Of a stretch of 63,539 nucleotides of DNA, positions 1 to 63,539 are shown piece by piece. The notes below the pieces were generated by a model, which saw only the letters and a list, made by a program, of their open reading frames with translations, was not told the DNA's origin and did not search any database. Both the position numbers and the translations under genes were made by a program. The DNA is from an uncultured bacterium. Its GTDB lineage: Bacteria; Verrucomicrobiota; Lentisphaeria; Victivallales; UBA1829. The stretch spans positions 1 through 63,539 of the forward strand of contig CACYHQ010000011.1 of assembly GCA_902774245.1 (NCBI GenBank), written 5' to 3'. The stretch's first letter is position 1. Every line of letters begins with the position of its first letter.

Positions 1-489
1 GCCGAAGCCGCCCATCATCGGGAAGCCGCCCATGCCGCCGCCCATCGGGGGCATGCCGCCGCCTTCACCGCCGCCCATCGGAGGCATGCCGCCGCCGAAG
101 CCGCCCATCGGGGGCATACCGCCCTGGCCACCGAACATGGCGCCGAAATCGGGCATCTGGCCGCCGAACATGGCGCTGAAATCAGGCATCTGGCCGCCTT
201 CGCCCATCGGAGGCATGCCGCCGCCGAAGCCGCCCATCGGGGGCATACCGCCCTGGCCGCCGCCGAAGCCGCCTGCAGGCATCTGGAAGCCGCCCCCCAT
301 GGGCATGCCGCCCGCGGGAGCGCCGCCGCCGAAGCCGCCCATTGCGGGCGCGCCGCCGGGAGCAGCGCCGGGTGCACCGGCCGGAGCAGCACCGCCGGCC
401 GGAGCCTGAGCGGAGAGCACGGACGCGATCAGCATGGTACCGGCGATGAACGCGCCGGAAGCCAGCATCTTGTTGAACATGTGTTTCAT
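1..489 (-). CDS. Secreted Gly/Met/Phe/Pro-rich protein, N-terminal part (runs off the window)
   Basis: Only the first 163 codons are inside the window and no stop is reached. The start is ATG at 489 with GGAG 8 nt upstream (497-500). Residues 1-24 form a signal peptide ([20 protein letters not shown], then an ASVLSAQ-type cleavage region). The rest is low complexity: Ala/Pro/Gly units, then repeats of the type [12 protein letters not shown] and [14 protein letters not shown]. The [10 protein letters not shown] block and the following PAMGGFGG block are almost the same as in the neighbouring esterase-like gene (686-2617), so the missing C-terminus may also carry a secreted hydrolase domain. 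That is inference; the visible part has no catalytic motif. Confidence 0.72.
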
Positions 490-635
490 ACGAATCTCCT
501 TGTATGATTTTTGTTGGATTGGTTGTTTATGTGTTGCGGGACGAGTTTATTTGCTTACATGTTATTTAACGATACCGGAACAAACATTATTGCATGTACT
601 TTTCAAAAAAACCATGTATTTTAGTTTAATTCCGT

Positions 636-666
636 AAAAAACGGGAAGCGGACGAACCGCTTCCCG
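636..666 (-). terminator. Intrinsic terminator of the CE15-like gene
   Basis: Read on the minus strand, a perfect 10-bp stem (CGGGAAGCGG paired with CCGCTTCCCG, 5-nt loop) is followed by six T. It lies 20 nt past the stop codon of the gene at 686-2617. Confidence 0.88.
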
Positions 667-685
667 AAGGATCAGAGAACTGGGC

Positions 686-2617
686 TCAGCGAGGGCCGCC
701 CGCAGCGGGAGCACCAGCGCCGGGAGCGCCGGCAGGTCTGGGAGCGCCGCCCGCGGCACCGGGAGCACCGGCAGGTCTGGGAGCGCCGCCCATGCCGCCG
801 CCGAAGCCGCCCATGCCGCCGCCGAAACCGCCCATGCCGCCGCCGGGACGCTGGCCGCCGTTGGCGTTAGCCGCGGGAGCCGGATCCGGCTTGGGCTGCG
901 GAGGAACCGTGCCGCCGAAGGAGTCGAACAGCGGATCCTTGTTGACCGGGAGTTCGAACGCGGAGGTCGTGAGGCAGGTGAGATCGGTCTTGGACTTGAT
1001 GCCGTAGACTTTCTCGTTGAAGTAGTCGATCATGTAGTTCATGTCTTCGGCCGTGACAGCGTGGCCGGACTTGTGGATGTTCGCGACGATATTGTCGCCG
1101 AGGCCGAGCTTCTCATAGGAGGCCTTCGCGGCGCGGAAGGTGAGCCACATGGCCGGGGCGTTCACCCAGTCTTCACCCGTGCAGGAGCCGATGATGAAGA
1201 GGTAACGGTTCGGATCGGCGCAGAGCATGGCGAGCATGTGCTGGTCGACGGGGAGCGTCTTCGGATCCTTGAAGCACATGAACTTGTTGTTGAACCAGCC
1301 CTGTTCGCCGGTGGCCTGAAGACTGTCGATCGGCTCGTTCCGGCCGTACTTGTATTCCTTGGAATCGTTCTTGCTGGAGAAGTCGTAGGTCTTGCCTTCG
1401 GAGACGTAGCGGTACATCGCGACGCCGCCCGCGCCGGAGCAGGACGGAGCGCACATCTTGATGCGGGGCTCGAACGCGCCGCAGACCATGGCGGCCTTGC
1501 CGTAACGGGAGACGCCGGTCACGATGGTGTTCTTCGGGTTGATATTGAGTTCCTTGCCCGCGCCCTTTTCGAGGGCGTCGATGATGCGGGAAATGCCCCA
1601 GCTCCAGGCGAGGAGTTCGCCGGTCTGTTCCTTCCAGTCTTCGCCGTAGGGATACAGATCGTAGAAGAGGCCGGTGTGACGGTTGTTGTCAGCGGCGATG
1701 TTGGTGACGCCGCCCATGAAACCGCCGCCACCGCCGAAGGTCATGGAAGCATAGCCGCGGGAGGCCGCGACCGCTTCCTGCGCGCCGTGCATGCCGAGGA
1801 CGACGGGCCAGCCGCCTTCCGGCATCTTGACTTCGTCGCTGGCGGTCGGGAGCGTGATGTTCACGTCGAACGTGCCGGACTTGCCGGTGCTCTTGCGGGT
1901 GACGGTCACGGTCATGGACTTGCGGCCGTTGTTGTCGCCTTCGTTCATCTTGTAGGAGACATCGACTTCGGAGCCGTCGTGCCACACGCCGTACATGTAG
2001 TATTCATAGAGTTTCTTGATCTCTTCGGCGCGCTTCGACCAGTTGTCCTTGGTCACGGCGGTGCCGTCGCGGAATTTCATGACTTCCGGATACGCGTCGG
2101 AGGCCTTCAGATCCTTGACCATCGGGAAACCGCTGTCATCGGCCTTTTCGGGTTCCGTGCTGCGGATGCCGCCGGGGAGAGTCGCCATGTCGACCGCCGG
2201 GGTCTGATTCTGCTGGCCGCCGCCCATGCCGGGGAAGCCGCCCATGCCGCCGCCCATACCCATGCCGCCGAAGCCGCCCATGCCACCGCCGAAGCCGCCC
2301 ATGCCGCCGCCTGCGGGTCTCTGTCCGCCTGCGCCGGGTGCGCCAGCGGGTCTCTGTCCGCCTGCGCCGGGCGCGCCAGCGCCGGGACCGCCCGCGGGTC
2401 TCTGTCCGCCAGCGCCGGGCGCGCCGCCCATACCCATGCCGCCGAAGCCGCCGAAGCCGCCCATGGCGGGTGCGCCGCCGGGAGCAGCGCCGCCGGGAGC
2501 AGCACCACCGGGAGCAGCACCGCCGGCCGGAGCCTGCGCGGAAAGTGATGTTGCGAGGAAGAGCGCCCCTGCGAGAACTGAGCAGGAGACGACTGCCGAT
2601 TGGACATAACGTTTCAT
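686..2617 (-). CDS. Secreted CE15 (glucuronoyl esterase)-like protein with Gly-rich flanks
   Basis: 643 residues from ATG at 2617, which has GGAG 5 nt upstream; the longer open frame to 2686 has no such site. Signal peptide at residues 1-28 (ends SLSAQA). Residues about 29-150 are Gly/Pro/Met/Phe repeats. Residues about 160-590 form an alpha/beta hydrolase domain with GVSRYGKAA near 368, matching the G-C/V-S-R-x-G-K nucleophile block of CE15, followed by CAPSCSGAGG, and a late SGHAVTAEDM that supplies the expected histidine near 520. CE15 enzymes cleave ester bonds between glucuronoyl groups of xylan and lignin alcohols. The C-terminal 50 residues again are Gly/Pro repeats, so the catalytic domain is sandwiched between two low-complexity segments. 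Probably exported to the periplasm or surface. The family call is from motifs only; a related acetyl xylan esterase is possible. Confidence 0.8.
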   Translation of the reverse strand: MKRYVQSAVVSCSVLAGALFLATSLSAQAPAGGAAPGGAAPGGAAPGGAPAMGGFGGFGGMGMGGAPGAGGQRPAGGPGAGAPGAGGQRPAGAPGAGGQRPAGGGMGGFGGGMGGFGGMGMGGGMGGFPGMGGGQQNQTPAVDMATLPGGIRSTEPEKADDSGFPMVKDLKASDAYPEVMKFRDGTAVTKDNWSKRAEEIKKLYEYYMYGVWHDGSEVDVSYKMNEGDNNGRKSMTVTVTRKSTGKSGTFDVNITLPTASDEVKMPEGGWPVVLGMHGAQEAVAASRGYASMTFGGGGGFMGGVTNIAADNNRHTGLFYDLYPYGEDWKEQTGELLAWSWGISRIIDALEKGAGKELNINPKNTIVTGVSRYGKAAMVCGAFEPRIKMCAPSCSGAGGVAMYRYVSEGKTYDFSSKNDSKEYKYGRNEPIDSLQATGEQGWFNNKFMCFKDPKTLPVDQHMLAMLCADPNRYLFIIGSCTGEDWVNAPAMWLTFRAAKASYEKLGLGDNIVANIHKSGHAVTAEDMNYMIDYFNEKVYGIKSKTDLTCLTTSAFELPVNKDPLFDSFGGTVPPQPKPDPAPAANANGGQRPGGGMGGFGGGMGGFGGGMGGAPRPAGAPGAAGGAPRPAGAPGAGAPAAGGPR

Positions 2618-2729
2618 AAAAACTCCATTATGTTTGGGGGTTAAGAAATGAGGAGAGGTGAATTGATTTTTGATGAACGCAAACACGCTTTTGAGTTGGT
2701 TTCAACAGCAAAAAGTGCATTTCACCGAT

Positions 2730-2758
2730 AGTATACCATTCATCTGAGCAAAAGTCAA
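2730..2758 (-). promoter_or_regulatory. Sigma70-type promoter of the CE15-like gene
   Basis: On the minus strand TTGACT (2753-2758), a 17-nt spacer and TATACT (2730-2735) form a near-consensus promoter about 110 nt upstream of the ATG at 2617. Confidence 0.75.
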
Positions 2759-2939
2759 GGTTAATTCACGCAAAAATGTCGGCTTTATTGATTATTCTCT
2801 AAACATAAGAGTGTTTAACATGTTTTTTGGTCTTTCGGATTATTTAGCGAAATCCAATATTCAGCCGTCCGCATCGTCCACTCGATGAAACTTTTTTCGG
2901 GCGGTTCTCGGGTTTTCCAAACTTTTTTCTTTTCCGCGC

Positions 2940-2968
2940 TTGCATTATGCGCGCACACGGGATATATT
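2940..2968 (+). promoter_or_regulatory. Promoter at the head of the nitrogenase-like operon
   Basis: TTGCAT (2940-2945), 17-nt spacer, TATATT (2963-2968), placing transcription start about 35 nt before the first gene. The rest of the 393-nt stretch 2618-3010 holds the divergent promoter at 2730-2758 and otherwise shows no gene or strong hairpin that I could recognise. Confidence 0.65.
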
Positions 2969-3010
2969 AGGTGGTAATCTTTCAACCACAACCAACGGAA
3001 CGGAATCGCA

Positions 3011-3268
3011 ATGGAAACACGTGTGGCGGTATTGGCGATCCTCGCGGAGAGTTTCGACTCCGCGGAGCAGATCAACGCGCTCCTGCACGATTTCGGTCCG
3101 TACATCGTAGGCCGCATGGGCCTGCCCTACCGCGAAAGGAACGTCAACGTCATCAGCATCGTGATCGATGCTCCGCCGGACAAGATCAACGCTCTTGCCG
3201 GAAAACTCGGACGCATCGGAGGAGTCACGGCGAAAGCCGTCTACTCCAACCTCATAACAGCTCACTGA
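3011..3268 (+). CDS. TM1266-type ACT-like protein (iron-only hydrogenase system regulator family)
   Basis: 85 residues. The pattern of an ACT-like fold is visible: beta strand VAVLAILAE, a helix, GRMGLPYRERNVNVISIVIDA, and a final strand GGVTAKAVYSN. This matches the small TM1266 family, which is normally found beside [FeFe]-hydrogenase maturation genes and is annotated as an iron-only hydrogenase system regulator; its ligand and target are not established. It lacks a DNA-binding domain, so regulation would be through ligand or protein binding. It is the first gene of the operon, behind the promoter at 2940-2968, and is followed after 265 nt by hydE, which fits the usual association of the family. 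Confidence 0.75.
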   Translation: METRVAVLAILAESFDSAEQINALLHDFGPYIVGRMGLPYRERNVNVISIVIDAPPDKINALAGKLGRIGGVTAKAVYSNLITAH

Positions 3269-3533
3269 GTCCGCCGCCCGGCGAAAACCGGAAGCGGATT
3301 CATCCGATCAGATAGCAACACAACATCCCCTGACGCTGAAAAGTATTTTGAGGCGGAAGACCGAGCGTGCGGCATCGGACCGGACTGCGGAAACCGCATG
3401 ACATTTGTGCGGCGCGCGCATGTTCCGATCGACCATCCACGGCCGGATCCTTCACCAGGGGATCGCGGCCGATTCTTTTATTCAGCAGAGTCCGAGTGAA
3501 AAGAAACGGCGGCGGAAACCGCAGGAAACGCGC
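3269..3533 (+). other. 265-nt non-coding gap inside the operon head
   Basis: All other gaps in this operon are at most 1 nt, so this gap stands out. No reading frame in it looks like protein. It contains a small hairpin (GCGG-AAA-CCGC near 3387-3397) and a GC-rich segment at 3360-3430. I see no intrinsic terminator and no clear promoter. It may be a structured leader for hydE or simply spacer; I cannot identify a known riboswitch class. Confidence 0.35.
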
Positions 3534-4601
3534 ATGAACGCAAAGAAACGACAGAACGAGCTCAGGATCGACCGCCTGAACGCGGAGAAACGCCTCCCTC
3601 ATGAGGATTGGACGGCGCTGCTCTCCACGTGGGACGAGTCCGACCGCGCATACGCAGCAGGGATTGCCCGCGGGCTCGCGACCGCCCGGTTCGGGCACCA
3701 CGTTTTCGTGCGGGGCATTGTGGAGTTCTCCAACGTCTGCCGCAACGACTGTCTGTACTGCGGCATCCGCAAGTCAAACCTGAACTTCGAGCGCTATCGT
3801 CTGACCGAGGCGGAGATCATCGACTGCTGCGACGCCGGATACGAATACGGATTCCGCACATTCGTGCTTCAGAGCGGGGAGGATGCCGCCTGGCCGCCGC
3901 ACCGCCTCGCAGCGCTGGTCCGCACGCTCAAAACGAATCACCCGGACTGTGCCGTGACGCTGTCCGTCGGCGAGCTGACGCGCGACGAATATCAACTGCT
4001 GTTCGACGCGGGCGCGGACCGTTATCTTCTGCGGCACGAGACCGCCGATCCGGAGCATTACGCGAAGCTTCACATGCCGAATCAGAGCTGGGAACGCCGC
4101 ATGAGGTGTCTGCGCGACCTGAAGGAGATCGGATTCCAGACCGGATGCGGCTTCATGGTCGGCTCGCCGTACCAGACGCCCGGCACGCTCGCGAAGGACA
4201 TGGAGTTCATCACGGAGTTCCGCCCCGCCATGATCGGCATCGGCCCCTTCATCCCGCACTGCGACACGCCGTTCAGGAATGAACCCGCCGGAAGCGTGGA
4301 GTTCACGCTGTTCCTGCTGAGTCTGTGCCGCATCCTGCACCCGGACGTGCTGCTGCCCGCCACGACCGCGCTCGGCTCGCTGGATCCGGTCGGACGCGAA
4401 AAGGGCGTGCTCGCCGGGGCGAACGTCATCATGCCGAACCTGTCGCCGGAACAGGTCCGCGCGAAATACATGCTTTACAACAACAAGACCGCGGTCGACG
4501 TGGACACGCACATCACCACGTCGGATCTGCAGGCGCGCCTGCAGAAGATCGGCTATACGATCAAGGTGAGCCGCGGGGATTACGGAGAAACGTCATGCTG
4601 A
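3534..4601 (+). CDS. hydE: HydE-like radical SAM enzyme
   Basis: 355 residues from ATG 3534 (AGGAA 5 nt upstream); upstream in-frame codons look non-coding. The radical-SAM cluster ligands are in [20 protein letters not shown] (CxxxCxxC). Further HydE-type blocks follow in order: [39 protein letters not shown], and [12 protein letters not shown]. HydE acts in [FeFe]-hydrogenase H-cluster assembly on the Fe(Cys)(CO)2CN complex delivered by HydG. The C-terminal cysteines that hold an accessory cluster in some HydE proteins are absent (only a final Cys remains). No hydF, hydG or hydrogenase gene is in the window, and the gene overlaps the next nifH-like gene by 7 nt, so translation is coupled to the nitrogenase-like set. 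It may therefore serve a different iron complex from the H-cluster; that is inference. Confidence 0.85.
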
Positions 4602-5365
4602 AACTCGCATTCTACGGAAAAGGCGGCATCGGGAAATCCACGACCGTATCGAACCTCGCCTCGGCGTTCGCCGCGAACGGACTCAAAGTCATGCAGATCG
4701 GGTGCGACCCGAAGGCTGATTCCACCGCGTCCCTGCACGGCGGCGCGCGCATCCGTTCCATCCTCGACCTCGTCCGCGAACGCAACAACGATTTCACGCT
4801 CGACGAAATGGTCCGCGAGGGCGACGGCGGCGTGATCTGCGTGGAGGCGGGCGGCCCGACGCCCGGACTCGGCTGCGCAGGACGCGGCATCATCACCGCG
4901 CTGGAGAAACTCCAGGAAAAGGGCGCGTACGACGTGTACAAGCCGGACGTGGTGCTGTACGACGTGCTGGGCGACGTGGTCTGCGGCGGGTTCTCCATGC
5001 CGATGCGCAAGGGCTATGCCGACCGTGTGTTCATCCTCACTTCAGGCGAGACCATGTCCATTTACGCCGCCGCGAACATCGCCATGGCGGTGAAGAATTT
5101 CAGGGGGCGCGGCTATGCTTCGCTCGGCGGATTCGTGCTGAACCGCAGGAACGCGCCGGACGAGGACGCGAAGGCGGCGAAACTGGCGGCGGATTTCGAC
5201 TCCTCAATCATCGGCGCGCTCGACTGGAGCGAGACTGTCCAGCAGGCCGAACAGCTCGGGAAGACCGTCGTGCACGCTTTCCCGGAGAGCCCGATGGCCG
5301 CGCAGTACCGCGCGCTTGCGGATGCCGTGCTCGCCGCCGCCCGGAAAGGAGAAGCTCCATGCTGA
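4595..5365 (+). CDS. NifH-like reductase, first copy
   Basis: 256 residues, ATG at 4595 overlapping hydE, with GGAG upstream. P-loop GKGGIGKST at residues 8-16, [10 protein letters not shown] (Switch region), and the two cysteines that would bridge a [4Fe-4S] cluster between subunits: GCAGRG and [10 protein letters not shown]. All features of an ATP-dependent electron donor of the NifH/BchL/CfbC family are present. Slightly shorter than true NifH (about 275-295 residues). It should deliver single electrons, driven by ATP, to the D/K-like pair encoded directly downstream. Its C-terminal half ([18 protein letters not shown]) departs from the second copy at 7837-8601, suggesting that each copy serves its own partner. 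Confidence 0.9.
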
Positions 5366-6693
5366 AACGTTTGAACGGGCAAGACGACATGACCGGGGCG
5401 GAAGTCGCGATCCGCGACGCCGAATTCCCCGTGCCGTTCGTCTCCGGCCTCGAATACAACGCCCCCGCCCGCGGGCCGTGGAACATCGTCCACACGGGCA
5501 TGCTGATCCCCGAGTCGCACCAGGTCTTCGCCTGCGCGCAGGGCTGTCTCCGCGGCGTGATCCTGACCGCCGCCGAAATGATCGCCATGGACCGCATGTC
5601 ATGGATCTCCGTGGACCAGAACGACCTGTTCGACGGCTCACTGGAACGCAACATCGTGGACGGCACGGCGGAGATCATCCGCAAACTGCCGAAGAAGCCG
5701 CGCGCGCTCCTGCTTTTCATCAGCTGCGTGCACCTCTTCGCAGGGTGCGATTTCGAGGTCATGCTGAACGAACTCCGCGCGATGTTCCCGGACATCGACT
5801 TCATCGACTGCTACATGAACCCGACCATGCGCAAGAGCGGCCTCACGCCCGACCAGCTCATGCGCCGTCAGCTCTACGCGCCGTTCCGCCCCTGCCCCGC
5901 CGACAAAAACGCCGTGAATCTCATCGGCAACGACCGTCCGACCAACGAATCCAGCGAGCTCGTCCATCTGATCCATGCCGCCGGACGCGAACTTCGCGAC
6001 ATCACGCTGTGCAAGACCTATGACGAATATATGCGCATGGCGAAAAGCGCGCTGAACATCACCTATCTGCCGACCGCCGCAGCATCCGGAGACGCGCTCG
6101 AAAAACGTCTCGGACGTAAACATCTTTATCTGCCGCTCTCCTATGATTTCGACGAGATTGAACGAAATCTAAACAGCCTTGCCGATGCGCTCGGGATTGC
6201 CGCGCCCGACTGGTCTGGAGCAAAACAGAACGCCGTCCTCGCGCTCGAACAGGCAAAAGCCGTCGTCGGGGACACTCCGGTCGAGATCGACTACACCGCC
6301 ACGCCGCGCCCGGTCGGACTCGCCCTGCTCCTCGCCGAACACGGCTTCAACGTCACGCGCGTCTATACCGACGCCATGATCGAGGAGGAACGCCCCGCGT
6401 TCGAGCGTCTCCGCGCGCTCGCCCCCGACCTGCTGCTGACCGCCACGGTCAACGTGAAGATGCGGTTCGCAGGCAAGGGCGTCCACGAATCCGGCGACGT
6501 GCTGGCGATCGGGCAGAAAGCCGCGTATTTCAGCGGCACGAAACACTTTGTGAACATCGTGTCCGGCGGCGGCATGTACGGATTCGACGGCGTCGCCCGT
6601 CTCGCCCGGCGCATGATCGAAGCCGCAACGCACGAACAGGACACCGAGGTCGTGATCCAGTACAAGGGCCTCGGATGCAGGAGCTGCTTATGA
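5359..6693 (+). CDS. Nitrogenase component 1-like protein, D-type, first module
   Basis: 444 residues, overlapping the preceding nifH-like gene by 7 nt. Belongs to the oxidoreductase/nitrogenase component 1 family (PF00148 type). Cysteines that could bind an interfacial Fe-S cluster lie in [11 protein letters not shown] (near residues 59 and 63) and [18 protein letters not shown] (near 122 and 129), the latter in the place of the NifD Cys154 motif. Other marked blocks are [17 protein letters not shown] and a late [10 protein letters not shown]; the protein ends in GCRSC, a CxxC tail. The Cys and His that hold FeMo-cofactor in NifD are not recognisable, so nitrogen fixation is unlikely. It probably forms a heterodimer with the next gene product. 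The substrate is unknown. Confidence 0.82.
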
Positions 6694-7835
6694 AACAGAC
6701 CGCCAGAATCATCTCCATACACGCGGCCGACACCTCCGGTGTGTGCTCCATGCTGTACGAACTCGGCGGCATGGTAGTCGTCCACGACGCCTCCGGCTGC
6801 AACTCCACCTACTCCACGCACGACGAACCCCGCTGGTACCGTCAGGACAGCATGATCTACATCTCCGCCCTCACGGAGGCCGACGCGATCCTCGGCAACG
6901 ACGAAAAGCTCATCGCCGACGTCGTGGCAGCCGCAAAGGACCTCTCGCCGCGCTTCATCGCGCTCTGCGGCGCGCCGGTCCCGCTCCTCGCCGGAACCGA
7001 TTTCCCCGCCATCGCCGCCGAGGTCGAATCCCGCACCGGCATCCCGGCGTTCGGGCTCCACACCAGCGGCATGCACTCCTACCTGACCGGAGCCTCCGAG
7101 GCGCTGGAGGCGGTCGTGTCGCGGTTCTGCACCGACGCACTCCCGCGCACAGATGCGCCGTCCGCGAACATCCTCGGCGCGACACCGCTGGATTTCTCCG
7201 TCAACGGCACGATGGAATCCATCATCGAATGGCTGAACAAATCCGGGTTCGAGCTCGTCTCCTGCATGGCGATGGGCAGTACGCTCGACGATATCCGGCG
7301 CGCGTCCGCCGCCCACGTCAACCTCGTCGTTTCCTCCTGCGGGATCGCCGCCGCCGAATATCTCAGAAAACGATTCGGCACGCCGTGGCTCGCGGGCGTC
7401 CCAATCGGAAAAAGCTTCTCCGGCAAGCTCGCATCCGCATTAATGACTGCAAAAGAAACAGGCGCATGCGCCCTGCCCTGCGCCGAACGAGACGCATCCG
7501 CGCCCGGCAAAAAACTCGCCATCCCCGGCGAAACGGTCTTCAGCGGTTCCCTTGCCGCCGCGATCGAATCCGACTTCGGCGCGCCGTGCCGCGTGCTGTG
7601 TCCGCTGGAGGCCGAAGACAGATTGCTCGCGCCCGGCGACATCCGCATCTTCGACGAGGACGCCGCCTCGGAAGCGTTCGCCGCATCCTCCGGCGTGATC
7701 GCCGACCCGATGTACGCGCCGGTCTGCCCCCCGGACGTCCCGTTCCATCGCCTTCCGCACGAGGCGTTTTCAGGCAGATGCTACCGCAAAGAATCCCTGA
7801 ACCTGATCGACCGTCCCCTTCCCTGGAGGTTTTAA
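6690..7835 (+). CDS. Nitrogenase component 1-like protein, K-type, first module
   Basis: 381 residues from ATG 6690 (GGAG 6 nt upstream; ATGA overlap with the preceding stop). A small component 1-like protein, more compact than NifK. The N-terminal block [20 protein letters not shown] carries the single early cysteine that would complete an interfacial cluster with the D-type partner; the same HD/CDA-GC-DEPRW block recurs in the second K-type protein (9896-10957). A central [10 protein letters not shown] block is also shared. Residues after 230 have scattered cysteines without clear pattern. Expected to act as the partner subunit of the 5359-6693 product, receiving electrons from the first NifH-like protein. 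Confidence 0.78.
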
Positions 7836-7836
7836 C

Positions 7837-8601
7837 ATGCTGAAACTCGCGATATACGGTAAAGGCGGCATCGGCAAGTCGACCGTGACATCCAACCTCG
7901 CGGCGGCGTTCGCGCGCCTCGGATGCAAGGTCATCCAGATCGGCTGCGACCCGAAGGCCGACTCCACCATCAATCTGCTCGGCGGCGATCCCGTGATCCC
8001 CGTCATGAACTTCCTGCGCGAACACGACCGCGAACCCGAACGCATCGAGGAGATCGCAAAGACCGGATTCGGCGGGGTGCTGTGCATCGAGACCGGCGGT
8101 CCGACCCCCGGCCTCGGCTGCGCCGGACGAGGAATCATCACCACGTTCAGTCTGCTCGCCGACCTGAAACTGTTCGAAACGTACAAGCCCGATGTGGTGC
8201 TCTACGACGTGCTGGGCGACGTAGTGTGCGGCGGATTCGCCGCCCCGATCCGCGAAGGATACGCCTCGCAGGTCCTGATCGTGACCTCCGGCGAAAAGAT
8301 GGCGCTCTATGCGGCAAACAACATCAACAGCGCCGTGCACAATTTCGAGGACCGCGGCTACGCCGCCGTGCGCGGCATCGTGCTGAACCGCCGGAGCGTC
8401 GACCGCGAAGAGGAGAAAGTGCGCGCCTTCGCGGACGCGAACGGCCTCCCGATCGTGGCGGACATCCCGCGCAGCGGCGACATCATCCGGTTCGAGGACA
8501 TGGGGAAAACGGTCGTCGAAGGCAACCCCGAGCTCGACGTCAGCAAGCGCTTCCTCGCGCTTGCGCAACTCCTTCTCGACGAGGAGAAAGCATCCGCATG
8601 A
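7837..8601 (+). CDS. NifH-like reductase, second copy
   Basis: 254 residues, starting 2 nt after the preceding gene, with GGAGG upstream. P-loop GKGGIGKST at residues 8-16, [22 protein letters not shown] and [10 protein letters not shown] with the two cluster cysteines. It differs from the first copy mainly after residue 165, where it keeps the more usual NifH-like [19 protein letters not shown] block that contacts the component 1 partner. The high identity around the P-loop and the divergence at the docking face point to a duplicated module in which each reductase serves a separate D/K pair. Confidence 0.9.
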
Positions 8602-9899
8602 ATCACGCGTACTCCATCACGGCGGCCGAACTCGCGGCGCGCGGCAGGGACGACATCCCGCCCGAACTGCTCTCCTCCGCTCATCTCATCTACAGCTCCC
8701 CGGCCACGCTGGCGTTCAACTCGCCCGGCGCGCAGGGATTCGGTGTGAAACGCGCCGGTCTCGCCGTGCCCGGGTCGGTCATGCTGCTGGTCGCCCCGGC
8801 CTGCTGCGGACGAAACACCTCCGCGCTCGGCTGCGAGGCGTCCCTCGCCGAACGGTTCTTCTACCTCATGCAGGACGACACGGACATCGTGACGGGGCGC
8901 CATCTGGCGCGCATCCCGGAAGCCGTGAAGGATGTCTGCGATTCCTGCGCGGTGCGTCCGTCCGCGGTCATGATCTGCATCACGTGCGTGGACGCCCTGC
9001 TCGGCACGGACATGGAACGCGTCTGCCGGAAGGCTTCGGACTACGCCGGCGTCCCGGTCGTGCCGTGCTACATGTACGCGCTGACCCGCGAAGGCCGCCT
9101 GCCGCCGATGGTCTCCGTGCGGCGTTCGGTCTACTCCCTGCTTCAGCCGCGCGAAAAAGTCCCGACCTCCGTGAATATCCTCGGTTTCTTCTCGCCCCTG
9201 CGCGACGACACAGAGTTATACACGCTGCTGCGCTCCGCCGGAGTCCGCGCGATCCGCGAAATCTCCCGTTGCGCCGACTATGAAGAATACCAGAAAATGG
9301 CCGAGGCGAACTTCAATCTCGTGCTCAATCAGGAGGCGCGCCATGCCGCCGCCGACTTGCAGAAACGCCTGGGTATCCCGTCCGTCGAACTAGCCCGTCT
9401 CTACCAGACGGACAAGATCGCGAACCAGTACCGTCTGCTCGGACAGGCAGTCGGCGCGGAGTTCGACGATGCGCCCTACCGCGAACGAGCCGAACAGACC
9501 ATTGTCAATTTCAAAAACGCGTTCGGACACCGCACTTTCGCCGTCGGCGAATGGCTGAACGCCGATCCCTTCGAGCTTTCGTTGTCTCTGATCCGCAACG
9601 GATTCTCCGTCTCCGAAATCTTCGGCACGGTCGGCGGTTCCAACTTCGTCTACGTGAAGAAGATCGCCGCGCTCAGCCCGGAAACGAAAATCTACTCCAA
9701 TCTCTCCCCGTCCATGATGTTCTACGATGGCGCGGACTCACACTGCGACACGGTCATCGGACGCGACGCGATGTACTACCATCCGGCACTGCCCGGCGTG
9801 GCGTGGAACGACGAACGCCAGCCGTTCGGGTACGCCGGAGTCGCCGCACTCTTCGGTGCGCTCGAAAAAGCGCTATCTGGAAAGGAGGGTACTCGATGA
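8598..9899 (+). CDS. Nitrogenase component 1-like protein, D-type, second module
   Basis: 433 residues; ATG 8598 overlaps the preceding stop (ATGA). Component 1 family. Candidate cluster ligands: [20 protein letters not shown] (three cysteines), DVCDSCAV, and [19 protein letters not shown] in the NifD Cys154 position. The [12 protein letters not shown] segment after the first cysteine block also looks like component 1 proteins. Later blocks [31 protein letters not shown] and YYHPALPGV have no counterpart in the first module, so the two D-type proteins are clearly distinct in sequence. FeMo-cofactor ligands are not recognisable. Substrate unknown. Pairs with the K-type protein that follows. 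Confidence 0.8.
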
Positions 9900-10957
9900 A
9901 AAGCCTGCTGAAACACCTTTCGCCGTTCGCGCCCGACCAGTCCGGAGCCGTCTCCGCGCTCTTCGACTTCGGCGGACTCATCGTGATCTGCGATGCAGGC
10001 GGCTGCACCGGGAACATCTGCGGCTTCGACGAACCGCGCTGGTTCATCCGCAAAAGCGCCGTCTTCAGCGCCGGGCTCCGCGACATGGACGCCATTCTCG
10101 GCCGCGATGACAAACTCGTCTCCAAACTCCAGTCCGCCCTGGACAGCTCCGGCCTCAAATTCTCCGCCATCATCGGCACCCCGGTCCCCGCGATCATCGC
10201 GACCGATTTCAAGGCGCTGAAACGTATGGCGGAGAAACGCACCGGACTACCCGCGATCACGGTCGCAACGACCGGAACGCGTCACTACGACCGGGGCGCG
10301 TCCGACGCCTGGCTGGAACTTTTTAAAACGTTTGCGATTGAGAATCTCGATATTGATCCCGGCACGGTCGGCATCCTCGGCGCGTCGCCGCTGGATTTCC
10401 CGACGCTCGACGCCGGAAATCTGCTGTCTGATGCACTGAAAAAAGACGGTTGGAATAAAGTCAAATGCTATGGCATGGGCGCGGGGCTCGATGATGTTAA
10501 AAAAGCATCTTCCGTTGTGAAAAACATCGTTGTTTCGCCTGCCGGACTCGCCGCCGCGAAGTATCTGGAAAAGACCTTCGGCACCCCCTATGAAGTACGC
10601 TGCCCGTGGCTGCCGCAACAGGTGCTCGGCGCACTGCCCGCGCTCGCCGGGAGAAAGACGCTCGTGATCCATCAGCAGTTCGCCGCGAACACCGTCCGCG
10701 ATAAAATATTGAAACTTGATCCCGCCTCTCAGGTCGACGTCGCGTCCTGGTTCATTATGGAACCGGACTATATGCGCTCCGGCGGCTTCCGCATCGAGAG
10801 CGAAGAGGCGTTCATAGAGGCGGTCGCGAACGGCGGCTACGATGCGATCGTCTGTGACAGCCGTCTGCGCGTCGCCCTGCCCCGGACGCAGAGTTTCAAC
10901 ATCATCGACTTCCCGCATTTCGCCGTCTCCGGACGGCTTCTCGACGAGGTGAAATAA
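9896..10957 (+). CDS. Nitrogenase component 1-like protein, K-type, second module
   Basis: 353 residues; ATG 9896 overlaps the preceding stop and has a strong GGAGG (9884-9888). N-terminal block LIVICDAGGCTGNICGFDEP parallels the first K-type protein and holds its likely cluster cysteine. The shared ILGASPLDF block follows near residue 160. The C-terminal part is shorter than in the first module and lacks its cysteines. HypF begins 1 nt after its stop, so the nitrogenase-like set and the hyp genes are read as one transcript with coupled translation. Confidence 0.78.
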   Translation: MKSLLKHLSPFAPDQSGAVSALFDFGGLIVICDAGGCTGNICGFDEPRWFIRKSAVFSAGLRDMDAILGRDDKLVSKLQSALDSSGLKFSAIIGTPVPAIIATDFKALKRMAEKRTGLPAITVATTGTRHYDRGASDAWLELFKTFAIENLDIDPGTVGILGASPLDFPTLDAGNLLSDALKKDGWNKVKCYGMGAGLDDVKKASSVVKNIVVSPAGLAAAKYLEKTFGTPYEVRCPWLPQQVLGALPALAGRKTLVIHQQFAANTVRDKILKLDPASQVDVASWFIMEPDYMRSGGFRIESEEAFIEAVANGGYDAIVCDSRLRVALPRTQSFNIIDFPHFAVSGRLLDEVK

Positions 10958-10958
10958 G

Positions 10959-13337
10959 ATGAACACGGCTAACGTTTCCACCACGGTCTTCCGCATCTAC
11001 GGCGTCGTCCAAGGCGTCGGATTCCGTCCGTTCGTCAGCCGGATCGCCGTCCGCGCCGGACTCACCGGCAGCGTCGCGAACAAGGGTTCCTACGTGGAAA
11101 TCCACGCGCAGGGAAACGAGGAAGCAATGAAAGACTTCCGCCTCGCGCTCGAACACGAGGCCCCGCCGCGTTCCGCGATCCTGAAAATCGACACGCGCGT
11201 CCGCATGGAGCCGCCCTACCCGACGTTCGAGATCATCGAGAGCGAACACGAAACCGGGGATATCTTCGTCTCGCCGGACATCGCCACGTGCGACCAGTGC
11301 AAACAGGAGCTGTTTGACGTCACGAACCGCCGCTATCTGCACCCCTTCATCAACTGCACCGCGTGCGGCCCGCGCCTGACCATCCTCGACGCCATGCCCT
11401 ACGACCGCGAACGCACCAGCATGGGCTATTTTCTGATGTGTCCGCAGTGCGGGAACGAATACACCTCGCCGGAGTCGCGCCGTTACGACGCCCAGCCGGT
11501 CTGCTGTCACGACTGCGGCCCGGAAGTCTACCTCATCGGACGCCCCGAACGCAACGAAAAGGCCATCACCGCCGCCCGCCGCGCCATCCTCGACGGAAAG
11601 ATCGTCGCGATCAAGGGCATCGGCGGCTTCCATCTGTGCTGCAATGCCCGCGACGCGCAGGCCGTGGCGCGTCTGCGCGAACTCAAGCACCGTCCCATGA
11701 AGCCGTTCGCCGTGATGATGGACTCGCTGGAGACGGTCCGCCGCGAATGCGTGATCCTGCCCGGACAGGAGGAGATCCTGGACGGCCATCAGAAACCGAT
11801 CATCCTGCTCAGGAAACGCTCCGAAAGCGCGCTTCCGGACGTCCTCGCGCCCGACAATCCTACGCTCGGCGTGATGCTGCCGTACGCACCCGTCCAGATG
11901 CTGCTCTTCCACTTTAACGACGACCTGACCATGCCCGACTGCCTCGTCATGACCAGCGGCAACGTCTCCGGCGCGCCCATCTGCCGCAGCGACGAGGACG
12001 CGCTCGCCGAGATCGCCGGGTTCTGCGACGTGATCCTGTCCCACAACCGCCGGATCCGTCTCCGCGCGGACGATTCGGTCATGGACTGGCTGGACGGCCG
12101 TCCGTACATGATCCGCCGGTCGCGCGGCTACGCGCCGCTGCCGTTCTTCGTCTCCGGCGACTTCCGCGGACAGGTGCTCGGCATCGGCGGCGAGCTCAAA
12201 AACACCTTCTGCCTCGCAAACGGCGGCCTCTTCTATCCCTCGCCCTACATCGGCGACATGGAGGACCTGCGCACGGTCCGCGCCCTGCGGGAATCGGTCG
12301 CGCGGATGTCCGAACTGCTCGAGATGAAACCGCAGATCGTCTGCTGCGACCTGCACCCGAAATACAACTCGTCCGCCGTCGCGTCCGAACTCGGCATCCC
12401 CGTCCTGAAGATCCAGCACCACTATGCGCATGTGCTCTCCTGCATGGTCGAAAACGACTTCACGGACGAGGTCATCGGCGTGTCGTTCGACGGTACCGGA
12501 TACGGCACGGACGGCACGATCTGGGGCGGGGAATTCCTGCGCGCCAGACCGGACGGCTTCACCCGCGCCGGATATATCAAACCGTTTTTGCAGGCGGGCG
12601 GCGACGCCTCTGCGCGCGAAGGCTGGCGCATCGCCGTTTCGATGATCGCCGGCCTGTTCCCCTCCGATGAAGCAGAACGTGTTGTCGCCGCGCTCGACCT
12701 CTGCTCGCCCGGCGTTTATAAGTTCCAGAAGAACATGCTGGATAAAAAACTGAACTGTGTGCTTTCGACCAGCGCGGGGCGTCTTTTCGACGCCGTCAGC
12801 GCGATCCTCGGCATCCGCAAATCCTCCACGTTCGAGGGCGAAGCGTCCATGGCGCTCCAGTTCGCCGCCGAGGCATGGAATGAGTCGCATCCCGGACAGA
12901 CGGAAATCGTTCCGGCTTATACGAACTTCGACCGCGACGCCTCCGGCGCGATCGTCCTGCCGACGGATTTGCTTGCGAAGGACATCATCCTTGCCCGGCT
13001 CGACGGCGCGGATTCCGGCATGCTCGCCGCCCGCTTCCACTCGGCACTCGCCAATATGATCGCGAAGACGTGCGAAGCCATCCGAGAAGATTCCGGGCTG
13101 AACACCTGCGCGCTGACCGGAGGCGTGTTCCAGAACCGTCTGCTCACGACGCTCTGCGCCGATCTTCTTCGCGGCGCGGGATTCCGCGTGCTGCTGCACG
13201 GCATGATCCCGCCCAACGACGGCGGCATCGGCGCGGGCCAGGCGTTCGCCGCCATGTACCATCTGAACCACCCGAACAACAATTCATCCATATCACATTC
13301 CCCCATACAAACACAAGGAGACGGCTTATGTGTGTAG
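10959..13337 (+). CDS. hypF: HypF carbamoyltransferase
   Basis: 792 residues, full family length. Domains in order: acylphosphatase-like (GVVQGVGFRPFV, residues 1-90); two zinc fingers (CDQC/CTAC and CPQC/CCHDC, about 105-190); YrdC-like (KIVAIKGIGGFHLCC, about 200-390); Kae1-like carbamoyl transfer domain (KIQHHYAHVLSCM, VSFDGTGYGTDGTIWGGE, ALTGGVFQNRLL). It makes carbamoyl-AMP from carbamoyl phosphate and loads the carbamoyl group onto the C-terminal cysteine of HypE, the source of cyanide ligands in [NiFe]-hydrogenase maturation. All catalytic blocks look intact. No [NiFe]-hydrogenase gene is nearby. Two starts downstream exist but the acylphosphatase domain requires this one. Confidence 0.95.
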   Translation: MNTANVSTTVFRIYGVVQGVGFRPFVSRIAVRAGLTGSVANKGSYVEIHAQGNEEAMKDFRLALEHEAPPRSAILKIDTRVRMEPPYPTFEIIESEHETGDIFVSPDIATCDQCKQELFDVTNRRYLHPFINCTACGPRLTILDAMPYDRERTSMGYFLMCPQCGNEYTSPESRRYDAQPVCCHDCGPEVYLIGRPERNEKAITAARRAILDGKIVAIKGIGGFHLCCNARDAQAVARLRELKHRPMKPFAVMMDSLETVRRECVILPGQEEILDGHQKPIILLRKRSESALPDVLAPDNPTLGVMLPYAPVQMLLFHFNDDLTMPDCLVMTSGNVSGAPICRSDEDALAEIAGFCDVILSHNRRIRLRADDSVMDWLDGRPYMIRRSRGYAPLPFFVSGDFRGQVLGIGGELKNTFCLANGGLFYPSPYIGDMEDLRTVRALRESVARMSELLEMKPQIVCCDLHPKYNSSAVASELGIPVLKIQHHYAHVLSCMVENDFTDEVIGVSFDGTGYGTDGTIWGGEFLRARPDGFTRAGYIKPFLQAGGDASAREGWRIAVSMIAGLFPSDEAERVVAALDLCSPGVYKFQKNMLDKKLNCVLSTSAGRLFDAVSAILGIRKSSTFEGEASMALQFAAEAWNESHPGQTEIVPAYTNFDRDASGAIVLPTDLLAKDIILARLDGADSGMLAARFHSALANMIAKTCEAIREDSGLNTCALTGGVFQNRLLTTLCADLLRGAGFRVLLHGMIPPNDGGIGAGQAFAAMYHLNHPNNNSSISHSPIQTQGDGLCV

Positions 13338-13546
13338 GTCTTTCCGCAAGAGTTGTCAGCATCGAGGACGGCACCGCCCTCATCGACGCGTCCGGCGCGA
13401 AACGCAAGGTTTCGGCGGACCTCATCGACGATCTGGAGCCGGGCGATTACGTCATGGTCCATGCCGGCGTCGCCATCGCGAAGATCACGGACACGGACAC
13501 GGACGAATCCCGCAAGATCATGGAGTCGCTCGATGGAATCGGCTAA
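13328..13546 (+). CDS. hypC: HypC iron-cyanide-carbonyl scaffold chaperone
   Basis: 72 residues, ATG 13328 with AAGGAG upstream, overlapping hypF by 10 nt. It begins MCVG, keeping the essential Cys2 that HypC proteins use with HypD to hold iron. The OB-fold pattern is visible (ARVVSIEDGTALIDASGAKR, then LEPGDYVMVHAGVAIAKI). HypC normally carries Fe(CN)2CO to the hydrogenase large subunit; here no such subunit is encoded, so the acceptor is unknown and could be one of the nitrogenase-like proteins. Confidence 0.93.
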   Translation: MCVGLSARVVSIEDGTALIDASGAKRKVSADLIDDLEPGDYVMVHAGVAIAKITDTDTDESRKIMESLDGIG

Positions 13547-14579
13547 ACAGATCATCGAATCCTACGTCGGGCGCAAACTCCGGATCATGGAGGTCTGCGG
13601 CACCCATACCCACGAGATCTTCCGTCTCGGCATCCGCCGCATCCTGCCGCCGCAGATCGAACTCATCTCCGGTCCCGGGTGCCCAGTCTGCGTGACGCCC
13701 GCCGGGTACATCGACGAGGCGGTCATGCTCGCGCTCGAACACGGCGCGGTCATCTGCACGTTCGGCGACCTGATCCGCGTGCCAGGGTCGGAAATGAGTC
13801 TCGCGGGGGCGCGGTCCAAAGGGGCGGCGGTGAAAACCGTCTACTCGCCGCTGGACGCGGTCGATTTCGCGCGGGAGAACCCGGACAAACAGGTCGTGTT
13901 CCTGGCGGTCGGATTCGAGACGACGGTCCCGGCGGCATGTCTTGCGGTGAAGAAGGCCGCCGCCGAAGGGCTCGCGAACTTCTCGATCCTCGGCGCGAAC
14001 AAGACCATGCCGAACGCGTACAAGGCGCTGAAGGGCAGCGCGGACGCGTTCCTGTACCCCGGCCACGTGAACGCCATCACCGGCACCGCCGTCTGCGAAG
14101 ACCTCGTGAAGCTCGGCGTCTCCGGCGTCGTGGCGGGATTCACCGCCGACGAGATCCTCACCGCGCTCGCGGTCATCGTCAAGCTGTCCGCCTCCGGCGA
14201 ACCGTTCTTCCGCAACTGCTATCCGCGTGTAGTGCGCCCCGAGGGGTCGCCCGCCGCGCTGAAGCTGATGGACACGGTCATGGAGCCGTGCGACGCGGAG
14301 TGGCGCGGACTCGGCGTGATCCCGATGTCCGGCCTGAAACTCCGTCCGGCGTTCGCCGCGCACGACGCCCGGCTGAAGTTCAGCCTGCCGCCCGTCGCGG
14401 GACGGAGCAATCCCGCCTGCCGCTGCGGCGAGGTGCTTCAGGGCAAATGCAAATCCACCGACTGCAAACTATTCGGGACCGCTTGCACCCCGCTCCACCC
14501 GGTCGGAGCGTGCATGGTCTCCAACGAAGGGGCGTGTTCCGCCTACTACCAATACGGAGATATTCTCAATGAACAATAA
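13533..14579 (+). CDS. hypD: HypD Fe(CN)2CO assembly protein
   Basis: 348 residues from ATG 13533, overlapping hypC by 14 nt; the longer frame from 13353 is a shadow of hypC. Diagnostic blocks: MEVCGTHTHEIFRLG, ISGPGCPVCVTP, GFETTVPAA, YPGHVNAITG, and a C-terminal cysteine-rich segment (CRCGEVLQGKCKSTDC, then CTPLHPVGACMVSNEGACS) that binds the [4Fe-4S] cluster. With HypC it is the platform where iron receives two CN and one CO. No residue normally considered essential appears to be lost. Confidence 0.95.
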   Translation: MESAKQIIESYVGRKLRIMEVCGTHTHEIFRLGIRRILPPQIELISGPGCPVCVTPAGYIDEAVMLALEHGAVICTFGDLIRVPGSEMSLAGARSKGAAVKTVYSPLDAVDFARENPDKQVVFLAVGFETTVPAACLAVKKAAAEGLANFSILGANKTMPNAYKALKGSADAFLYPGHVNAITGTAVCEDLVKLGVSGVVAGFTADEILTALAVIVKLSASGEPFFRNCYPRVVRPEGSPAALKLMDTVMEPCDAEWRGLGVIPMSGLKLRPAFAAHDARLKFSLPPVAGRSNPACRCGEVLQGKCKSTDCKLFGTACTPLHPVGACMVSNEGACSAYYQYGDILNEQ

Positions 14580-15579
14580 TGAATTCGTGACGCTCGCGCA
14601 CGGCGCGGGCGGACGCCAGACTGCCGAACTCATCGACCGCGTCTTCAAGGCGCATTTCTCCAACCCGGATTTCACCGGCGACGACGCCGCGGTCCTGCCC
14701 GTGGACGCCGGAAAGATCGCGTTCACCACCGACGGCTTCATCGTGTCGCCGTTCGAGTTCCCCGGCGGCAACATCGGCAAGCTCAGCATCTGCGGCACGG
14801 TCAACGACCTCGCATGCATGGGCGCGAAACCGCTCTACCTCTCCTGCGCGTTCGTGATCGAGGAGGGTTTCCCCCTCGCCAAGCTCGAAGAGATCGCCGC
14901 CGCCATGAAGAAGACCGCAGACGAGGCCGGAGTCCGCATCGTGGCGGGCGACACCAAGGTCGCGGGCAAGGGCCAGGTCGACCACGTCTTCATCACCACC
15001 ACCGGCGTCGGACAGCTCACCGAGGGCGTCCGTACCTCCGGCTCGTTCGCGCGTCCCGGCGACGCCGTGATCGTAACTGGCGACGTAGGCCGCCACGGCT
15101 GCACCATATTGCTCGCCCGCAACGAGTTCGAGATCGACGCCGACGTGACCAGCGACTGCGCCCCGCTCTGGGGCACCGTGAAGAGCATGATCGACGCCTC
15201 GCACGACATCCACGTGATCCGCGACGCCACGCGTGGCGGCGTCGGCACCGTCCTGTACGAAATCGCCGACCAGAGCAAAGTCGGGATCCGCCTCAATTCA
15301 GCCGATGTCCCAGTCGCACCCGAAGTCCGCGGCGTCTGCGGCATGCTCGGACTCGAACCGCTTTACCTCGCCTGCGAAGGACGCCTCGTCGTCTTCGCGC
15401 CGAAATCCGAAGCGCCCGCCATCCTCGAAGCGCTCCGCAAGGGCCCCTACTCCGCCAACGCCGCGATCATCGGCGAAGTCGTCGCCGACCATCCCGGCAA
15501 GGTCGTCATGACCACCGAGATCGGCGCGCAGTCGCTTCTGCCCCAGCCCGGCGGCGAGCTCCTGCCCCGGATCTGTTAA
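14569..15579 (+). CDS. hypE: HypE carbamoyl dehydratase
   Basis: 336 residues, overlapping hypD by 11 nt. PurM/SelD-like ATPase: LAHGAGGRQTAELI, FTGDDAAVLPVD, GKLSICGTVNDLACMGA, DTKVAGKGQVD, DATRGGVGTVLYEIA. The protein ends in PRIC with the C-terminal cysteine that is carbamoylated by HypF and dehydrated to thiocyanate before CN transfer to HypD-HypC. It is the last gene of the operon; an intrinsic terminator follows 26 nt later. HypA and HypB, needed for nickel, are absent. Confidence 0.95.
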   Translation: MNNNEFVTLAHGAGGRQTAELIDRVFKAHFSNPDFTGDDAAVLPVDAGKIAFTTDGFIVSPFEFPGGNIGKLSICGTVNDLACMGAKPLYLSCAFVIEEGFPLAKLEEIAAAMKKTADEAGVRIVAGDTKVAGKGQVDHVFITTTGVGQLTEGVRTSGSFARPGDAVIVTGDVGRHGCTILLARNEFEIDADVTSDCAPLWGTVKSMIDASHDIHVIRDATRGGVGTVLYEIADQSKVGIRLNSADVPVAPEVRGVCGMLGLEPLYLACEGRLVVFAPKSEAPAILEALRKGPYSANAAIIGEVVADHPGKVVMTTEIGAQSLLPQPGGELLPRIC

Positions 15580-15604
15580 TCAGACGAACAATCTTTGACG
15601 ATCT

Positions 15605-15648
15605 ATCCCCGTCGAGAACCGAATGATGGTCCGGCGGGGATTCTTTTT
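15605..15648 (+). terminator. Intrinsic terminator after hypE
   Basis: Ten-bp stem (ATCCCCGTCG with CGGCGGGGAT, one G-T wobble) followed by TCTTTTT. Ends the 12-gene operon. Confidence 0.8.
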
Positions 15649-15664
15649 GCACGACTGCATCGGC

Positions 15665-15722
15665 AAAAACTACATACTTTCCACCGAAAATCATCCGAAA
15701 ACGGGCAAAAGATGTAGTTTTT
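15665..15722 (+). repeat. 11-bp inverted repeat upstream of the AraC promoter
   Basis: AAAAACTACAT at 15665-15675 and its exact reverse complement at 15712-15722, 36 nt apart, ending 34 nt before the -35 element. It could be a paired operator for the AraC-type regulator or a weak RNA hairpin; the stretch 15649-15756 holds nothing else recognisable. Confidence 0.5.
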
Positions 15723-15756
15723 AACATTTTATCATTGTTTTTCCCCTTTTTTTTGT

Positions 15757-15784
15757 TTGACATTGGCGGGAAAGCATGTATTTT
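15757..15784 (+). promoter_or_regulatory. Promoter of the AraC-family gene
   Basis: Perfect TTGACA (15757-15762), 16-nt spacer, TATTTT (15779-15784). Start site would fall about 90 nt upstream of the coding sequence. Confidence 0.7.
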
Positions 15785-15880
15785 ATGTTTGAACAAGCAA
15801 GAAGAACGGCGCGCCGCAAACAGTCAATGCTGTACGGCGTGATGTTCAGAAGAACAAACAATCATCCATGAACTTTTGTT

Positions 15881-16966
15881 ATGTTTGAACTGCCTAAAAA
15901 ATTCGACCGGGAATACAACGGTATCTTCCGCACCATCGGCCGCGACGTCTTTTCCACCGGCATCCTCAAAAAAGAAAACGTTTCGATCGACTGGAACGGC
16001 GGGTCCTTCCCGCTCTTCTCCGTCTCGGTCGTGCTCCGCGGACGAGGCACGTACGTCGACGAGGACGGTGCGGAATACCCCCTGATGCCAGGCAAGCTCT
16101 TCTTCCGCATCCCGCACCGCAAGCACGCCACATACATTGAGGAGAACAGCCGCTGGCTCGAGTTCTACATGTCGTGCCATTTCATGAGCGACGATTCGAC
16201 GGATTACGGCGGGCTGCCGCCGCCCGACCACATGGAGGTGGACGAGAAACGCGAAGGCTACCTGAAGCTCAAGAACATGCCCGGCCAGGACGACAAATGG
16301 ATCTATGCCATGTGCAAGCACGTCTTCTGCATCCATACGCAGACGCCCGTGCGCGACATCGACCTCTCCCTCGCGCTCCTCAACGAGTGCTTCGACTTCA
16401 TCTCGTTCATGAACAACGAGACGAACCAGTCGAAGATCCCGCTGGAGATGTTCGCCCTCACCACCAAGCTCCTGAAGAGCCGCCGCGAGGATTTCTCCGA
16501 CCGCATCACGTCCGAGATCAAGAAGATCATCCTCGAAAACCTCACGGACAACCGTTCCCTGCCCGAGCTCCTGAAGGACCTCCCGCTCAGCTATCCCTCC
16601 CTGCGCCAGCACTTCATGCGCGTGATGGGGCACAACATCGGCGAATACCAGATCCAGTGCCGCATGGAGGAGGCCGTGAACATGCTCATGCGCGGCGTGA
16701 GCGTGAAGGAAACGGCATTCAACCTGGGCTACAAGGACCAGTTCTTCTTCTCCAAGCAGTTCCACCAGAAACTCGGCTATCCGCCCAGCGCCATCAATCC
16801 GCTGAACCCGCGCGGCGTAAAACGCTACCAGCCGAAGGACGCCCCCGCGGAACCGGAACCCGTCAGCGTCAGTGCGCCGCCAGGCGCAAAAGCCTCCGCA
16901 TCCGCGCCGAAGACGAAAAAAGCCGCATCCGCGCCGAAGAAGTCCTCCGGCAAGTCCGGCAGATAA
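15881..16966 (+). CDS. AraC-family transcriptional regulator
   Basis: 361 residues. N-terminal cupin-like sensor: FPLFSVSVVLRGRGTYVDED, a PLMPGKLFFRIPHRKHATYI block and a WLEFYMSCHFM block. C-terminal double helix-turn-helix at about 215-310, with GVSVKETAFNLGYKDQFFFSKQFHQKLGYPP as the second HTH and the classic F-F-S-K-x-F-H-x-x-x-G-x-P signature. The last 45 residues are an Ala/Lys/Ser/Pro tail (KASASAPKTKKAASAPKKSS) not typical of the family, perhaps a nucleic-acid contact or linker. It probably senses a sugar or related ligand. The gene is followed after 87 nt by a large helicase on the same strand, but there is no evidence for a functional link. Confidence 0.88.
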   Translation: MFELPKKFDREYNGIFRTIGRDVFSTGILKKENVSIDWNGGSFPLFSVSVVLRGRGTYVDEDGAEYPLMPGKLFFRIPHRKHATYIEENSRWLEFYMSCHFMSDDSTDYGGLPPPDHMEVDEKREGYLKLKNMPGQDDKWIYAMCKHVFCIHTQTPVRDIDLSLALLNECFDFISFMNNETNQSKIPLEMFALTTKLLKSRREDFSDRITSEIKKIILENLTDNRSLPELLKDLPLSYPSLRQHFMRVMGHNIGEYQIQCRMEEAVNMLMRGVSVKETAFNLGYKDQFFFSKQFHQKLGYPPSAINPLNPRGVKRYQPKDAPAEPEPVSVSAPPGAKASASAPKTKKAASAPKKSSGKSGR

Positions 16967-17053
16967 CGCTATCCCGTCCCATCCGGTTTCCGCCCGGACC
17001 GTATGGGATTTCCCTTGTTTCAGACAGTTTCATCGACAGACAGGTTCGACTCC

Positions 17054-20000
17054 ATGACAGAATACAGCCCCGTTTCCTCCGCTCCCGAAGCCGCGCCGCG
17101 GCTGACCGCCGAACACGATTTCCTCCCGGAAGAGATGCGGACGATTCAGGAGGAAGTCGACCTCTCCGCGCTGGACAGCATCGGCACGCAGTCCGGGCGC
17201 GTGCGCCGCTGGACGCAGAAACTGCTCGACCTCTCGCTACGGAATCGTCTGCTGAACGTGCGCGACACGAAACAGATCATCCCGATCGCGTGCACCGACA
17301 TCACAGTGCTGGAAGACAAGCTCGCCGCGGACGAGACTATCTCGTTGAACTCGCTCTCCAATCTCCTGGACGAAAAAGACCTCCATGACTTGGAGATGCT
17401 CCTCGGAAGCGAAGTCAGGACCGAAATCAAGTCGCTGCTCGACTCGGAACTGGACCAGCACCGCCTGTGGAGCATCCTGCCCCCGCCGGAACTCAACAAG
17501 CGCCTCGTCGCGGTCTACCGTCAGAGCAAGTCGGACCTGGAGGAAGGCGGCGTCAATACACTCTTCCTCGCGGTCGGATTCCTGGAATGGAAGATGTCCG
17601 AACGAGACGAAAGAACCTATCTCGCGCCCATCCTGCTGATCCCGATTCAGATCAAACGCAAATCCGTCACCGAGGGATTCCTCATCTCCCGTCTCGACGA
17701 GGATACTATAATCAATGAAACGCTGCTGGAACTCCTCCGCAGTCAGTTCCAGATCACTGTCCCCGGCCTCGACCCGCTCCCCACTGATAATTCGGGCGTG
17801 GATGTCGCGTGCGTGATGCAGATTTTCCGCCAGACGCTCAGGGATATGAATGGCTGGGAGGTCCGCGAGGAAGCCCGCATCGGTCTTTTCTCATTCAGCA
17901 AGTTCATCATGTGGAACGATTTGAGGGTCCGCCAGGGTGATCTCCGCAAGAACGCCATCGTGAACCATCTGATCGAGGGCGGCAGCCTCTTCGACGACGG
18001 GATCGAAGTCTTCCCGCCGGAGGAGATCTCGAAGCATCTGGACCTGAAAAAACTCTATTGCCCCATGAGTGCGGACTCTTCCCAACTGGCCGCCGTCGTC
18101 TACTCCGGCATGGGCAAGAGTTTTGTGCTGCACGGCCCGCCCGGCACCGGAAAATCGCAGACCATCACGAACATCATCGCGCACAATCTCGCGCTCGGCC
18201 GCCGCGTGCTCTTCGTCTCCGAGAAGAAGGCCGCCCTTGACGTGGTCCACAACCGCCTGACGAAGATCGGACTGAAACCGTTCTGCCTCGAACTCCACTC
18301 CAATAAGGCGGGCAAGACAGACGTGCTGAAACAGTTCGCCGAAGCACTTCAGATACACGAAAGCAATCCGCCTGCCGAATGGGAGACCGTTATCGCGTCC
18401 ATGGAGCAGACCCGCGAGGAGCTGAACCGCTACGTCCGGGAGCTTCACAAAGTCTACCCGAACTGCCTTTCCGCGTACGACTGCTTCTCCCGGACGCTCT
18501 GTCTGACGGAATCGCCCGATCCCGAGCTTGCGCCGAAGATCAACTTCCTGACGCAGAGCCGGGATGACCGCGAGACTGTGGAACGCCTCATGGCTGACCT
18601 CGCGATTGCTTTCCGCGGAGTTACGTTGGACGCTTTGGATGCCCTGCGCATTCTGGATCCCGTCCCGTGGTCGCCCATGCTCGAAAACGAGATTCTGAAA
18701 TCCGCGCGGTCGCTCGCCTCCGCCGCAGACACGCTGAAAGAGACTTTCGCCGCGGTCGCGCCGTTGCTCGGGATGCCGCCGCACTCCGCGAACATCCCCG
18801 CCATCCGCAAGACCGCCGAACTTACGGCGCTCTTTCCAACGACGCACGACATCCCGGCGAAACTCGTCTACGCGCATTTTCCAGCAAATGAGGAGTTCCT
18901 GCGGACCTATCTTGCGAACGACCGTCGCCGCGCCGAACTGGAGGACAAGCTGAAAGCATACCGTCTCGACACGTTCTCCCAGTACGATTTTCCGGGCATT
19001 GCCGCCCGCGTCGCCGAACACGACAAGGCGTTCTTCCTTGTCCGGTTCTTCAAGAACAATTCCCTGTTGAAAGAGCTTGCCGGACTGAAGAAGAACGGCG
19101 GCACGAAGCTGACCGTGTCCGAGCTGAAAGCGCTGCTCCCCGACGCGGAGGAATACGGGAATCTGCTCCGCACGCTCGAATCCGGCCACGCTCAGGCGGA
19201 AGACCTGCTCGGCGCATACTGGAACGCCGGTTCACCGGACTGGAAAACCGTGGAAGCCATGCTGGCGGACGCGGAAAAGATCATGGCGGTCGCATCGGAG
19301 TTCGCGGGCGAGGAACTGTACGAAGCGCTCCGAGCCCTGCTCCCGAACGCAAAACAGAGTTTCTCCGAATATCTCCCTGCGATTCAGAGACTTCAGGACA
19401 CAAAAACCGCTTTCGATACGGCGCTGGACGGCTTCGCCGCTCATGCGTCCGCCGCATCCTCGACAGACAATCTCGACGTGCTCCGCAACGCTGTGCAGGC
19501 GGTCATCGACCATAGTTCCGATCTGCGCACCGGACTGCGCTATCTCGTCCTCGCGAAGGACGCGAAGGAACGCGGCCTCGCCAAACTCGTCGCCGCGCTC
19601 GAAAAAGGCTCGCTGGATCCTGCCGGATTCGCGGAGTCCTGCGGCGACGTCTTCGCCTCGCTTATGCTCAGCCAGATCCTGACCGCGTCCCCGGTCCTGA
19701 GCCAGTTCGACGGCGCCACGCACAATGACCGCATCCGCAAGTTCTCCGAACTGGACGACAAGTACACGGCGCTCGCACGCAAGCTCGTCTTCGCGAAGCT
19801 CTCCGCATCCCTCCCGCGGCGGCGTTCCGGCCCCTGCCCCGAAGGCACCGAGCTCGGACTGCTCAAACGAGAATGCGAAAAGCGCACCCGCCAGAAGCCC
19901 GTCCGTCAGCTGCTCGAACAGATCCCGACGCTCGCGCCGATCCTCAAGCCGTGTTTCCTGATGAGCCCGCTCTCCGTGGCGCAGTACCTCCCGCCCGACG

Positions 20001-21868
20001 CCGAGCCCTTCGACCTGATCGTGTTCGACGAGGCATCGCAGATCCCGGTCTGGGACGCCATCGGCGTGATCGCGCGCGGCAAACAGCTGATCGTGGTCGG
20101 CGACCCGAAACAGATGCCTCCGACCAATTTCTTCCAGAAGCAGGAGGCCGAGGACGCGGACGACGCCATGGAGGACGCCGCCGACCTCGAAAGCATCCTC
20201 GACGAGTGCATCGCCGCCGACGTGTACCCGACCTATCTCAACTGGCATTACCGCAGCCGTCACGAATCCCTGATCGCATTCAGCAACCATTACTACTACG
20301 AAGACCGCCTGTTCACGTTCCCCGCCGCGAGTTCGTCCGACCGCCTCGGCGTCCGGTTCGAGTTCGTCCCGGACGGCATGTACGACCGCAAGTCCACGCG
20401 CACGAACCGCAAGGAAGCGGAAGCCGTCGTGAAGTATATCTTCGACCGCCTCGAACACTCCCGCAAAAAACGCTCCATCGGCGTCGTGACGTTCAGCCAG
20501 GCACAGAAAGACCTGATTGAGGACCTGCTGGAAGAGGAACGCGCGAAACACCCGGATCTCGAGCCGTATTTCAGCGACAAGACCCCTGAACCTCTCTTCG
20601 TGAAGAACCTCGAAAACGTGCAGGGCGACGAGCGCGACGTAATCCTGTTCTCCATTGGCTACGCCCCGGATGTAACGGGCAAATTTGCTATGAACTTCGG
20701 CCCGCTGAACCGGCAGGGCGGCGAACGCCGTCTGAACGTGGCGATCACGCGCGCAAAGGAACAGGTCGTGGTGTTCTCCAGTATCCACGCGAACCAGATC
20801 GATCTCACGCGCACAGGCGCAGTCGGCGCGGCCCACCTCAAATTCTTCCTCGACTACGCCGAAAAAGGCATCCGCATCCAGCACAAAAACGATACGGAAT
20901 CCGCACGGAACGGTCTCGCCGTGCAGATCGCCGGATTCCTCGCCGAAAACGGCTACGAATCCGAACACGATTTCGGCAGCTCCGAATACCGCATCGACCT
21001 CGCCGTCCGCAATCCTGACCGCCCGGAACAGTACCTCCTCGCCATCGAGTGCGACGGTTCGTCCTACGCCGCCCAGCGCACCACGCGCGACCGCGAACAC
21101 CTCCGCCCGTCCGTCCTTCAGTCGCTCGGCTGGCACACCTTCCGCGCATGGAGCGTGGACTGGGCGTTCGCCCGCAAGCACGCGGAACACGACCTGCTCC
21201 AACTCCTCGATGAGATCAAAAACCCACCGGAGACGCCGGAACCTGAGCCCGAACCAGCCCCTGCGGAAACGGAAACTCCCGAGACCGCCCCGGAACCCGA
21301 TGCCGAAAAACAGGAAGACGCGCCCCCTGCCCCGGCCGCCTCGCAGTTCAAAAAAGATTACGTCGTATGGCGTTCCGCCGAACCGCTCAATCCCGCTCTT
21401 TTCTACGAACCGGATTCCCGCGCGCTGATCCGGCGGCAGATCGAAGAGATCATCCGGGACGAAGGCCCGATTTACGAAAGCCTGCTCAAAAAACGCATCA
21501 CGAAGGCCTGGGGATTCGCCCGCGCGGGCGGCAATATTGCCGCAGTCCTGCGCGAATGCCTTCCCTCCGACCTGACCACAACAGCAAACGCAGACGAGCC
21601 GGTCTACTGGCCGCATGAGGTCTCGCCCGCCGATTACCTCGACTACCGCGTCGGCACGGACCGCGACAGTAAGCGCGCCATCGACGAGATCCCGCCGGAA
21701 GAACTCGCGAACGCCATGTACGAAGTCCTCGTCGATTTCGCCTCGTGCGAACACGACGTCCTCTTCCGCGAGACGATCCGGCTGTTCGGGCTGAACACCC
21801 TCACGGCGAAGGCGCGTCAGTATCTCGAATACGCCGTCGCCGTGCTCCGGAACACCGGCCGTCTTTGA
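17054..21868 (+). CDS. DUF4011-helicase-Vsr-like-DUF3320 protein (Hhe-type defence candidate)
   Basis: 1604 residues from ATG 17054; an in-frame ATG at 17003 adds 17 residues that look untranslated, and both have weak ribosome sites. Residues about 40-330: DUF4011-like (LLDLSLRNRLLNVRDTKQ). Residues about 335-1270: superfamily 1 helicase with Walker A HGPPGTGKSQTI near 360, Walker B FDEASQIPVWDA near 993, VVGDPKQMPPT, LNWHYRSRHESLIAFSN, VQGDERDVILFS and ALNVAITRAK-type motif VI. Residues about 1300-1400: Vsr/DUF559-like nuclease fold (YRIDLAV, LLAIECDGSSYAAQRT.RDRE, LGWHTFRAWS). Then a Glu/Pro linker and a DUF3320-like C-terminus (SRALIRRQIEEIIRDEGPIY). The DUF4011-helicase-Vsr arrangement has been reported as a single-gene antiphage system called Hhe. 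Phage defence here is inference from that arrangement. Confidence 0.85.
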   Translation: MTEYSPVSSAPEAAPRLTAEHDFLPEEMRTIQEEVDLSALDSIGTQSGRVRRWTQKLLDLSLRNRLLNVRDTKQIIPIACTDITVLEDKLAADETISLNSLSNLLDEKDLHDLEMLLGSEVRTEIKSLLDSELDQHRLWSILPPPELNKRLVAVYRQSKSDLEEGGVNTLFLAVGFLEWKMSERDERTYLAPILLIPIQIKRKSVTEGFLISRLDEDTIINETLLELLRSQFQITVPGLDPLPTDNSGVDVACVMQIFRQTLRDMNGWEVREEARIGLFSFSKFIMWNDLRVRQGDLRKNAIVNHLIEGGSLFDDGIEVFPPEEISKHLDLKKLYCPMSADSSQLAAVVYSGMGKSFVLHGPPGTGKSQTITNIIAHNLALGRRVLFVSEKKAALDVVHNRLTKIGLKPFCLELHSNKAGKTDVLKQFAEALQIHESNPPAEWETVIASMEQTREELNRYVRELHKVYPNCLSAYDCFSRTLCLTESPDPELAPKINFLTQSRDDRETVERLMADLAIAFRGVTLDALDALRILDPVPWSPMLENEILKSARSLASAADTLKETFAAVAPLLGMPPHSANIPAIRKTAELTALFPTTHDIPAKLVYAHFPANEEFLRTYLANDRRRAELEDKLKAYRLDTFSQYDFPGIAARVAEHDKAFFLVRFFKNNSLLKELAGLKKNGGTKLTVSELKALLPDAEEYGNLLRTLESGHAQAEDLLGAYWNAGSPDWKTVEAMLADAEKIMAVASEFAGEELYEALRALLPNAKQSFSEYLPAIQRLQDTKTAFDTALDGFAAHASAASSTDNLDVLRNAVQAVIDHSSDLRTGLRYLVLAKDAKERGLAKLVAALEKGSLDPAGFAESCGDVFASLMLSQILTASPVLSQFDGATHNDRIRKFSELDDKYTALARKLVFAKLSASLPRRRSGPCPEGTELGLLKRECEKRTRQKPVRQLLEQIPTLAPILKPCFLMSPLSVAQYLPPDAEPFDLIVFDEASQIPVWDAIGVIARGKQLIVVGDPKQMPPTNFFQKQEAEDADDAMEDAADLESILDECIAADVYPTYLNWHYRSRHESLIAFSNHYYYEDRLFTFPAASSSDRLGVRFEFVPDGMYDRKSTRTNRKEAEAVVKYIFDRLEHSRKKRSIGVVTFSQAQKDLIEDLLEEERAKHPDLEPYFSDKTPEPLFVKNLENVQGDERDVILFSIGYAPDVTGKFAMNFGPLNRQGGERRLNVAITRAKEQVVVFSSIHANQIDLTRTGAVGAAHLKFFLDYAEKGIRIQHKNDTESARNGLAVQIAGFLAENGYESEHDFGSSEYRIDLAVRNPDRPEQYLLAIECDGSSYAAQRTTRDREHLRPSVLQSLGWHTFRAWSVDWAFARKHAEHDLLQLLDEIKNPPETPEPEPEPAPAETETPETAPEPDAEKQEDAPPAPAASQFKKDYVVWRSAEPLNPALFYEPDSRALIRRQIEEIIRDEGPIYESLLKKRITKAWGFARAGGNIAAVLRECLPSDLTTTANADEPVYWPHEVSPADYLDYRVGTDRDSKRAIDEIPPEELANAMYEVLVDFASCEHDVLFRETIRLFGLNTLTAKARQYLEYAVAVLRNTGRL

Positions 21869-21879
21869 TCCCATATAAT

Positions 21880-21901
21880 AGGTTGAAATGTACCTTTTTC
21901 T
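21880..21901 (+). terminator. Weak hairpin-plus-U terminator after the helicase gene
   Basis: A short AGGT-ACCT stem with an 8-nt loop followed by TTTTTCT, about 12 nt past the helicase stop. The stem is short, so this is a weak call. Confidence 0.35.
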
Positions 21902-21955
21902 ATGCAAAAAAGATAAAAACAGATAAAACAATAAAAATCCAAAAAAAGTTGAGAA

Positions 21956-21983
21956 ACCCGGTTGACTTTTGCGAAAACCGGGT
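21956..21983. promoter_or_regulatory. Candidate operator over the trp promoter
   Basis: Perfect 8-bp inverted repeat ACCCGGTT (21956-21963) and AACCGGGT (21976-21983), spaced about two helical turns centre to centre. It covers the -35 element and most of the spacer of the trp promoter, upstream of the predicted start site, so it would act as DNA. The sequence does not resemble the E. coli TrpR operator. Confidence 0.5.
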
Positions 21984-21990
21984 GTATTGT
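21962..21990 (+). promoter_or_regulatory. trp operon promoter
   Basis: TTGACT (21962-21967), 17-nt spacer, TATTGT (21985-21990). The start site is expected near 21997, only about 3 nt before the leader-peptide ATG at 22000, so the leader message would be nearly leaderless. Confidence 0.8.
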
Positions 21991-21999
21991 AATTGCATT

Positions 22000-22053
22000 A
22001 TGAAAACTTACGCAAACAAATTCTTCTATTCCTGCTGGTGGCGCTGGTGGTAA
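22000..22053 (+). CDS. trpL: trp leader peptide MKTYANKFFYSCWWRWW
   Basis: Seventeen residues, four of the last five being Trp (UGG UGG CGC UGG UGG UAA). Ribosome stalling on these codons when charged tRNA-Trp is scarce would control the attenuator that follows. The gene lies immediately after the trp promoter and 220 nt before trpE. No Shine-Dalgarno is visible and the expected transcript start lies about 3 nt upstream, which suggests leaderless initiation. Confidence 0.92.
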   Translation: MKTYANKFFYSCWWRWW

Positions 22054-22137
22054 TTTCCGCCAGGGCTGGATTGTTTGCAACCTCTGAAAACTGACTCGCA
22101 TGGCGGATCGATCACCTGATTGACCCGCCTTTTTTTT
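22036..22137 (+). promoter_or_regulatory. trp transcription attenuator (regions 1-4)
   Basis: Region 1 is CTGGTGG at 22044-22050 inside the Trp codons. It can pair with region 2, CCGCCAG at 22057-22063 (pause hairpin, 6-nt loop). Region 2 as TCCGCCA (22056-22062) pairs perfectly with region 3, TGGCGGA at 22101-22107 (antiterminator). Region 3 as GGCGG (22102-22106) otherwise pairs with region 4, CCGCC at 22125-22129, giving the terminator. The mutually exclusive pairings are exactly those of classical ribosome-mediated trp attenuation. Confidence 0.9.
22102..22137 (+). terminator. Attenuator terminator (region 3:4)
   Basis: GGCGG and CCGCC arms with an inner TCGATCA/TGATTGA extension (one wobble), followed by eight T (22130-22137). 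Confidence 0.9.
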
Positions 22138-22143
22138 GAGACC

Positions 22144-22179
22144 GCATCCGGACCTGGCAAACAGGCCGGATGCTTTTTT
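22144..22179 (+). terminator. Second, tandem leader terminator
   Basis: GCATCCGG pairs perfectly with CCGGATGC, extended by CCTG/CAGG with one bulged A, followed by six T. It starts 7 nt after the first terminator and 95 nt before trpE. A transcript that escapes the attenuator would still have to pass this terminator. Confidence 0.85.
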
Positions 22180-22273
22180 CGTGCCGCATCCGCGCCGAAC
22201 ACAAACAAATCTTCCCCGAACAAAACTTAAAAACACATAACATACAACAAAAAAACAAACACAGGAGAAAATG

Positions 22274-23752
22274 ATGAAAGAAACAACCCTGGAACAATTC
22301 CGGAAGATGGCGGAGACCGGCGAAGTCGTGCCGGTCTGCCGCGAGATCCCCGGCGACATGGACACGCCGGTGTCCGTGCTGGAACGCTTCGTGCAGGACG
22401 ACTATGTCGCGCTGCTGGAGAGCGTGGAGGGCGGCGAAAACCTCGGCCGCTACTCCTTCCTCGGCGTGAACCCGTACGGGATCTTTACGGTCGAGAACGG
22501 CGTGCCGTATCTGGAAATGCACGGCGAACGCCGCGTACTGGAGTTCGAAGGCAATCCGCTGAACGCCCTTCGCGGCATCATCGGCAGAAAGAAAGTCGCA
22601 CATGACCCCGAGCTCCCGCCCCTGCCGGGCGGTGCGATCGGGCGTCTGGACTACGAGGCCGCCGGTATGTTCGAGGAACTCCCCGCGCCGAAGGGCGGAA
22701 AAAGCAGCCGTCCGGTGTGCGCCTTCATGCTCACGAACGAGATCATCGCGTTCGACAACAAACAGCACACGATCAAGGTGGTCGTGAACGTGGAGCCCAA
22801 GCATTTCTCCTCGGTCGAGGAAGCCTACGCGAGCGCGGCGCACCGGATCGCCGCGATCATCGACAAGATCTGCCGCCGCGCGGCGTCGCACCGGGATTAT
22901 GTGTCCGACACGCACGTCGAGCTGAAACCCGAGATGACGCACGAGGCGTTTCTGGAGATGGTAAAGCAGGCGAAACACTGCATCGTGGAGGGCGAAGTGA
23001 TCCAGGTCGTGCCCTCGCAGGCGTTCTCCGCCGAATCCGACATCCCGCCGTTCAGCATCTACCGCGCGCTGCGCCTCATCAACCCCTCGCCGTACATGTT
23101 CTACCTGAAGCTCGGCGGCGAGATTCTGATCGGCTCCTCGCCCGAGACGCTCGTGAAGCTCGAAAACGGCGTTTCGCTGGTGCGTCCAATCGCCGGAACG
23201 CGTCCGCGCGGAGCCACCGCCGAAAAGGACGTCGCTCTGGAAAAATCGCTCATCGGCGACGAGAAAGAACGCGCGGAACACCTGATGCTGGTCGACCTCG
23301 GCCGCAACGACATCGGGCGCACGGCGAAACCGGGCAGCGTCATGGTCTCCGATTTCATGCACGTGGAACGCTACTCCCACGTGATGCACCTGGTCAGCAG
23401 CGTGGAGGGCCAGCTCCGCAACGACTGCGATGCCTTTGATCTCGTTTCGACCGCGTTCCCCGCCGGCACGCTCAGCGGCGCCCCGAAGATCCGCGCCATG
23501 GAGATCATCCACGAACTCGAACCCGGTCCGCGCGGCTTCTATGGCGGCGCGGTCGGGTATTTCAGCTGCGACGGCAACATGGACCTCGCGATCACGATCC
23601 GCACGATCCAGGTCTCCGGACGCCGCCTGAAAGTGCAAGCCGGATGCGGCATCGTGGCGGACTCCGTACCGGAGATGGAGTATCAGGAAACCCTCAACAA
23701 AGCGCGTGCGCTCTTCAAAGCCGTGGAATTCGCGGAGAAAGGCCTCAGATAA
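22274..23752 (+). CDS. trpE: Anthranilate synthase component I
   Basis: 492 residues from ATG 22274 (GGAG 6 nt upstream; the adjacent ATG at 22271 is the alternative). Converts chorismate plus ammonia to anthranilate. N-terminal LLESVEGGENLGRYSF contains the LLES element of the Trp feedback site. The chorismate-binding half has IVEGEVIQVVPSQ, SPSPYMF-type NPSPYMFYLKL, PIAGTRPRG, VDLGRNDIG and GTLSGAPKIRAMEII. The first gene of a seven-gene trp operon, controlled by the attenuator upstream. Glutamine amidotransferase is provided by trpG, which starts 2 nt later. Confidence 0.97.
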   Translation: MKETTLEQFRKMAETGEVVPVCREIPGDMDTPVSVLERFVQDDYVALLESVEGGENLGRYSFLGVNPYGIFTVENGVPYLEMHGERRVLEFEGNPLNALRGIIGRKKVAHDPELPPLPGGAIGRLDYEAAGMFEELPAPKGGKSSRPVCAFMLTNEIIAFDNKQHTIKVVVNVEPKHFSSVEEAYASAAHRIAAIIDKICRRAASHRDYVSDTHVELKPEMTHEAFLEMVKQAKHCIVEGEVIQVVPSQAFSAESDIPPFSIYRALRLINPSPYMFYLKLGGEILIGSSPETLVKLENGVSLVRPIAGTRPRGATAEKDVALEKSLIGDEKERAEHLMLVDLGRNDIGRTAKPGSVMVSDFMHVERYSHVMHLVSSVEGQLRNDCDAFDLVSTAFPAGTLSGAPKIRAMEIIHELEPGPRGFYGGAVGYFSCDGNMDLAITIRTIQVSGRRLKVQAGCGIVADSVPEMEYQETLNKARALFKAVEFAEKGLR

Positions 23753-23754
23753 TC

Positions 23755-24342
23755 ATGATCTTCATGCTTGACAACTACGATTCGTTCACCTACAATCTGG
23801 TGCACATGCTCGCGAAGACCGGCCAGCGGATCGTCGTGAAGCGCAACCGCGACATCACGCCCGGCGAAGTCCTCGAAATGAACCCGCAGGCGATCATCCT
23901 GTCGCCCGGCCCGGGGCGTCCTCAGACCGCCGGATGCATGATGGATCTGATCGCCGCGGCCGCGGGAATGATCCCGATGCTGGGCGTCTGCCTCGGCCAT
24001 CAGGCGATCGGCGCACACTTCGGCGCGGAGGTCGTCCACGCGAAGAGCATCATGCACGGCAAGACCTCTCCCATCCGCCACGACGGACAGGGCCTCTTCA
24101 ACGGCCTGCCGCAGGGATTCAGCGCCGTGCGCTACCACTCGCTCGCGCTCCTCGCGTCGAGCATCCCGGCTTGCATGACCGTGTCCGCGAAGACGGACGA
24201 CGGCGAGATCATGGGTGTCCGCGTCACGCCGGAAGGCGGCGCGGTCATCGAGGGCATCCAGTATCACCCGGAATCCATCATGAGCGAATTCGGGCTGAAA
24301 CAGATCAACAATTTCTTACGTGAGGCGGGTGTCTTATGCTGA
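23755..24342 (+). CDS. trpG: Anthranilate synthase component II (glutamine amidotransferase)
   Basis: 195 residues. MLDNYDSFTYNL, PGPGRPQTAG, the nucleophile block GVCLGHQAIG with its Cys, and GIQYHPESI with the catalytic His and Glu. Supplies ammonia from glutamine to TrpE; might also serve PabB if no dedicated pabA exists. The start could also be the fourth codon (23764). Not fused to TrpD. Overlaps trpD by 7 nt. Confidence 0.95.
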   Translation: MIFMLDNYDSFTYNLVHMLAKTGQRIVVKRNRDITPGEVLEMNPQAIILSPGPGRPQTAGCMMDLIAAAAGMIPMLGVCLGHQAIGAHFGAEVVHAKSIMHGKTSPIRHDGQGLFNGLPQGFSAVRYHSLALLASSIPACMTVSAKTDDGEIMGVRVTPEGGAVIEGIQYHPESIMSEFGLKQINNFLREAGVLC

Positions 24343-25331
24343 ACGATGCATTGAAAAAAGTCATGGCGGGCGGGGTGCTCACCGAAACCGAAAGCGCCGC
24401 CATGGTCGAAGCCCTCGCAAACGGAGAGAACCCGACCGCGGCCGCCGGACTCCTCACCGCTCTCTCCCTGCGCGGCGAAAGTGTCTCCGAAATGACCGGA
24501 GCCGCCGGATTCCTGCGCAACCGCATGACCGGCGTGGACGCGGGCGACTGCTCGGACATTGTCGGGACCGGCGGCGACGGCGGACGCTCCTTCAATATTT
24601 CCACGACTGCTTCCTTCGTCGCGGCGGGCGCGGGCGTACGCATGGCGAAACACGGCAACCGCGCGGTCTCCGGCAAATGCGGCGCGGCCGACGTGCTGGA
24701 GGAGCTCGGCGTGAAGCTGAACGACACCCCCGAATCGCTGGCGCAGAGCATCAAAGACAACGGCATCGCGTTCCTCTTCGCACGCAATTTGCACCCCGTA
24801 ATGGCGAAAGTCGCCCTCCTGCGCCGCGACCTCGGGATCCGCACGGTCTTCAATCTCGTCGGCCCGCTCGCGAATCCCGCCCACGCCACGCACATGGTCG
24901 TCGGCGTCTACCACGAACGCCTCATCATGCCGTTCGCCGAAGTCCTGCGGAACCTGGGCGTGCGGAACGGATTCGTAGTCCACAGCGAGGACGGACTCGA
25001 CGAGATATCCAGCATGGCGGTCACGCACGCCGCGGTCGTCTCGCCGGACGGCATTCATGAGATCATCATCGACCCGGAGGAAATGCTCCATGACAGCGCG
25101 TTGTGCGAAGGCTCGCTCGCGGGCGGCGACAAGGTCGAAAACAGCCGCATCCTGCTGGACGTGCTTTCCGGGCACGACCGCACCGCCAAACGCGGGGCCG
25201 TGCTCCTGAACGCCGCCGCCATCTGCGCCGCCGCCGGGCTCGGCGACTCCATCCGCGACTGCATCCCGCTCGCGGCGCAGTCCATCGACTCCGGCGCGGC
25301 GCTCGACAAACTCCGGAGGATCAGCGCATGA
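24336..25331 (+). CDS. trpD: Anthranilate phosphoribosyltransferase
   Basis: 331 residues. Transfers phosphoribose from PRPP to anthranilate. Signature blocks: IVGTGGDGGRSFNISTTASF (PRPP and metal binding), AKHGNRAVSGKCGAADVLEELG, FLFARNLHPVM, RTVFNLVGPLANPA. Length and motifs are typical. Overlaps trpG by 7 nt and trpC by 4 nt. Confidence 0.97.
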   Translation: MLNDALKKVMAGGVLTETESAAMVEALANGENPTAAAGLLTALSLRGESVSEMTGAAGFLRNRMTGVDAGDCSDIVGTGGDGGRSFNISTTASFVAAGAGVRMAKHGNRAVSGKCGAADVLEELGVKLNDTPESLAQSIKDNGIAFLFARNLHPVMAKVALLRRDLGIRTVFNLVGPLANPAHATHMVVGVYHERLIMPFAEVLRNLGVRNGFVVHSEDGLDEISSMAVTHAAVVSPDGIHEIIIDPEEMLHDSALCEGSLAGGDKVENSRILLDVLSGHDRTAKRGAVLLNAAAICAAAGLGDSIRDCIPLAAQSIDSGAALDKLRRISA

Positions 25332-26107
25332 ACAGCATCCTGAACGAGATTGTGGAGAAAAACCGCGAGGCGCTCGAACTGAAAAAACAGTATGTGCCGT
25401 TTCAGGACATGGCGGCAAAGGCCGCCGAAGCGCCGGAACGCGCGAGCTTCACGGATGCGTTTCGCGGCCCCGGAATCCGCGTGATCGCCGAGCTGAAAAA
25501 GGCATCGCCCTCGAAAGGGCTGATCCGCGAAAACCTTGACGTGCCCGTGCTGGCGAAATCGCTGAAGGACGCCGGAGCCGCGGCGCTCTCCGTGCTGACC
25601 GAGCCGTTCTTTTTCAAGGGCGGGCTCGAAAACCTGCGGCTGGCATCCGAGTCGGTCTCCATCCCGCTCCTGCGGAAGGACTTCATCTTCGACCCGTACC
25701 AGATCCTCGAGGCGAAGGCGTCCGGCGCGTCCGCGGTCCTGCTGATCGTCGCCATGCTGAAACCCGGCGAATTCAAACGCCTGCTGGATTTCGCGCACCT
25801 GTGCGGACTCGCCGTGCTCGGCGAAGCCCACACAGAAGACGAACTCGCGCTCGCAGCGTCCGCCGATCTGATCGGCGTGAACGCCCGCGACCTGAAAACT
25901 TTTTCGACCTCGCTGGAACGTTCCGCCGACCTGATCGCTATGCTCAAAGGCTGCGGAAAACCGGTCGTCGCGGAAAGCGCCGTCCGCACACACATGGACA
26001 TCCTGATGCTTCAGAACGCGGGCGCGACGGGATTCCTGATCGGCGAGACGCTGATGCGAGCAGCCGATCCCGGCGCGAAACTGAAGGAACTGCTGCAATG
26101 CTGCTGA
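25328..26107 (+). CDS. trpC: Indole-3-glycerol phosphate synthase
   Basis: 259 residues, ATGA overlap with trpD. Closes the indole ring from CdRP. TIM-barrel blocks: VIAELKKASPSKGLIRE, AAALSVLTEPFFFKGG, PLLRKDFIFDPYQI, AVLLIVAML, LIGVNARDLKTF, VAESAV. Independent of TrpF, which follows with a 10-nt overlap. Confidence 0.97.
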   Translation: MNSILNEIVEKNREALELKKQYVPFQDMAAKAAEAPERASFTDAFRGPGIRVIAELKKASPSKGLIRENLDVPVLAKSLKDAGAAALSVLTEPFFFKGGLENLRLASESVSIPLLRKDFIFDPYQILEAKASGASAVLLIVAMLKPGEFKRLLDFAHLCGLAVLGEAHTEDELALAASADLIGVNARDLKTFSTSLERSADLIAMLKGCGKPVVAESAVRTHMDILMLQNAGATGFLIGETLMRAADPGAKLKELLQCC

Positions 26108-26685
26108 AACTCTGCGGAATCACGCGGCCGGAGGACATGGCCGTCGCGGAACGGGCCGGAGCCGATTACGTCGGCATGATCCTGGTGCCCGGCACGCCGC
26201 GTTTCGTCCCGCGCGAACGCATCCCTGTCCTCATGGCGGCAGTCCATTGCAAAAAAGTCTTTGTCGTGCGCGACTTGCCGCTCGGCGAACTCAACGCCCT
26301 GATCGCGGAGTTCCGCCCGGATGCCGTCCAACTCCACGGAAACGAATCCGCCGATTACGCTCAAGCCGTGACCGGAACGGACGTCTGGAAGGCGTTCAAT
26401 CTGAACTCGGAGGCCGCGCTCGCCGAAGCGGAGGCGTTCCCATGCTCAATGGTCGTGGCGGATTCCGGCGGCGGCACGGGACATCCCTGCCGCTGGGACC
26501 TCGCCGCACGTCTCGCATCCGTCCGCCCGGTCCTCCTCGGCGGCGGGATCACGCCGGACAACGTGCGTGAAGCGATCGCGCAGGTCCGCCCCGCCGGGAT
26601 CGACGTTTCGAGCGGCGTGGAGTCCGCACCCGGCATCAAAGACCACACCCTCATTCATAAACTAGCTGAAAGGATTCAAATATGA
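26098..26685 (+). CDS. trpF: Phosphoribosylanthranilate isomerase
   Basis: 195 residues. Begins [24 protein letters not shown] with the catalytic Cys of CGIT. VQLHGNE, a final GGITPDN phosphate-binding loop and [16 protein letters not shown] (catalytic Asp) are all present. Isomerises PRA to CdRP, the step before TrpC. Overlaps trpC by 10 nt and trpB by 4 nt. Confidence 0.96.
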
Positions 26686-27866
26686 ACACACACTACGGGA
26701 TTTACGGCGGACAGTACGTTGCCGAAACCTTGACCGGGGCGCTCCGCGAACTGGAGAAAGCCTATTTCGACGCCAAACAGGATCCCTCTTTTCAGGCGGA
26801 ACTCGACGACCTGCTCGAAAACTACGTCGGACGCGAATCTCCGCTGTATTTCGCGAAACGCCTCACGGAGCATTGCGGCGGCGCGCGCATCTACCTCAAA
26901 CGAGAGGACCTAAACCACACAGGTGCGCACAAGATCAACAACACCATCGGGCAGGCTCTGCTCGCCCGCCGCATGGGCAAGAAACGCCTGATCGCGGAGA
27001 CCGGAGCCGGGATGCACGGCGTCGCCACAGCTACCGTCGCAGCCCTCTTCGGAATGGAGTGCGAGGTCTTCATGGGCGAGGTCGATGTGGCGCGCCAGGC
27101 GCCGAACGTGGACCGCATGCACGCCCTCGGCGCGAAGGTGCGTTCCATCAAGGAAGGTTCGCGCACGCTGAAGGACGCCATGAACGCCGCCCTCCGCGAG
27201 TGGACCGCCACCAGCAGGGAGACGTTCTACCTGATCGGCACCGCCGCCGGCCCCTACCCCTACCCCATGATCGTGAAGGATTTCCAGTCCGTCATCGGAC
27301 GCGAAACGCGCCGCCAGTGTCTCGACCGCTGCGGTCGCCTCCCTGACGAGGTCGTCGCGTGCGTCGGCGGCGGCAGCAACGCCATCGGCATGTTCGCCGG
27401 ATTCCTCGACGATCCCGGCGTGCGGCTGGTCGGCGCTGAGGCGGGCGGACTCGGCATCGAATCCGGCAAACACGCGGCGAGCATCAACGGCGGCCGCGTG
27501 GGCATCCTGCACGGCATGAAGGCGTACTTCCTCCAGGACAACAACGGCCAGATGCTTGACACGCATTCGGTCTCCGCCGGACTGGACTATTCCGGCGTCG
27601 GACCGGAACACTGCTACCTCGCGGACACGAAGCGCGCAACCTACACCGTCGTGACCGACGAAGAGGCCGTGGCGGCGTTCGACCTGCTCTGCCGCCTCGA
27701 AGGCATCATCCCCGCGCTCGAAAGCTCGCATGCCGTGGCGCAGGCGGTGAAGGACGCCCCCGCGCTCGGCCCGGACGGAATCATCGTCGTGAACCTCTCC
27801 GGACGCGGCGACAAGGACATGGACAACATCAAAACGTACAAGGTGAATCATGGACAGAATCTCTGA
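26682..27866 (+). CDS. trpB: Tryptophan synthase beta chain
   Basis: 394 residues; PLP enzyme joining indole and serine. [10 protein letters not shown] at the N-terminus, [15 protein letters not shown] with the PLP lysine, [30 protein letters not shown] phosphate loop, EAGGLG, and NLSGRGDKD at the C-terminus. TrpB1-type, the form that works in complex with TrpA, encoded next with a 17-nt overlap. Confidence 0.97.
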
Positions 27867-28614
27867 TATTTTCGCATCGAAAAAGCCGCTCGTCGTCTTC
27901 ACGACCGCCGGATATCCCGACCCCGTCCGCAGCGAAGAGGGCATCGCCGCTGCCATCGAAAACGGCGCGGACATCATCGAGCTCGGCGTACCGTTCTCCG
28001 ACCCGATGGCCGACGGCCCCGTCATCGCCGCCGCCTCCCAGCAGACCGCCGAACACGGCTACAGCATCGGCGACGTGCTCGCGCTCGCGGGCCGCATTCG
28101 CGCGAAATATCCGCGCGTCGGCATCATCCTCTTCAGCTACATGAATCCGATGCTGCATTTCGGCTACGAAGCGCTCTGCGCCGAGCTCGCGCGCATCGGC
28201 GTCGACGGCATCCTCCCGGTCGATCTCCCGCTCGAAGAACGCGCGGAACTGCTCGAACCCTGCCGCAAACACGGCCTGCACATGATCCCGCTCGTGTCGC
28301 CGCTGACTCCGCCCGAACGCATCCGCGAGATCGTGGACGGCATGACCGGATTCGTGTACTACATCAACGTCGCGGGCGTGACCGGGGCGCGTCACGGACT
28401 CCCCGCCGATTATCCGCGCCTCATGGAACAGGTGAAGGGCCTGACCTCGCTTCCCGTTGCCTCCGGATTCGGCATCGCGGACGCGGAAACCGCAAAGGAA
28501 GCGGTCGCTCACGCGGACGGCGTGATCTCCGGTTCCGGCTTCGTGAAAGCCCTCGCCTCCGGCGTGAAGGAAGCCGGCGACTTCGTGCGCATGCTCGCCG
28601 ACGCGATCAAATAA
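27850..28614 (+). CDS. trpA: Tryptophan synthase alpha chain
   Basis: 254 residues. Splits indole-3-glycerol phosphate to indole and GAP. The catalytic Glu is in [20 protein letters not shown]; other blocks are [37 protein letters not shown] and SGFGI. Final gene of the operon; a strong terminator follows. Confidence 0.97.
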
Positions 28615-28642
28615 CAGCCTTTTCAACTACATCCCCTCTACG

Positions 28643-28679
28643 GGCGGCATCGGCAAAACCGACGCCGCCTGTTTTTTTT
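28643..28679 (+). terminator. Intrinsic terminator of the trp operon
   Basis: GGCGGC (28643-28648) pairs with GCCGCC (28664-28669), extended inward by TCGG/CCGA, followed by eight T after a single G. Confidence 0.9.
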
Positions 28680-28751
28680 GCCTCAAATCACGCCGGATCG
28701 AAACTGTTTTAGAGATTCACGAACAAACGCGGAAAAAATCGTCGGAAGGGA

Positions 28752-28779
28752 TTGATTTTCGCTTGCGGCATGTTATATT
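28752..28779 (+). promoter_or_regulatory. Promoter of the SGNH lipoprotein pair
   Basis: TTGATT (28752-28757), 16-nt spacer, TATATT (28774-28779), about 70 nt before the coding start. Confidence 0.65.
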
Positions 28780-28847
28780 AACGTAAAATCGTTTATGGCA
28801 CCATATCATTTTCAAACGTTCAACCTAACAACAGGGACCGAATCAAC

Positions 28848-29732
28848 ATGAAACGCATTCTTTCCTCGTTCGCCGCGGCGGCCGTGCTCACCCTCCTCGC
28901 CGCCTGCGCATCCACCGACAATTCCAAGCTCAACGAGCCAGTGCCCGGCGCGGATCAGGATCCCGGCTATCAGAAGGTCACCACGCCTGCGCTCAGCCAG
29001 AACTTCGTCCAGCGCATCGCGGAGAAGAAACAGCAGGCCGAAAAAGAAGGCAAGGACATCAAGCTCGTCCTCGTCGGCGACTCCATCACGCACTTCTGGG
29101 AAGGCGGCGGATTCGGAGGATTCGGCGGCTTTGGAGGATTCGGCGGATTCGGCGGAGGATTCGGCGGCGGATTCGGCGGCGGCGGTCGCATTGGCAACGG
29201 CCGTGTGGGCGATGGTGCCCAGAACGCCCAGCCCAGCGAGAACAGCTGGAGCAAACTCGCCGTGTATCATCCGCTGAACCTCGGATTCTCCGGCGACCGC
29301 ACCGAGAACATCCTCCATGTGATCAAGAACACGGGCATTTTCGAGCTCATCGACCCGCAGCTCGTCACGCTCATGATCGGCACGAACAACTTCGGCATGC
29401 ATGAGTCCGAGCCCGCCGCGACCGCCGAAGCCATCCGTCTGTGCGTCCTCGCCCTCAAGGAAAAGGCCCCGAACGCCAAGATCCTCCTCTACGGCATCTT
29501 CCCGCGCGGCGACGGACTCGGAGACAAGTGCGCCGCCACCAACGAAATCATCAAGGATTTCGCCGACAACAAGACCGTCTTCTATGAAGACCTCACCCCG
29601 AAGTTCACCGACGAGAACGGCAACCTCATTCAGGGCGTCATGAACTTCGACCGTCTCCACCCTGCGGAGCCGGGCTACAAAATCTGGGGTGAATCCATCA
29701 AGGCGTTCGCCGACCAGCACGGCATCAAGTAA
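28848..29732 (+). CDS. SGNH/GDSL-type lipoprotein with Gly/Phe insertion
   Basis: 294 residues. Lipoprotein signal ending LTLLAAC (lipid on Cys near residue 21). SGNH hydrolase blocks: block I LVLVGDSITHFWE with the nucleophile Ser, block II GFSGDRTENIL, block III LMIGTNNFG, block V FDRLHPAEPGY with Asp and His. Resembles PAF-acetylhydrolase-like SGNH proteins that deacetylate sugars. Directly after block I a roughly 41-residue extra segment made of FGG repeats and then a Gly/Arg/Asn stretch separates it from block II; the tandem paralogue at 29817-30590 has only 13 residues in that place. The insertion sits next to the active site, so it could change substrate access. Probably anchored in the outer or inner membrane. 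Confidence 0.87.
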   Translation: MKRILSSFAAAAVLTLLAACASTDNSKLNEPVPGADQDPGYQKVTTPALSQNFVQRIAEKKQQAEKEGKDIKLVLVGDSITHFWEGGGFGGFGGFGGFGGFGGGFGGGFGGGGRIGNGRVGDGAQNAQPSENSWSKLAVYHPLNLGFSGDRTENILHVIKNTGIFELIDPQLVTLMIGTNNFGMHESEPAATAEAIRLCVLALKEKAPNAKILLYGIFPRGDGLGDKCAATNEIIKDFADNKTVFYEDLTPKFTDENGNLIQGVMNFDRLHPAEPGYKIWGESIKAFADQHGIK

Positions 29733-29776
29733 TCTTCCCTCTATTAACCTCAACATCATACAAGGAAATAGGACTT

Positions 29777-29796
29777 ATATGACCTATAGGTCATAT
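29777..29796. promoter_or_regulatory. Perfect 20-bp palindrome between the SGNH genes
   Basis: ATATGACCTATAGGTCATAT reads the same on both strands. It lies 21 nt upstream of the second SGNH gene. As DNA it could be an operator for a dimeric regulator; as RNA it would form a small hairpin that could adjust the second gene's expression. Confidence 0.6.
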
Positions 29797-29816
29797 TTTC
29801 ATAGAAAGTCTACCTT

Positions 29817-30590
29817 ATGAAACACATCTTCTCATTCTTCGCCGCCGCGGTCGCAGCTCTGCTCCTCGCGGCCTGCGCATCCGAACCCGAAGTAGTCTCC
29901 ACGCTGAACACCCCCGTGCCCGGCGCGGAACAGGATTTCGGCTACTCCCGTGTCACCACGCCCGAACTCAGCCGCAACTATGTCCAGCGCATCCAGGAAA
30001 AGACCCAGCAGGCCGAACGCGAAGGCAAGGACATCAAGTTCGTCATGGTCGGCGATTCCATCACCCACTTCTGGGAACAGGCCGGAAAGAGCGTCATGGA
30101 CGCCGAGTTCGCGAAGTATCACCCGCTGGACCTCGGATTCGCCGGCGACCGTACGCAGAACTGCCTGTACGTCATTGAGAAGACCGACATCTTCTCCAAG
30201 ATCGACCCGCAGCTCGTCATGCTCCTGATCGGCGTAAACAACTTCGGCTGGAACCAGGGCGGCCCGGTCGCCACAGCCGAAGGCATCCGCCTCTGCGTCA
30301 AGGCGATCCAGGAAAAAGCCCCGAACGCCAAGATCCTGCTCCTCGGCATCTTCCCCGCGGGCAACACGCCCAACGACCAGAACCGTCCGAAGATCGCCGC
30401 CACGAACGAGATCATCAAGGGCTTCGCCGACAACAAGACCGTCTTCTACGAAGACCTCGGCCCGAAGTTCCTGACCCCGACCGGCATCCTCGAACGCGAC
30501 ATCATGGCCGACTTCCTGCATCCGACCGCCAAGGGATACCAGATCTGGGCCGACGCGATCCGTCCCTACCTCGAAAAATACTGCAAGTGA
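29817..30590 (+). CDS. SGNH/GDSL-type lipoprotein, second copy
   Basis: 257 residues, a tandem paralogue of the preceding gene (same lipobox LLLAAC, same VPGAEQDFGYSRVTTPELS-type segment). Block I MVGDSITHFWE, block II GFAGDRTQNCLYV, block III LIGVNNFGWNQ (Val replaces the usual Thr of GTNN), block V ADFLHPTAKGY with catalytic Asp and His. It lacks the Gly/Phe insertion. Probably a carbohydrate esterase of the PAF-acetylhydrolase-like group. Shine-Dalgarno is weak; a perfect palindrome precedes the gene. Confidence 0.87.
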   Translation: MKHIFSFFAAAVAALLLAACASEPEVVSTLNTPVPGAEQDFGYSRVTTPELSRNYVQRIQEKTQQAEREGKDIKFVMVGDSITHFWEQAGKSVMDAEFAKYHPLDLGFAGDRTQNCLYVIEKTDIFSKIDPQLVMLLIGVNNFGWNQGGPVATAEGIRLCVKAIQEKAPNAKILLLGIFPAGNTPNDQNRPKIAATNEIIKGFADNKTVFYEDLGPKFLTPTGILERDIMADFLHPTAKGYQIWADAIRPYLEKYCK

Positions 30591-30615
30591 TACACAGCAA
30601 ACACGAGCAATTCAT

Positions 30616-30653
30616 AAGCCTCCGTCCTCTTCACGAGCGGCGGAGGCTTTTTT
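30616..30653 (+). terminator. Intrinsic terminator after the SGNH pair
   Basis: AAGCCTCCG (30616-30624) and CGGAGGCTT (30641-30649) form a perfect 9-bp stem followed by a T run. Confidence 0.88.
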
Positions 30654-30675
30654 ATATCCATTTTTTTTTACCTGA

Positions 30676-30749
30676 GCGCAGCCAAGCACAGTCCAAACGG
30701 AGGCTCTGATTCCCGTGCTCTCGCGTAGCCGAGCACAACTCAGTGGAGG
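30676..30749. repeat. Imperfect direct repeat pair in a gene-free gap
   Basis: GCGCAGCCAAGCACA (30676-30690) and GCGTAGCCGAGCACA (30723-30737), each followed 7-8 nt later by GGAGG, are 47 nt apart. A more decayed third copy may lie at 30765-30785. An 8-bp inverted repeat CTGTCCTC/GAGGACAG follows (30752-30789). The gap 30654-30811 has no gene I can see. Confidence 0.35.
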
Positions 30750-30811
30750 ACCTGTCCTCTCCTCAGTCGAACATGGCTGGGGAGGACAGTTTATTTTATG
30801 AATGGGGCGGA

Positions 30812-31156
30812 TTAGAACGCGTCGGCGTTTTCGAGAAGTTTCGCGCCGGCGGCGCAGGCGGCGCAGAAACACCATTTTCCGCCGTCAGCCTTCACCTTGT
30901 GCGCCAGTGCGGCGAGTTCTTTCGCCTTCGCTTCACCGAAATACTGCACGGCGCGCGGCGACTCGAAGAACGGGATCACCTGGTCGATCGTGCAGACGTC
31001 TTCCTTCAGTTCGGCCAGCAGGGCGTCCGCGGCGGCCTTTTCTCCGGCGGTCCCGACGGCGTCGATCCATGCCTGTGCGACGGGCTTGAGGTCCTGGCAG
31101 CACGACGGCGCCGCGATCATGGCTTTTGCGGTTTCGATGAGTTCCTGTTTCATCAT
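30812..31156 (-). CDS. Small cysteine-containing helical protein
   Basis: 114 residues, all helical in appearance. Cysteines: an APSCCQD pair near residue 19, one in EDVCTIDQVIPFF, and a C-terminal CFCAACAAGAKLLE cluster. Many anaerobic gut bacteria encode similar proteins that databases label as Hsp90-related small proteins, but nothing here resembles the Hsp90 ATPase, so I would not carry that function over. The five or six cysteines could bind a metal. Single gene on the minus strand between the SGNH pair and a lipocalin gene. Confidence 0.72.
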   Translation of the reverse strand: MMKQELIETAKAMIAAPSCCQDLKPVAQAWIDAVGTAGEKAAADALLAELKEDVCTIDQVIPFFESPRAVQYFGEAKAKELAALAHKVKADGGKWCFCAACAAGAKLLENADAF

Positions 31157-31216
31157 TTCGGGGGGATTCCTTTCGTGGTTGATTGAATGGTATCGGAAGG
31201 TAAAACGAATCGTCTT

Positions 31217-31747
31217 TTACGGTTTGACCGGAGTCGGGTATTCCAGTTCATCCAGCTCGAATCCGAGCGCTTTCGCGCGGCTCAGGATGCCGTCAAGCTG
31301 CGCCTTGTCCATGGTCGGGTTGCGTGCAAGCACCCACAGGTAATCCCGGCTCCCGGCGGTCACGAGTGCATAGCTGTAGTCCGGCGCAAGCTCGATCACG
31401 CGGTAGTCGGAGTAGAACGGCCAGAAGAACGACACGCGGAGTTCGCCGGTCTGCGGCTTCGCGTCCGGGCATTTGAGCTTGGCCTTCCCCGTGATGGACG
31501 TCGGCTCGCCGTTCTTCATGCCGCTGTTTACGACCTTGACCGTGCCGTCGGAGTTCAGCGTGTACTGCGCAGTCACTTCGTTCAAATCGCGCTCGAAATA
31601 CTGCGGCAGGCGTGCGATCTCGTACCACGTGCCCATGTAGCGTTCCGGCTCGAAGTTTTGCACCGCCGGGATGTCCGACGTGCTCCCGCATCCGGTCAGC
31701 GCCGCAGCGACCGACGAGATGATCCCCGTGATCAGAAAACGTTTCAT
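31217..31747 (-). CDS. blc: Bacterial lipocalin (Blc-like outer-membrane lipoprotein)
   Basis: 176 residues from ATG 31747 (GAGGG 8 nt upstream; ATG 31753 is an alternative). Lipobox AAALTGC. The lipocalin signature appears as YMGTWYEIARLPQYFE, followed by VTAQYTLNSDGTVKV, GELRVSFFWPF and YALVTAGSRDYLWVLARNP, the last being the strand typical of Blc. Lipocalins of this group bind fatty acids or lysophospholipids at the outer membrane. Confidence 0.9.
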   Translation of the reverse strand: MKRFLITGIISSVAAALTGCGSTSDIPAVQNFEPERYMGTWYEIARLPQYFERDLNEVTAQYTLNSDGTVKVVNSGMKNGEPTSITGKAKLKCPDAKPQTGELRVSFFWPFYSDYRVIELAPDYSYALVTAGSRDYLWVLARNPTMDKAQLDGILSRAKALGFELDELEYPTPVKP

Positions 31748-31874
31748 AGTCATATTCCCTCATTCCGGTTGATGTTCGGGCAATACGGTTCCCTGCCCTC
31801 GCCATAACATACCCTGTCCCGAGCAAAAAAGCAACCGCGAAACGCTCTTTTTTTCAAAAAAAAAGGCACACACG

Positions 31875-31915
31875 AAACGTCCGCCGCATCCCGGGAGAGA
31901 GATGGGCGGACGTTT
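31875..31915 (-). terminator. Long hairpin between convergent-reading ends
   Basis: An 11-bp perfect stem (AAACGTCCGCC with GGCGGACGTTT) with a 19-nt loop, 57 nt past the stop of the TPM gene. The minus-strand T run is short, so the call as terminator is moderate. Confidence 0.5.
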
Positions 31916-31971
31916 TCTATTTTCTTCGAACGCCGTCGGAAAACGGCGTCGGCGTGCTTGTTTTCAAACAA

Positions 31972-33981
31972 TTACCATCTGCCGGACGCGCCGCCTCCGC
32001 CGAACGATCCGCCGCCTCCGCCCGACGAACTGGAGCTGGAGCTGGAATACGAGCGGGACGAACTGGAGGAGCTGTACGAACCGCCGCCGGAACTGGAGGT
32101 ATAGCGGACCGCGGACGGGTCGTAGATGACCAGATGCGGCGCGGACGTGCCGACGATGCGCCCCCAGTAGGCCAGCAGGATGGCGATGAGGCACCCGAAG
32201 ACGCCGACCGCGCCCCACATGGAGTCCATCGGATTCAGCACGCGCGGGTCGTGTTTGGGCTGCGTGTATGCGATGTTCGGGAAATCTTTGATCTGCGGCA
32301 CGTAGGCCGTCTTCGGCGCGGACTGCGGATCGACGGTCACGCTGTCGGGCCGGACGCCCGTCACGTAGAACTCGATGCCCTGCACGGCCTTGATCGCCGC
32401 CTCGGCGTATTTCTCGGCCTGGAGTTCCGGCACAATCTGGCGGAGCAGATCGCCCGCGCGGGCGTCGTTGACGGGCCCCTCCCAGCCGTAGCCGATCTCA
32501 AGGCGCGACAGATGGTCGTTGATCGCGAGCACCAGCAGTGCGCCGTTGTCCACGCCCGCCTTGCCGATCTTCCACTTCATCGCGGTTTCGAGGCTGAAAT
32601 CCTCGATGGACGCCGTACCGATGGTCGGGACCGTCAGCACCATCATCTCGCCTCCGGTCTGCGCTTCGAGATGCTTGATGGCCGCAGCGAGTTTCGCCGT
32701 GCCGTCCTCGCCGAACACCTCCGCCTTATCGACGATCCGCCAGTTATCGAGCGGCGCGGCGGGGATGTGGCTGTTCGCGGGACGCGGCACATCCTTTTCC
32801 GGCAGCTCGGTCACGGTCGAGCTGACGAACCCGAGTCCGAACAGGATGCCGAGCACGACGGCGGCGATCCGCAGGAATTTGGCGTGCAGGATGCCGAGGG
32901 GGATATACTCGTTCATGTCGAGCAGGCTGAGACTTTTGTCCTTCTCGTATTTCTTCTTGAACTCCTTGATCACCTTCGGACCGTTCTTCAGGTCGCGGGC
33001 GCGCTGGCTCTTGCCGTTTTTGAGCGAGATTACCGCGACCAGAGCGCAGATCCCAAGGAAGATGAGCGCGTACCGCATCGGGGAGCCTTCCCCGCCGCGT
33101 TCCACGGTGTTCGAATACAGGATGCCGGTCAGCTTCCGGTTCCTGTTCTTCTCTGCGTACGCCCTCATTCCGACGGACATCTCATCGTCTTCCTCGTCGT
33201 AACCCTCATCGTCAAACCCGGCGTCGAGCTCGGCCGCCGCAGCTTTCTCCTCCGCCTCCATCTGTTTTTCGATCTCCTCGTCGGTCATATTGGCGGGGTT
33301 CTTCGCCGGAGCCTGACCGGCCTGCTGCTCGCCCTGCGGAGCTGCGGCTTCAGCCGTCCCGGCGGGGTATTTCGCCGCGGTCAGGATCGAGTGTTTCAGG
33401 CGTTCCAGCAACGCAATCGCACGCGCGCCGCGTTCATGGACCCGGTATTTGGCGATCTCCTTTCTGACCTCGTCATAATCCCACTCCTCCATACGCCAGC
33501 CTTCGCCGATCAGGCCGAACCGGATCGACGTGCCGCGCACGTCCTGCACCAGCAGCACGCCCTTCCCCGGCGCCCATTCCGCCGCGATCTGCTCGAAGAC
33601 GTCCTTCGGCCCGGCATAGCGTTCGTCGAAGAACATCAGCGCCACGCTGCAATCGCCCGTCTTCGCGATCTCGGCCGCGAGCGATTCGAGCTTCGTCTGG
33701 TCCTCCTCCAGCAGCACGCCCTCCGGGTCGGTGACCGTGACGGGCCCCTCGGGAATCTCAAACGACGCCGGCATCTCGCCCAGGGAGTGATAGTACCCCG
33801 TCGCGAGCGCCGCTGTAAAAAACAGGAAGATGCCGAAGATCCAGAAGCATCCGAGACGCGGCAGACGCACGCCCGGTTTCTCCGGGGATGCGAGTTTCGC
33901 CTCGTATTTCGCGACGGAGTCGAGTTCGGATGCGGTTTTTGAGGCGGCGGAGGAAGAACTGGGGTTCGATTGTTTGGCCAT
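31972..33981 (-). CDS. Membrane protein with two TPM (YgcG-like) domains
   Basis: 669 residues from ATG 33981 (MAKQSNPSSSS); upstream in-frame codons look non-coding, and no clear ribosome site is visible. Transmembrane helix near 42-62 (FWIFGIFLFFTAALATGYY). A first TPM-like domain at about 75-190 (VTVTDPEGVLLEEDQTKLESL). A charged Glu/Gln segment at 215-275. Two more helices at about 302-318 and 355-375. A canonical TPM domain at about 415-545 (IVDKAEVFGEDGTAKL, then DNGALLVLAINDHLSRLEIGYGWEG). A last helix near 583-600, then a Ser-rich and Gly-rich tail ending GGGGASGRW, typical of YgcG proteins. TPM domains occur in photosystem repair phosphatases and in membrane proteins of unknown role; the double domain here is less common. 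Confidence 0.82.
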   Translation of the reverse strand: MAKQSNPSSSSAASKTASELDSVAKYEAKLASPEKPGVRLPRLGCFWIFGIFLFFTAALATGYYHSLGEMPASFEIPEGPVTVTDPEGVLLEEDQTKLESLAAEIAKTGDCSVALMFFDERYAGPKDVFEQIAAEWAPGKGVLLVQDVRGTSIRFGLIGEGWRMEEWDYDEVRKEIAKYRVHERGARAIALLERLKHSILTAAKYPAGTAEAAAPQGEQQAGQAPAKNPANMTDEEIEKQMEAEEKAAAAELDAGFDDEGYDEEDDEMSVGMRAYAEKNRNRKLTGILYSNTVERGGEGSPMRYALIFLGICALVAVISLKNGKSQRARDLKNGPKVIKEFKKKYEKDKSLSLLDMNEYIPLGILHAKFLRIAAVVLGILFGLGFVSSTVTELPEKDVPRPANSHIPAAPLDNWRIVDKAEVFGEDGTAKLAAAIKHLEAQTGGEMMVLTVPTIGTASIEDFSLETAMKWKIGKAGVDNGALLVLAINDHLSRLEIGYGWEGPVNDARAGDLLRQIVPELQAEKYAEAAIKAVQGIEFYVTGVRPDSVTVDPQSAPKTAYVPQIKDFPNIAYTQPKHDPRVLNPMDSMWGAVGVFGCLIAILLAYWGRIVGTSAPHLVIYDPSAVRYTSSSGGGSYSSSSSSRSYSSSSSSSSGGGGGSFGGGGASGRW

Positions 33982-34163
33982 GGTGTTCTGCGAGGGGGGT
34001 GATATGGTTATTTTGACTGAAAAACAAGAGAATTCCGGCGGATGGACGAACTTACAAAAACCTCGGACATCCGACCGCATTTTCTAATATAATCTCCCTC
34101 GCACGGGAAAACAAGCCGCGAACGGAAAAAACACATTATTTTGTGCGTGCAGGAAACGGAAAC

Positions 34164-34565
34164 TCAGCGGTTCGCGTCGTGCCGTTGGATGAACTTCCAC
34201 ACGTTCTGAGGTGTGGTCCTGACGCCGTGTTCTGACAGGTGTTCCGCGATGGCACGCGCGCTGTTCCGGTCTCGCCATAAGGTCAGGATCAGATCCCGAA
34301 ACGGCAGCAGGGCGCTTCGTCCCGGGCCGCGTTTAGGCCCCGTCGCATGACGCGAAAACCCTCCCTCGACAAAGATTTGTTCCGGGCTGTAATGCCAGTA
34401 TTTGCTCGATTCGCGTTCCAGCTCGCAGTACATTTTTGAACGGTAAAACTCCAGGAACGCCGTTTTCGGCGGCACAGCGCGTTTTTCCGCGATCAGCATG
34501 GCGACTCCCGCCGCCTTGCCGGGGATCAGCAACCGGACGTTGTCCTGTGTTATTTGAGCGGGCAT
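34164..34565 (-). CDS. Third gene of a DUF3791/DUF3990 module with C-terminal HTH
   Basis: 133 residues. N-terminal half (FYRSKMYCELERESSKYWHYSPEQIFVE) resembles the small partner proteins commonly encoded beside DUF3990 toxins-like genes. After a GPKRGPGRS linker, the C-terminal half (LILTLWRDRNSARAIAEHL, TPQNVWKFIQRH) looks like a helix-turn-helix DNA-binding domain. It overlaps the DUF3990 gene by 16 nt. A DNA-binding antitoxin that represses its own operon is the natural reading, but that is inference. Confidence 0.68.
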   Translation of the reverse strand: MPAQITQDNVRLLIPGKAAGVAMLIAEKRAVPPKTAFLEFYRSKMYCELERESSKYWHYSPEQIFVEGGFSRHATGPKRGPGRSALLPFRDLILTLWRDRNSARAIAEHLSEHGVRTTPQNVWKFIQRHDANR

Positions 34566-35050
34566 GGCACCACCTCGCTTCCCGCGTACCGCAAAAGGGA
34601 CAGCGCCCTTTCCGTGTGGAACAGCGCCTGATCGGTCAGCTTGCGGGCTTTCAGACGGCTGATCAGCTCGGCGAAGTCGATGAGATCGCTTTCGTAAAGC
34701 GCAAAACTGGCATAGACCTGATCGTTGGCGACAGGGCCGAAGACCAGGTCGAAATCATGTTCATAGTCCGGGTTGCGGCGGTTCGCTTCCACGAAACGCG
34801 CCCATTCCTCATCGGCTTTCCGGAAAACGCGGATCCGAAGCCCGGCTGTTTGCAGAAAATCGTCGGAGACCTCGTAAACGGAGACGATGCCGCCCGTCTT
34901 CCGTTCGCGGTCGCACTTCGTCTTCACGAAACGCCGCGCCTGCCGAATGCTCGTGGTCGTATAAAAACCCGCGCCGAAATCGCCGACATGGTCGCTGACG
35001 ATAATCCGGGGCGTCTTTATCTCGACCAGTCCGCCGTGATACAGCTTCAT
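34550..35050 (-). CDS. DUF3990 protein (ADP-ribosyltransferase-like, candidate toxin)
   Basis: 166 residues. N-terminus KLYHGGLVEIKTPRI, then FGAGFYTTTSIRQARRFV. The YHGG and GAGFYTT blocks correspond to the H and Y positions of the H-Y-E class of ADP-ribosyltransferases, and DUF3990 belongs to that fold. The later segment DFDLVFGPVANDQVYASFALY is also typical of DUF3990. Overlaps the DUF3791 gene upstream (4 nt) and the HTH gene downstream (16 nt). Likely a toxin with its two small neighbours as antitoxins; not proven. Confidence 0.8.
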   Translation of the reverse strand: MKLYHGGLVEIKTPRIIVSDHVGDFGAGFYTTTSIRQARRFVKTKCDRERKTGGIVSVYEVSDDFLQTAGLRIRVFRKADEEWARFVEANRRNPDYEHDFDLVFGPVANDQVYASFALYESDLIDFAELISRLKARKLTDQALFHTERALSLLRYAGSEVVPCPLK

Positions 35051-35265
35051 GCTTTCGCCCTCCTGGCATCCAGAAACCCGCCGATATCGCGCAGGATCGC
35101 CTCCCGGCTGAAGGAATGCAGAACGTCATAATGCTCCAGCAGGTAGTCCGTCACGCCGTATCGTTCGAACAGCTCGGCGACGGATCGCCCGTCCATGCCG
35201 TGAAGCGTTTTGTACTCCTCGATGCAGAACGACACAAAGACAAGTTTCTTTTCTGGTTCGGTCAT
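35047..35265 (-). CDS. DUF3791 protein (candidate antitoxin)
   Basis: 72 residues. FVSFCIEEYKTLHGMDGRSVAELFERYGV, then LLEHYDVLHSFSREAILRDIGGFL, matches the DUF3791 pattern (I-E-x-x-K, then Y-D-x-L-H-x-x-x-x-x-I). First gene of the three-gene unit; ATGA-type overlap with the DUF3990 gene. The gap 35266-35355 upstream is AT-rich and is where the promoter should lie. Confidence 0.75.
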   Translation of the reverse strand: MTEPEKKLVFVSFCIEEYKTLHGMDGRSVAELFERYGVTDYLLEHYDVLHSFSREAILRDIGGFLDARRAKA

Positions 35266-35355
35266 AATCGTTTCTCCGTCAGGAATAATATATCACCGAA
35301 AGCTGAGATGTCAAGAGTTGATAAAATAAACTCTTGATTTTTTCCTGTTCAACAG

Positions 35356-35538
35356 TCAGTCCCGGAATGCGTCCCGGATCCATTCCATGACCATGCACAC
35401 GTATTCGTCGATGATATTCCTCGTGCCGAAACACCGCGTGAGACGGTGCAGAAAGAGATAAATGACCAAAAGCGCGATGACGGTATAAAGAATCCATCGG
35501 CAAAAGAACTCGTAGAGATTTATGATAAACTCGATCAT
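35356..35538 (-). CDS. Small membrane protein
   Basis: 60 residues from ATG 35538 (AGGGG 5-6 nt upstream). One transmembrane helix (WILYTVIALLVIYLFLH), then a short charged tail. No family recognised. Adjacent to another small membrane protein. Confidence 0.5.
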   Translation of the reverse strand: MIEFIINLYEFFCRWILYTVIALLVIYLFLHRLTRCFGTRNIIDEYVCMVMEWIRDAFRD

Positions 35539-35626
35539 AGTACCCCTGCGCAATTAAAACAGAACAACTCCTGAACATGGCGACGGCATCGGGATCGCTC
35601 GAATGTATCGGCCTGCATGTTCCCGT

Positions 35627-35935
35627 TTACCCCGGATTCTGTGTCGCATAGATGATTACGCATTTCGCTATCACATAACCGATGATCCCGACAAGGACCA
35701 GAAAATCGTAGAAAAGCAGCAGAAACAGTGAAGTCCTGCTTCGTTTTTTCAGGAAGAACCACAGATTGATCCCCAATGCCAGAAAAAGATTGCAGGCGAA
35801 CAGGGAAACAACATGAAGCAATGATTTATCCGCGGTCCGGACAAGCGGAATGACCATCAGCCACGCAAGCGCGAAGCAAACGATGATCGACACCTTTTTC
35901 GAAACGGATGTCTTTTGTTTTTCGGTTTCATTCAT
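35627..35935 (-). CDS. Small three-helix membrane protein
   Basis: 102 residues. Charged N-terminus (MNETEKQKTSVSKK), then three hydrophobic helices (about 16-33, 42-62, 70-95). No family recognised. Lower GC than the core operons. It lies with the 60-residue membrane protein and the Sel1-RDD gene in an accessory-looking stretch. Confidence 0.6.
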   Translation of the reverse strand: MNETEKQKTSVSKKVSIIVCFALAWLMVIPLVRTADKSLLHVVSLFACNLFLALGINLWFFLKKRSRTSLFLLLFYDFLVLVGIIGYVIAKCVIIYATQNPG

Positions 35936-36015
35936 CTTTCACCTCATTTTCGTTGTGATTCGGTTGGATGTTTATAAAGGGAATGAAGAACTATATTTCT
36001 TTGCCGCAGCGTTTT

Positions 36016-37494
36016 CTATTTCCATGCCGGGAAGGAAAAAAGGGGGCCTCCCATCTTGGATACGACGATGCCTGACCCGATCATAAGGATGAAAACCAGG
36101 AATCCGAAAAACGTTTTCAGAGGACTGGCATGATACTCCACGGCATCCATATTCAGGCTTTCATCGTATGTGGCCTGGAGACCGTTGGAAACTCTGTGAT
36201 ACTGAAAGTACATCGTGATCACGTTCAGAAAAGGGATTCCTGATGCCATGCCGCCCCAGAAGACTCTTATGTCCCGGACGAAGGAATCTTTGAACGAAAG
36301 GGGCTTATGGTCTTTCCGCATGATTTTGATGCCGAACAGCCACTTGCCAAGCATTCCGCCGAAAGCCCAATGGATGACGCTGTCCAGAATGAAAGCAAAC
36401 AGTACGATCAGGCAACAACTGAAAACGAAACTTGTAATGCTGTCTTCTTCCGCCCAGAGTTTATTCGATGCCAAGTATTCCTCCCAGAAAGAACTCATGC
36501 CAAGAAATAAGAAAACATATCCCCCGAGAACATTGACGACAGCAGTTTCGAAGAATAAATCGATAAGCCGTGCGCCCCAGCGAAGGTCCGCGCGTGCCTG
36601 AGGTGCATCGGGATCGACATCATCGACATCGCGGGGATGCCTCCGAACGAGTTTTCCAAGCGTTTTCACGAGAAGGGCCAGAAGGAAAGCTCCGACGGCA
36701 AGATGAAAGATCAGCCTCAGTCTGAACATATTGGCGGACAGTGGCTCGCCCAAAGCCTTCTGCGCTTCGGGAAAACCTTGTTCCGCGGCCTTGCGATACC
36801 ATTTTCTGGATTCCGCTCTGTTCTTTTTTACTCCAACGCCGTTTGCATAACAAACGCCGAGACTGTATTGCGCCTCGGCAAGTCCCTGTTCCGCTGCCTT
36901 GCGAATCCAGTTAACCGCTTCCGCATCATTTTGCTTCGTCCCCAGCCCCTTTCCAGTGCAAACGCCGAGATTGAATTGAGCTTCTGCATGTCCCTGTTCC
37001 GCCGATTTGCGGTACCAATAGACCGCTTCCGCATAGTCCTGCTCCGTCCCCACCCCTTGATAAAAGCAAAGACCGAGATTGGATTGCGCCTCGGCAAGCC
37101 CCTGTTCCGCAGCCTTGCGGAACCAGTTGACCGCTTCCGCATAGTCCTGTTCCGTTCCCTGCCCTTGATAAAAGCAAAGACCGAGATTGAATTGCGCTTT
37201 GGCAAGGCCCTGTTCCGCGGCCTTGCGGAACCATTTGACCGCCTCTGCCTGGTCTTGCTCAGCGCCCAGCCCTTGATAGAGACAATTGCCGAGTTTGAAT
37301 TGCGCTTCCGCGTTCCCCTTTTCAGCGGCTTTTCTGAAATGCTTTATGGCGGATTCGTAAGATTGTGCTTCGTATGCTTCTTTTCCCGCCGCAAATTCGT
37401 CATCCCCGTCGTCGCCTGACACCGGACAAGCAAAGACCGTCAGAAAAACGGCGGCGAGGAAAAAGAACATTCTACGGACAATTCGTGACAACAT
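36016..37494 (-). CDS. Sel1-repeat protein with C-terminal RDD membrane domain
   Basis: 492 residues. Signal peptide ending near residue 27 (ACPVSG). Six Sel1-type repeats at about 32-255, each of the pattern AEAVNWFRKAAEQGLAEAQ followed by an LG-x-C-YxG-x-G block. A hydrophobic helix near 262-280. An RDD domain at about 300-440 with the R-x-x-D-x-x (RWGARLIDLFFETAV) motif and a GKWLFGIKI segment, followed by a final helix (FFGFLVFILMIGSGIVV). Sel1 repeats bind proteins; RDD domains are membrane domains of uncertain, perhaps transport, role. ATG 37470 is an alternative start. Confidence 0.85.
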   Translation of the reverse strand: MLSRIVRRMFFFLAAVFLTVFACPVSGDDGDDEFAAGKEAYEAQSYESAIKHFRKAAEKGNAEAQFKLGNCLYQGLGAEQDQAEAVKWFRKAAEQGLAKAQFNLGLCFYQGQGTEQDYAEAVNWFRKAAEQGLAEAQSNLGLCFYQGVGTEQDYAEAVYWYRKSAEQGHAEAQFNLGVCTGKGLGTKQNDAEAVNWIRKAAEQGLAEAQYSLGVCYANGVGVKKNRAESRKWYRKAAEQGFPEAQKALGEPLSANMFRLRLIFHLAVGAFLLALLVKTLGKLVRRHPRDVDDVDPDAPQARADLRWGARLIDLFFETAVVNVLGGYVFLFLGMSSFWEEYLASNKLWAEEDSITSFVFSCCLIVLFAFILDSVIHWAFGGMLGKWLFGIKIMRKDHKPLSFKDSFVRDIRVFWGGMASGIPFLNVITMYFQYHRVSNGLQATYDESLNMDAVEYHASPLKTFFGFLVFILMIGSGIVVSKMGGPLFSFPAWK

Positions 37495-37557
37495 TATTTC
37501 AGGTTCTTTCGTGTATTGCTTAAAGGGAACCTCTGTCGTGGGAAGGATACGGTTGTT

Positions 37558-38658
37558 TCAGGACGTTTTCGAGGTCAGGACGAGATAGAACGGCAGTTTC
37601 TTCGATTCACCGGAATCGGTCGTTGTATTGCGTTTCAGGACTTCCGTCAGGTGTTCCTGACCGGGATTCGGGCGGATAAAGAGTTTCAGGAACGAGCCGA
37701 ACACACCGGTTTTCGGCTTCTCCACATACCATTCCGCGTGCTTCAGTGCCCGCTGATATTCGGCGTCCGACGGCAGCGCGAAAGCGTACCCGTCCGGCAG
37801 GCTCTTCGCGAAATAATCGTTCAGGATGGAGCAGAACTGTTCCGCGTCCTCCGCGGACACCTCGGCCGGGGAGTTTCCGTCCGTGACAGAGTCGTCGAGG
37901 CGGTTCTGCGGCAGAAACTGGTCGCAGGAAACCGGGTAATAGCTGTTCCAGAATGACCGTCCCCCGTCCGCGTCCGCCGGGATATATCTCATGGAAATGA
38001 GCTCTCCAGTCGGCAGGATGAGCGAGAAGGATTTCCCTTCGATCCTGTCTTTCGCGGGCGCATCGCTGCCGGGGACATCGTCCAGGCTTCCCACCATGAA
38101 CCGGGACGGCTCGTACGGGTTCCCGCCGTAGAGACGGTCGGCGAGCTTTTGTTTCGTCGTCCTGTAATCCAAGTGAAAGTATTTGTCGTCATCGGGAGCG
38201 AGCATCCAGTCAAGAAATGCCGAAACGCTGTTATCGCAGGAGACAAGGTCCCCCTCGGCCACATCGAGGATCCAGTAATGCTCCGGGTCCTTCCTGTCGA
38301 TCATCAGGTAGAACACGCTCTCGCCGCCGTCGTCAGCGAAATCGAACAGATCGACCGCGTCAAGGACGACGTCGGGGAAATCGTCCCAGGAATCGGGGAT
38401 AGACCCGCCGAAATCCTTTGCCCACTGTTCCGCCACCGGCTCATAATCCGGATCATCGAGATACGACAGATCGGTAATGTCCGCAAGACGCATGCAATAA
38501 AAACTTCCGATCTCCGCGTTGTTCCATTTTTTGATGAAGCGTTTGAAGTCGGCAGGGAACCGCAGATGCAGTCTTTGTTCGACCTCGGCGATCTGTTCGT
38601 CCGTAATCGGTTTCACCTGGTCGTCCGCCACGCATTCGAGCAGTCTTTCCTTGTTCAT
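37558..38658 (-). CDS. SUKH-domain protein with SUMF1/FGE-like C-terminus
   Basis: 366 residues. Residues about 15-150 form a SMI1/KNR4 (SUKH) domain: ITDEQIAEVEQRLHLRFPADFKRFIKKWN, then the acidic WDDFPDVVLDAVDLFDF segment. SUKH proteins are often immunity proteins against secreted toxins. Residues about 200-320 look like a reduced formylglycine-generating-enzyme-like fold (YPVSCDQFLPQNRL, SPAEVSAEDAEQFCSILND, GYAFALPSDAEYQRAL); the catalytic cysteine pair is not recognised, so that part is probably structural. No toxin gene is nearby. Fusion of the two is unusual. Confidence 0.72.
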   Translation of the reverse strand: MNKERLLECVADDQVKPITDEQIAEVEQRLHLRFPADFKRFIKKWNNAEIGSFYCMRLADITDLSYLDDPDYEPVAEQWAKDFGGSIPDSWDDFPDVVLDAVDLFDFADDGGESVFYLMIDRKDPEHYWILDVAEGDLVSCDNSVSAFLDWMLAPDDDKYFHLDYRTTKQKLADRLYGGNPYEPSRFMVGSLDDVPGSDAPAKDRIEGKSFSLILPTGELISMRYIPADADGGRSFWNSYYPVSCDQFLPQNRLDDSVTDGNSPAEVSAEDAEQFCSILNDYFAKSLPDGYAFALPSDAEYQRALKHAEWYVEKPKTGVFGSFLKLFIRPNPGQEHLTEVLKRNTTTDSGESKKLPFYLVLTSKTS

Positions 38659-38808
38659 TTCAGGTTCTCCGGGGTAACGTGAAAGATAGTATCACGATTA
38701 CGATAGCACATGTCTTTCATTTTTCAAGTCCCAAAAAGATGTTTATTCTTTTTTTTATGAGCAATTTGCATTTCCAACCCGTGACAAGTCGTCATGACCT
38801 GACTTTCT

Positions 38809-39726
38809 TCAGCGCGTGCGGACGGCGTTGACCATGTAGACGCCGAGGACGATCAGGGCCGCGCCGACGATTTGAAGAGGCGTGAGCGGTTCCCGGAGCA
38901 TCAGCGTGCCGGTCAGAACGGAGACCAGCGTGGCGACGCCGATGAACGACGCCGCGCGGTTCACGCCGAGCTTTTCGATGGCGGCGTTCGAGAGCCAAAA
39001 CGCAAACACGGAACATCCGATCCCGAGGTAGAGCACGGCGGTCAGGAATCCCCGGTTCTGGAACGGCAGGGCGACGAGCGTCCCGACGTTCCCGTCGTGG
39101 ATCGCTTCGAGCAGCGCCAACGCCGTAAAGAGCGCCGCACCGGAAATCTGCATGGCGTACGCCAGCTCCGCGCTCGTGTAGACGGACGCCTTGTCCACGC
39201 AGACGAGGTACAGCGAATAGGAGATCACGCCGAGCGACATGAAGAGGTAACCGGGCACGGACAGGCTTGCCGTCATGCCCACGGCGGTCACGCAGATCAC
39301 CATGCCGGCGAGCGTGGTCACGATCCCGGCGACCTGGAGCCGCGACGGGCGGTTTTTCAGGAGCACGGCGGACAGGATCACAGAGACGACCGGGATGCTG
39401 GCGACGAAGATGCCGCACTCCGTGGACGTGGTCCGGCTGATGCCGAGCGTCTCGCCCAGAAAATACACGCACGGGCAGAGCAGGATCACGCGGAGGAGCG
39501 GCATCAGCGGCTTGCCCCGGAAACGCACCTTGATGAGTCCGGCGGCGATGCAGAGCGTCATCACGGCGGCGGCGATCAGGAATCGCCAGCCGAGGATGAA
39601 AAAGACGCCCGCCGTGTTCGTCGACTGCTTGGTGAACGCATAGCTCATGCCGTGCAGGATCTCGGCCCCGGCGGCGCAGAGACATCCCGTGACGAGGGCA
39701 TTTTTTGTGACTTCTTTGACTGACAT
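38809..39726 (-). CDS. EamA-type drug/metabolite transporter
   Basis: 305 residues from ATG 39726 (GGAG 10 nt upstream; ATG 39747 is the longer alternative). Ten hydrophobic helices in two repeats, the two-EamA pattern. Blocks typical of the RhaT/EamA family: GMSYAFTKQSTNTAGVFFILGWRFL, VASIPVVSVILSAVLLKNRP, FIGVATLVSVLTGTLMLREPL. Exports or imports a small metabolite of unknown identity. Confidence 0.88.
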   Translation of the reverse strand: MSVKEVTKNALVTGCLCAAGAEILHGMSYAFTKQSTNTAGVFFILGWRFLIAAAVMTLCIAAGLIKVRFRGKPLMPLLRVILLCPCVYFLGETLGISRTTSTECGIFVASIPVVSVILSAVLLKNRPSRLQVAGIVTTLAGMVICVTAVGMTASLSVPGYLFMSLGVISYSLYLVCVDKASVYTSAELAYAMQISGAALFTALALLEAIHDGNVGTLVALPFQNRGFLTAVLYLGIGCSVFAFWLSNAAIEKLGVNRAASFIGVATLVSVLTGTLMLREPLTPLQIVGAALIVLGVYMVNAVRTR

Positions 39727-39830
39727 GGACGGTTTTCTCCCCATCAAAAAAACGATGGAGTTATCCTAATAATGTACACCGTCGCGGTAGGTTTTACAAG
39801 TCGGGACAGGACAGAACGCGCGTTCAGCGT

Positions 39831-40772
39831 TCAGCCTTCCATAATGTGCAATGCGCGGATCTCGCGGTCGATGATGCCGGACTGCACCGCGAACGCGTGG
39901 GGTTCCAGATAGACGTCCTCGCAGGTGCTCAATCCCTGCGCGCGGAGTCCGGACGCGATGACCGCACAGACCGCCTCAATCCTTTCCAGCGTCGCCTCGC
40001 CGGATTCGCGTACGGTCAGCAGGTCGGTCAGTTTTCCAGACAATTCGCCGAGCTTCGGCAGGTCCCGCATCGCGCGGAACACCCATTTGTAGTACGGGGC
40101 GAACCGCCGGTTCAGTAGGAACACCATCCGCGCGGCGTTCCGCACGAACTCGTCCAGCGCGAGCGCCGCCGCCCCCGGTTCGCCGTGCCGCAGACACCGC
40201 ATGTAGTTGTACTGCCCGCTCTGCGCCATGAAGACGGCCCGCGCGGCGATCTTTTTCCGCCTCACGTCCTCCGGCATGCCGTTCAGGATCGTGTCGCGGA
40301 TGCCCGAAAACACGCCGAGGTCATCGCGGAACACCGCGCCGTTCGTCGCTTCGGCGAACGCGTGGTCCGGGGTGTAAAGCCATTGCCGCCACTCCTGCGG
40401 CGCGCCGGGGAATCCGAGATGCCGCCGGTAGAAATCTTCGACCGTGACCACGCCGTCCTCGGCGTCGCCGAGCTCGCTGCTGCCTGTGCCCGCGCCCTCG
40501 TCCGGCGGGAATTCCTTCCTCAGCCGGGCGTACGCGCGCTCCAGCCGGAACCCGAATTCGCGTTCGTCCTCCCCGGTGATCCAGAGCTGGAATCCGGTGA
40601 AAAAATCGTGGTCGCGCGACACCGCGTCGTCGTAGCCGAAACACTCCGAGCCGTGCCCGGCGCGTCCGACGGCGATCCGCGAGACGACATCGCCGAACTC
40701 GCGTTCCAGCATCGGCGCGCCCGCCGTTTCGTACCACCGCCGCGCCGCGTCAATGCCCCGCATAATACTCAT
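39831..40772 (-). CDS. DUF4037 protein (nucleotidyltransferase-like)
   Basis: 313 residues. Contains GRAGHGSECFGYDDAVSRDHDF, the G-S-E-x-x-G-x-D-D-x-x-S-x-D-x-D block of DUF4037, which resembles the metal-binding loop of nucleotidyltransferases. Its helical C-terminal half (YNYMRCLRHGEPGAAALALDEFV and onward) also fits DUF4037. Overlaps the TPR gene by 23 nt. In some genomes DUF4037 is fused to TPR repeats, so the two proteins probably act together. Substrate unknown. Confidence 0.8.
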   Translation of the reverse strand: MSIMRGIDAARRWYETAGAPMLEREFGDVVSRIAVGRAGHGSECFGYDDAVSRDHDFFTGFQLWITGEDEREFGFRLERAYARLRKEFPPDEGAGTGSSELGDAEDGVVTVEDFYRRHLGFPGAPQEWRQWLYTPDHAFAEATNGAVFRDDLGVFSGIRDTILNGMPEDVRRKKIAARAVFMAQSGQYNYMRCLRHGEPGAAALALDEFVRNAARMVFLLNRRFAPYYKWVFRAMRDLPKLGELSGKLTDLLTVRESGEATLERIEAVCAVIASGLRAQGLSTCEDVYLEPHAFAVQSGIIDREIRALHIMEG

Positions 40773-41682
40773 CCGCGCGCCAGTTGAGTTCCTCCTCGAC
40801 CTCCGGGAATCCGAGCGGGCCGAACGCCGAGGCGCATTTGCGGCAGGTGTGGGCGTAGTAGCCGTCGCGCACCGCCGCGGGGTCGTCGAAACACCCTACG
40901 GCGAGCTCGATTTCGGACGCGATCCGCGGGTCGTCCCGGTCCTCCGCCGCATACATCTGCGCCAGGTTCACGTGCGTGACCGCCGCGTCCATCAGGTTCC
41001 CGCACGCCTTCAGCACGTCCAGCGCCTTGCGGTAATACGCCTCGGCGTACTTCACGTCGTGTTTCGCCGCGTACGCCGCCGCCATGTTGTTGAGCAGTCC
41101 GGCAAACCGCCAGTCGTTCGGGTCGAGGTGCGCCCCGTAGCACCGGAACGCCTCCTTGTAGTAGTTCAGCGCGCCGTCGACGTCGCCGAACGCCTGCAGC
41201 GCGGTCGCGCCGTTGATGAGGATGGTCCCGGCGGTGACGCTGCCCGCGATCCCGATCTGCCCCAGCAGCGCGAATCCGTCGCGCACCGCCATCAGGCCGC
41301 GTTCGCGGTCGCCCTGCATCCGGTAGTGCCCCATGAGCTCGCTCAGAATGCCGAGTTCGGCCTCGCGGTCGCCGATGCGCCGCGCCTCCTCGCGCCATTT
41401 GCGGAGGTGTTCGCCGAGCTCGGCCATCTTCTCCGAATTGAACAGCCGGTCGCATTCCTGAATGACTTCTTGCATCGGGATGCGCCGTTGCGGGTTCCGA
41501 TGCGGCGTCGCGGCGTGGTCGTGGTCGCAACAGTCATCCTCATGATCGTGGCCGCAATCACAGCCGTTTCCGTGCGTGTATTCCGCGCCGAGTCCGCTGC
41601 CGTGCGCGTGTTCGTGTTTGCATCCGCAGGGTTCTTCCAGCGGGCATCGCGGCTCCAGATAGTCTTCGGGGTCGATCGTCAT
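40750..41682 (-). CDS. TPR protein with His/Cys/Asp-rich N-terminus
   Basis: 310 residues from ATG 41682 (GGAG upstream). Residues about 10-55 are packed with His, Cys, Asp and Glu (CGCKHEHAHGS, NGCDCGHDHEDDCCDHDHA), a probable metal-binding or metal-storage segment. Residues about 65-290 are TPR-like helices (NYYKEAFRCYGAHLDPNDWR, AAAYAAKHDVKYAEAYYRKAL). A CRKC motif lies near the C-terminus. Partner gene DUF4037 overlaps. Role unknown. Confidence 0.8.
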   Translation of the reverse strand: MTIDPEDYLEPRCPLEEPCGCKHEHAHGSGLGAEYTHGNGCDCGHDHEDDCCDHDHAATPHRNPQRRIPMQEVIQECDRLFNSEKMAELGEHLRKWREEARRIGDREAELGILSELMGHYRMQGDRERGLMAVRDGFALLGQIGIAGSVTAGTILINGATALQAFGDVDGALNYYKEAFRCYGAHLDPNDWRFAGLLNNMAAAYAAKHDVKYAEAYYRKALDVLKACGNLMDAAVTHVNLAQMYAAEDRDDPRIASEIELAVGCFDDPAAVRDGYYAHTCRKCASAFGPLGFPEVEEELNWRADEYYAGH

Positions 41683-41773
41683 GGTTCGGGGTCTCCTTGT
41701 CTGTTGTCCGGTAAACAATACCACCGATTCATCCGTTTTTCAACCCCGCCCCGACAAAAACAGGAGAAATCGG

Positions 41774-42685
41774 TCAACGCGGCACGCGGATCAGCGAACG
41801 CCCCATATGCTTCCGGCTGAAGCTGATGAACTCGTGGATGAACCGCTGGTCGCCGTCCGCAGTGTAGATGAAGTCCACGCGCCGCAGAATCTCCCCCTCG
41901 CTGAACGACCCGGCCCGAAGCACGCCCGCCTTGACCTCGTTCTCCACGGCGAGCTCCGACAGCACCGAGATGCCGCCGCCCGCCTGAACGAGTATCTTCA
42001 CGGCATCGAGCGAACACACCTCCGTGATCCTCGCCGGGTCGATCTCCGGCAGGCCGTGTTCGCGCACGAAACGTTCCAGCTCGGCGCGTCCGCCGGAACC
42101 CGATTCATCGAGGATGAACGTCCCGCCTCGTCGGATGTAGTCGCCCAGCGAAAACGTCCTGCGTTTGAGGTAGCCCGGCGCGAAAACCGGGGTCAGACGG
42201 TCCATGCAGTACGGCTCGGACAGGAAATAGGCGCGGTCGTACGGCGCGTCGGTCAGCGCCAGCGCGAGTTCGCCCGCCGCGAGCATCCGGTGAAGCACCT
42301 CGGATCGTTCGATCTTCAGGTGCAGCGCGCGGTTCGGATGCGCCTTCTGGTACACCGCGTTCATGCCGATCAGCAGGAAACTCCCGGCGGTCGCCGTTCC
42401 CCCGACGAAATACGACCGGCTCCGTTCGTTCGCGTTCCGCACTTTCCGCAGGATGTCCGCCTCCACGGCGAACATGTGTTCGCACTCTTCGCGCAGGACC
42501 TCGCCCGCGGGCGTGAGGCGCACGCTGCGCCCTGTCCGCAGGAAAAGCTGTACGCCGAGACGCCGCTCCAGATTCGCGATCTGTTTCGTGACGTTCGGCT
42601 GGGTCATCCCGCTCATCGCGGCGACTTCCGTAAAATTGCACACGGCCGCCGCCGTGCGGAAGAGTTTCAGGCTTCGTTCGATCAT
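41774..42685 (-). CDS. LysR-family transcriptional regulator
   Basis: 303 residues. N-terminal winged HTH: FRTAAAVCNFTEVAAMSGMTQPNVTKQIANLERRLGVQLFLRTGRSVRLT. C-terminal type 2 periplasmic-binding-like effector domain (RSYFVGGTATAGSFLLIGMN, CSLDAVKILVQAGGGISVL). It is divergent from bioB across a 166-nt gap, so it could control the biotin genes or itself; no ligand can be read from the sequence. Confidence 0.9.
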   Translation of the reverse strand: MIERSLKLFRTAAAVCNFTEVAAMSGMTQPNVTKQIANLERRLGVQLFLRTGRSVRLTPAGEVLREECEHMFAVEADILRKVRNANERSRSYFVGGTATAGSFLLIGMNAVYQKAHPNRALHLKIERSEVLHRMLAAGELALALTDAPYDRAYFLSEPYCMDRLTPVFAPGYLKRRTFSLGDYIRRGGTFILDESGSGGRAELERFVREHGLPEIDPARITEVCSLDAVKILVQAGGGISVLSELAVENEVKAGVLRAGSFSEGEILRRVDFIYTADGDQRFIHEFISFSRKHMGRSLIRVPR

Positions 42686-42775
42686 ATCACACCCTAAATC
42701 GTGGTTTTATAGAATCATTTGCCGCATATACTATACACCGATAACTTTTCTTTATCAATCTATGCCGAACGATTA

Positions 42776-42805
42776 TTTTCAGTTTTGGTACACACGGGCT
42801 ATATT
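42776..42805 (+). promoter_or_regulatory. Possible promoter of the bio operon
   Basis: TATATT (42800-42805) preceded at 18 nt by a weak TTTTCA (42776-42781). It lies 47 nt before bioB. A match to the BirA operator consensus was not seen in the 166-nt intergenic gap. Confidence 0.35.
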
Positions 42806-42851
42806 TATATTTGACTTTTTGAAACCACCCTACCCTTTTCAGGAGCCTCAC

Positions 42852-43859
42852 ATGAATCCAGACAGCCTCATCCATCCGCTCATCCGCAAAGCGTATTCCG
42901 TCCTGGACGGTCAGCCTATCTCCCGTGCCGACGCGCTCGCCATCGCCGAAACTGTCCGCGGCGCCGACCTGCTCGACCTGGTCTCCCTCGCGAACAAGGT
43001 CCGGCTGAAATTCGCGCCCGCCGTCCACAGCTGTTCCATCATCAACGCGAAGTCCGGCAAATGCGGCGAGAACTGCCGCTTCTGTGCCCAGAGCGCCGCA
43101 CACCACACCGGCATCGACACCTATCCCATCCTCGCGCCGGAAGCCGTGCTGGAAGCCGCCGGAAAAGTCTACGCCGAGGGCGTCCGCACGTTCGGCTACG
43201 TGACCAGCGGACGCGGCTGGGACAAGCCGGACCAGGACTTCCAGATCATTCTCGACACGCTCGATCTCCTGCACGCGAACTACCCGGACATGAGGCTCTG
43301 CGCCTCGCTCGGCATCCTCTCCGAAGAATGCGTGAAGCTCCTCGCGGAACACCATGTATGGCGCTACAACATGAATCTGCAGACCAGTCCGGCGCGCTAT
43401 GCCGGCCTCATCGCCACCACGCACACGATCGAGCAGAAGATCGAGACGATCCGCCTGATGAAAAAGTACGGCATCACGAACTGCACGGGCGGCATCTTCG
43501 GGCTGGGCGAGACCTGGGCCGACCGCGTGGACATGGCGTTCGCGATCCGCGAGCTGGACGTGGAGGGCACGCCGCTGAACATCCTCCTGCCGATCCCCGG
43601 CACCCCGCTCGAACACCAGGAGCACGTGACGCCCGCGGACGCCGCGAAGATCTTCGCGATCTTCCGTCTCGTCAACCCGACGAAGGAGCTCAAATTCTGC
43701 GCCGGACGCGAGACGGTCATGAAAGATTTCCAGGGGCTTCTGATGCTCTCCGGGCTGAACAGCCTCATGACTGGCGGCTACCTGACCACGCGCGGGCGCG
43801 AGATCGAACAGGACAAGGCGTTCGCCGCCTCGCTCGACGGCTTCGGCGGAGAAGAGTGA
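42852..43859 (+). CDS. bioB: Biotin synthase
   Basis: 335 residues from ATG 42852 (AGGAG upstream); the longer frame upstream runs through non-coding sequence. Radical SAM cluster CGENCRFCAQS. The [2Fe-2S] ligands, including the unusual arginine, are expected around LCASLGI, MNLQTS and FCAGRET blocks, all present. Inserts sulfur into dethiobiotin. First of four biotin genes that overlap or nearly touch. Confidence 0.95.
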   Translation: MNPDSLIHPLIRKAYSVLDGQPISRADALAIAETVRGADLLDLVSLANKVRLKFAPAVHSCSIINAKSGKCGENCRFCAQSAAHHTGIDTYPILAPEAVLEAAGKVYAEGVRTFGYVTSGRGWDKPDQDFQIILDTLDLLHANYPDMRLCASLGILSEECVKLLAEHHVWRYNMNLQTSPARYAGLIATTHTIEQKIETIRLMKKYGITNCTGGIFGLGETWADRVDMAFAIRELDVEGTPLNILLPIPGTPLEHQEHVTPADAAKIFAIFRLVNPTKELKFCAGRETVMKDFQGLLMLSGLNSLMTGGYLTTRGREIEQDKAFAASLDGFGGEE

Positions 43860-43860
43860 C

Positions 43861-44577
43861 ATGTCACACTATATCTACTTCGTTTCCGGCATTGATACCG
43901 GCGTCGGCAAGACCATCGTGACCGGGGTCATGGCGCGCTGGCTGCTCGGCAAACACCTCTCAGTCGCCACGGTCAAGCTGGTCCAGACCGGATGCCGCGG
44001 CTTCTCCGAGGACCTCGACATGCACCGTACGATCATGGGCATCCCGCCGCTCCCAGAAGATGCCGCCGGGCTGACCGCTCCGCAGATTTTCGAATTTCCC
44101 GCCTCGCCGCATCTGGCGGCCAAGCTCGAACACCGCGCCGTCGACACGGACCGCATCTCCGACTGCGTCCGGCAGGTTTCCGCAAAGTACGACGTCACGC
44201 TGGTCGAAGGCGCGGGCGGACTTGCCGTACCGCTCACGGAAACATACCTGACAATCGACTTTGCCGCCGCAGAGCTCTGGCCGGTCATCCTGGTGTGTTC
44301 CGGCAAGCTCGGCGCTCTGAACCACGCACTCCTCTCGATTGAGGCGCTGAAGCACCGTGACATGGACCTCGCCGGAGTCGTTTACAATTACTGCGCCGAA
44401 GCCAATCCGGTCATCGATGAAGATACGCCTCGCATGATCGCATCCGCCATGCGTCAGTCCGGATATCCGCCCGAGCTCGTCCGCCTTGGCAAAAGGGACG
44501 CCGCCGCGTCCGACGATGCCGCTCAGCCGGACTTCTTCCCCATTTTCCGGGAGGCGCTGCATGGATTACACCGTTGA
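43861..44577 (+). CDS. bioD: Dethiobiotin synthetase
   Basis: 238 residues, 1 nt after bioB. P-loop GIDTGVGKTIVT, LVQTG with the substrate Lys region KLVQTG, VEGAGGLAVPL, and a late G-V-V-Y-N-Y nucleotide block. Closes the ureido ring of DAPA with CO2 and ATP. Overlaps bioA by 17 nt. Confidence 0.94.
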   Translation: MSHYIYFVSGIDTGVGKTIVTGVMARWLLGKHLSVATVKLVQTGCRGFSEDLDMHRTIMGIPPLPEDAAGLTAPQIFEFPASPHLAAKLEHRAVDTDRISDCVRQVSAKYDVTLVEGAGGLAVPLTETYLTIDFAAAELWPVILVCSGKLGALNHALLSIEALKHRDMDLAGVVYNYCAEANPVIDEDTPRMIASAMRQSGYPPELVRLGKRDAAASDDAAQPDFFPIFREALHGLHR

Positions 44578-45800
44578 CCGTGCAAATCTCTGGCATCCGT
44601 ACGCATCCGCCGTCGCGCCGCCGCCCGTGCTGGGCGCGTCCGCCTCGGACGGCGCGTATATCACACTCGACGACGGGACACGTCTCATCGACAGTATTTC
44701 CTCGTGGTGGTGCGCGGCGCACGGACACAGCCGTCCCGAAGTCGTGGAGGCGATCCGGCGTCAGGCACAGGAACTTCCGCATGTGATGTTCGCAGGCTTC
44801 ACGCATCGTCCCGCCATGGAGCTCGCCGAACGCCTCAACGCGCTCATGCCGCGCGGTCTCAATCATTACTTCTACGCTGATTCAGGTTCCATCGCGGTCG
44901 AATGCGCCCTGAAAATGGCGATCCAGTATCAGGCCGCGACCGGACACCCGGAACGTTCCCGGATCGCCGCGCTGAAGGGCGGCTACCATGGCGACACCGT
45001 GGGCGCGATGGCGGTCAGCGACCCCGGCGGCATGCACCGCATCTTCCACGGGATTCTCCCTCAACAATTCTTCGCCGAACGCCCCTCGTGCCGGTTCGAC
45101 GGCGACTGGGACGACGCGGATTTCGCCTCAATGGAAACGATGCTGGACGAGCATGAAGACGAACTCGCCGCAGTCATCGTCGAACCCATTTTTCAGGGCG
45201 CGAACGCGATGTGGTTCTATCATCCGGAATATCTCCGCAAACTCCGCGCGGCATGCACGGCACGCGGCATTCTGCTGATCTTCGACGAGATCGCCACGGG
45301 ATTCGGGCGCACGGGCAGGCTGTTCGCCTCGGAATACGCGGGCGTCACGCCCGATATCATGACCATCGGCAAAGCTCTGACCGCCGGGACGGTCTCGCTC
45401 GCTATCGCAGCCGCGTCCGACCGGGTCGCCGCCCCGATTCAAACATTTCTTCACGGTCCGACCTTCATGGCGAATCCGCTCGCCTGCGCCGCCGCGTGCG
45501 CTTCGCTCGACGTGCTTGATTCTTACGACTGGGAATCCGAAGTCGCCCGAATCGAAAGGCATCTGAAAGCGGCCCTCGCCCCCTGCCGCGACTGTCCGAA
45601 CGTCCGGGACGTCCGCGTCCTCGGGGCTGTCGGCGTGCTGGAGGTCGACCGAATCCCCTCCCCCAAAACAACACAGCGGATCGTGCTGGAAACAGGCGTC
45701 TGGCTGCGTCCGTACGACCGCTTCGTCTACACCATGCCGCCGTTCGTCACGGACAACACCGCGCTGGACCGTATCGCGTCCGCCATGAGGTGCCTTGCAA

Positions 45801-45811
<11 letters not shown>
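44561..45811 (+). CDS. bioA: Adenosylmethionine-8-amino-7-oxononanoate aminotransferase
   Basis: 416 residues from ATG 44561 (GGGAGG upstream). Class III aminotransferase: LWHPYAS near the start, SSWWCAAHGHSRPE, GGYHGDTVGAMAVSD, IFDEIATGFGRTG, MTIGKALTAGTVSLA with the PLP lysine, and HGPTFMANPLACAAA. Makes DAPA from KAPA. BioD and BioA are separate; BioWF follows with an 11-nt overlap. Confidence 0.95.
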
Positions 45812-47732
<1,921 letters not shown>

Positions 47733-47759
47733 CAGACTCGGGGATTCGTCCGAAGACAC

Positions 47760-47787
47760 AAAAACGGCGGGGTCCGAAGACTCCGCC
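47760..47787 (-). terminator. Intrinsic terminator of the minus-strand lipoprotein gene
   Basis: Minus strand: 9-bp stem GGCGGAGTC/GACCCCGCC with a TTCG tetraloop (one wobble), then GTTTTT. It lies between the convergent bioWF gene and the lipoprotein gene and may serve both. Confidence 0.75.
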
Positions 47788-47813
47788 GAAATCATTTCAA
47801 ACAGAACACCGTT

Positions 47814-48461
47814 TCATTTCTTCCGGTTCTGCTTCGCTTCCTGTTCCTTGAACTTGATGTACGTGCTGTCCATCCGGTTGATCTCGTACGGCGTGATATT
47901 GAGCGAAATGTCGCGAAGTGTCAGCGAGGAGGCCGGATCGGTGATGAACATGAGGCGGACAAACCGCGCCTTGCCGTTCTCGTTGGCAAGAAAATACAGG
48001 CGATAACGGTAGTTTTTGAACGGCTTGTCGCCGGTAACGGGCAGAAGATTGAACCCCTGATGACGTTCGCCGATGAAATCCCGGTCGGCACCGAAGAACT
48101 CCACGCCGAGCGAGAACGAGCCTTTCCCGGCCGCGTTCGCCACAACGTCGATGATGGAGTCGTCCTCCACTTCATAAAAACCGCTGTAAAAATACAGGGC
48201 GGGCTTTTCGAGCGTATTGACCGTGAAAAGATTGGCGCGTTCGTCATATTTGTCGCTGCTCTCGTCCAGACCCTGATACGGCTTTATATCGAACGAACTC
48301 GGTCTCGCGAAGAAACCGTCCTCGCGGAAACGCCATCCGTTCGGGATGTACGAGTCCTTTTCTGTATAGAAGCGGCTGGTATACAACGGTTGTGGCTCCG
48401 GATCATGGGCACAGGAGCAGAGGAAGCCAAGCAGAATGACGGAAAGAAAGAAGTATTTCAT
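47814..48461 (-). CDS. Lipoprotein of unknown function
   Basis: 215 residues. Lipobox LGFLCSC near residue 17. The rest is predicted beta-rich (ALYFYSGFYEVEDDSIIDVV, FSLGVEFFGADRDFIGERH, RYRLYFLANENGKARFVRLMF), with the overall look of a carbohydrate-binding-type beta sandwich, but no family is recognised. Single gene between the bio operon and the glycosyltransferase, with its own terminator. Confidence 0.7.
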   Translation of the reverse strand: MKYFFLSVILLGFLCSCAHDPEPQPLYTSRFYTEKDSYIPNGWRFREDGFFARPSSFDIKPYQGLDESSDKYDERANLFTVNTLEKPALYFYSGFYEVEDDSIIDVVANAAGKGSFSLGVEFFGADRDFIGERHQGFNLLPVTGDKPFKNYRYRLYFLANENGKARFVRLMFITDPASSLTLRDISLNITPYEINRMDSTYIKFKEQEAKQNRKK

Positions 48462-48575
48462 GTCGGAAATCCTTTCGAATAATCGGATTGCTTGTCATGG
48501 AAGAAAATTCATGTTAAAATTTAACTCTGAAACCGGAGAAATGCAAGCGGATTTTCAAAAAAAAGTCTCCCGGAC

Positions 48576-48603
48576 TTGAAAAAAAGCATTTCCGGCATAT
48601 CTT
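48576..48603 (+). promoter_or_regulatory. Promoter of the glycosyltransferase gene
   Basis: TTGAAA (48576-48581), 16-nt spacer, TATCTT (48598-48603), about 75 nt before the coding start. Confidence 0.6.
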
Positions 48604-48685
48604 ATTTATCGTAAAAAACAGAAAACGACACCCTGCGCCGCCCCGAAAAACAGGCAGGCGGACAGCTTTTAACTTTGGACAGAAC

Positions 48686-49402
48686 ATGCCGGACAAAATC
48701 AAACTTTCGATCGTGATCCCCGTTTACAACGAGGAACGATATATCGACGCCATCCTCGAACGGGTCTGCGCCGTTCGCTTTCAGGAAGGCGTCGAACTGG
48801 AATACATCGCAGTCGACGACCACTCCACGGACAATACATGGGAACGCCTTCAGGCGTGGGAGGTGCGCGGATTCAAGATCAAACGTCACGAAGTAAACGG
48901 CGGCAAAGGCGCCGCGCTCCATACCGGATTCGCCATGGCCACCGGCGACGTCGTCACGGTTCAGGACGCCGATTTCGAGTACAGCCCGGAGGAACTCCCA
49001 TCCGTCCTTCAGCCCATCCTCGACGGCAAGGCCGACGTCGTGTTCGGCGCGCGCACGTCCATCCTTCGCACCGGAGCGCAGCAGGTCATGCTCTACTGGC
49101 ACTCGAAGATCAACGAATTCCTCACCCGTTTCTGCAATATGTTCTCCAATCTCGCACTCTCCGACATGGAGTGCTGCTACAAGATGGTCCGCCGCGAGCT
49201 TCTGCAGAAGATCAGACTGAACGAAAACCGTTTCGGCTTCGAGCCGGAATTCACGCTCAAGGTCGCCCGTCTCCATCCGCGCGCATGGCAGGTCCCCGTA
49301 TCCTACGCGCCGCGCAGTTACGAGGAAGGCAAGAAGATCAACTGGAAGGACGGAGTCTCCGCGCTCCGCTGCATCATCCAGTACGGACTTTTCCGCCTCT
49401 GA
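48686..49402 (+). CDS. Family 2 glycosyltransferase (dolichol-phosphate mannosyltransferase-like)
   Basis: 238 residues, no transmembrane helices. GT2 blocks: [46 protein letters not shown], the metal-binding [14 protein letters not shown] (DXD-like), and a [16 protein letters not shown] block. This matches the short soluble GT2 group that transfers a sugar from a nucleotide donor to a polyprenyl phosphate. Next gene is a GH43-like lipoprotein 61 nt away. Confidence 0.9.
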
Positions 49403-49463
49403 CGCATTAGCAAATAATCAGATCCGAACTCAAACGAACCACCTACATAAGGATCCATCCCCC

Positions 49464-50567
49464 ATGAAACCAACCGGTCGTCTTCTCCGTCATGTCCTCG
49501 CCTCGTTCGCAGTCGCGTCCGCGGCCATGTTTCTCTCCGTCTCTGCCACATCCTGCGCCTGCTGTTCTTCCTCCGGCTCGTCCGACAGTCTTCCGGAGGT
49601 CACTGAGGACAATTTCGGCGCGTACCTGATGGTCTCGTTCCGCGAACAGTACCACGACATTTTCTTCGCGCTCAGCAGCGACGGCTACACGTTCACCGAC
49701 GTGAACGGGAACAAGCCCGTGCTCCTCGGCATCGACCTCGCCGAGCAGAAGGGCATCCGCGATCCGCACATCTTCCGAGGACCGGACGGCTTCTATATGG
49801 CCGCGACCGACCTGCACATCCACGCCCAGCGCCAGGGCCTGCGCGACACCCAGTGGCAGCGCGACGGCCAGAAATACGGCTGGGGCAACAACCGCAGCCT
49901 CGTCCTCATGAAGTCGAAGGACCTCATCAACTGGACCAGCACCCACTTCGACGTCGCGGCGGCGTTCCCCGAACTCGGCGACATCAGCCAGGCCTGGGCC
50001 CCGGAAACCGCCTACGATCCCGAGGAAGGCAAGATATTCGTTTACTTCACACTCGGTCTGAAGGGCGGCGAGGTGAAACAGCTCTACTATTCCTACACGG
50101 ACAAGGATTTCACGCAGCTCGTCACCGTGCCGAAACGCCTCGGATTCGACCCGGATCTGGGCGATCACTCCTACATCGACGGCGACCTCTCCTACGGGAA
50201 CGGCAAGTACCATCTCTTCGACTACGACAGCGGCATCAAGCACGCCGAATCCGACCATCTGCTCTACGGCTACAAGTACGTGAACGACGAGAACTGCGCG
50301 AAGACAGGCGGCGCGGTCGAAGCCCCGAACGTCTGGCGGCGCATCGGCACCGATAAGTACGTCCTCATGTTCGACAACTACTCGTTCCCCAACGAAATGG
50401 CGTTCAGCGAGACCACCGACTTCCGCGAGTTCACGAACCTCGGCCGCTTCAACCAGGGCGTCATGAAGACCACGAACTTCTCCGGCGCGAAACACGGCGC
50501 GGTCATCATGCTGACCAAGGACGAAGCCGAAGCCTTCGCAAAATACTGCGGCATCGAAAAGTATTAA
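49464..50567 (+). CDS. GH43-like secreted lipoprotein
   Basis: 367 residues. Signal with a lipobox-like SATSCACC segment near residue 30. Five-bladed beta-propeller pattern of family 43: GAYLMVSFREQYHDIFFALSSDG, GIRDPHIFRGPDGFYMAATD with the catalytic Asp, APETAYDPEEGKIFVYFT with a Glu/Asp candidate, and VEAPNVWRRIGTDKYVLMFD with the general-acid Glu. Likely an arabinofuranosidase or xylosidase, or an inactive relative acting on plant hemicellulose. Specificity not readable from sequence. Confidence 0.83.
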   Translation: MKPTGRLLRHVLASFAVASAAMFLSVSATSCACCSSSGSSDSLPEVTEDNFGAYLMVSFREQYHDIFFALSSDGYTFTDVNGNKPVLLGIDLAEQKGIRDPHIFRGPDGFYMAATDLHIHAQRQGLRDTQWQRDGQKYGWGNNRSLVLMKSKDLINWTSTHFDVAAAFPELGDISQAWAPETAYDPEEGKIFVYFTLGLKGGEVKQLYYSYTDKDFTQLVTVPKRLGFDPDLGDHSYIDGDLSYGNGKYHLFDYDSGIKHAESDHLLYGYKYVNDENCAKTGGAVEAPNVWRRIGTDKYVLMFDNYSFPNEMAFSETTDFREFTNLGRFNQGVMKTTNFSGAKHGAVIMLTKDEAEAFAKYCGIEKY

Positions 50568-50598
50568 CCGGGCTACACGATTCAGCGAAACTCCCCAC

Positions 50599-50633
50599 GG
50601 AGACGGTTTACCCGGCCGTCTCCATATTTTTTT
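50599..50633 (+). terminator. Intrinsic terminator after the GH43-like gene
   Basis: GGAGACGG (50599-50606) and CCGTCTCC (50616-50623), perfect 8-bp stem, then ATATTTTTTT. Confidence 0.88.
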
Positions 50634-50654
50634 GTATTCACGCGCGCATGTTGC

Positions 50655-50683
50655 TTGATTTTTGGAAACGTTTATGCTATATT
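50655..50683 (+). promoter_or_regulatory. Promoter of the ior operon
   Basis: TTGATT (50655-50660), 17-nt spacer, TATATT (50678-50683), about 75 nt before iorB. Confidence 0.7.
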
Positions 50684-50764
50684 AGAATTTTGTTTTGTAA
50701 TAATACTGACTCAAAGCGGAGACTTTCTTTCCGCATTCAGCACATAAGGAACCGTACTGCCATT

Positions 50765-51349
50765 ATGATCAAAAGCATCCTGCTGACCGGCGTAGGCGGA
50801 CAGGGCATCCTGTTCGCGGCGGGCATCATCGCGTCCGCCGCCGAAGCCGCCGGATTCAATGTCACGACCAACGAGATCCACGGCATGGCGCAGCGCGGCG
50901 GCAGCGTGACCGCCCAGGTCCGCTACGGCGAAGGCCCGTTCGCCCCGCTTGCCGTCTCCGGCAGCATCGACGTGATCGCCGCCATGGAGCACATCGAGGC
51001 CGTCCGCTACGCCCACTGCCTGAAGCCCGGCGGACTCGCCGTCGTCGCGAAATCGAGCGTGATCCCGGTGACCGTGACCAACGGCGCCTGCACCTATCCC
51101 GACGACGTGGAGGACCGCCTCCATGCCGTCTTCCCGCGCCTTGTCTATCTGGACTGCGCCGCGCTCGCGCTGGAGCTGGGCAACGCCCGCCTCGCGAATA
51201 CGATCCTCACGGGCGCGCTTTCCCAGGGGCTCCCGGAAATTTCCGAGGACCACTGGCGCACCGGGCTGCTCGCCCGTGTCAAAAAAGGGTTTGAAGAAGC
51301 AAATCTAACCGCATTCATGAAAGGAAGAATGCTATGTTCCGCTATTTAA
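50765..51349 (+). CDS. iorB: Indolepyruvate ferredoxin oxidoreductase, beta subunit
   Basis: 194 residues from ATG 50765; upstream in-frame codons are non-coding. GVGGQGILFAAGIIASAAEAAG, TNEIHGMAQRGGSVTAQVRYG are the gamma-domain blocks of the pyruvate oxidoreductase family. With IorA (53835-55604) it oxidises aryl-pyruvates to aryl-acetyl-CoA and reduces ferredoxin. Overlaps the ligase gene by 16 nt. Confidence 0.92.
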   Translation: MIKSILLTGVGGQGILFAAGIIASAAEAAGFNVTTNEIHGMAQRGGSVTAQVRYGEGPFAPLAVSGSIDVIAAMEHIEAVRYAHCLKPGGLAVVAKSSVIPVTVTNGACTYPDDVEDRLHAVFPRLVYLDCAALALELGNARLANTILTGALSQGLPEISEDHWRTGLLARVKKGFEEANLTAFMKGRMLCSAI

Positions 51350-52632
51350 ACGAAGAAGCCGAGACGCTCTCCCGCGCCCAGATCACCGAACTCCAGAACA
51401 AGCGCCTGAAGGAGATCATCGCCCACACCGCGAAGAATTCCTCCTGGTCCGCGGCGCGCTACAAAGCCGCCGGGATCGATCCCGCGAACTTCCGCGGCCT
51501 CGCCGACCTGCATAAGCTTCCCTTCTGCTCCAAGAAGGATTTCCGCGAACAGTACCCGCTCGGAATGTCCTGCGTCCCGCGTAACAAACTCGCCGAGATG
51601 CACATGTCCAGCGGCTCCACCGGCACCCCGGTCGTGATGCCCTACACACTCGCCGACCTCAAGCAGTGGGCGACCTGCATGGGCCGCTGCTACGTCATGG
51701 CGGGCGCGAATCCCGGCGACACCTGCCAGATCACGCCCGGCTTCGGCCTCTTCAACGGCGGATTCGGTTGCTACCACGGCGCGCGCGAGGCCGGACTCTT
51801 CGTCGTCCCGACCGGCGCTGGCAACACCGTCCGCCAGATCAAGCTCGCGCGCGATTTCCAGACCCGCGTGATGGTCGCCGTCGTGTCCTACTCCATCCGC
51901 ATCATGGAGATCCTCGCCGAGACAAATCAGTCCCTGCCCGACCTGAAGATCGGCATCTTCGGCGCGGAATCCTTCTCCCCCGGCATGAAGAAGCGCATCC
52001 GCGACGGCCTCAACATCGACGCCTTCGACATCTACGGCATGACCGAGACCGGCGGCATCGGCAGCGGCATGGACTGCCCCGCCCACGAAGGCATCCACAT
52101 GTGGGAAGACCAGTACATCATCGAGGTCGTCGACCACGACACCGGCGAGCCCGTCCCCGACGGAGAGTTCGGCGAGATCACGATCACGTCCCTCACCCGC
52201 GAGGCGCTCCCCGTGATCCGGTTCCGCACCGGCGACCGCGGCCGCATCCTGACCCGCGAGAAATGCGTCTGCGGACGCACTCATCTGCGCCTCGACACCA
52301 TCAGCGGACGCCTCGACGACATGCTCATCATCTCCGGCGTGAACTTCTTCCCGAACCAGGTCGAGCAGTCCCTGCTGAAGATCCCGGGCGTGCTCCCGAA
52401 CTACCAGATCATCATCCGCGACGACCACGGCATCAAGAGCCTGCGCGTGAACGTCGAGGCCGAGCCCGGCGTGACCGGATACATGGTCGAGAAACAGCTC
52501 AAGGAAGACCTCGGATTCTCCCCCGAAGGCGACATCTACAGACCCGGCGAACTCCCGCGCACCGAAGGCAAGGCCAAGCGCATTTTCCATGAGAACGTCG
52601 GCGATGAGAACAAGAACGAAGGAGGCAAATGA
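51334..52632 (+). CDS. paaK: Phenylacetate-CoA ligase-like enzyme
   Basis: 432 residues. MHMSSGSTGTPVVMPYT is the ATP-binding P-loop, followed by FGLFNGGFGCYHGARE, IFGAESFSPGMKKRI, DIYGMTETGG, and RTGDRGRIL with the adenylate motif. Makes phenylacetyl-CoA from phenylacetate or, run in reverse or with CoA transfer, releases the acid and conserves energy. Placed between IorB and an aminotransferase, it fits aromatic amino-acid fermentation. Overlaps the next gene by 4 nt. Confidence 0.92.
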   Translation: MFRYLNEEAETLSRAQITELQNKRLKEIIAHTAKNSSWSAARYKAAGIDPANFRGLADLHKLPFCSKKDFREQYPLGMSCVPRNKLAEMHMSSGSTGTPVVMPYTLADLKQWATCMGRCYVMAGANPGDTCQITPGFGLFNGGFGCYHGAREAGLFVVPTGAGNTVRQIKLARDFQTRVMVAVVSYSIRIMEILAETNQSLPDLKIGIFGAESFSPGMKKRIRDGLNIDAFDIYGMTETGGIGSGMDCPAHEGIHMWEDQYIIEVVDHDTGEPVPDGEFGEITITSLTREALPVIRFRTGDRGRILTREKCVCGRTHLRLDTISGRLDDMLIISGVNFFPNQVEQSLLKIPGVLPNYQIIIRDDHGIKSLRVNVEAEPGVTGYMVEKQLKEDLGFSPEGDIYRPGELPRTEGKAKRIFHENVGDENKNEGGK

Positions 52633-53828
52633 TGAACAGCGTCGTTTCTCCTGAAATCCTTGGCTATATGGAACATTCCTCCTGGATTCGCAGGATGTTC
52701 GAGGCGGGCATCGAACTCAAGAAGAAATACGGCGACGACCAGGTCTACGATTTCAGCCTCGGCAATCCCGACATGCCTCCACCGCCCGAAGTGAAGGCCG
52801 CGCTCCTCGACTTCGCGCAGACCGCCGACCGCCCCTACGCCATCGGCTACATGCCGAACGCCGGGTTCCCGGATACCCGCGCCGCGCTCGCGCGCAAGGT
52901 CTCGCAGGAACAGTCCGCCGAGATCGAAGCCTCGCACGTCGTCGTGACCTGCGGCGCGGCGGGCGGACTGAACGCCGTATTCCGCGCCACGCTCGAACCC
53001 GGCTGCGAAGTCCTCTGCCCGGCACCCTACTTCGTCGAATACGGCTTCTACGTCTCGAATTTCGGCGGCAAGCTCCGCCCCGTCCCGTCGCACCCCGAGG
53101 ATTTCTCGCTCGACATCGAGGGGTTCCGCGCCGCGCTCGGCGACAAGACGCGCGCCGTCATCATCAACTCCCCGAACAACCCGACCGGTCGCATCTACAA
53201 CCGGCAGGAGCTCGCCGCGCTCGCCGAGCTGCTCCGCGAACAGTCCGAGAAGAACGGCCGTCCGATCCTGCTCATCTCCGACGAACCGTACCGTTTCCTC
53301 AACTTCGAGCACACGGAGATCCCGTCGCTCTTCTCGCTCTATGACGACTCCATCGTGGTCGGATCCTTCTCGAAGAACCTCTCGCTCGCGGGCGAACGCG
53401 TCGGCTATGTGGCCGCCGCACCGGATTTCCACGGCGTGAAGGAGTTCATCGCCGCCGTCACCATGACGAACCGCATCCTCGGATTCGTGAACGCGCCCGC
53501 GATCGGCCAGCGCGTCCTGAACCACTGCATCGACTGCGAGGTCGATCCCGTTCTCTACGGCCGCCGCCGCGACATGATGGCGGACGTCCTGCGCGAGGCC
53601 GGATTCGAGTTCTATCTGCCGCCCGGAGCGTTCTACTTCTTTCCGAAGACGCCCATCGCGGACGACGTCGATTTCGTGCGCATCCTTCAGGGCGAACGCA
53701 TCCTCGCCGTCCCCGGCGTCGGATTCGGCATGGCCGGCTTCATCCGCCTCGCCTTCTGCGTGCCGGAACGCACCATCACCGATTCGCTCCCGTCCTTCAC
53801 GCGCGCCATGGCCGCGGCCCGGAGGTAA
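52629..53828 (+). CDS. Class I/II aminotransferase
   Basis: 399 residues (ATG 52632 with better GGAGG spacing would give 398). Fold type I PLP enzyme: DFSLGNPDMPPPPEV, VTCGAAGGLNAVFRAT, INSPNNPTGRIYN, ISDEPYRFL, GSFSKNLSLAGERVGY with the PLP lysine. In this operon it most likely converts aromatic amino acids to aryl-pyruvates for IorAB. Specificity is inferred only from the context. Confidence 0.9.
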   Translation: MMNSVVSPEILGYMEHSSWIRRMFEAGIELKKKYGDDQVYDFSLGNPDMPPPPEVKAALLDFAQTADRPYAIGYMPNAGFPDTRAALARKVSQEQSAEIEASHVVVTCGAAGGLNAVFRATLEPGCEVLCPAPYFVEYGFYVSNFGGKLRPVPSHPEDFSLDIEGFRAALGDKTRAVIINSPNNPTGRIYNRQELAALAELLREQSEKNGRPILLISDEPYRFLNFEHTEIPSLFSLYDDSIVVGSFSKNLSLAGERVGYVAAAPDFHGVKEFIAAVTMTNRILGFVNAPAIGQRVLNHCIDCEVDPVLYGRRRDMMADVLREAGFEFYLPPGAFYFFPKTPIADDVDFVRILQGERILAVPGVGFGMAGFIRLAFCVPERTITDSLPSFTRAMAAARR

Positions 53829-53834
53829 TCCCCC

Positions 53835-55604
53835 ATGCGTCTGCTCCTCACCGGAAACGAGGCCATCGCGCGCGGCGCGTGGGAAGGCGGCGTGACGGCC
53901 GCGTTCGGGTACCCCGGCACCCCGTCCACCGAGATCCTCGAAAACCTCGTCAAATACGACGGCGTCTACTGCGAGTGGAGCCCGAACGAAAAGGTCGCCC
54001 TTGAGGCGGCCGCCGGAGCCTCCATCGCCGGGGCGCGTTGCATCGTCACCATGAAGCTCGTCGGGCTGAACGTCGCCGCCGACCCGCTGATGACGCTCTC
54101 CTATGTCGGCGTCCGCGGCGGTCTCGTGGTCGTCGTGGCGGACGATCCCGGCCAGCATTCCTCCCAGACGGAACAGGACACGCGCCACTACGCCCGTCTC
54201 GCGAAGGTCCCGATCCTCGATCCCGCCGATGCCGTCGACGCTCGCGCCTTCATGCTGGAGGCATTCGAACTGTCCGAAAAGTACGGCTGTCCGGTCATCC
54301 TCCGCACCACCACCTGCGTCGGGCATTCCCGCGCGCTGGTCGAATGCGGCGAGCCGCGTCCGCGCAACGTCACCGAGTTCAAAAAGGAACCGTCCCGTTT
54401 CGTGCCGCTCCCGCTCTGGGGCCGCAAGCTCCGCGTGAAGGCCGAGGAACGCATGGACGCGCAGGCCGTCGACGCCTCGTCGCATGCCTCGCTGAACCAT
54501 GTGATCCCCGGCACGGGAAACGACCTCGGCATCATCACGTGCGGCATCACCGCTCTCTACTGTCGCGAGCTCATGCCGGAAGCCCCGGTTTTGAAACTCG
54601 GCTGGCCCTGGCCCTTCCCCGACTCCATGATCCGCGAATTCGCCGCCTCCGTCAAACGCGTCGTCGTTATCGAGGAAGGCGACCCGATTCTCGAGGAACA
54701 CGTCCGTTCGCTCGGTATCGCGTGTTCCGGCAAATCCGACGTCGTGCCGCGCTGCGGCGAGCTCACGCCGGACCGCATCTTCGAAATCCGCGAAAAACTC
54801 CGCGGCACGAATAACACTTTACCGAAGCCCTTCCCGCAGGCCGACGGTCTCCCGATGCGGCCTCCTGTCTTCTGTCCCGGATGTCCGCACCGCGCTCTCT
54901 TCTACGCGCTCACCAAGTTCGACGTGATCGTGACGGGCGACATCGGCTGCTACAGTCTCGCGGTCTTCCCGCCGCTGGAACGCACCGACGTGCTGATCTG
55001 CATGGGCGGCGGCTTCACGCTCGCGCACGGCCTCGACAAGGCCGGAGAAAAGAAGAAAGTCGTCGGCGTGCTCGGTGACTCCACGTTCTTCCACTCCGGC
55101 ATCACCGGACTGCTCGACATCGTCTACAACATGGGCACGTCCACGCTCATCGTCGTCGACAACTCCAGCACCGCCATGACCGGCCATCAGGACCACCCCG
55201 GCACCGGACGCACCATCTCCGGCGCGCCCGCGCCCGCCGCCTCCATCGAGGCCATCGCACGCGCCTGCGGCATGAAACGCGTCACGGTCTGCGATCCGTT
55301 CGACCAGGAGAAATTGCACAAGGTCCTCGCGGAGGAGATCGCCGCGGACGAGCCTTCCCTCATCATTTCGAAGGCTCCCTGCCCGCTCCAGATACGCCGC
55401 CGTCTCGGACCCGTCCGCGCCATCGACACAGCCAAATGCAAAAACTGCAAGGCGTGCCTCAAATGCGGCTGCCCGGCGATCGTGGTCACGGCAAGCGGCA
55501 AGCCCGCCATCGACCCGCAGCTGTGTTCCGGCTGCCGCCTCTGCGAATCCGTCTGCAAGTTCAACGCGATCGCGCCCGTCGCGACGCCCGGACAGGAGGG
55601 CTGA
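53835..55604 (+). CDS. iorA: Indolepyruvate ferredoxin oxidoreductase, alpha subunit
   Basis: 589 residues. Pyrimidine-binding domain at the N-terminus (AFGYPGTPSTEILENLVKY, ADDPGQHSSQTEQDTRHYA). TPP domain in the second half (CPGCPHRALFYAL, VTGDIGCYSLAVFPPL, GVLGDSTFFHSG, VDNSSTAMTGHQ). Two C-terminal [4Fe-4S] ferredoxin motifs: CKNCKACLKCGCP and CSGCRLCESVC, so the protein carries its own electron exit to ferredoxin. Starts 6 nt after the aminotransferase. Confidence 0.95.
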   Translation: MRLLLTGNEAIARGAWEGGVTAAFGYPGTPSTEILENLVKYDGVYCEWSPNEKVALEAAAGASIAGARCIVTMKLVGLNVAADPLMTLSYVGVRGGLVVVVADDPGQHSSQTEQDTRHYARLAKVPILDPADAVDARAFMLEAFELSEKYGCPVILRTTTCVGHSRALVECGEPRPRNVTEFKKEPSRFVPLPLWGRKLRVKAEERMDAQAVDASSHASLNHVIPGTGNDLGIITCGITALYCRELMPEAPVLKLGWPWPFPDSMIREFAASVKRVVVIEEGDPILEEHVRSLGIACSGKSDVVPRCGELTPDRIFEIREKLRGTNNTLPKPFPQADGLPMRPPVFCPGCPHRALFYALTKFDVIVTGDIGCYSLAVFPPLERTDVLICMGGGFTLAHGLDKAGEKKKVVGVLGDSTFFHSGITGLLDIVYNMGTSTLIVVDNSSTAMTGHQDHPGTGRTISGAPAPAASIEAIARACGMKRVTVCDPFDQEKLHKVLAEEIAADEPSLIISKAPCPLQIRRRLGPVRAIDTAKCKNCKACLKCGCPAIVVTASGKPAIDPQLCSGCRLCESVCKFNAIAPVATPGQEG

Positions 55605-55610
55605 CGCGCT

Positions 55611-56168
55611 ATGGAAATGAAAATCCTCAACCGCGAGACCATCGCTTCCGGCGGCTGGATCTCCCTCCAGAAAGTCACGTACCTCGGCCACGACGGCAAG
55701 ACGCGCGACTGGGAATGCGCCGCCCGCGTCCATTCCCGGGGCGCGGTCATGATGATCCCCGTCACGAAACCCGGCGACAAGCTCATCGTCATCCGGCAGT
55801 TCCGCCCCCCGACCGGACGCCTCGTCTACGAGTTCCCCGCCGGGCTCATCAACCCCGGCGAAGACCCAGCGGAGACAGCAGTGCGCGAGCTGAAGGAGGA
55901 GACCGGCTACGTCGGAACGGTCGACTACTGCTCGCCGAAAGTCTTCACCTCGCCCGGGCTCTCCTCCGAGTTCGTACATCTTGTGCGGATGACCGTCGAC
56001 CTGGATGCGCAGAAGGATCTCGCCACGCACTTCGACGAATCCGAATACATCGAAACGTTTCTCGTCGGGCAGGACGAGCTCGCGGACTTCATCCGCAGGG
56101 CGGAAGCCGAAGGTTGCGGCGTGGATACGAAGATGTACATGTGGGCGATTTCCCGCGGAGGATTCTGA
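55611..56168 (+). CDS. NUDIX hydrolase (ADP-ribose pyrophosphatase-like)
   Basis: 185 residues. Complete Nudix box G-x5-E-x7-REUxEExGU in GLINPGEDPAETAVRELKEETGYVG. RQFRPPTGRLVYEFPAGL upstream is typical of ADP-ribose or nucleoside-diphosphate-sugar pyrophosphatases. Starts 6 nt after iorA, so it is probably the last gene of that operon. Confidence 0.9.
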   Translation: MEMKILNRETIASGGWISLQKVTYLGHDGKTRDWECAARVHSRGAVMMIPVTKPGDKLIVIRQFRPPTGRLVYEFPAGLINPGEDPAETAVRELKEETGYVGTVDYCSPKVFTSPGLSSEFVHLVRMTVDLDAQKDLATHFDESEYIETFLVGQDELADFIRRAEAEGCGVDTKMYMWAISRGGF

Positions 56169-56229
56169 TACCGGACCGTACATTTCGCACCAAAAACGCG
56201 TTTTTTTTGGTGAAAAAAGCGTTTTCCGC

Positions 56230-56257
56230 TTGTCATTTCCGGATTTGGTGCTATATT
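56230..56257 (+). promoter_or_regulatory. Promoter of the bS22-like mini gene
   Basis: TTGTCA (56230-56235), 16-nt spacer, TATATT (56252-56257), about 46 nt before the ATG. Confidence 0.68.
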
Positions 56258-56309
56258 TTAAGCAATATTTTTTTCAAACCAGCATACTTTTAACTAGGAA
56301 TCTTCAACC

Positions 56310-56399
56310 ATGGGCAATCTGAGAAAAAAACGCCGCCGCAAAATCGCTCAGCACAAACGCAAAAAACTGCTGAAGGCCATGCGGCATAAAAACAAATAA
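56310..56399 (+). CDS. bS22/AURKAIP1-COX24-like small ribosomal protein
   Basis: 29 residues (MGNLRKKRRRKIAQHKRKKL, then LKAMRHKNK), very basic. The M-G-x-x-x-KKRRxKx-x-KHK-KxLx-x-x-RHK pattern matches the short AURKAIP1/COX24-like proteins, of which mycobacterial bS22 is the ribosome-bound example. It has AGGA 8-11 nt upstream, its own promoter and its own terminator. Too short for most gene finders. A role on the small ribosomal subunit is expected from the family. Confidence 0.85.
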   Translation: MGNLRKKRRRKIAQHKRKKLLKAMRHKNK

Positions 56400-56444
56400 G
56401 CGGCTATCCCGCTTGTTTCCCCGGCGGACGTCCGGGACGAATGG

Positions 56445-56493
56445 AACGCGCCCCGCGGTGCCCCTCCGGCACTACTGGCGCGTTTCTTTTTTT
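56445..56493 (+). terminator. Intrinsic terminator after the bS22-like gene
   Basis: AACGCGCC (56445-56452) with GGCGCGTT (56477-56484), inner GTGCC/GGCAC pairing, then TCTTTTTTT. Confidence 0.82.
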
Positions 56494-56536
56494 CAAATAT
56501 TCAGTTTCGCCTTAGCAAAAGGTAAAAGGTTTCGGC

Positions 56537-58390
56537 ATGACTCCTTTCCATACATCCAGGCTCCGCATCCTCACGGCGGCTCTGACATTTGCCGCCGCGC
56601 CTGCGCTTTTCGCGCAGGGCGACATGGAGTCCGACCTGCTGCCGAACACCACGCTCTTCTTCGACGAGCTGCTGCCGTCGCACGCGGCGCAGGATGAAAC
56701 GGAGACGCTGGCCGATCTGGCGAGGATCTTCGATAATTCTCTCCTCCTGAACCAGTTCACGGACGCGGACATCGACAAATTCTTCGAGATGGCGGCGAAA
56801 CATCCCGACAACGAGGCGTTCTTCTCCCCGCTCGTCCAGGCCGTCGTCCAGCCCGCGTTCCATGACAAAGTCCTGCCGCGCCTGCTGAAGCTCGCCGACG
56901 AAAATCCCGATTCGCGCGAGCTCAGCCTCACCTGCGGCGAAATCCTCGTGCAGGAAAAACGCATCGACGACGCCGTCAAGTATTTCGAACGCGCATTCGA
57001 GGTCGTCCGCAAAGATCCGGAACCGCCCTCCGAACGCCGCCGCGAGTACAATGAAAACATCGCGTCCAAGCTCGTCCTCGTCTACTCGGACAAGGCGTTC
57101 GACAAGAAACGCCGCGAGGATTCCGCGCTCGCCGACGATGTGAAGCAGTATCAGGACAAACTCCGCGCACTCCGCGCCGAACTCGCCTCCATGCGCGTCT
57201 TCGACGCCTCCCCCCAAGTGCAGTCCGCGCTGATCGCATCCTGCGCCGGGGACATCGAGACCTCCGACGCGAAATCCCCGTTCGCGACCTCCGTGCTCGT
57301 TCCGTTCAACCGCACCGCGTGGGCGCTCCGCGACGAGATGTACCGTCTCGCCCGGACCTCGCTGACGTGCCTGCTGGACCGCAGGAAAGAGGTCGAGGAC
57401 CCCGGTTTTCCCCAGGCGTTCCGCATCCTCTGCGACCTCGGTTACAAGTCGCAGGTCATGACCGCCGCCCTCGCGCGTCTGGCGGAGGCACCCGGCGACA
57501 CCGAGGCGCTGTTCACCGTGGCGGTCCTCGCCGACGAAGAGGGCGATCCGCTCCTCGGCGCGCGCGCCTGGGACCGCATTTTCGCCGTCGTGAAATCCCC
57601 TACCCCGAGCATGTTCGCCGTCTGCGCCGAACTCCAGACCGAGGCGAAGCTCTACGACGACGCCGAGCGCACCTACCGCATCCTCGGCACGTTCCTGGAG
57701 TCGCCGGACCTCATCAACACGAAACTCGGCCAGCTCGAATTCAACAAGGGCAACTACAAAAAGGCCCTCGAACTCCTCCAGAAGGCCCCGCTCGACACGG
57801 AACGCCTCCTCGTCGAGACCGACTGCTACATGCGCCTCCGCAATTATGACAAGGCGCTCGAACGCATCCGCAACGCCGCGCGCATCACCCCCGCCCTCCT
57901 CGAAGGGCGCAGGTTCCGCCTCATCAGCGCGAACATCGCAGACAAGGCCAACAACATGCAGTACGTCGAACAGATGCTCGCCCCGCTCCTCACTAGCCGT
58001 CCGCCCGCGCCCCCGTCCGAAGACGTCCCCGAGGCCGAAATCTACAACTCCCTCGGCTACATCTTCGCCGACCACGACTACAAGCTCCCCGAAGCCCTCG
58101 AATATCTGAAGAAGGCCGTCGAGCTCGACCCGAAGAACGGCGCGATCGCCGACAGCTACGCGTGGGTGCTTTTCAAACTGAAACGCTACGAAGAGGCGAA
58201 ACGGGAGATCCTGCGCGCCGTCGAACTCCTCGGCGATGACGTCGACGCCACCATCACGGATCACGCCGGAGACATCTTCCACGCCCTCGGCGACAAGGAT
58301 GCCGCACGCGAATACTGGGAAAAGGCCATGAGCCTCGACGGCGATGTGGATTTCGACGCCATCGAACGCAAGCTCGAATCCGCCCGGTAA
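56537..58390 (+). CDS. Secreted TPR-repeat protein
   Basis: 617 residues. Signal peptide (LRILTAALTFAAAPALFAQG, cut near residue 27). TPR motifs spread throughout: ELSLTCGEILVQEKRIDDAVKYFERAF near 130, QLEFNKGNYKKALELLQKA near 395, IYNSLGYIFADHDYKLPEALEYLKKAVELDPKNGA near 515-550, and AGDIFHALGDKDAAREYWEKAM near 590. The last three match the usual 34-residue TPR. Likely a periplasmic scaffold, similar in layout to proteins of outer-membrane lipid or exopolysaccharide systems; partners unknown. Confidence 0.85.
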   Translation: MTPFHTSRLRILTAALTFAAAPALFAQGDMESDLLPNTTLFFDELLPSHAAQDETETLADLARIFDNSLLLNQFTDADIDKFFEMAAKHPDNEAFFSPLVQAVVQPAFHDKVLPRLLKLADENPDSRELSLTCGEILVQEKRIDDAVKYFERAFEVVRKDPEPPSERRREYNENIASKLVLVYSDKAFDKKRREDSALADDVKQYQDKLRALRAELASMRVFDASPQVQSALIASCAGDIETSDAKSPFATSVLVPFNRTAWALRDEMYRLARTSLTCLLDRRKEVEDPGFPQAFRILCDLGYKSQVMTAALARLAEAPGDTEALFTVAVLADEEGDPLLGARAWDRIFAVVKSPTPSMFAVCAELQTEAKLYDDAERTYRILGTFLESPDLINTKLGQLEFNKGNYKKALELLQKAPLDTERLLVETDCYMRLRNYDKALERIRNAARITPALLEGRRFRLISANIADKANNMQYVEQMLAPLLTSRPPAPPSEDVPEAEIYNSLGYIFADHDYKLPEALEYLKKAVELDPKNGAIADSYAWVLFKLKRYEEAKREILRAVELLGDDVDATITDHAGDIFHALGDKDAAREYWEKAMSLDGDVDFDAIERKLESAR

Positions 58391-58441
58391 AATCCCCCCT
58401 TCGCCTAATTTCCCCGCGCAAACATTTCTTCTGATTCGTGC

Positions 58442-58476
58442 GAACGCCTCCGCCCGGCAGAAAAGCGTTCTTTTTT
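58442..58476 (+). terminator. Probable terminator after the TPR gene
   Basis: GAACGC (58442-58447) and GCGTTC (58465-58470), 17-nt loop, then six T. Confidence 0.6.
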
Positions 58477-58499
58477 CGTATTTTTTTGAAGATTCACAT

Positions 58500-58528
58500 T
58501 TGTAAGTTTCCATGTTTGGAATTATATT
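58500..58528 (+). promoter_or_regulatory. Promoter in front of the CACAG-repeat region
   Basis: TTGTAA (58500-58505), 17-nt spacer, TATATT (58523-58528). Start expected near 58535, with no good coding frame downstream before the terminator at 58800. Confidence 0.62.
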
Positions 58529-58655
58529 ATCCTGCAAACATCTTTCCCAACTGCCGCAACCGTTTTTTTGTGATGTATTTCTATTCCATTTTTGACAACA
58601 GACAGATCGGATTCGACTCTTTTTCCGGCTTCATTTCACTGCTAGTGTCTCCTTG

Positions 58656-58719
58656 CACAGCACAGCACAGCACAGCACAGCACAGCACAGCACAGCACAG
58701 CACAGCACAGCACAGCACA
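58656..58719 (+). repeat. Pentanucleotide tandem repeat, CACAG x 12.8
   Basis: Twelve perfect CACAG units (58656-58715) plus CACA. Perfect short tandem repeats like this slip during replication. It sits about 165 nt before the hybrid kinase gene and within the candidate RNA. Confidence 0.95.
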
Positions 58720-58799
58720 AAAGTACAGACCGCTTTCGCCTGACGCTCACTCGGTCTGTATTCTCAAACAGAGACCGCAAATCATCTCACCTCGCATCG

Positions 58800-58843
58800 C
58801 CCCGGAATGAAGCATCGCGGCTTCGTTCCGGGACTTTTTTTTT
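58800..58843 (+). terminator. Strong intrinsic terminator upstream of the hybrid kinase
   Basis: CCCGGAATGAAGC pairs with GCTTCGTTCCGGG (13 bp, one mismatch), then nine T (58835-58843). It ends 42 nt before the kinase start, so it either ends the candidate RNA or acts as an attenuator of the kinase gene. Confidence 0.88.
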
Positions 58844-58885
58844 CAATCAGGCAACACAACCCGAAAACGATTGGACTGATCACAA

Positions 58886-61003
58886 ATGAACGCGCTGTTT
58901 AAACGTTTGTCTCAATCCATGACTCTGTTTTTCTGGTCCGTTGTCCTCTTCATCGTCATCATCATGGGCGCGATGTCGGTCGTTCTGCCGGTGTACTATG
59001 CGAAAACAAGGGAATGGAAGGAACCGGAAGTGACCGTCCGCCCGAAAAACAGCTTTGAGAAAACGATCCGCGTCGTCACCGATGCCGACTATATGCCGTT
59101 TTCCTACCGTCTTCCGGGCGACCCGGAACCGCGCGGCTACAATATCGAGCTGATCGCGGAACTGGCAAACAGGATCGAATGCAACCTCGACCTGAAGCTG
59201 ACGACATGGAGCGATGCCATCGCGGCCGTGCAGGACGGGGAAGCCGAGCTGATCCTGGGGTTCGACTGGCAGGACATGGCGGTCATAGACTGCCATATCT
59301 CGGTCCCGACTTTCGAGGAGAAATTCGTGGCGTTCGGGCTGAATCCCGGCATGTCGTTCAGCACGCTCTACTCTAAAAGGATCGCATTGATCGAAGGATT
59401 CGGACTGCAGGATTCGATGGTGCGTTATCTGCTGGGACCGAACTGCGTGGAGTACCCGTCGGCAACGGAATGCGTGCGCGCGGTCATTGACAGACAGTGC
59501 GACTGCTTCATCGTTCACCGGTCCGCCGGCGAGACATATCTCCGGAGCCTGGGACAGGCGGGGAAACGCATCCGGGGACGCTTGGAGATCGAAAGCGCCC
59601 AGATGTGCATCGGGATCGAGCAGAGAAATCCGGGTTTGTACGTGGAAGTCAACGCGGCGCTGCTGGCGATGCGTACCGACGGCTTCATGGAAAAACTCGC
59701 TAAGAAATGGATTCCGCCGATCGAGGAAGAGATCAGACCCGGCGATTATCTGCGGCGGCATCCGTTTGCGATGTTTCTGGCCATCAATCTGCTTGCGCTC
59801 GTGATCCTCGTGCTCCTGATAACGAATTATTACCTGATCCGGATCCGCGAGGAGAGAAACCGCGCGATTACGGCGGAACACACGAAAGACCTGTTCTTTT
59901 CCATGGTCAGCCACGACATCCGCACGCCGCTCAACGCCATCATCGGGTTCTCGGAGCTTCTGAATCACGGCATCTCCGACCAGGCGGAGAAAAAACACGC
60001 GCTGGACGCCATCACGACGAGCGGACGCACCCTGCTCGACCTGGTCAACGACGTGCTTGATCTTTCCAAGCTCGGCGCGGGCAAAGTCGTGCTGACGCTG
60101 GAACGGACCGACCTGAACCGCCTGGCTCATGACGTGATGACGTCGTTCGAGTTCGCCGTCTCCGGCAAGGATGTGGCGCTGGAGGAAAACGTCGAACCGA
60201 TGCCGCTCCTGTACCTCGATCCGCACCGGATCCGCCAGATTCTCTACAACCTCATCGGAAATGCCGTCAAGTTCACGGATCACGGCAAGGTCGCCCTGAA
60301 CATCAATTTCAGGGAAAACACGGACGGCGCCACAAAGACAGGCTGTCTGACCTTCGCCGTTGCCGATACGGGATGCGGGATCGCCCCCGAAGACCAGGAA
60401 AACGTCATGAAACCGTTTGTGCAGGCCAAAACGGCCAAGGCCTCAAAAGGGACCGGGCTTGGCCTGTCGATCTGCTGTCAGCTGGCGGAACGCATGGGCG
60501 GCAAACTGACCATGCAATCCGTTCCGGGCGAAGGCTCGACCTTCACCGTCAAGCTCCCGCGCGTGCCGTTCTCCACGAGAGACGCGGCTGCCGGGGAAAC
60601 GCAGGACGCATCCGCCGCGCAGAATACGGAAGCGCTGAAACTCTCGGCAAGCGACCCGCGCATTCTGATCGTGGACGATGTGCCGTTGAACATGAGCGTG
60701 ATCAAGGCGATGCTGCACCGTCTGGGCATCACGGACATCGTCACGGCGGAGAATGGCGCGGAGGCACTGGATATTCTGAAACAGGACGACGGGATCGACC
60801 TCGTCCTGACCGACATGTGGATGCCCGTCATGGACGGCGAAGGACTGATCCGCGAAATCCGGAGCCGGGAACAGTGGAAGGACCTGCCGGTCTACGCCGT
60901 GACCGCCGACGTCGAAACGCAGAAGACGTTCAAGGCATCCGGTTTTACCGGGATTCTTCTGAAACCGGTCACGCTGGAACAGCTCAAGGCGGTCGTCCGG
61001 TAA
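58886..61003 (+). CDS. BvgS/EvgS-like hybrid sensor kinase
   Basis: 705 residues. Transmembrane helix at about 15-37; periplasmic solute-binding-type domain (SBP_bac_3) at about 60-285 (IRVVTDADYMPFSYRLPGDPEPRGYNIELI); second helix near 299-320; HisKA with SHDIRTPLNAIIG (His near 343); HATPase_c with LIGNAVKFTDHG, ADTGCGIAPEDQE and GTGLGLSI; receiver domain at about 590-705 with IVDDVPLN and the phospho-acceptor in VLTDMWMPVMDG (near 642). The periplasmic domain suggests sensing of an amino acid or similar small molecule. No output regulator lies next to it. Ribosome site is weak. The preceding terminator may control it. Confidence 0.92.
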   Translation: MNALFKRLSQSMTLFFWSVVLFIVIIMGAMSVVLPVYYAKTREWKEPEVTVRPKNSFEKTIRVVTDADYMPFSYRLPGDPEPRGYNIELIAELANRIECNLDLKLTTWSDAIAAVQDGEAELILGFDWQDMAVIDCHISVPTFEEKFVAFGLNPGMSFSTLYSKRIALIEGFGLQDSMVRYLLGPNCVEYPSATECVRAVIDRQCDCFIVHRSAGETYLRSLGQAGKRIRGRLEIESAQMCIGIEQRNPGLYVEVNAALLAMRTDGFMEKLAKKWIPPIEEEIRPGDYLRRHPFAMFLAINLLALVILVLLITNYYLIRIREERNRAITAEHTKDLFFSMVSHDIRTPLNAIIGFSELLNHGISDQAEKKHALDAITTSGRTLLDLVNDVLDLSKLGAGKVVLTLERTDLNRLAHDVMTSFEFAVSGKDVALEENVEPMPLLYLDPHRIRQILYNLIGNAVKFTDHGKVALNINFRENTDGATKTGCLTFAVADTGCGIAPEDQENVMKPFVQAKTAKASKGTGLGLSICCQLAERMGGKLTMQSVPGEGSTFTVKLPRVPFSTRDAAAGETQDASAAQNTEALKLSASDPRILIVDDVPLNMSVIKAMLHRLGITDIVTAENGAEALDILKQDDGIDLVLTDMWMPVMDGEGLIREIRSREQWKDLPVYAVTADVETQKTFKASGFTGILLKPVTLEQLKAVVR

Positions 61004-61293
61004 TGAAGAAAAATCGTTTTCAAACAACTGACGTCCCCATGGCAGATAATCGGACAAGAAAACAGTGTGACAGATGCGGAGCCAGACCCGCCGCGGGCAA
61101 ACTCTTCCGCATCCCGTGGACGGGTGACCGCCTTTGCAAGGATTGCATCGACAAGGACAGCAATCTTCAGCAGATGTTCGCCGAAATCGATTCCATGGCG
61201 TATGACAGGCGTCTGCGCGATCTCGGCATCCCGACCGATCTCCCCGACGGGATGGACATGCCCGTATACATCCTTGAGACGGATGACCAGTAA
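61003..61293 (+). CDS. Zinc-ribbon protein coupled to the hybrid kinase
   Basis: 96 residues; start and stop overlap (TAATG) with the kinase, which suggests coupled translation. A later ATG at 61039 (MADNRTRKQ) is possible. A CDRCGARPAAGKLFRIPWTG segment followed by LCKDCIDK gives two CxxC pairs, a likely zinc ribbon. The tail is acidic (LPDGMDMPVYILETDDQ). No family recognised. Confidence 0.62.
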   Translation: MKKNRFQTTDVPMADNRTRKQCDRCGARPAAGKLFRIPWTGDRLCKDCIDKDSNLQQMFAEIDSMAYDRRLRDLGIPTDLPDGMDMPVYILETDDQ

Positions 61294-61351
61294 ACCGCCT
61301 CATCGTCTCAAAAAAAGGTCAAAATAGGGGGGGGTATTTCGATTTCGGCAC

Positions 61352-61380
61352 TTGCTTTTTCGCGCGTGAGCGTCTATATT
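61352..61380 (+). promoter_or_regulatory. Promoter of the surface-protein gene
   Basis: TTGCTT (61352-61357), 17-nt spacer, TATATT (61375-61380). It implies a leader of about 265 nt before the ATG at 61653. The 359-nt gap 61294-61652 otherwise holds the small upstream frame at 61429-61566. Confidence 0.6.
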
Positions 61381-61428
61381 AGAGGCAAACTCTACTGGTT
61401 CCGTATTTTTTGAGCAGGGAGAGGGACT

Positions 61429-61566
61429 ATGACACTCGTCCGGACATGCGGCAAGTTTCCGATACCGGCGTGTTTCGACACGGCGGAGGCGCATGCTCTG
61501 TCGAAAAAACAAGAAAGGCAAACAAGCTCAAACTCATTTCTTGAAGTCTCGCCCTTATCCGGGTGA
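61429..61566 (+). CDS. Upstream short open frame in the leader
   Basis: 45 codons (MTLVRTCGKFPIPACFDTAE at the start) with a purine-rich GGGAGAGGGA site 3-10 nt upstream. It follows the predicted promoter at 61352-61380 and ends 87 nt before the surface-protein gene. No homology is claimed; it could be a leader peptide or a chance frame. Confidence 0.35.
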   Translation: MTLVRTCGKFPIPACFDTAEAHALSKKQERQTSSNSFLEVSPLSG

Positions 61567-61652
61567 AGCGCTCCCCGGGATCCGATCCTTTACACATTTT
61601 TTCGCTATTCTTATAACCCGCCGCAACCAGCCGGCAAAACAAAGGAAAAGTC

Positions 61653-63539
61653 ATGGTAGTCCAGTACACTTATCTCGTAAGCCCGGATTTCAATCCGGAT
61701 GTCGTCCCCCAAGGATACAATTGGGACGTTGACGCGTTTCAGGAACTCGTCAAAGCGACCGACAAGGCCACCGCGGCCGAAACCATCTACACCTACGGCG
61801 GCCCCCAGGGCGGCGCCGATGTCGATTATCTAAACGCCGCCAATCTCACGATCAGCAGCCTGAAATACGACGGTGACGGAGAGGTCGTCGGCACGACCGT
61901 TACCGCCAACGCGTTCAACAACACCGGCACGGTCACAACGGACGGCGCGATCATCTTCTCTGTTAAGAGTTTCACCAACTTCGGCGAGTTCGATCTGGAC
62001 AAAAACGGGGTTCTGACCGCCACCAGCGCGGTCATGAACATGGAGGGCGGCACGATCAACCTCAATGCGGGCACTACGCTGCAGGGCTCCACGGTCGTCA
62101 ACGCCGGCACGATCACCGTCGTAAGCGATCATGCCACGATCAATGGCGCAATCACCAACCACGGCATCATCGATGCCACGAAGAGAAAACTGATCGTCGT
62201 CGGCGACCTCCAGAACGCCAACGAGGACGACACGGCGGAGGCGCGTGACAACACCGTGATCACCGCCAGGGAGTTCGAAGTCACCGGAAACGTCGTGAAC
62301 TATGGTATACTTGGCACGGAAATGCAGCCGGATCACCAGATCGATATTTCCGGCGAGCTCCGCAACTACCGCCAAATCGAAGTCGGTATCCTGACCGCGG
62401 GTTCCATCTACAGTGACGGCTATTATCCTGAAATCGAGGAAAAGTGCACACGGGGTTATATCATTGCCGGAGAGGTCAACGCAGGATCGATCGATAACGT
62501 TTCCGGCGTAATTCAAACCGCCGCGCCCAAAGAAACCGGTGTAGGCATCAATGTCACCGGAACGATCAACAACGGAAATGCCGACGGTATTATCGCCAAG
62601 CTCAATGCCGGTATCAACGGCTGGATCAAGGCCGCTACTCTGAACAACCTCGGAAACGACATCGAAAATGAAAACGGCTTAATCATCGCCGGCAGGCTCA
62701 CTGTGGGCGACATCACGAACAATGGCGGAATCTCCACCAGAATCGTCGAGTCCACCGGCACCATCACGAACAACGCCACCGGCCTCTTCGCTGTCTCCTA
62801 CATTGATGATCCTGCCGTAACCGGGTTGGTTGAAGGCGCATCCATCAACGCCGGGACAATCATCAACGGCGGCACCTTTGCTGTCTACAGCGAGGCTTCG
62901 CTGCCCACCGCGGTCAATGTCACATCGATCGAAAACAGCGGCTTGTTCGAATTCAACGGCGAAGGCTTTACACTGACTGGCGATATCGTCAACAACGCCA
63001 ATGCCCGGATCAATGTCGCCGGAACAGTGACCGGAACCGGTTCGATCACGAACAACGGTTCACTCAGCATCTGCGACGATGAAGATATTTCCGCAGCTCT
63101 GACCGTTGACGCGATCTCCGGCACCGGAACGATCCGGATCTCGGTCGCGGGCGCTGTTGAATCCACGGATCCCATCGCGATTACGGCCGACGTCTCAGGC
63201 AACGTCATCGATCTGGAGGTTGCTCTTGCCGGTCTTACGGCGGATTCCTATCAGTTCGTCAGCGGCACGATCGGCGAAGGTGTCACGTTCCAAGTCAACG
63301 GCACCGTCTACGAAGAAGGCGTCTTGATCGACGGTACCGACTACGTCCTCTCCACGAATGGCGGCACCGGCCTCTGGATGGTCCAGGAAGCTCCGCCGCC
63401 GATGTCCTACATCGCCAAGGGCGACCGCGACGGCAACGGCATCTCCGACGTGATGTTCGTCTGGACCGACAACAACTGTGCGCACGGCTACTGGATGAAC
63501 GGCACGAACGACTGGTGGAGCGCGAACGCCTGGTGGATC
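61653..63539 (+). CDS. Large repeat-rich surface protein, N-terminal part (runs off the window)
   Basis: 629 codons without a stop; AAAGGA lies 6 nt before the ATG. No standard signal peptide; the N-terminus is acidic and aromatic (MVVQYTYLVSPDFNPD). From residue 50 on, many imperfect repeats of about 20 residues end in NNG or NAG (ITNNGSL, IVNNANARINVAG, GTITNNATGLFAVS), the pattern of a right-handed beta-helix as in autotransporter passenger domains. The visible end (YIAKGDRDGNGISDVMFVWT, then Trp-rich) contains a calcium-binding-like DRDGNGISD motif of the FG-GAP/dockerin type. Probably secreted and cell-surface located. Confidence 0.75.
   Translation, partial: MVVQYTYLVSPDFNPDVVPQGYNWDVDAFQELVKATDKATAAETIYTYGGPQGGADVDYLNAANLTISSLKYDGDGEVVGTTVTANAFNNTGTVTTDGAIIFSVKSFTNFGEFDLDKNGVLTATSAVMNMEGGTINLNAGTTLQGSTVVNAGTITVVSDHATINGAITNHGIIDATKRKLIVVGDLQNANEDDTAEARDNTVITAREFEVTGNVVNYGILGTEMQPDHQIDISGELRNYRQIEVGILTAGSIYSDGYYPEIEEKCTRGYIIAGEVNAGSIDNVSGVIQTAAPKETGVGINVTGTINNGNADGIIAKLNAGINGWIKAATLNNLGNDIENENGLIIAGRLTVGDITNNGGISTRIVESTGTITNNATGLFAVSYIDDPAVTGLVEGASINAGTIINGGTFAVYSEASLPTAVNVTSIENSGLFEFNGEGFTLTGDIVNNANARINVAGTVTGTGSITNNGSLSICDDEDISAALTVDAISGTGTIRISVAGAVESTDPIAITADVSGNVIDLEVALAGLTADSYQFVSGTIGEGVTFQVNGTVYEEGVLIDGTDYVLSTNGGTGLWMVQEAPPPMSYIAKGDRDGNGISDVMFVWTDNNCAHGYWMNGTNDWWSANAWWI

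What the first reader, a model, noticed from the sequence alone, without database searches (positions are those of the whole stretch)
2940..15648. One operon joins HydE, two nitrogenase-like HDK triplets and HypFCDE
Twelve genes read in one direction behind one promoter, almost all overlapping: TM1266-type regulator, HydE, NifH-D-K-like set 1, NifH-D-K-like set 2, HypF-C-D-E, terminator. Known nitrogenase-like systems (BchLNB, BchXYZ, CfbCD, MarHDK) carry one reductase with one D/K partner and no hydrogenase maturation genes. Here two complete sets come with enzymes that make Fe(CN)2CO (HypCDEF) and a radical SAM enzyme that normally works on an Fe-CO-CN complex (HydE). A simple hypothesis is a new metallocofactor, built on HypC-HypD, modified by HydE, and matured on or used by the D/K-like proteins.
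Basis: partly seen in the sequence, partly recalled or inferred. Interest (0 to 1): 0.93.

Follow-up and report, generated by a model that had tools for sequence, protein, structure and literature searches.

The report
Nitrogenase-like route to hydrogenase metal centre
A gene cluster shared by many gut and rumen bacteria joins two sets of nitrogenase-like genes to four genes of nickel-iron hydrogenase assembly; HydG, the enzyme that normally supplies carbon monoxide and cyanide to the other main hydrogenase type, was found in none of the 79 carrier genomes tested, so the cluster is predicted to build that enzyme's metal centre by a second route.

Summary
Twelve adjacent plus-strand genes (3011-15579) encode TM1266, HydE, H1-D1-K1, H2-D2-K2 and HypF-C-D-E. 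The set is widespread: 329 stretches in an 84,980-species collection encode a D2 relative; of the best 80 loci, 57 are 15 kb or longer and 52 of these hold D1, K1, H2, D2, K2 and HypFCDE (Bacillota, Lentisphaerota, single MAGs of other phyla). The key new fact is what carriers lack. HydG, which makes the CO/CN ligands of the [FeFe]-hydrogenase H-cluster, is over cut-off in 0 of 79 carriers, against 14 of 18 non-carriers of the same family and 241 of 380 other Clostridia; HydA (30 of 31 tested), HydE (18 of 18) and HydF (17 of 18) remain. Best reading: a HydG-independent H-cluster pathway. HypCDEF would supply ligated iron, the nitrogenase-like proteins would remodel it, HydE and HydF would finish. 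A second variant keeps H1-D1-K1 and replaces H2-D2-K2-Hyp by a FecBCD-type importer, its ATPase fused to a TM1266 domain in 4 of 6 loci. All biochemistry is inferred. Against it: about 114 HydA-positive, HydG-negative Clostridia showed no such cluster at my threshold.

The parts
3011..3268 (+). TM1266-type small protein (iron-only hydrogenase system putative regulator)
   Evidence: TIGR03959 102.4 bits, PF21699
3534..4601 (+). HydE, radical SAM maturase
   Evidence: TIGR03956 500.8 bits, cut-off 254.6; CRNDCLYC motif in sequence
4595..5365 (+). H1, NifH-like reductase of set 1
   Evidence: GKGGIGKST P-loop and two cluster-type Cys (GLGC, DVVC) in sequence; 298 bits to nifH, 299 to CfbC, below both cut-offs
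5359..6693 (+). D1, nitrogenase component-1-like subunit of set 1
6690..7835 (+). K1, nitrogenase component-1-like subunit of set 1
   Evidence: PF00148 115 bits
7837..8601 (+). H2, NifH-like reductase of set 2
   Evidence: 292 bits to nifH, below cut-off 394
8598..9899 (+). D2, nitrogenase component-1-like subunit of set 2
9896..10957 (+). K2, nitrogenase component-1-like subunit of set 2
   Evidence: PF00148 57 bits
10959..13337 (+). HypF, carbamoyltransferase
   Evidence: acylphosphatase, zf-HYPF, YrdC-like and Kae1-like domains, all over cut-off
13328..13546 (+). HypC, chaperone
   Evidence: TIGR00074 63.2 bits, cut-off 48; N-terminal MC
13533..14579 (+). HypD
   Evidence: TIGR00075 392.3 bits, cut-off 192.8
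14569..15579 (+). HypE, ends in PRIC (C-terminal Cys)
   Evidence: PF00586 and PF02769 over cut-off; sequence

Best explanation
The operon likely encodes a HydG-independent pathway that builds the diatomic-ligated iron of the [FeFe]-hydrogenase H-cluster from HypCDEF and two nitrogenase-like complexes instead of from tyrosine. Shown: gene content, conservation, and that HydG was found in none of 79 carrier genomes tested. Inferred: (1) HypF and HypE would make cyanide from carbamoyl phosphate, and HypC-HypD would hold the iron that receives it, giving an Fe(CN)2CO unit as in [NiFe] maturation. (2) That unit has the wrong ligand count for the H-cluster (per iron one CN and 1.5 CO), so it would have to be remodelled; D2-K2, beside HypF, HypC and HypD in all 57 long loci, would take it up, and H2 would drive the reduction with ATP. 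(3) D1-K1 with H1, usually in the company of TM1266 and often of HydE or HydF, would convert it into the Fe(CO)2(CN)-type substrate that HydG normally hands to HydE; reduction of CO2 or exchange of CN for CO on these scaffolds are candidate steps. (4) HydE and HydF would then finish and deliver the [2Fe] unit to HydA as in the known pathway. In a second variant H2-D2-K2-HypFCDE is replaced by a FecBCD-type importer, which would bring in the same or an equivalent iron complex.
For: HydG over cut-off in 0 of 18 carriers of the window's family against 14 of 18 non-carriers (Fisher p 1.6e-6); in 0 of 50 further carriers; in 0 of 13 D2 carriers of an even draw of 393 Clostridia against 241 of the other 380 (p 3.1e-6): 79 distinct genomes, two of the 13 being among the 50. 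Within two genera both states occur: G006 has HydG (918 bits) and lacks PF00148 and HypD, its 12 congeners the reverse; G017 has HydG and no PF00148, G024 of the same genus the cluster. HydA kept in 17 of 18 and 13 of 13 carriers, HydE over cut-off in 18 of 18, HydF in 17 of 18. Two HydA of this genome carry TSCCP.W, MPC.AK and E.MACPGGC (motifs recalled). In the 80 best loci TM1266 is seen in 49, HydE in 34, HydF in 25, HydG in 0; five HydF and two HydE of these were checked and pass the NCBIfam cut-offs. In all 57 loci of 15 kb or more the nif-like and hyp genes present lie on one strand, and 52 of 57 hold D1, K1, H2, D2, K2 and HypFCDE. In this genus [NiFe] large subunit 0 of 13, and each of the 12 carriers has exactly one HypD. 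D1/K1/D2/K2 keep three of the ligand positions of a bridging cluster but not the full P-cluster set or the FeMo-cofactor Cys. All six H1-D1-K1-only loci carry the importer; no importer permease or binding protein was found in the 80 loci or in eight more D2 loci; four of the six importer ATPases end in a TM1266 domain.
Against: Correlation only; no step is shown biochemically. By my hand count from the lists, about 114 of 369 HydA-positive Clostridia have neither HydG nor a D2 hit nor one of the D1-only loci, so loss of HydG has other companions too (D1-only genomes are under-detected: the D2 profile also reported D1 in only 3 of the 13 D2 carriers). Four non-carriers of the family also lack HydG (G023, G029, G032, G033). 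HydE is not in every cluster: in genera g6, g7 and g8 it lies on another contig, and it is seen in 30 of 57 long loci. HydA lies in the fetched stretch of none of the 80 loci and of one of eight more (L144). Of the 13 D2 carriers of Clostridia ten loci were seen: eight have both D/K sets beside HypFCDE, L147 and L148 show only set 2 (L147 without HypCDE in the stretch), three were not looked at. HypCDEF makes a unit with two CN and one CO, which does not fit the H-cluster without a further step. HydA was not checked in the 50 genomes, and [NiFe] hydrogenase not outside the window's order. G026 has no HydA match (80% complete), G004 no HydF. The distant importer-HDK loci show that related proteins also occur without HydE nearby, and in four of six genomes beside HydG.
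Confidence: 0.6

Rival explanations
1. The D/K-like pairs are a new catalyst: they carry a new metallocofactor built on HypC-HypD and modified by HydE, and reduce an unknown substrate.
For: Two H-D-K sets with conserved Cys (D1 C59, C218, C440; D2 C69, C127) that the Nif and Bch reference rows lack at those positions; D and K sets are their own groups.
Against: Does not explain why HydG was found in none of 79 carriers, why HydF and TM1266 often travel with the set, or why HDK2-Hyp can be exchanged for an importer while HDK1 stays with HydE/HydF/TM1266. No substrate-metabolism gene recurs widely in the flanks: beyond the twelve, the only families in six or more of the 80 loci were a HydF family (25) and one of 9.
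Confidence: 0.15
2. The set is an iron-chelate or cyanide-handling system (as the importer-HDK relatives suggest); HydG is lost in the same lineages for another reason and their HydA are matured by something else or are idle.
For: Distant relatives pair H-D-K with a FecBCD-type importer and no HydE nearby, also on a Treponema saccharophilum plasmid; about 114 HydA-positive, HydG-negative Clostridia showed no cluster.
Against: Exclusive swap with HydG inside two genera; TM1266 fused to importer ATPases in four of the six HDK1-type loci but not seen in the distant ones; HydA motifs intact.
Confidence: 0.17
3. The cluster replaces HydG only as a ligand source: HypCDEF gives CN, the nitrogenase-like proteins give free CO from CO2, and HydE/HydF pick up the free diatomics, without an iron synthon passing through D/K.
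For: PMC9431212 (section 17 read) cites work in which HydE plus HydF without HydG gave about 1% activation from trace diatomics, doubled by exogenous CO or CN. Reduction of CO2 to CO by nitrogenase Fe proteins is recalled, not from a call.
Against: Free CO and CN would be toxic and wasteful; HypC-HypD is known (recalled) to hold the iron unit; two full D/K scaffolds would seem unnecessary (inference).
Confidence: 0.06
4. An ordinary set of [NiFe] hyp genes and unrelated nitrogenase-like genes that happen to be neighbours.
For: HypCDEF score as ordinary Hyp proteins.
Against: Gene set kept across phyla, [NiFe] large subunit absent in the genus (0 of 13), HypD present there only in carriers, no hypA or hypB in the operon.
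Confidence: 0.02

Closest known systems
[FeFe]-hydrogenase maturation by HydG, HydE and HydF
   Same: HydE, HydF and the target HydA are present in nearly all carrier genomes where they were sought; the predicted product is the same H-cluster
   Different: HydG was found in 0 of 79 carriers; HypCDEF and two nitrogenase-like complexes would stand in its place
[NiFe]-hydrogenase maturation by HypCDEF
   Same: HypF, HypC, HypD, HypE with family scores over cut-off and the HypE C-terminal Cys
   Different: no hypA/hypB in the operon and no [NiFe] large subunit in the genus; in one run of genes with H-D-K sets
NifEN (FeMo-cofactor scaffold maturase)
   Different: apart from NifE and NifN in the tree; ligand set reduced; no NifB in the operon; works with Hyp/Hyd proteins
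Light-independent protochlorophyllide reductase (BchLNB)
   Different: no tetrapyrrole gene in the operon; two sets; sequence far from BchN and BchB, whose long branches leave the exact relation unsure
Methylthio-alkane reductase MarHDK and CfbCD
   Same: nitrogenase-like proteins; MarHDK structures are among the fold matches (9d9u, 9fmg); H1 scores 299 bits to CfbC
   Different: CfbC cut-off 402 not reached; no hyp/hyd genes are known with either (recalled)
HydG-less acetogens described in PMC9431212
   Same: HydE and HydF found in each acetogen but HydG only in three; the authors suggest among other things unknown ways of incorporating the ligands (section 17 read)
   Different: no nitrogenase-like or Hyp role in this is proposed in that section; whether those strains carry this cluster was not tested here

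Membership tests
Nitrogenase NifHDK | three P-cluster Cys in D and three in K | tested here: not met
   D1 C63/C123 and D2 C70/C130 align with two NifD ligands, the first is missing; K1 and K2 keep only C37 of the NifK ligands
Nitrogenase NifHDK | FeMo-cofactor Cys of NifD (Av Cys275 type) | tested here: not met
   aligned position is Y236 in D1, L243 in D2 of the window (2 of 10 D1 rows have a Cys there)
Nitrogenase superfamily (PF00148 with NifH-type reductase) | component-1 domain over Pfam cut-off and component-1 fold | tested here: met
NifH / CfbC | NCBIfam cut-off | tested here: not met
   298 and 292 of 394 (NifH); 299 and 287 of 402 (CfbC)
HydE | TIGR03956 cut-off and CxxxCxxC | tested here: met
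   500.8 of 254.6; CRNDCLYC
HypCDEF | HypC and HypD NCBIfam cut-offs, HypF domain set, HypE C-terminal Cys | tested here: met
[NiFe]-hydrogenase maturation operon | a [NiFe] large subunit in the genome | tested here: not met
   PF00374 in 0 of 13 genomes of the genus; of 18 carriers of the family 15 have no match, the three of g7 have one partial match each
[FeFe]-hydrogenase maturation (HydEFG) | HydG present | tested here: not met
   over cut-off in 0 of 79 carriers
[FeFe]-hydrogenase maturation (HydEFG) | HydA, HydE and HydF present in the genome | tested here: met
   G000: HydA at C8 and C4, HydE family at C11, C4 and C29, HydF at C1
[FeFe]-hydrogenase maturation (HydEFG) | makes the CO/CN-ligated iron precursor | not testable with these tools
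   needs FTIR or isotope labelling

The most novel reading that the evidence does not exclude
Life has a second, ATP-driven, nitrogenase-like route to the H-cluster, and its iron-cyanide-carbonyl intermediate is a shared good: bacteria with HDK2-HypCDEF make it, and neighbours that keep only HDK1 with HydE and HydF import it through a FecBCD-type transporter whose ATPase carries a TM1266 domain.
Probability: 0.2. Interest if true: 0.97.

Novelty: categorically new. Interest (0 to 1): 0.93.

Why it matters
Organisms with [FeFe] hydrogenase but no recognisable HydG have been noticed without a settled explanation (PMC9431212, section 17 read). This cluster gives a concrete, testable candidate in gut and rumen bacteria, among them Ruminococcus bicirculans, Blautia luti, Anaerobutyricum hallii and Eubacterium ramulus. 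If true it would bring nitrogenase-like proteins and the HypCDEF chemistry of [NiFe] enzymes into the service of the other hydrogenase class, and give a parts list for making H-clusters without a radical tyrosine lyase.

Tried and rejected
Rejected: [NiFe] maturation with chance neighbours; true nitrogenase (ligand test). Stretches around one HydA in each of 20 HydG-less Clostridia showed no maturase or nif-like gene, which leaves those genomes unexplained. A gene first matched as HydA beside HydG in G006 (L173) lacks the H-cluster motifs and is not one. In the tree the BchN/BchB and NifN rows sit on long branches, so their exact placing is unsure.
Full report

How far it reaches. In the window's genus 12 of 13 genomes have the set, and six genomes of three other genera of the same family (in G012 the contig ends in K1, so D2 is not seen there, and in G003, G012 and G025 the set is split over two contigs). 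Fetched loci show the same order: TM1266-(HydE)-H1-D1-K1-H2-D2-K2-HypF-C-D-E, with protein identities down to about 49%. Among these HydE is inside the cluster only in the window's genus; in g6, g7 and g8 it lies on another contig. A scan of 84,980 species with the D2 alignment found 329 encoding stretches; the best 80 were kept. Their titles name Lentisphaerota MAGs, many from rumen and gut, many Lachnospiraceae, Ruminococcus, Eubacterium, Blautia, Anaerostipes, Anaerobutyricum, Clostridium-like strains, and single Spirochaetaceae, Synergistaceae and Atopobiaceae MAGs. Of the 80 loci, H2 is seen in 78, K2 in 77, HypF 73, K1 71, D1 70, HypC and HypD 67, H1 64, HypE 62, TM1266 49, HydE 34, HydF 25, HydG 0, HydA 0; many misses are contig ends. 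In the 57 loci of 15 kb or more, H2, D2, K2, HypF, HypC and HypD are in all 57, D1 in 56, K1 55, HypE 54, H1 53, TM1266 45, HydE 30, HydF 20, the nif-like and hyp genes always on one strand; 52 of 57 hold D1, K1, H2, D2, K2 and HypFCDE together. Two main orders occur: set 1 before set 2, or H2-D2-K2-HypFCDE-TM1266-H1-D1-K1. In two Clostridium-like strains H1 and D1 are one protein of about 700 aa, and in five Clostridia loci (L142-L146) a single H (H2) lies with both D/K pairs.

What the carriers lack. The other recurrent gene in the loci, first found as an unnamed family, is HydF: five of the 25 were checked and score 548-576 bits (cut-off 325.55). HydE, HydF and TM1266 without HydG suggested a test. 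In the window's family none of 18 carriers has HydG over cut-off, while 14 of 18 non-carriers do (Fisher p 1.6e-6; two of the 14 are contig-end fragments). The four exceptions are G023 (78% complete), G029, G032 (56% complete, has a HypD fragment) and G033. Fifty more carriers, given as loci, have 0 of 50 (every one of them has lower hits, of ThiH and HydE size). In an even draw of 393 Clostridia, HydG is over cut-off in 241; D2 at E below 1e-160 marks 13 carriers; 0 of 13 have HydG over cut-off and 13 of 13 have HydA (p 3.1e-6). Two of these 13 are among the 50, so 79 distinct carriers were tested. Of the 13, ten loci were seen: eight have both D/K sets beside HypFCDE, L147 and L148 show only set 2 (L147 without HypCDE in the stretch), three were not looked at. 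Both states occur inside one genus twice: G006 has HydG and neither PF00148 nor HypD, unlike its 12 congeners; G017 has HydG and no PF00148, and G024, of the same genus, the cluster. So HydG and the cluster appear to replace each other while HydA (17 of 18 and 13 of 13), HydE (18 of 18) and HydF (17 of 18) stay. The genome of the window (86% complete) has two HydA with intact H-cluster motifs, three HydE-family genes over cut-off and one HydF, no [NiFe] large subunit match, and its only HypD is the one in the cluster.

Why this points to the H-cluster. HydG makes the CO and CN ligands from tyrosine and passes an Fe(CN)(CO)2 synthon to HydE, which reduces and dimerises it; HydF carries the product to HydA (PMC12752695, passages seen; PMC3105041, abstract seen: all five ligands come from tyrosine). 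A genome with HydA, HydE and HydF and no HydG needs another source of ligated iron. The cluster brings HypCDEF, which makes and inserts Fe(CN)2CO in [NiFe] maturation (passage of PMC9431212). Two CN and one CO per iron do not fit the H-cluster, so a remodelling step is needed, and two reductase/scaffold systems related to NifEN are candidates for it. This chain is inference.

Ligands. In alignments with reference Nif and Bch proteins, D1 C63 and C123 and D2 C70 and C130 fall on two of the three Cys that hold the P-cluster in NifD; K1 and K2 keep one Cys (C37). The third NifD ligand, the other NifK ligands and, in the window's proteins, the FeMo-cofactor Cys are missing (ligand roles recalled). 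Over 27 D1 and 24 D2 sequences further Cys are invariant (D1 C59, C218, C440; D2 C69, C127, C225), though C218 and C225 fail in 1 and 2 of 10 rows of a wider set. So the pairs probably bridge one Fe-S cluster and are not nitrogenases. A quick tree groups all D rows of this kind (29, support 99) and all K rows (29, support 100) apart from the Nif rows; D2 and K2 are single groups (98, 100), and D1 and K1 of the importer variant mix with D1 and K1 (groups of 14, support 100 and 94). The Bch rows are on long branches and their place is unsure.

The importer variant. Twelve Clostridia hits of the D2 profile at 1e-32 to 1e-59 were followed. Six (G171, G236, G304, G427, G434, G496) have H1-D1-K1 at 44-71% identity to the window's proteins and no D2 or Hyp in the stretch; three of them have HydE and two HydF next to it, and five a TM1266 domain, free or fused; the two HydE, one HydF and one TM1266 tested pass their cut-offs. 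All six carry a substrate-binding protein, a FecCD/BtuC-type permease and an ATPase in the same neighbourhood; no such permease or binding protein was found in the 80 loci or in the eight D2 loci L142-L149 (stretches of at most 10 kb either side). In four of the six the ATPase has a C-terminal TM1266 domain by Pfam (65-70 bits, cut-off 27). None of the six has HydG over cut-off (three have no match at 1e-30, three only about 5e-51), five have HydA (not G496). The simplest reading is that the importer brings in what HDK2-HypCDEF makes elsewhere. The other six hits (L131, L136, L138-L141) are more distant (D 28-35%); five have the complete importer and L141 at least the binding protein; no TM1266, HydE or HydF lies nearby, and four of these genomes keep HydG. 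A similar locus is on the Treponema saccharophilum plasmid pTS1. They look like a separate, perhaps older import-and-reduce system.

Against. About 114 of the 369 HydA-positive Clostridia (my hand count from the lists: 237 with HydG, 13 with D2, 5 with the importer variant) have none of these. The D2 profile under-detects D1-only genomes, but I could not search again. For 20 such genomes I looked around one HydA and saw no maturases. So absence of HydG does not imply the cluster, though no carrier with HydG has turned up. HydA lies beside the cluster in only one locus (L144) and in none of the 80. HydA was not tested in the 50 genomes and [NiFe] enzymes not outside the window's order.

Prior work. 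Nine text searches of an open-access library found no description of this combination in their listings. PMC9431212 (section 17 read) reports acetogens with HydE and HydF but no recognisable HydG, offers a divergent HydG-like radical SAM protein or unknown ligand incorporation, and finds HypCDEF in all of them; that section does not link the two. PMC10418091 (passages) ties MarHDK-like genes to other clusters.

Verdict. Confidence in a HydG-independent H-cluster pathway is 0.6; the detailed order of steps is much less sure.

Noticed in passing
L132, L134, L135, L137 (H1-D1-K1-only loci): FecBCD-type importer beside H1-D1-K1 whose ATPase is fused to a TM1266-like domain (PF21699), linking an import system to the [FeFe]-hydrogenase regulator family.
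   Followed up: partly
L131, L136, L138-L141 and L170 (Treponema saccharophilum plasmid pTS1): A more distant nitrogenase-like D-K (mostly H-D-K) set with a FecBCD-type importer (only the binding protein seen in L141) and no HydE/HydF/TM1266 nearby; four of the six Clostridia genomes keep HydG. Cargo and reaction unknown.
   Followed up: partly
class Clostridia draw (e.g. G458, G289, G383, G338, G497): About 114 HydA-positive genomes, several of 1-2 Mb, without HydG and without this cluster at the threshold used; no maturase near one HydA in the 20 looked at.
   Followed up: partly
L058, L055 (P0082, 700 aa): H1 and D1 fused into one protein in Clostridiaceae bacterium BL-3 and a Clostridium MAG.
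   Followed up: no
G000:C4:14244-15266 and G000:C29:24416-25414: Two further HydE-family genes (343 and 333 bits) in this genome besides the cluster's (500 bits); their roles are unclear.
   Followed up: no
window 686-2686 (-): Protein with long Gly/Pro/Ala-rich repeats around a glucuronyl-esterase-type domain (PF22244).
   Followed up: no
window 42363-47732: Biotin genes: a radical SAM protein with BATS domain and a BioW-aminotransferase fusion.
   Followed up: no
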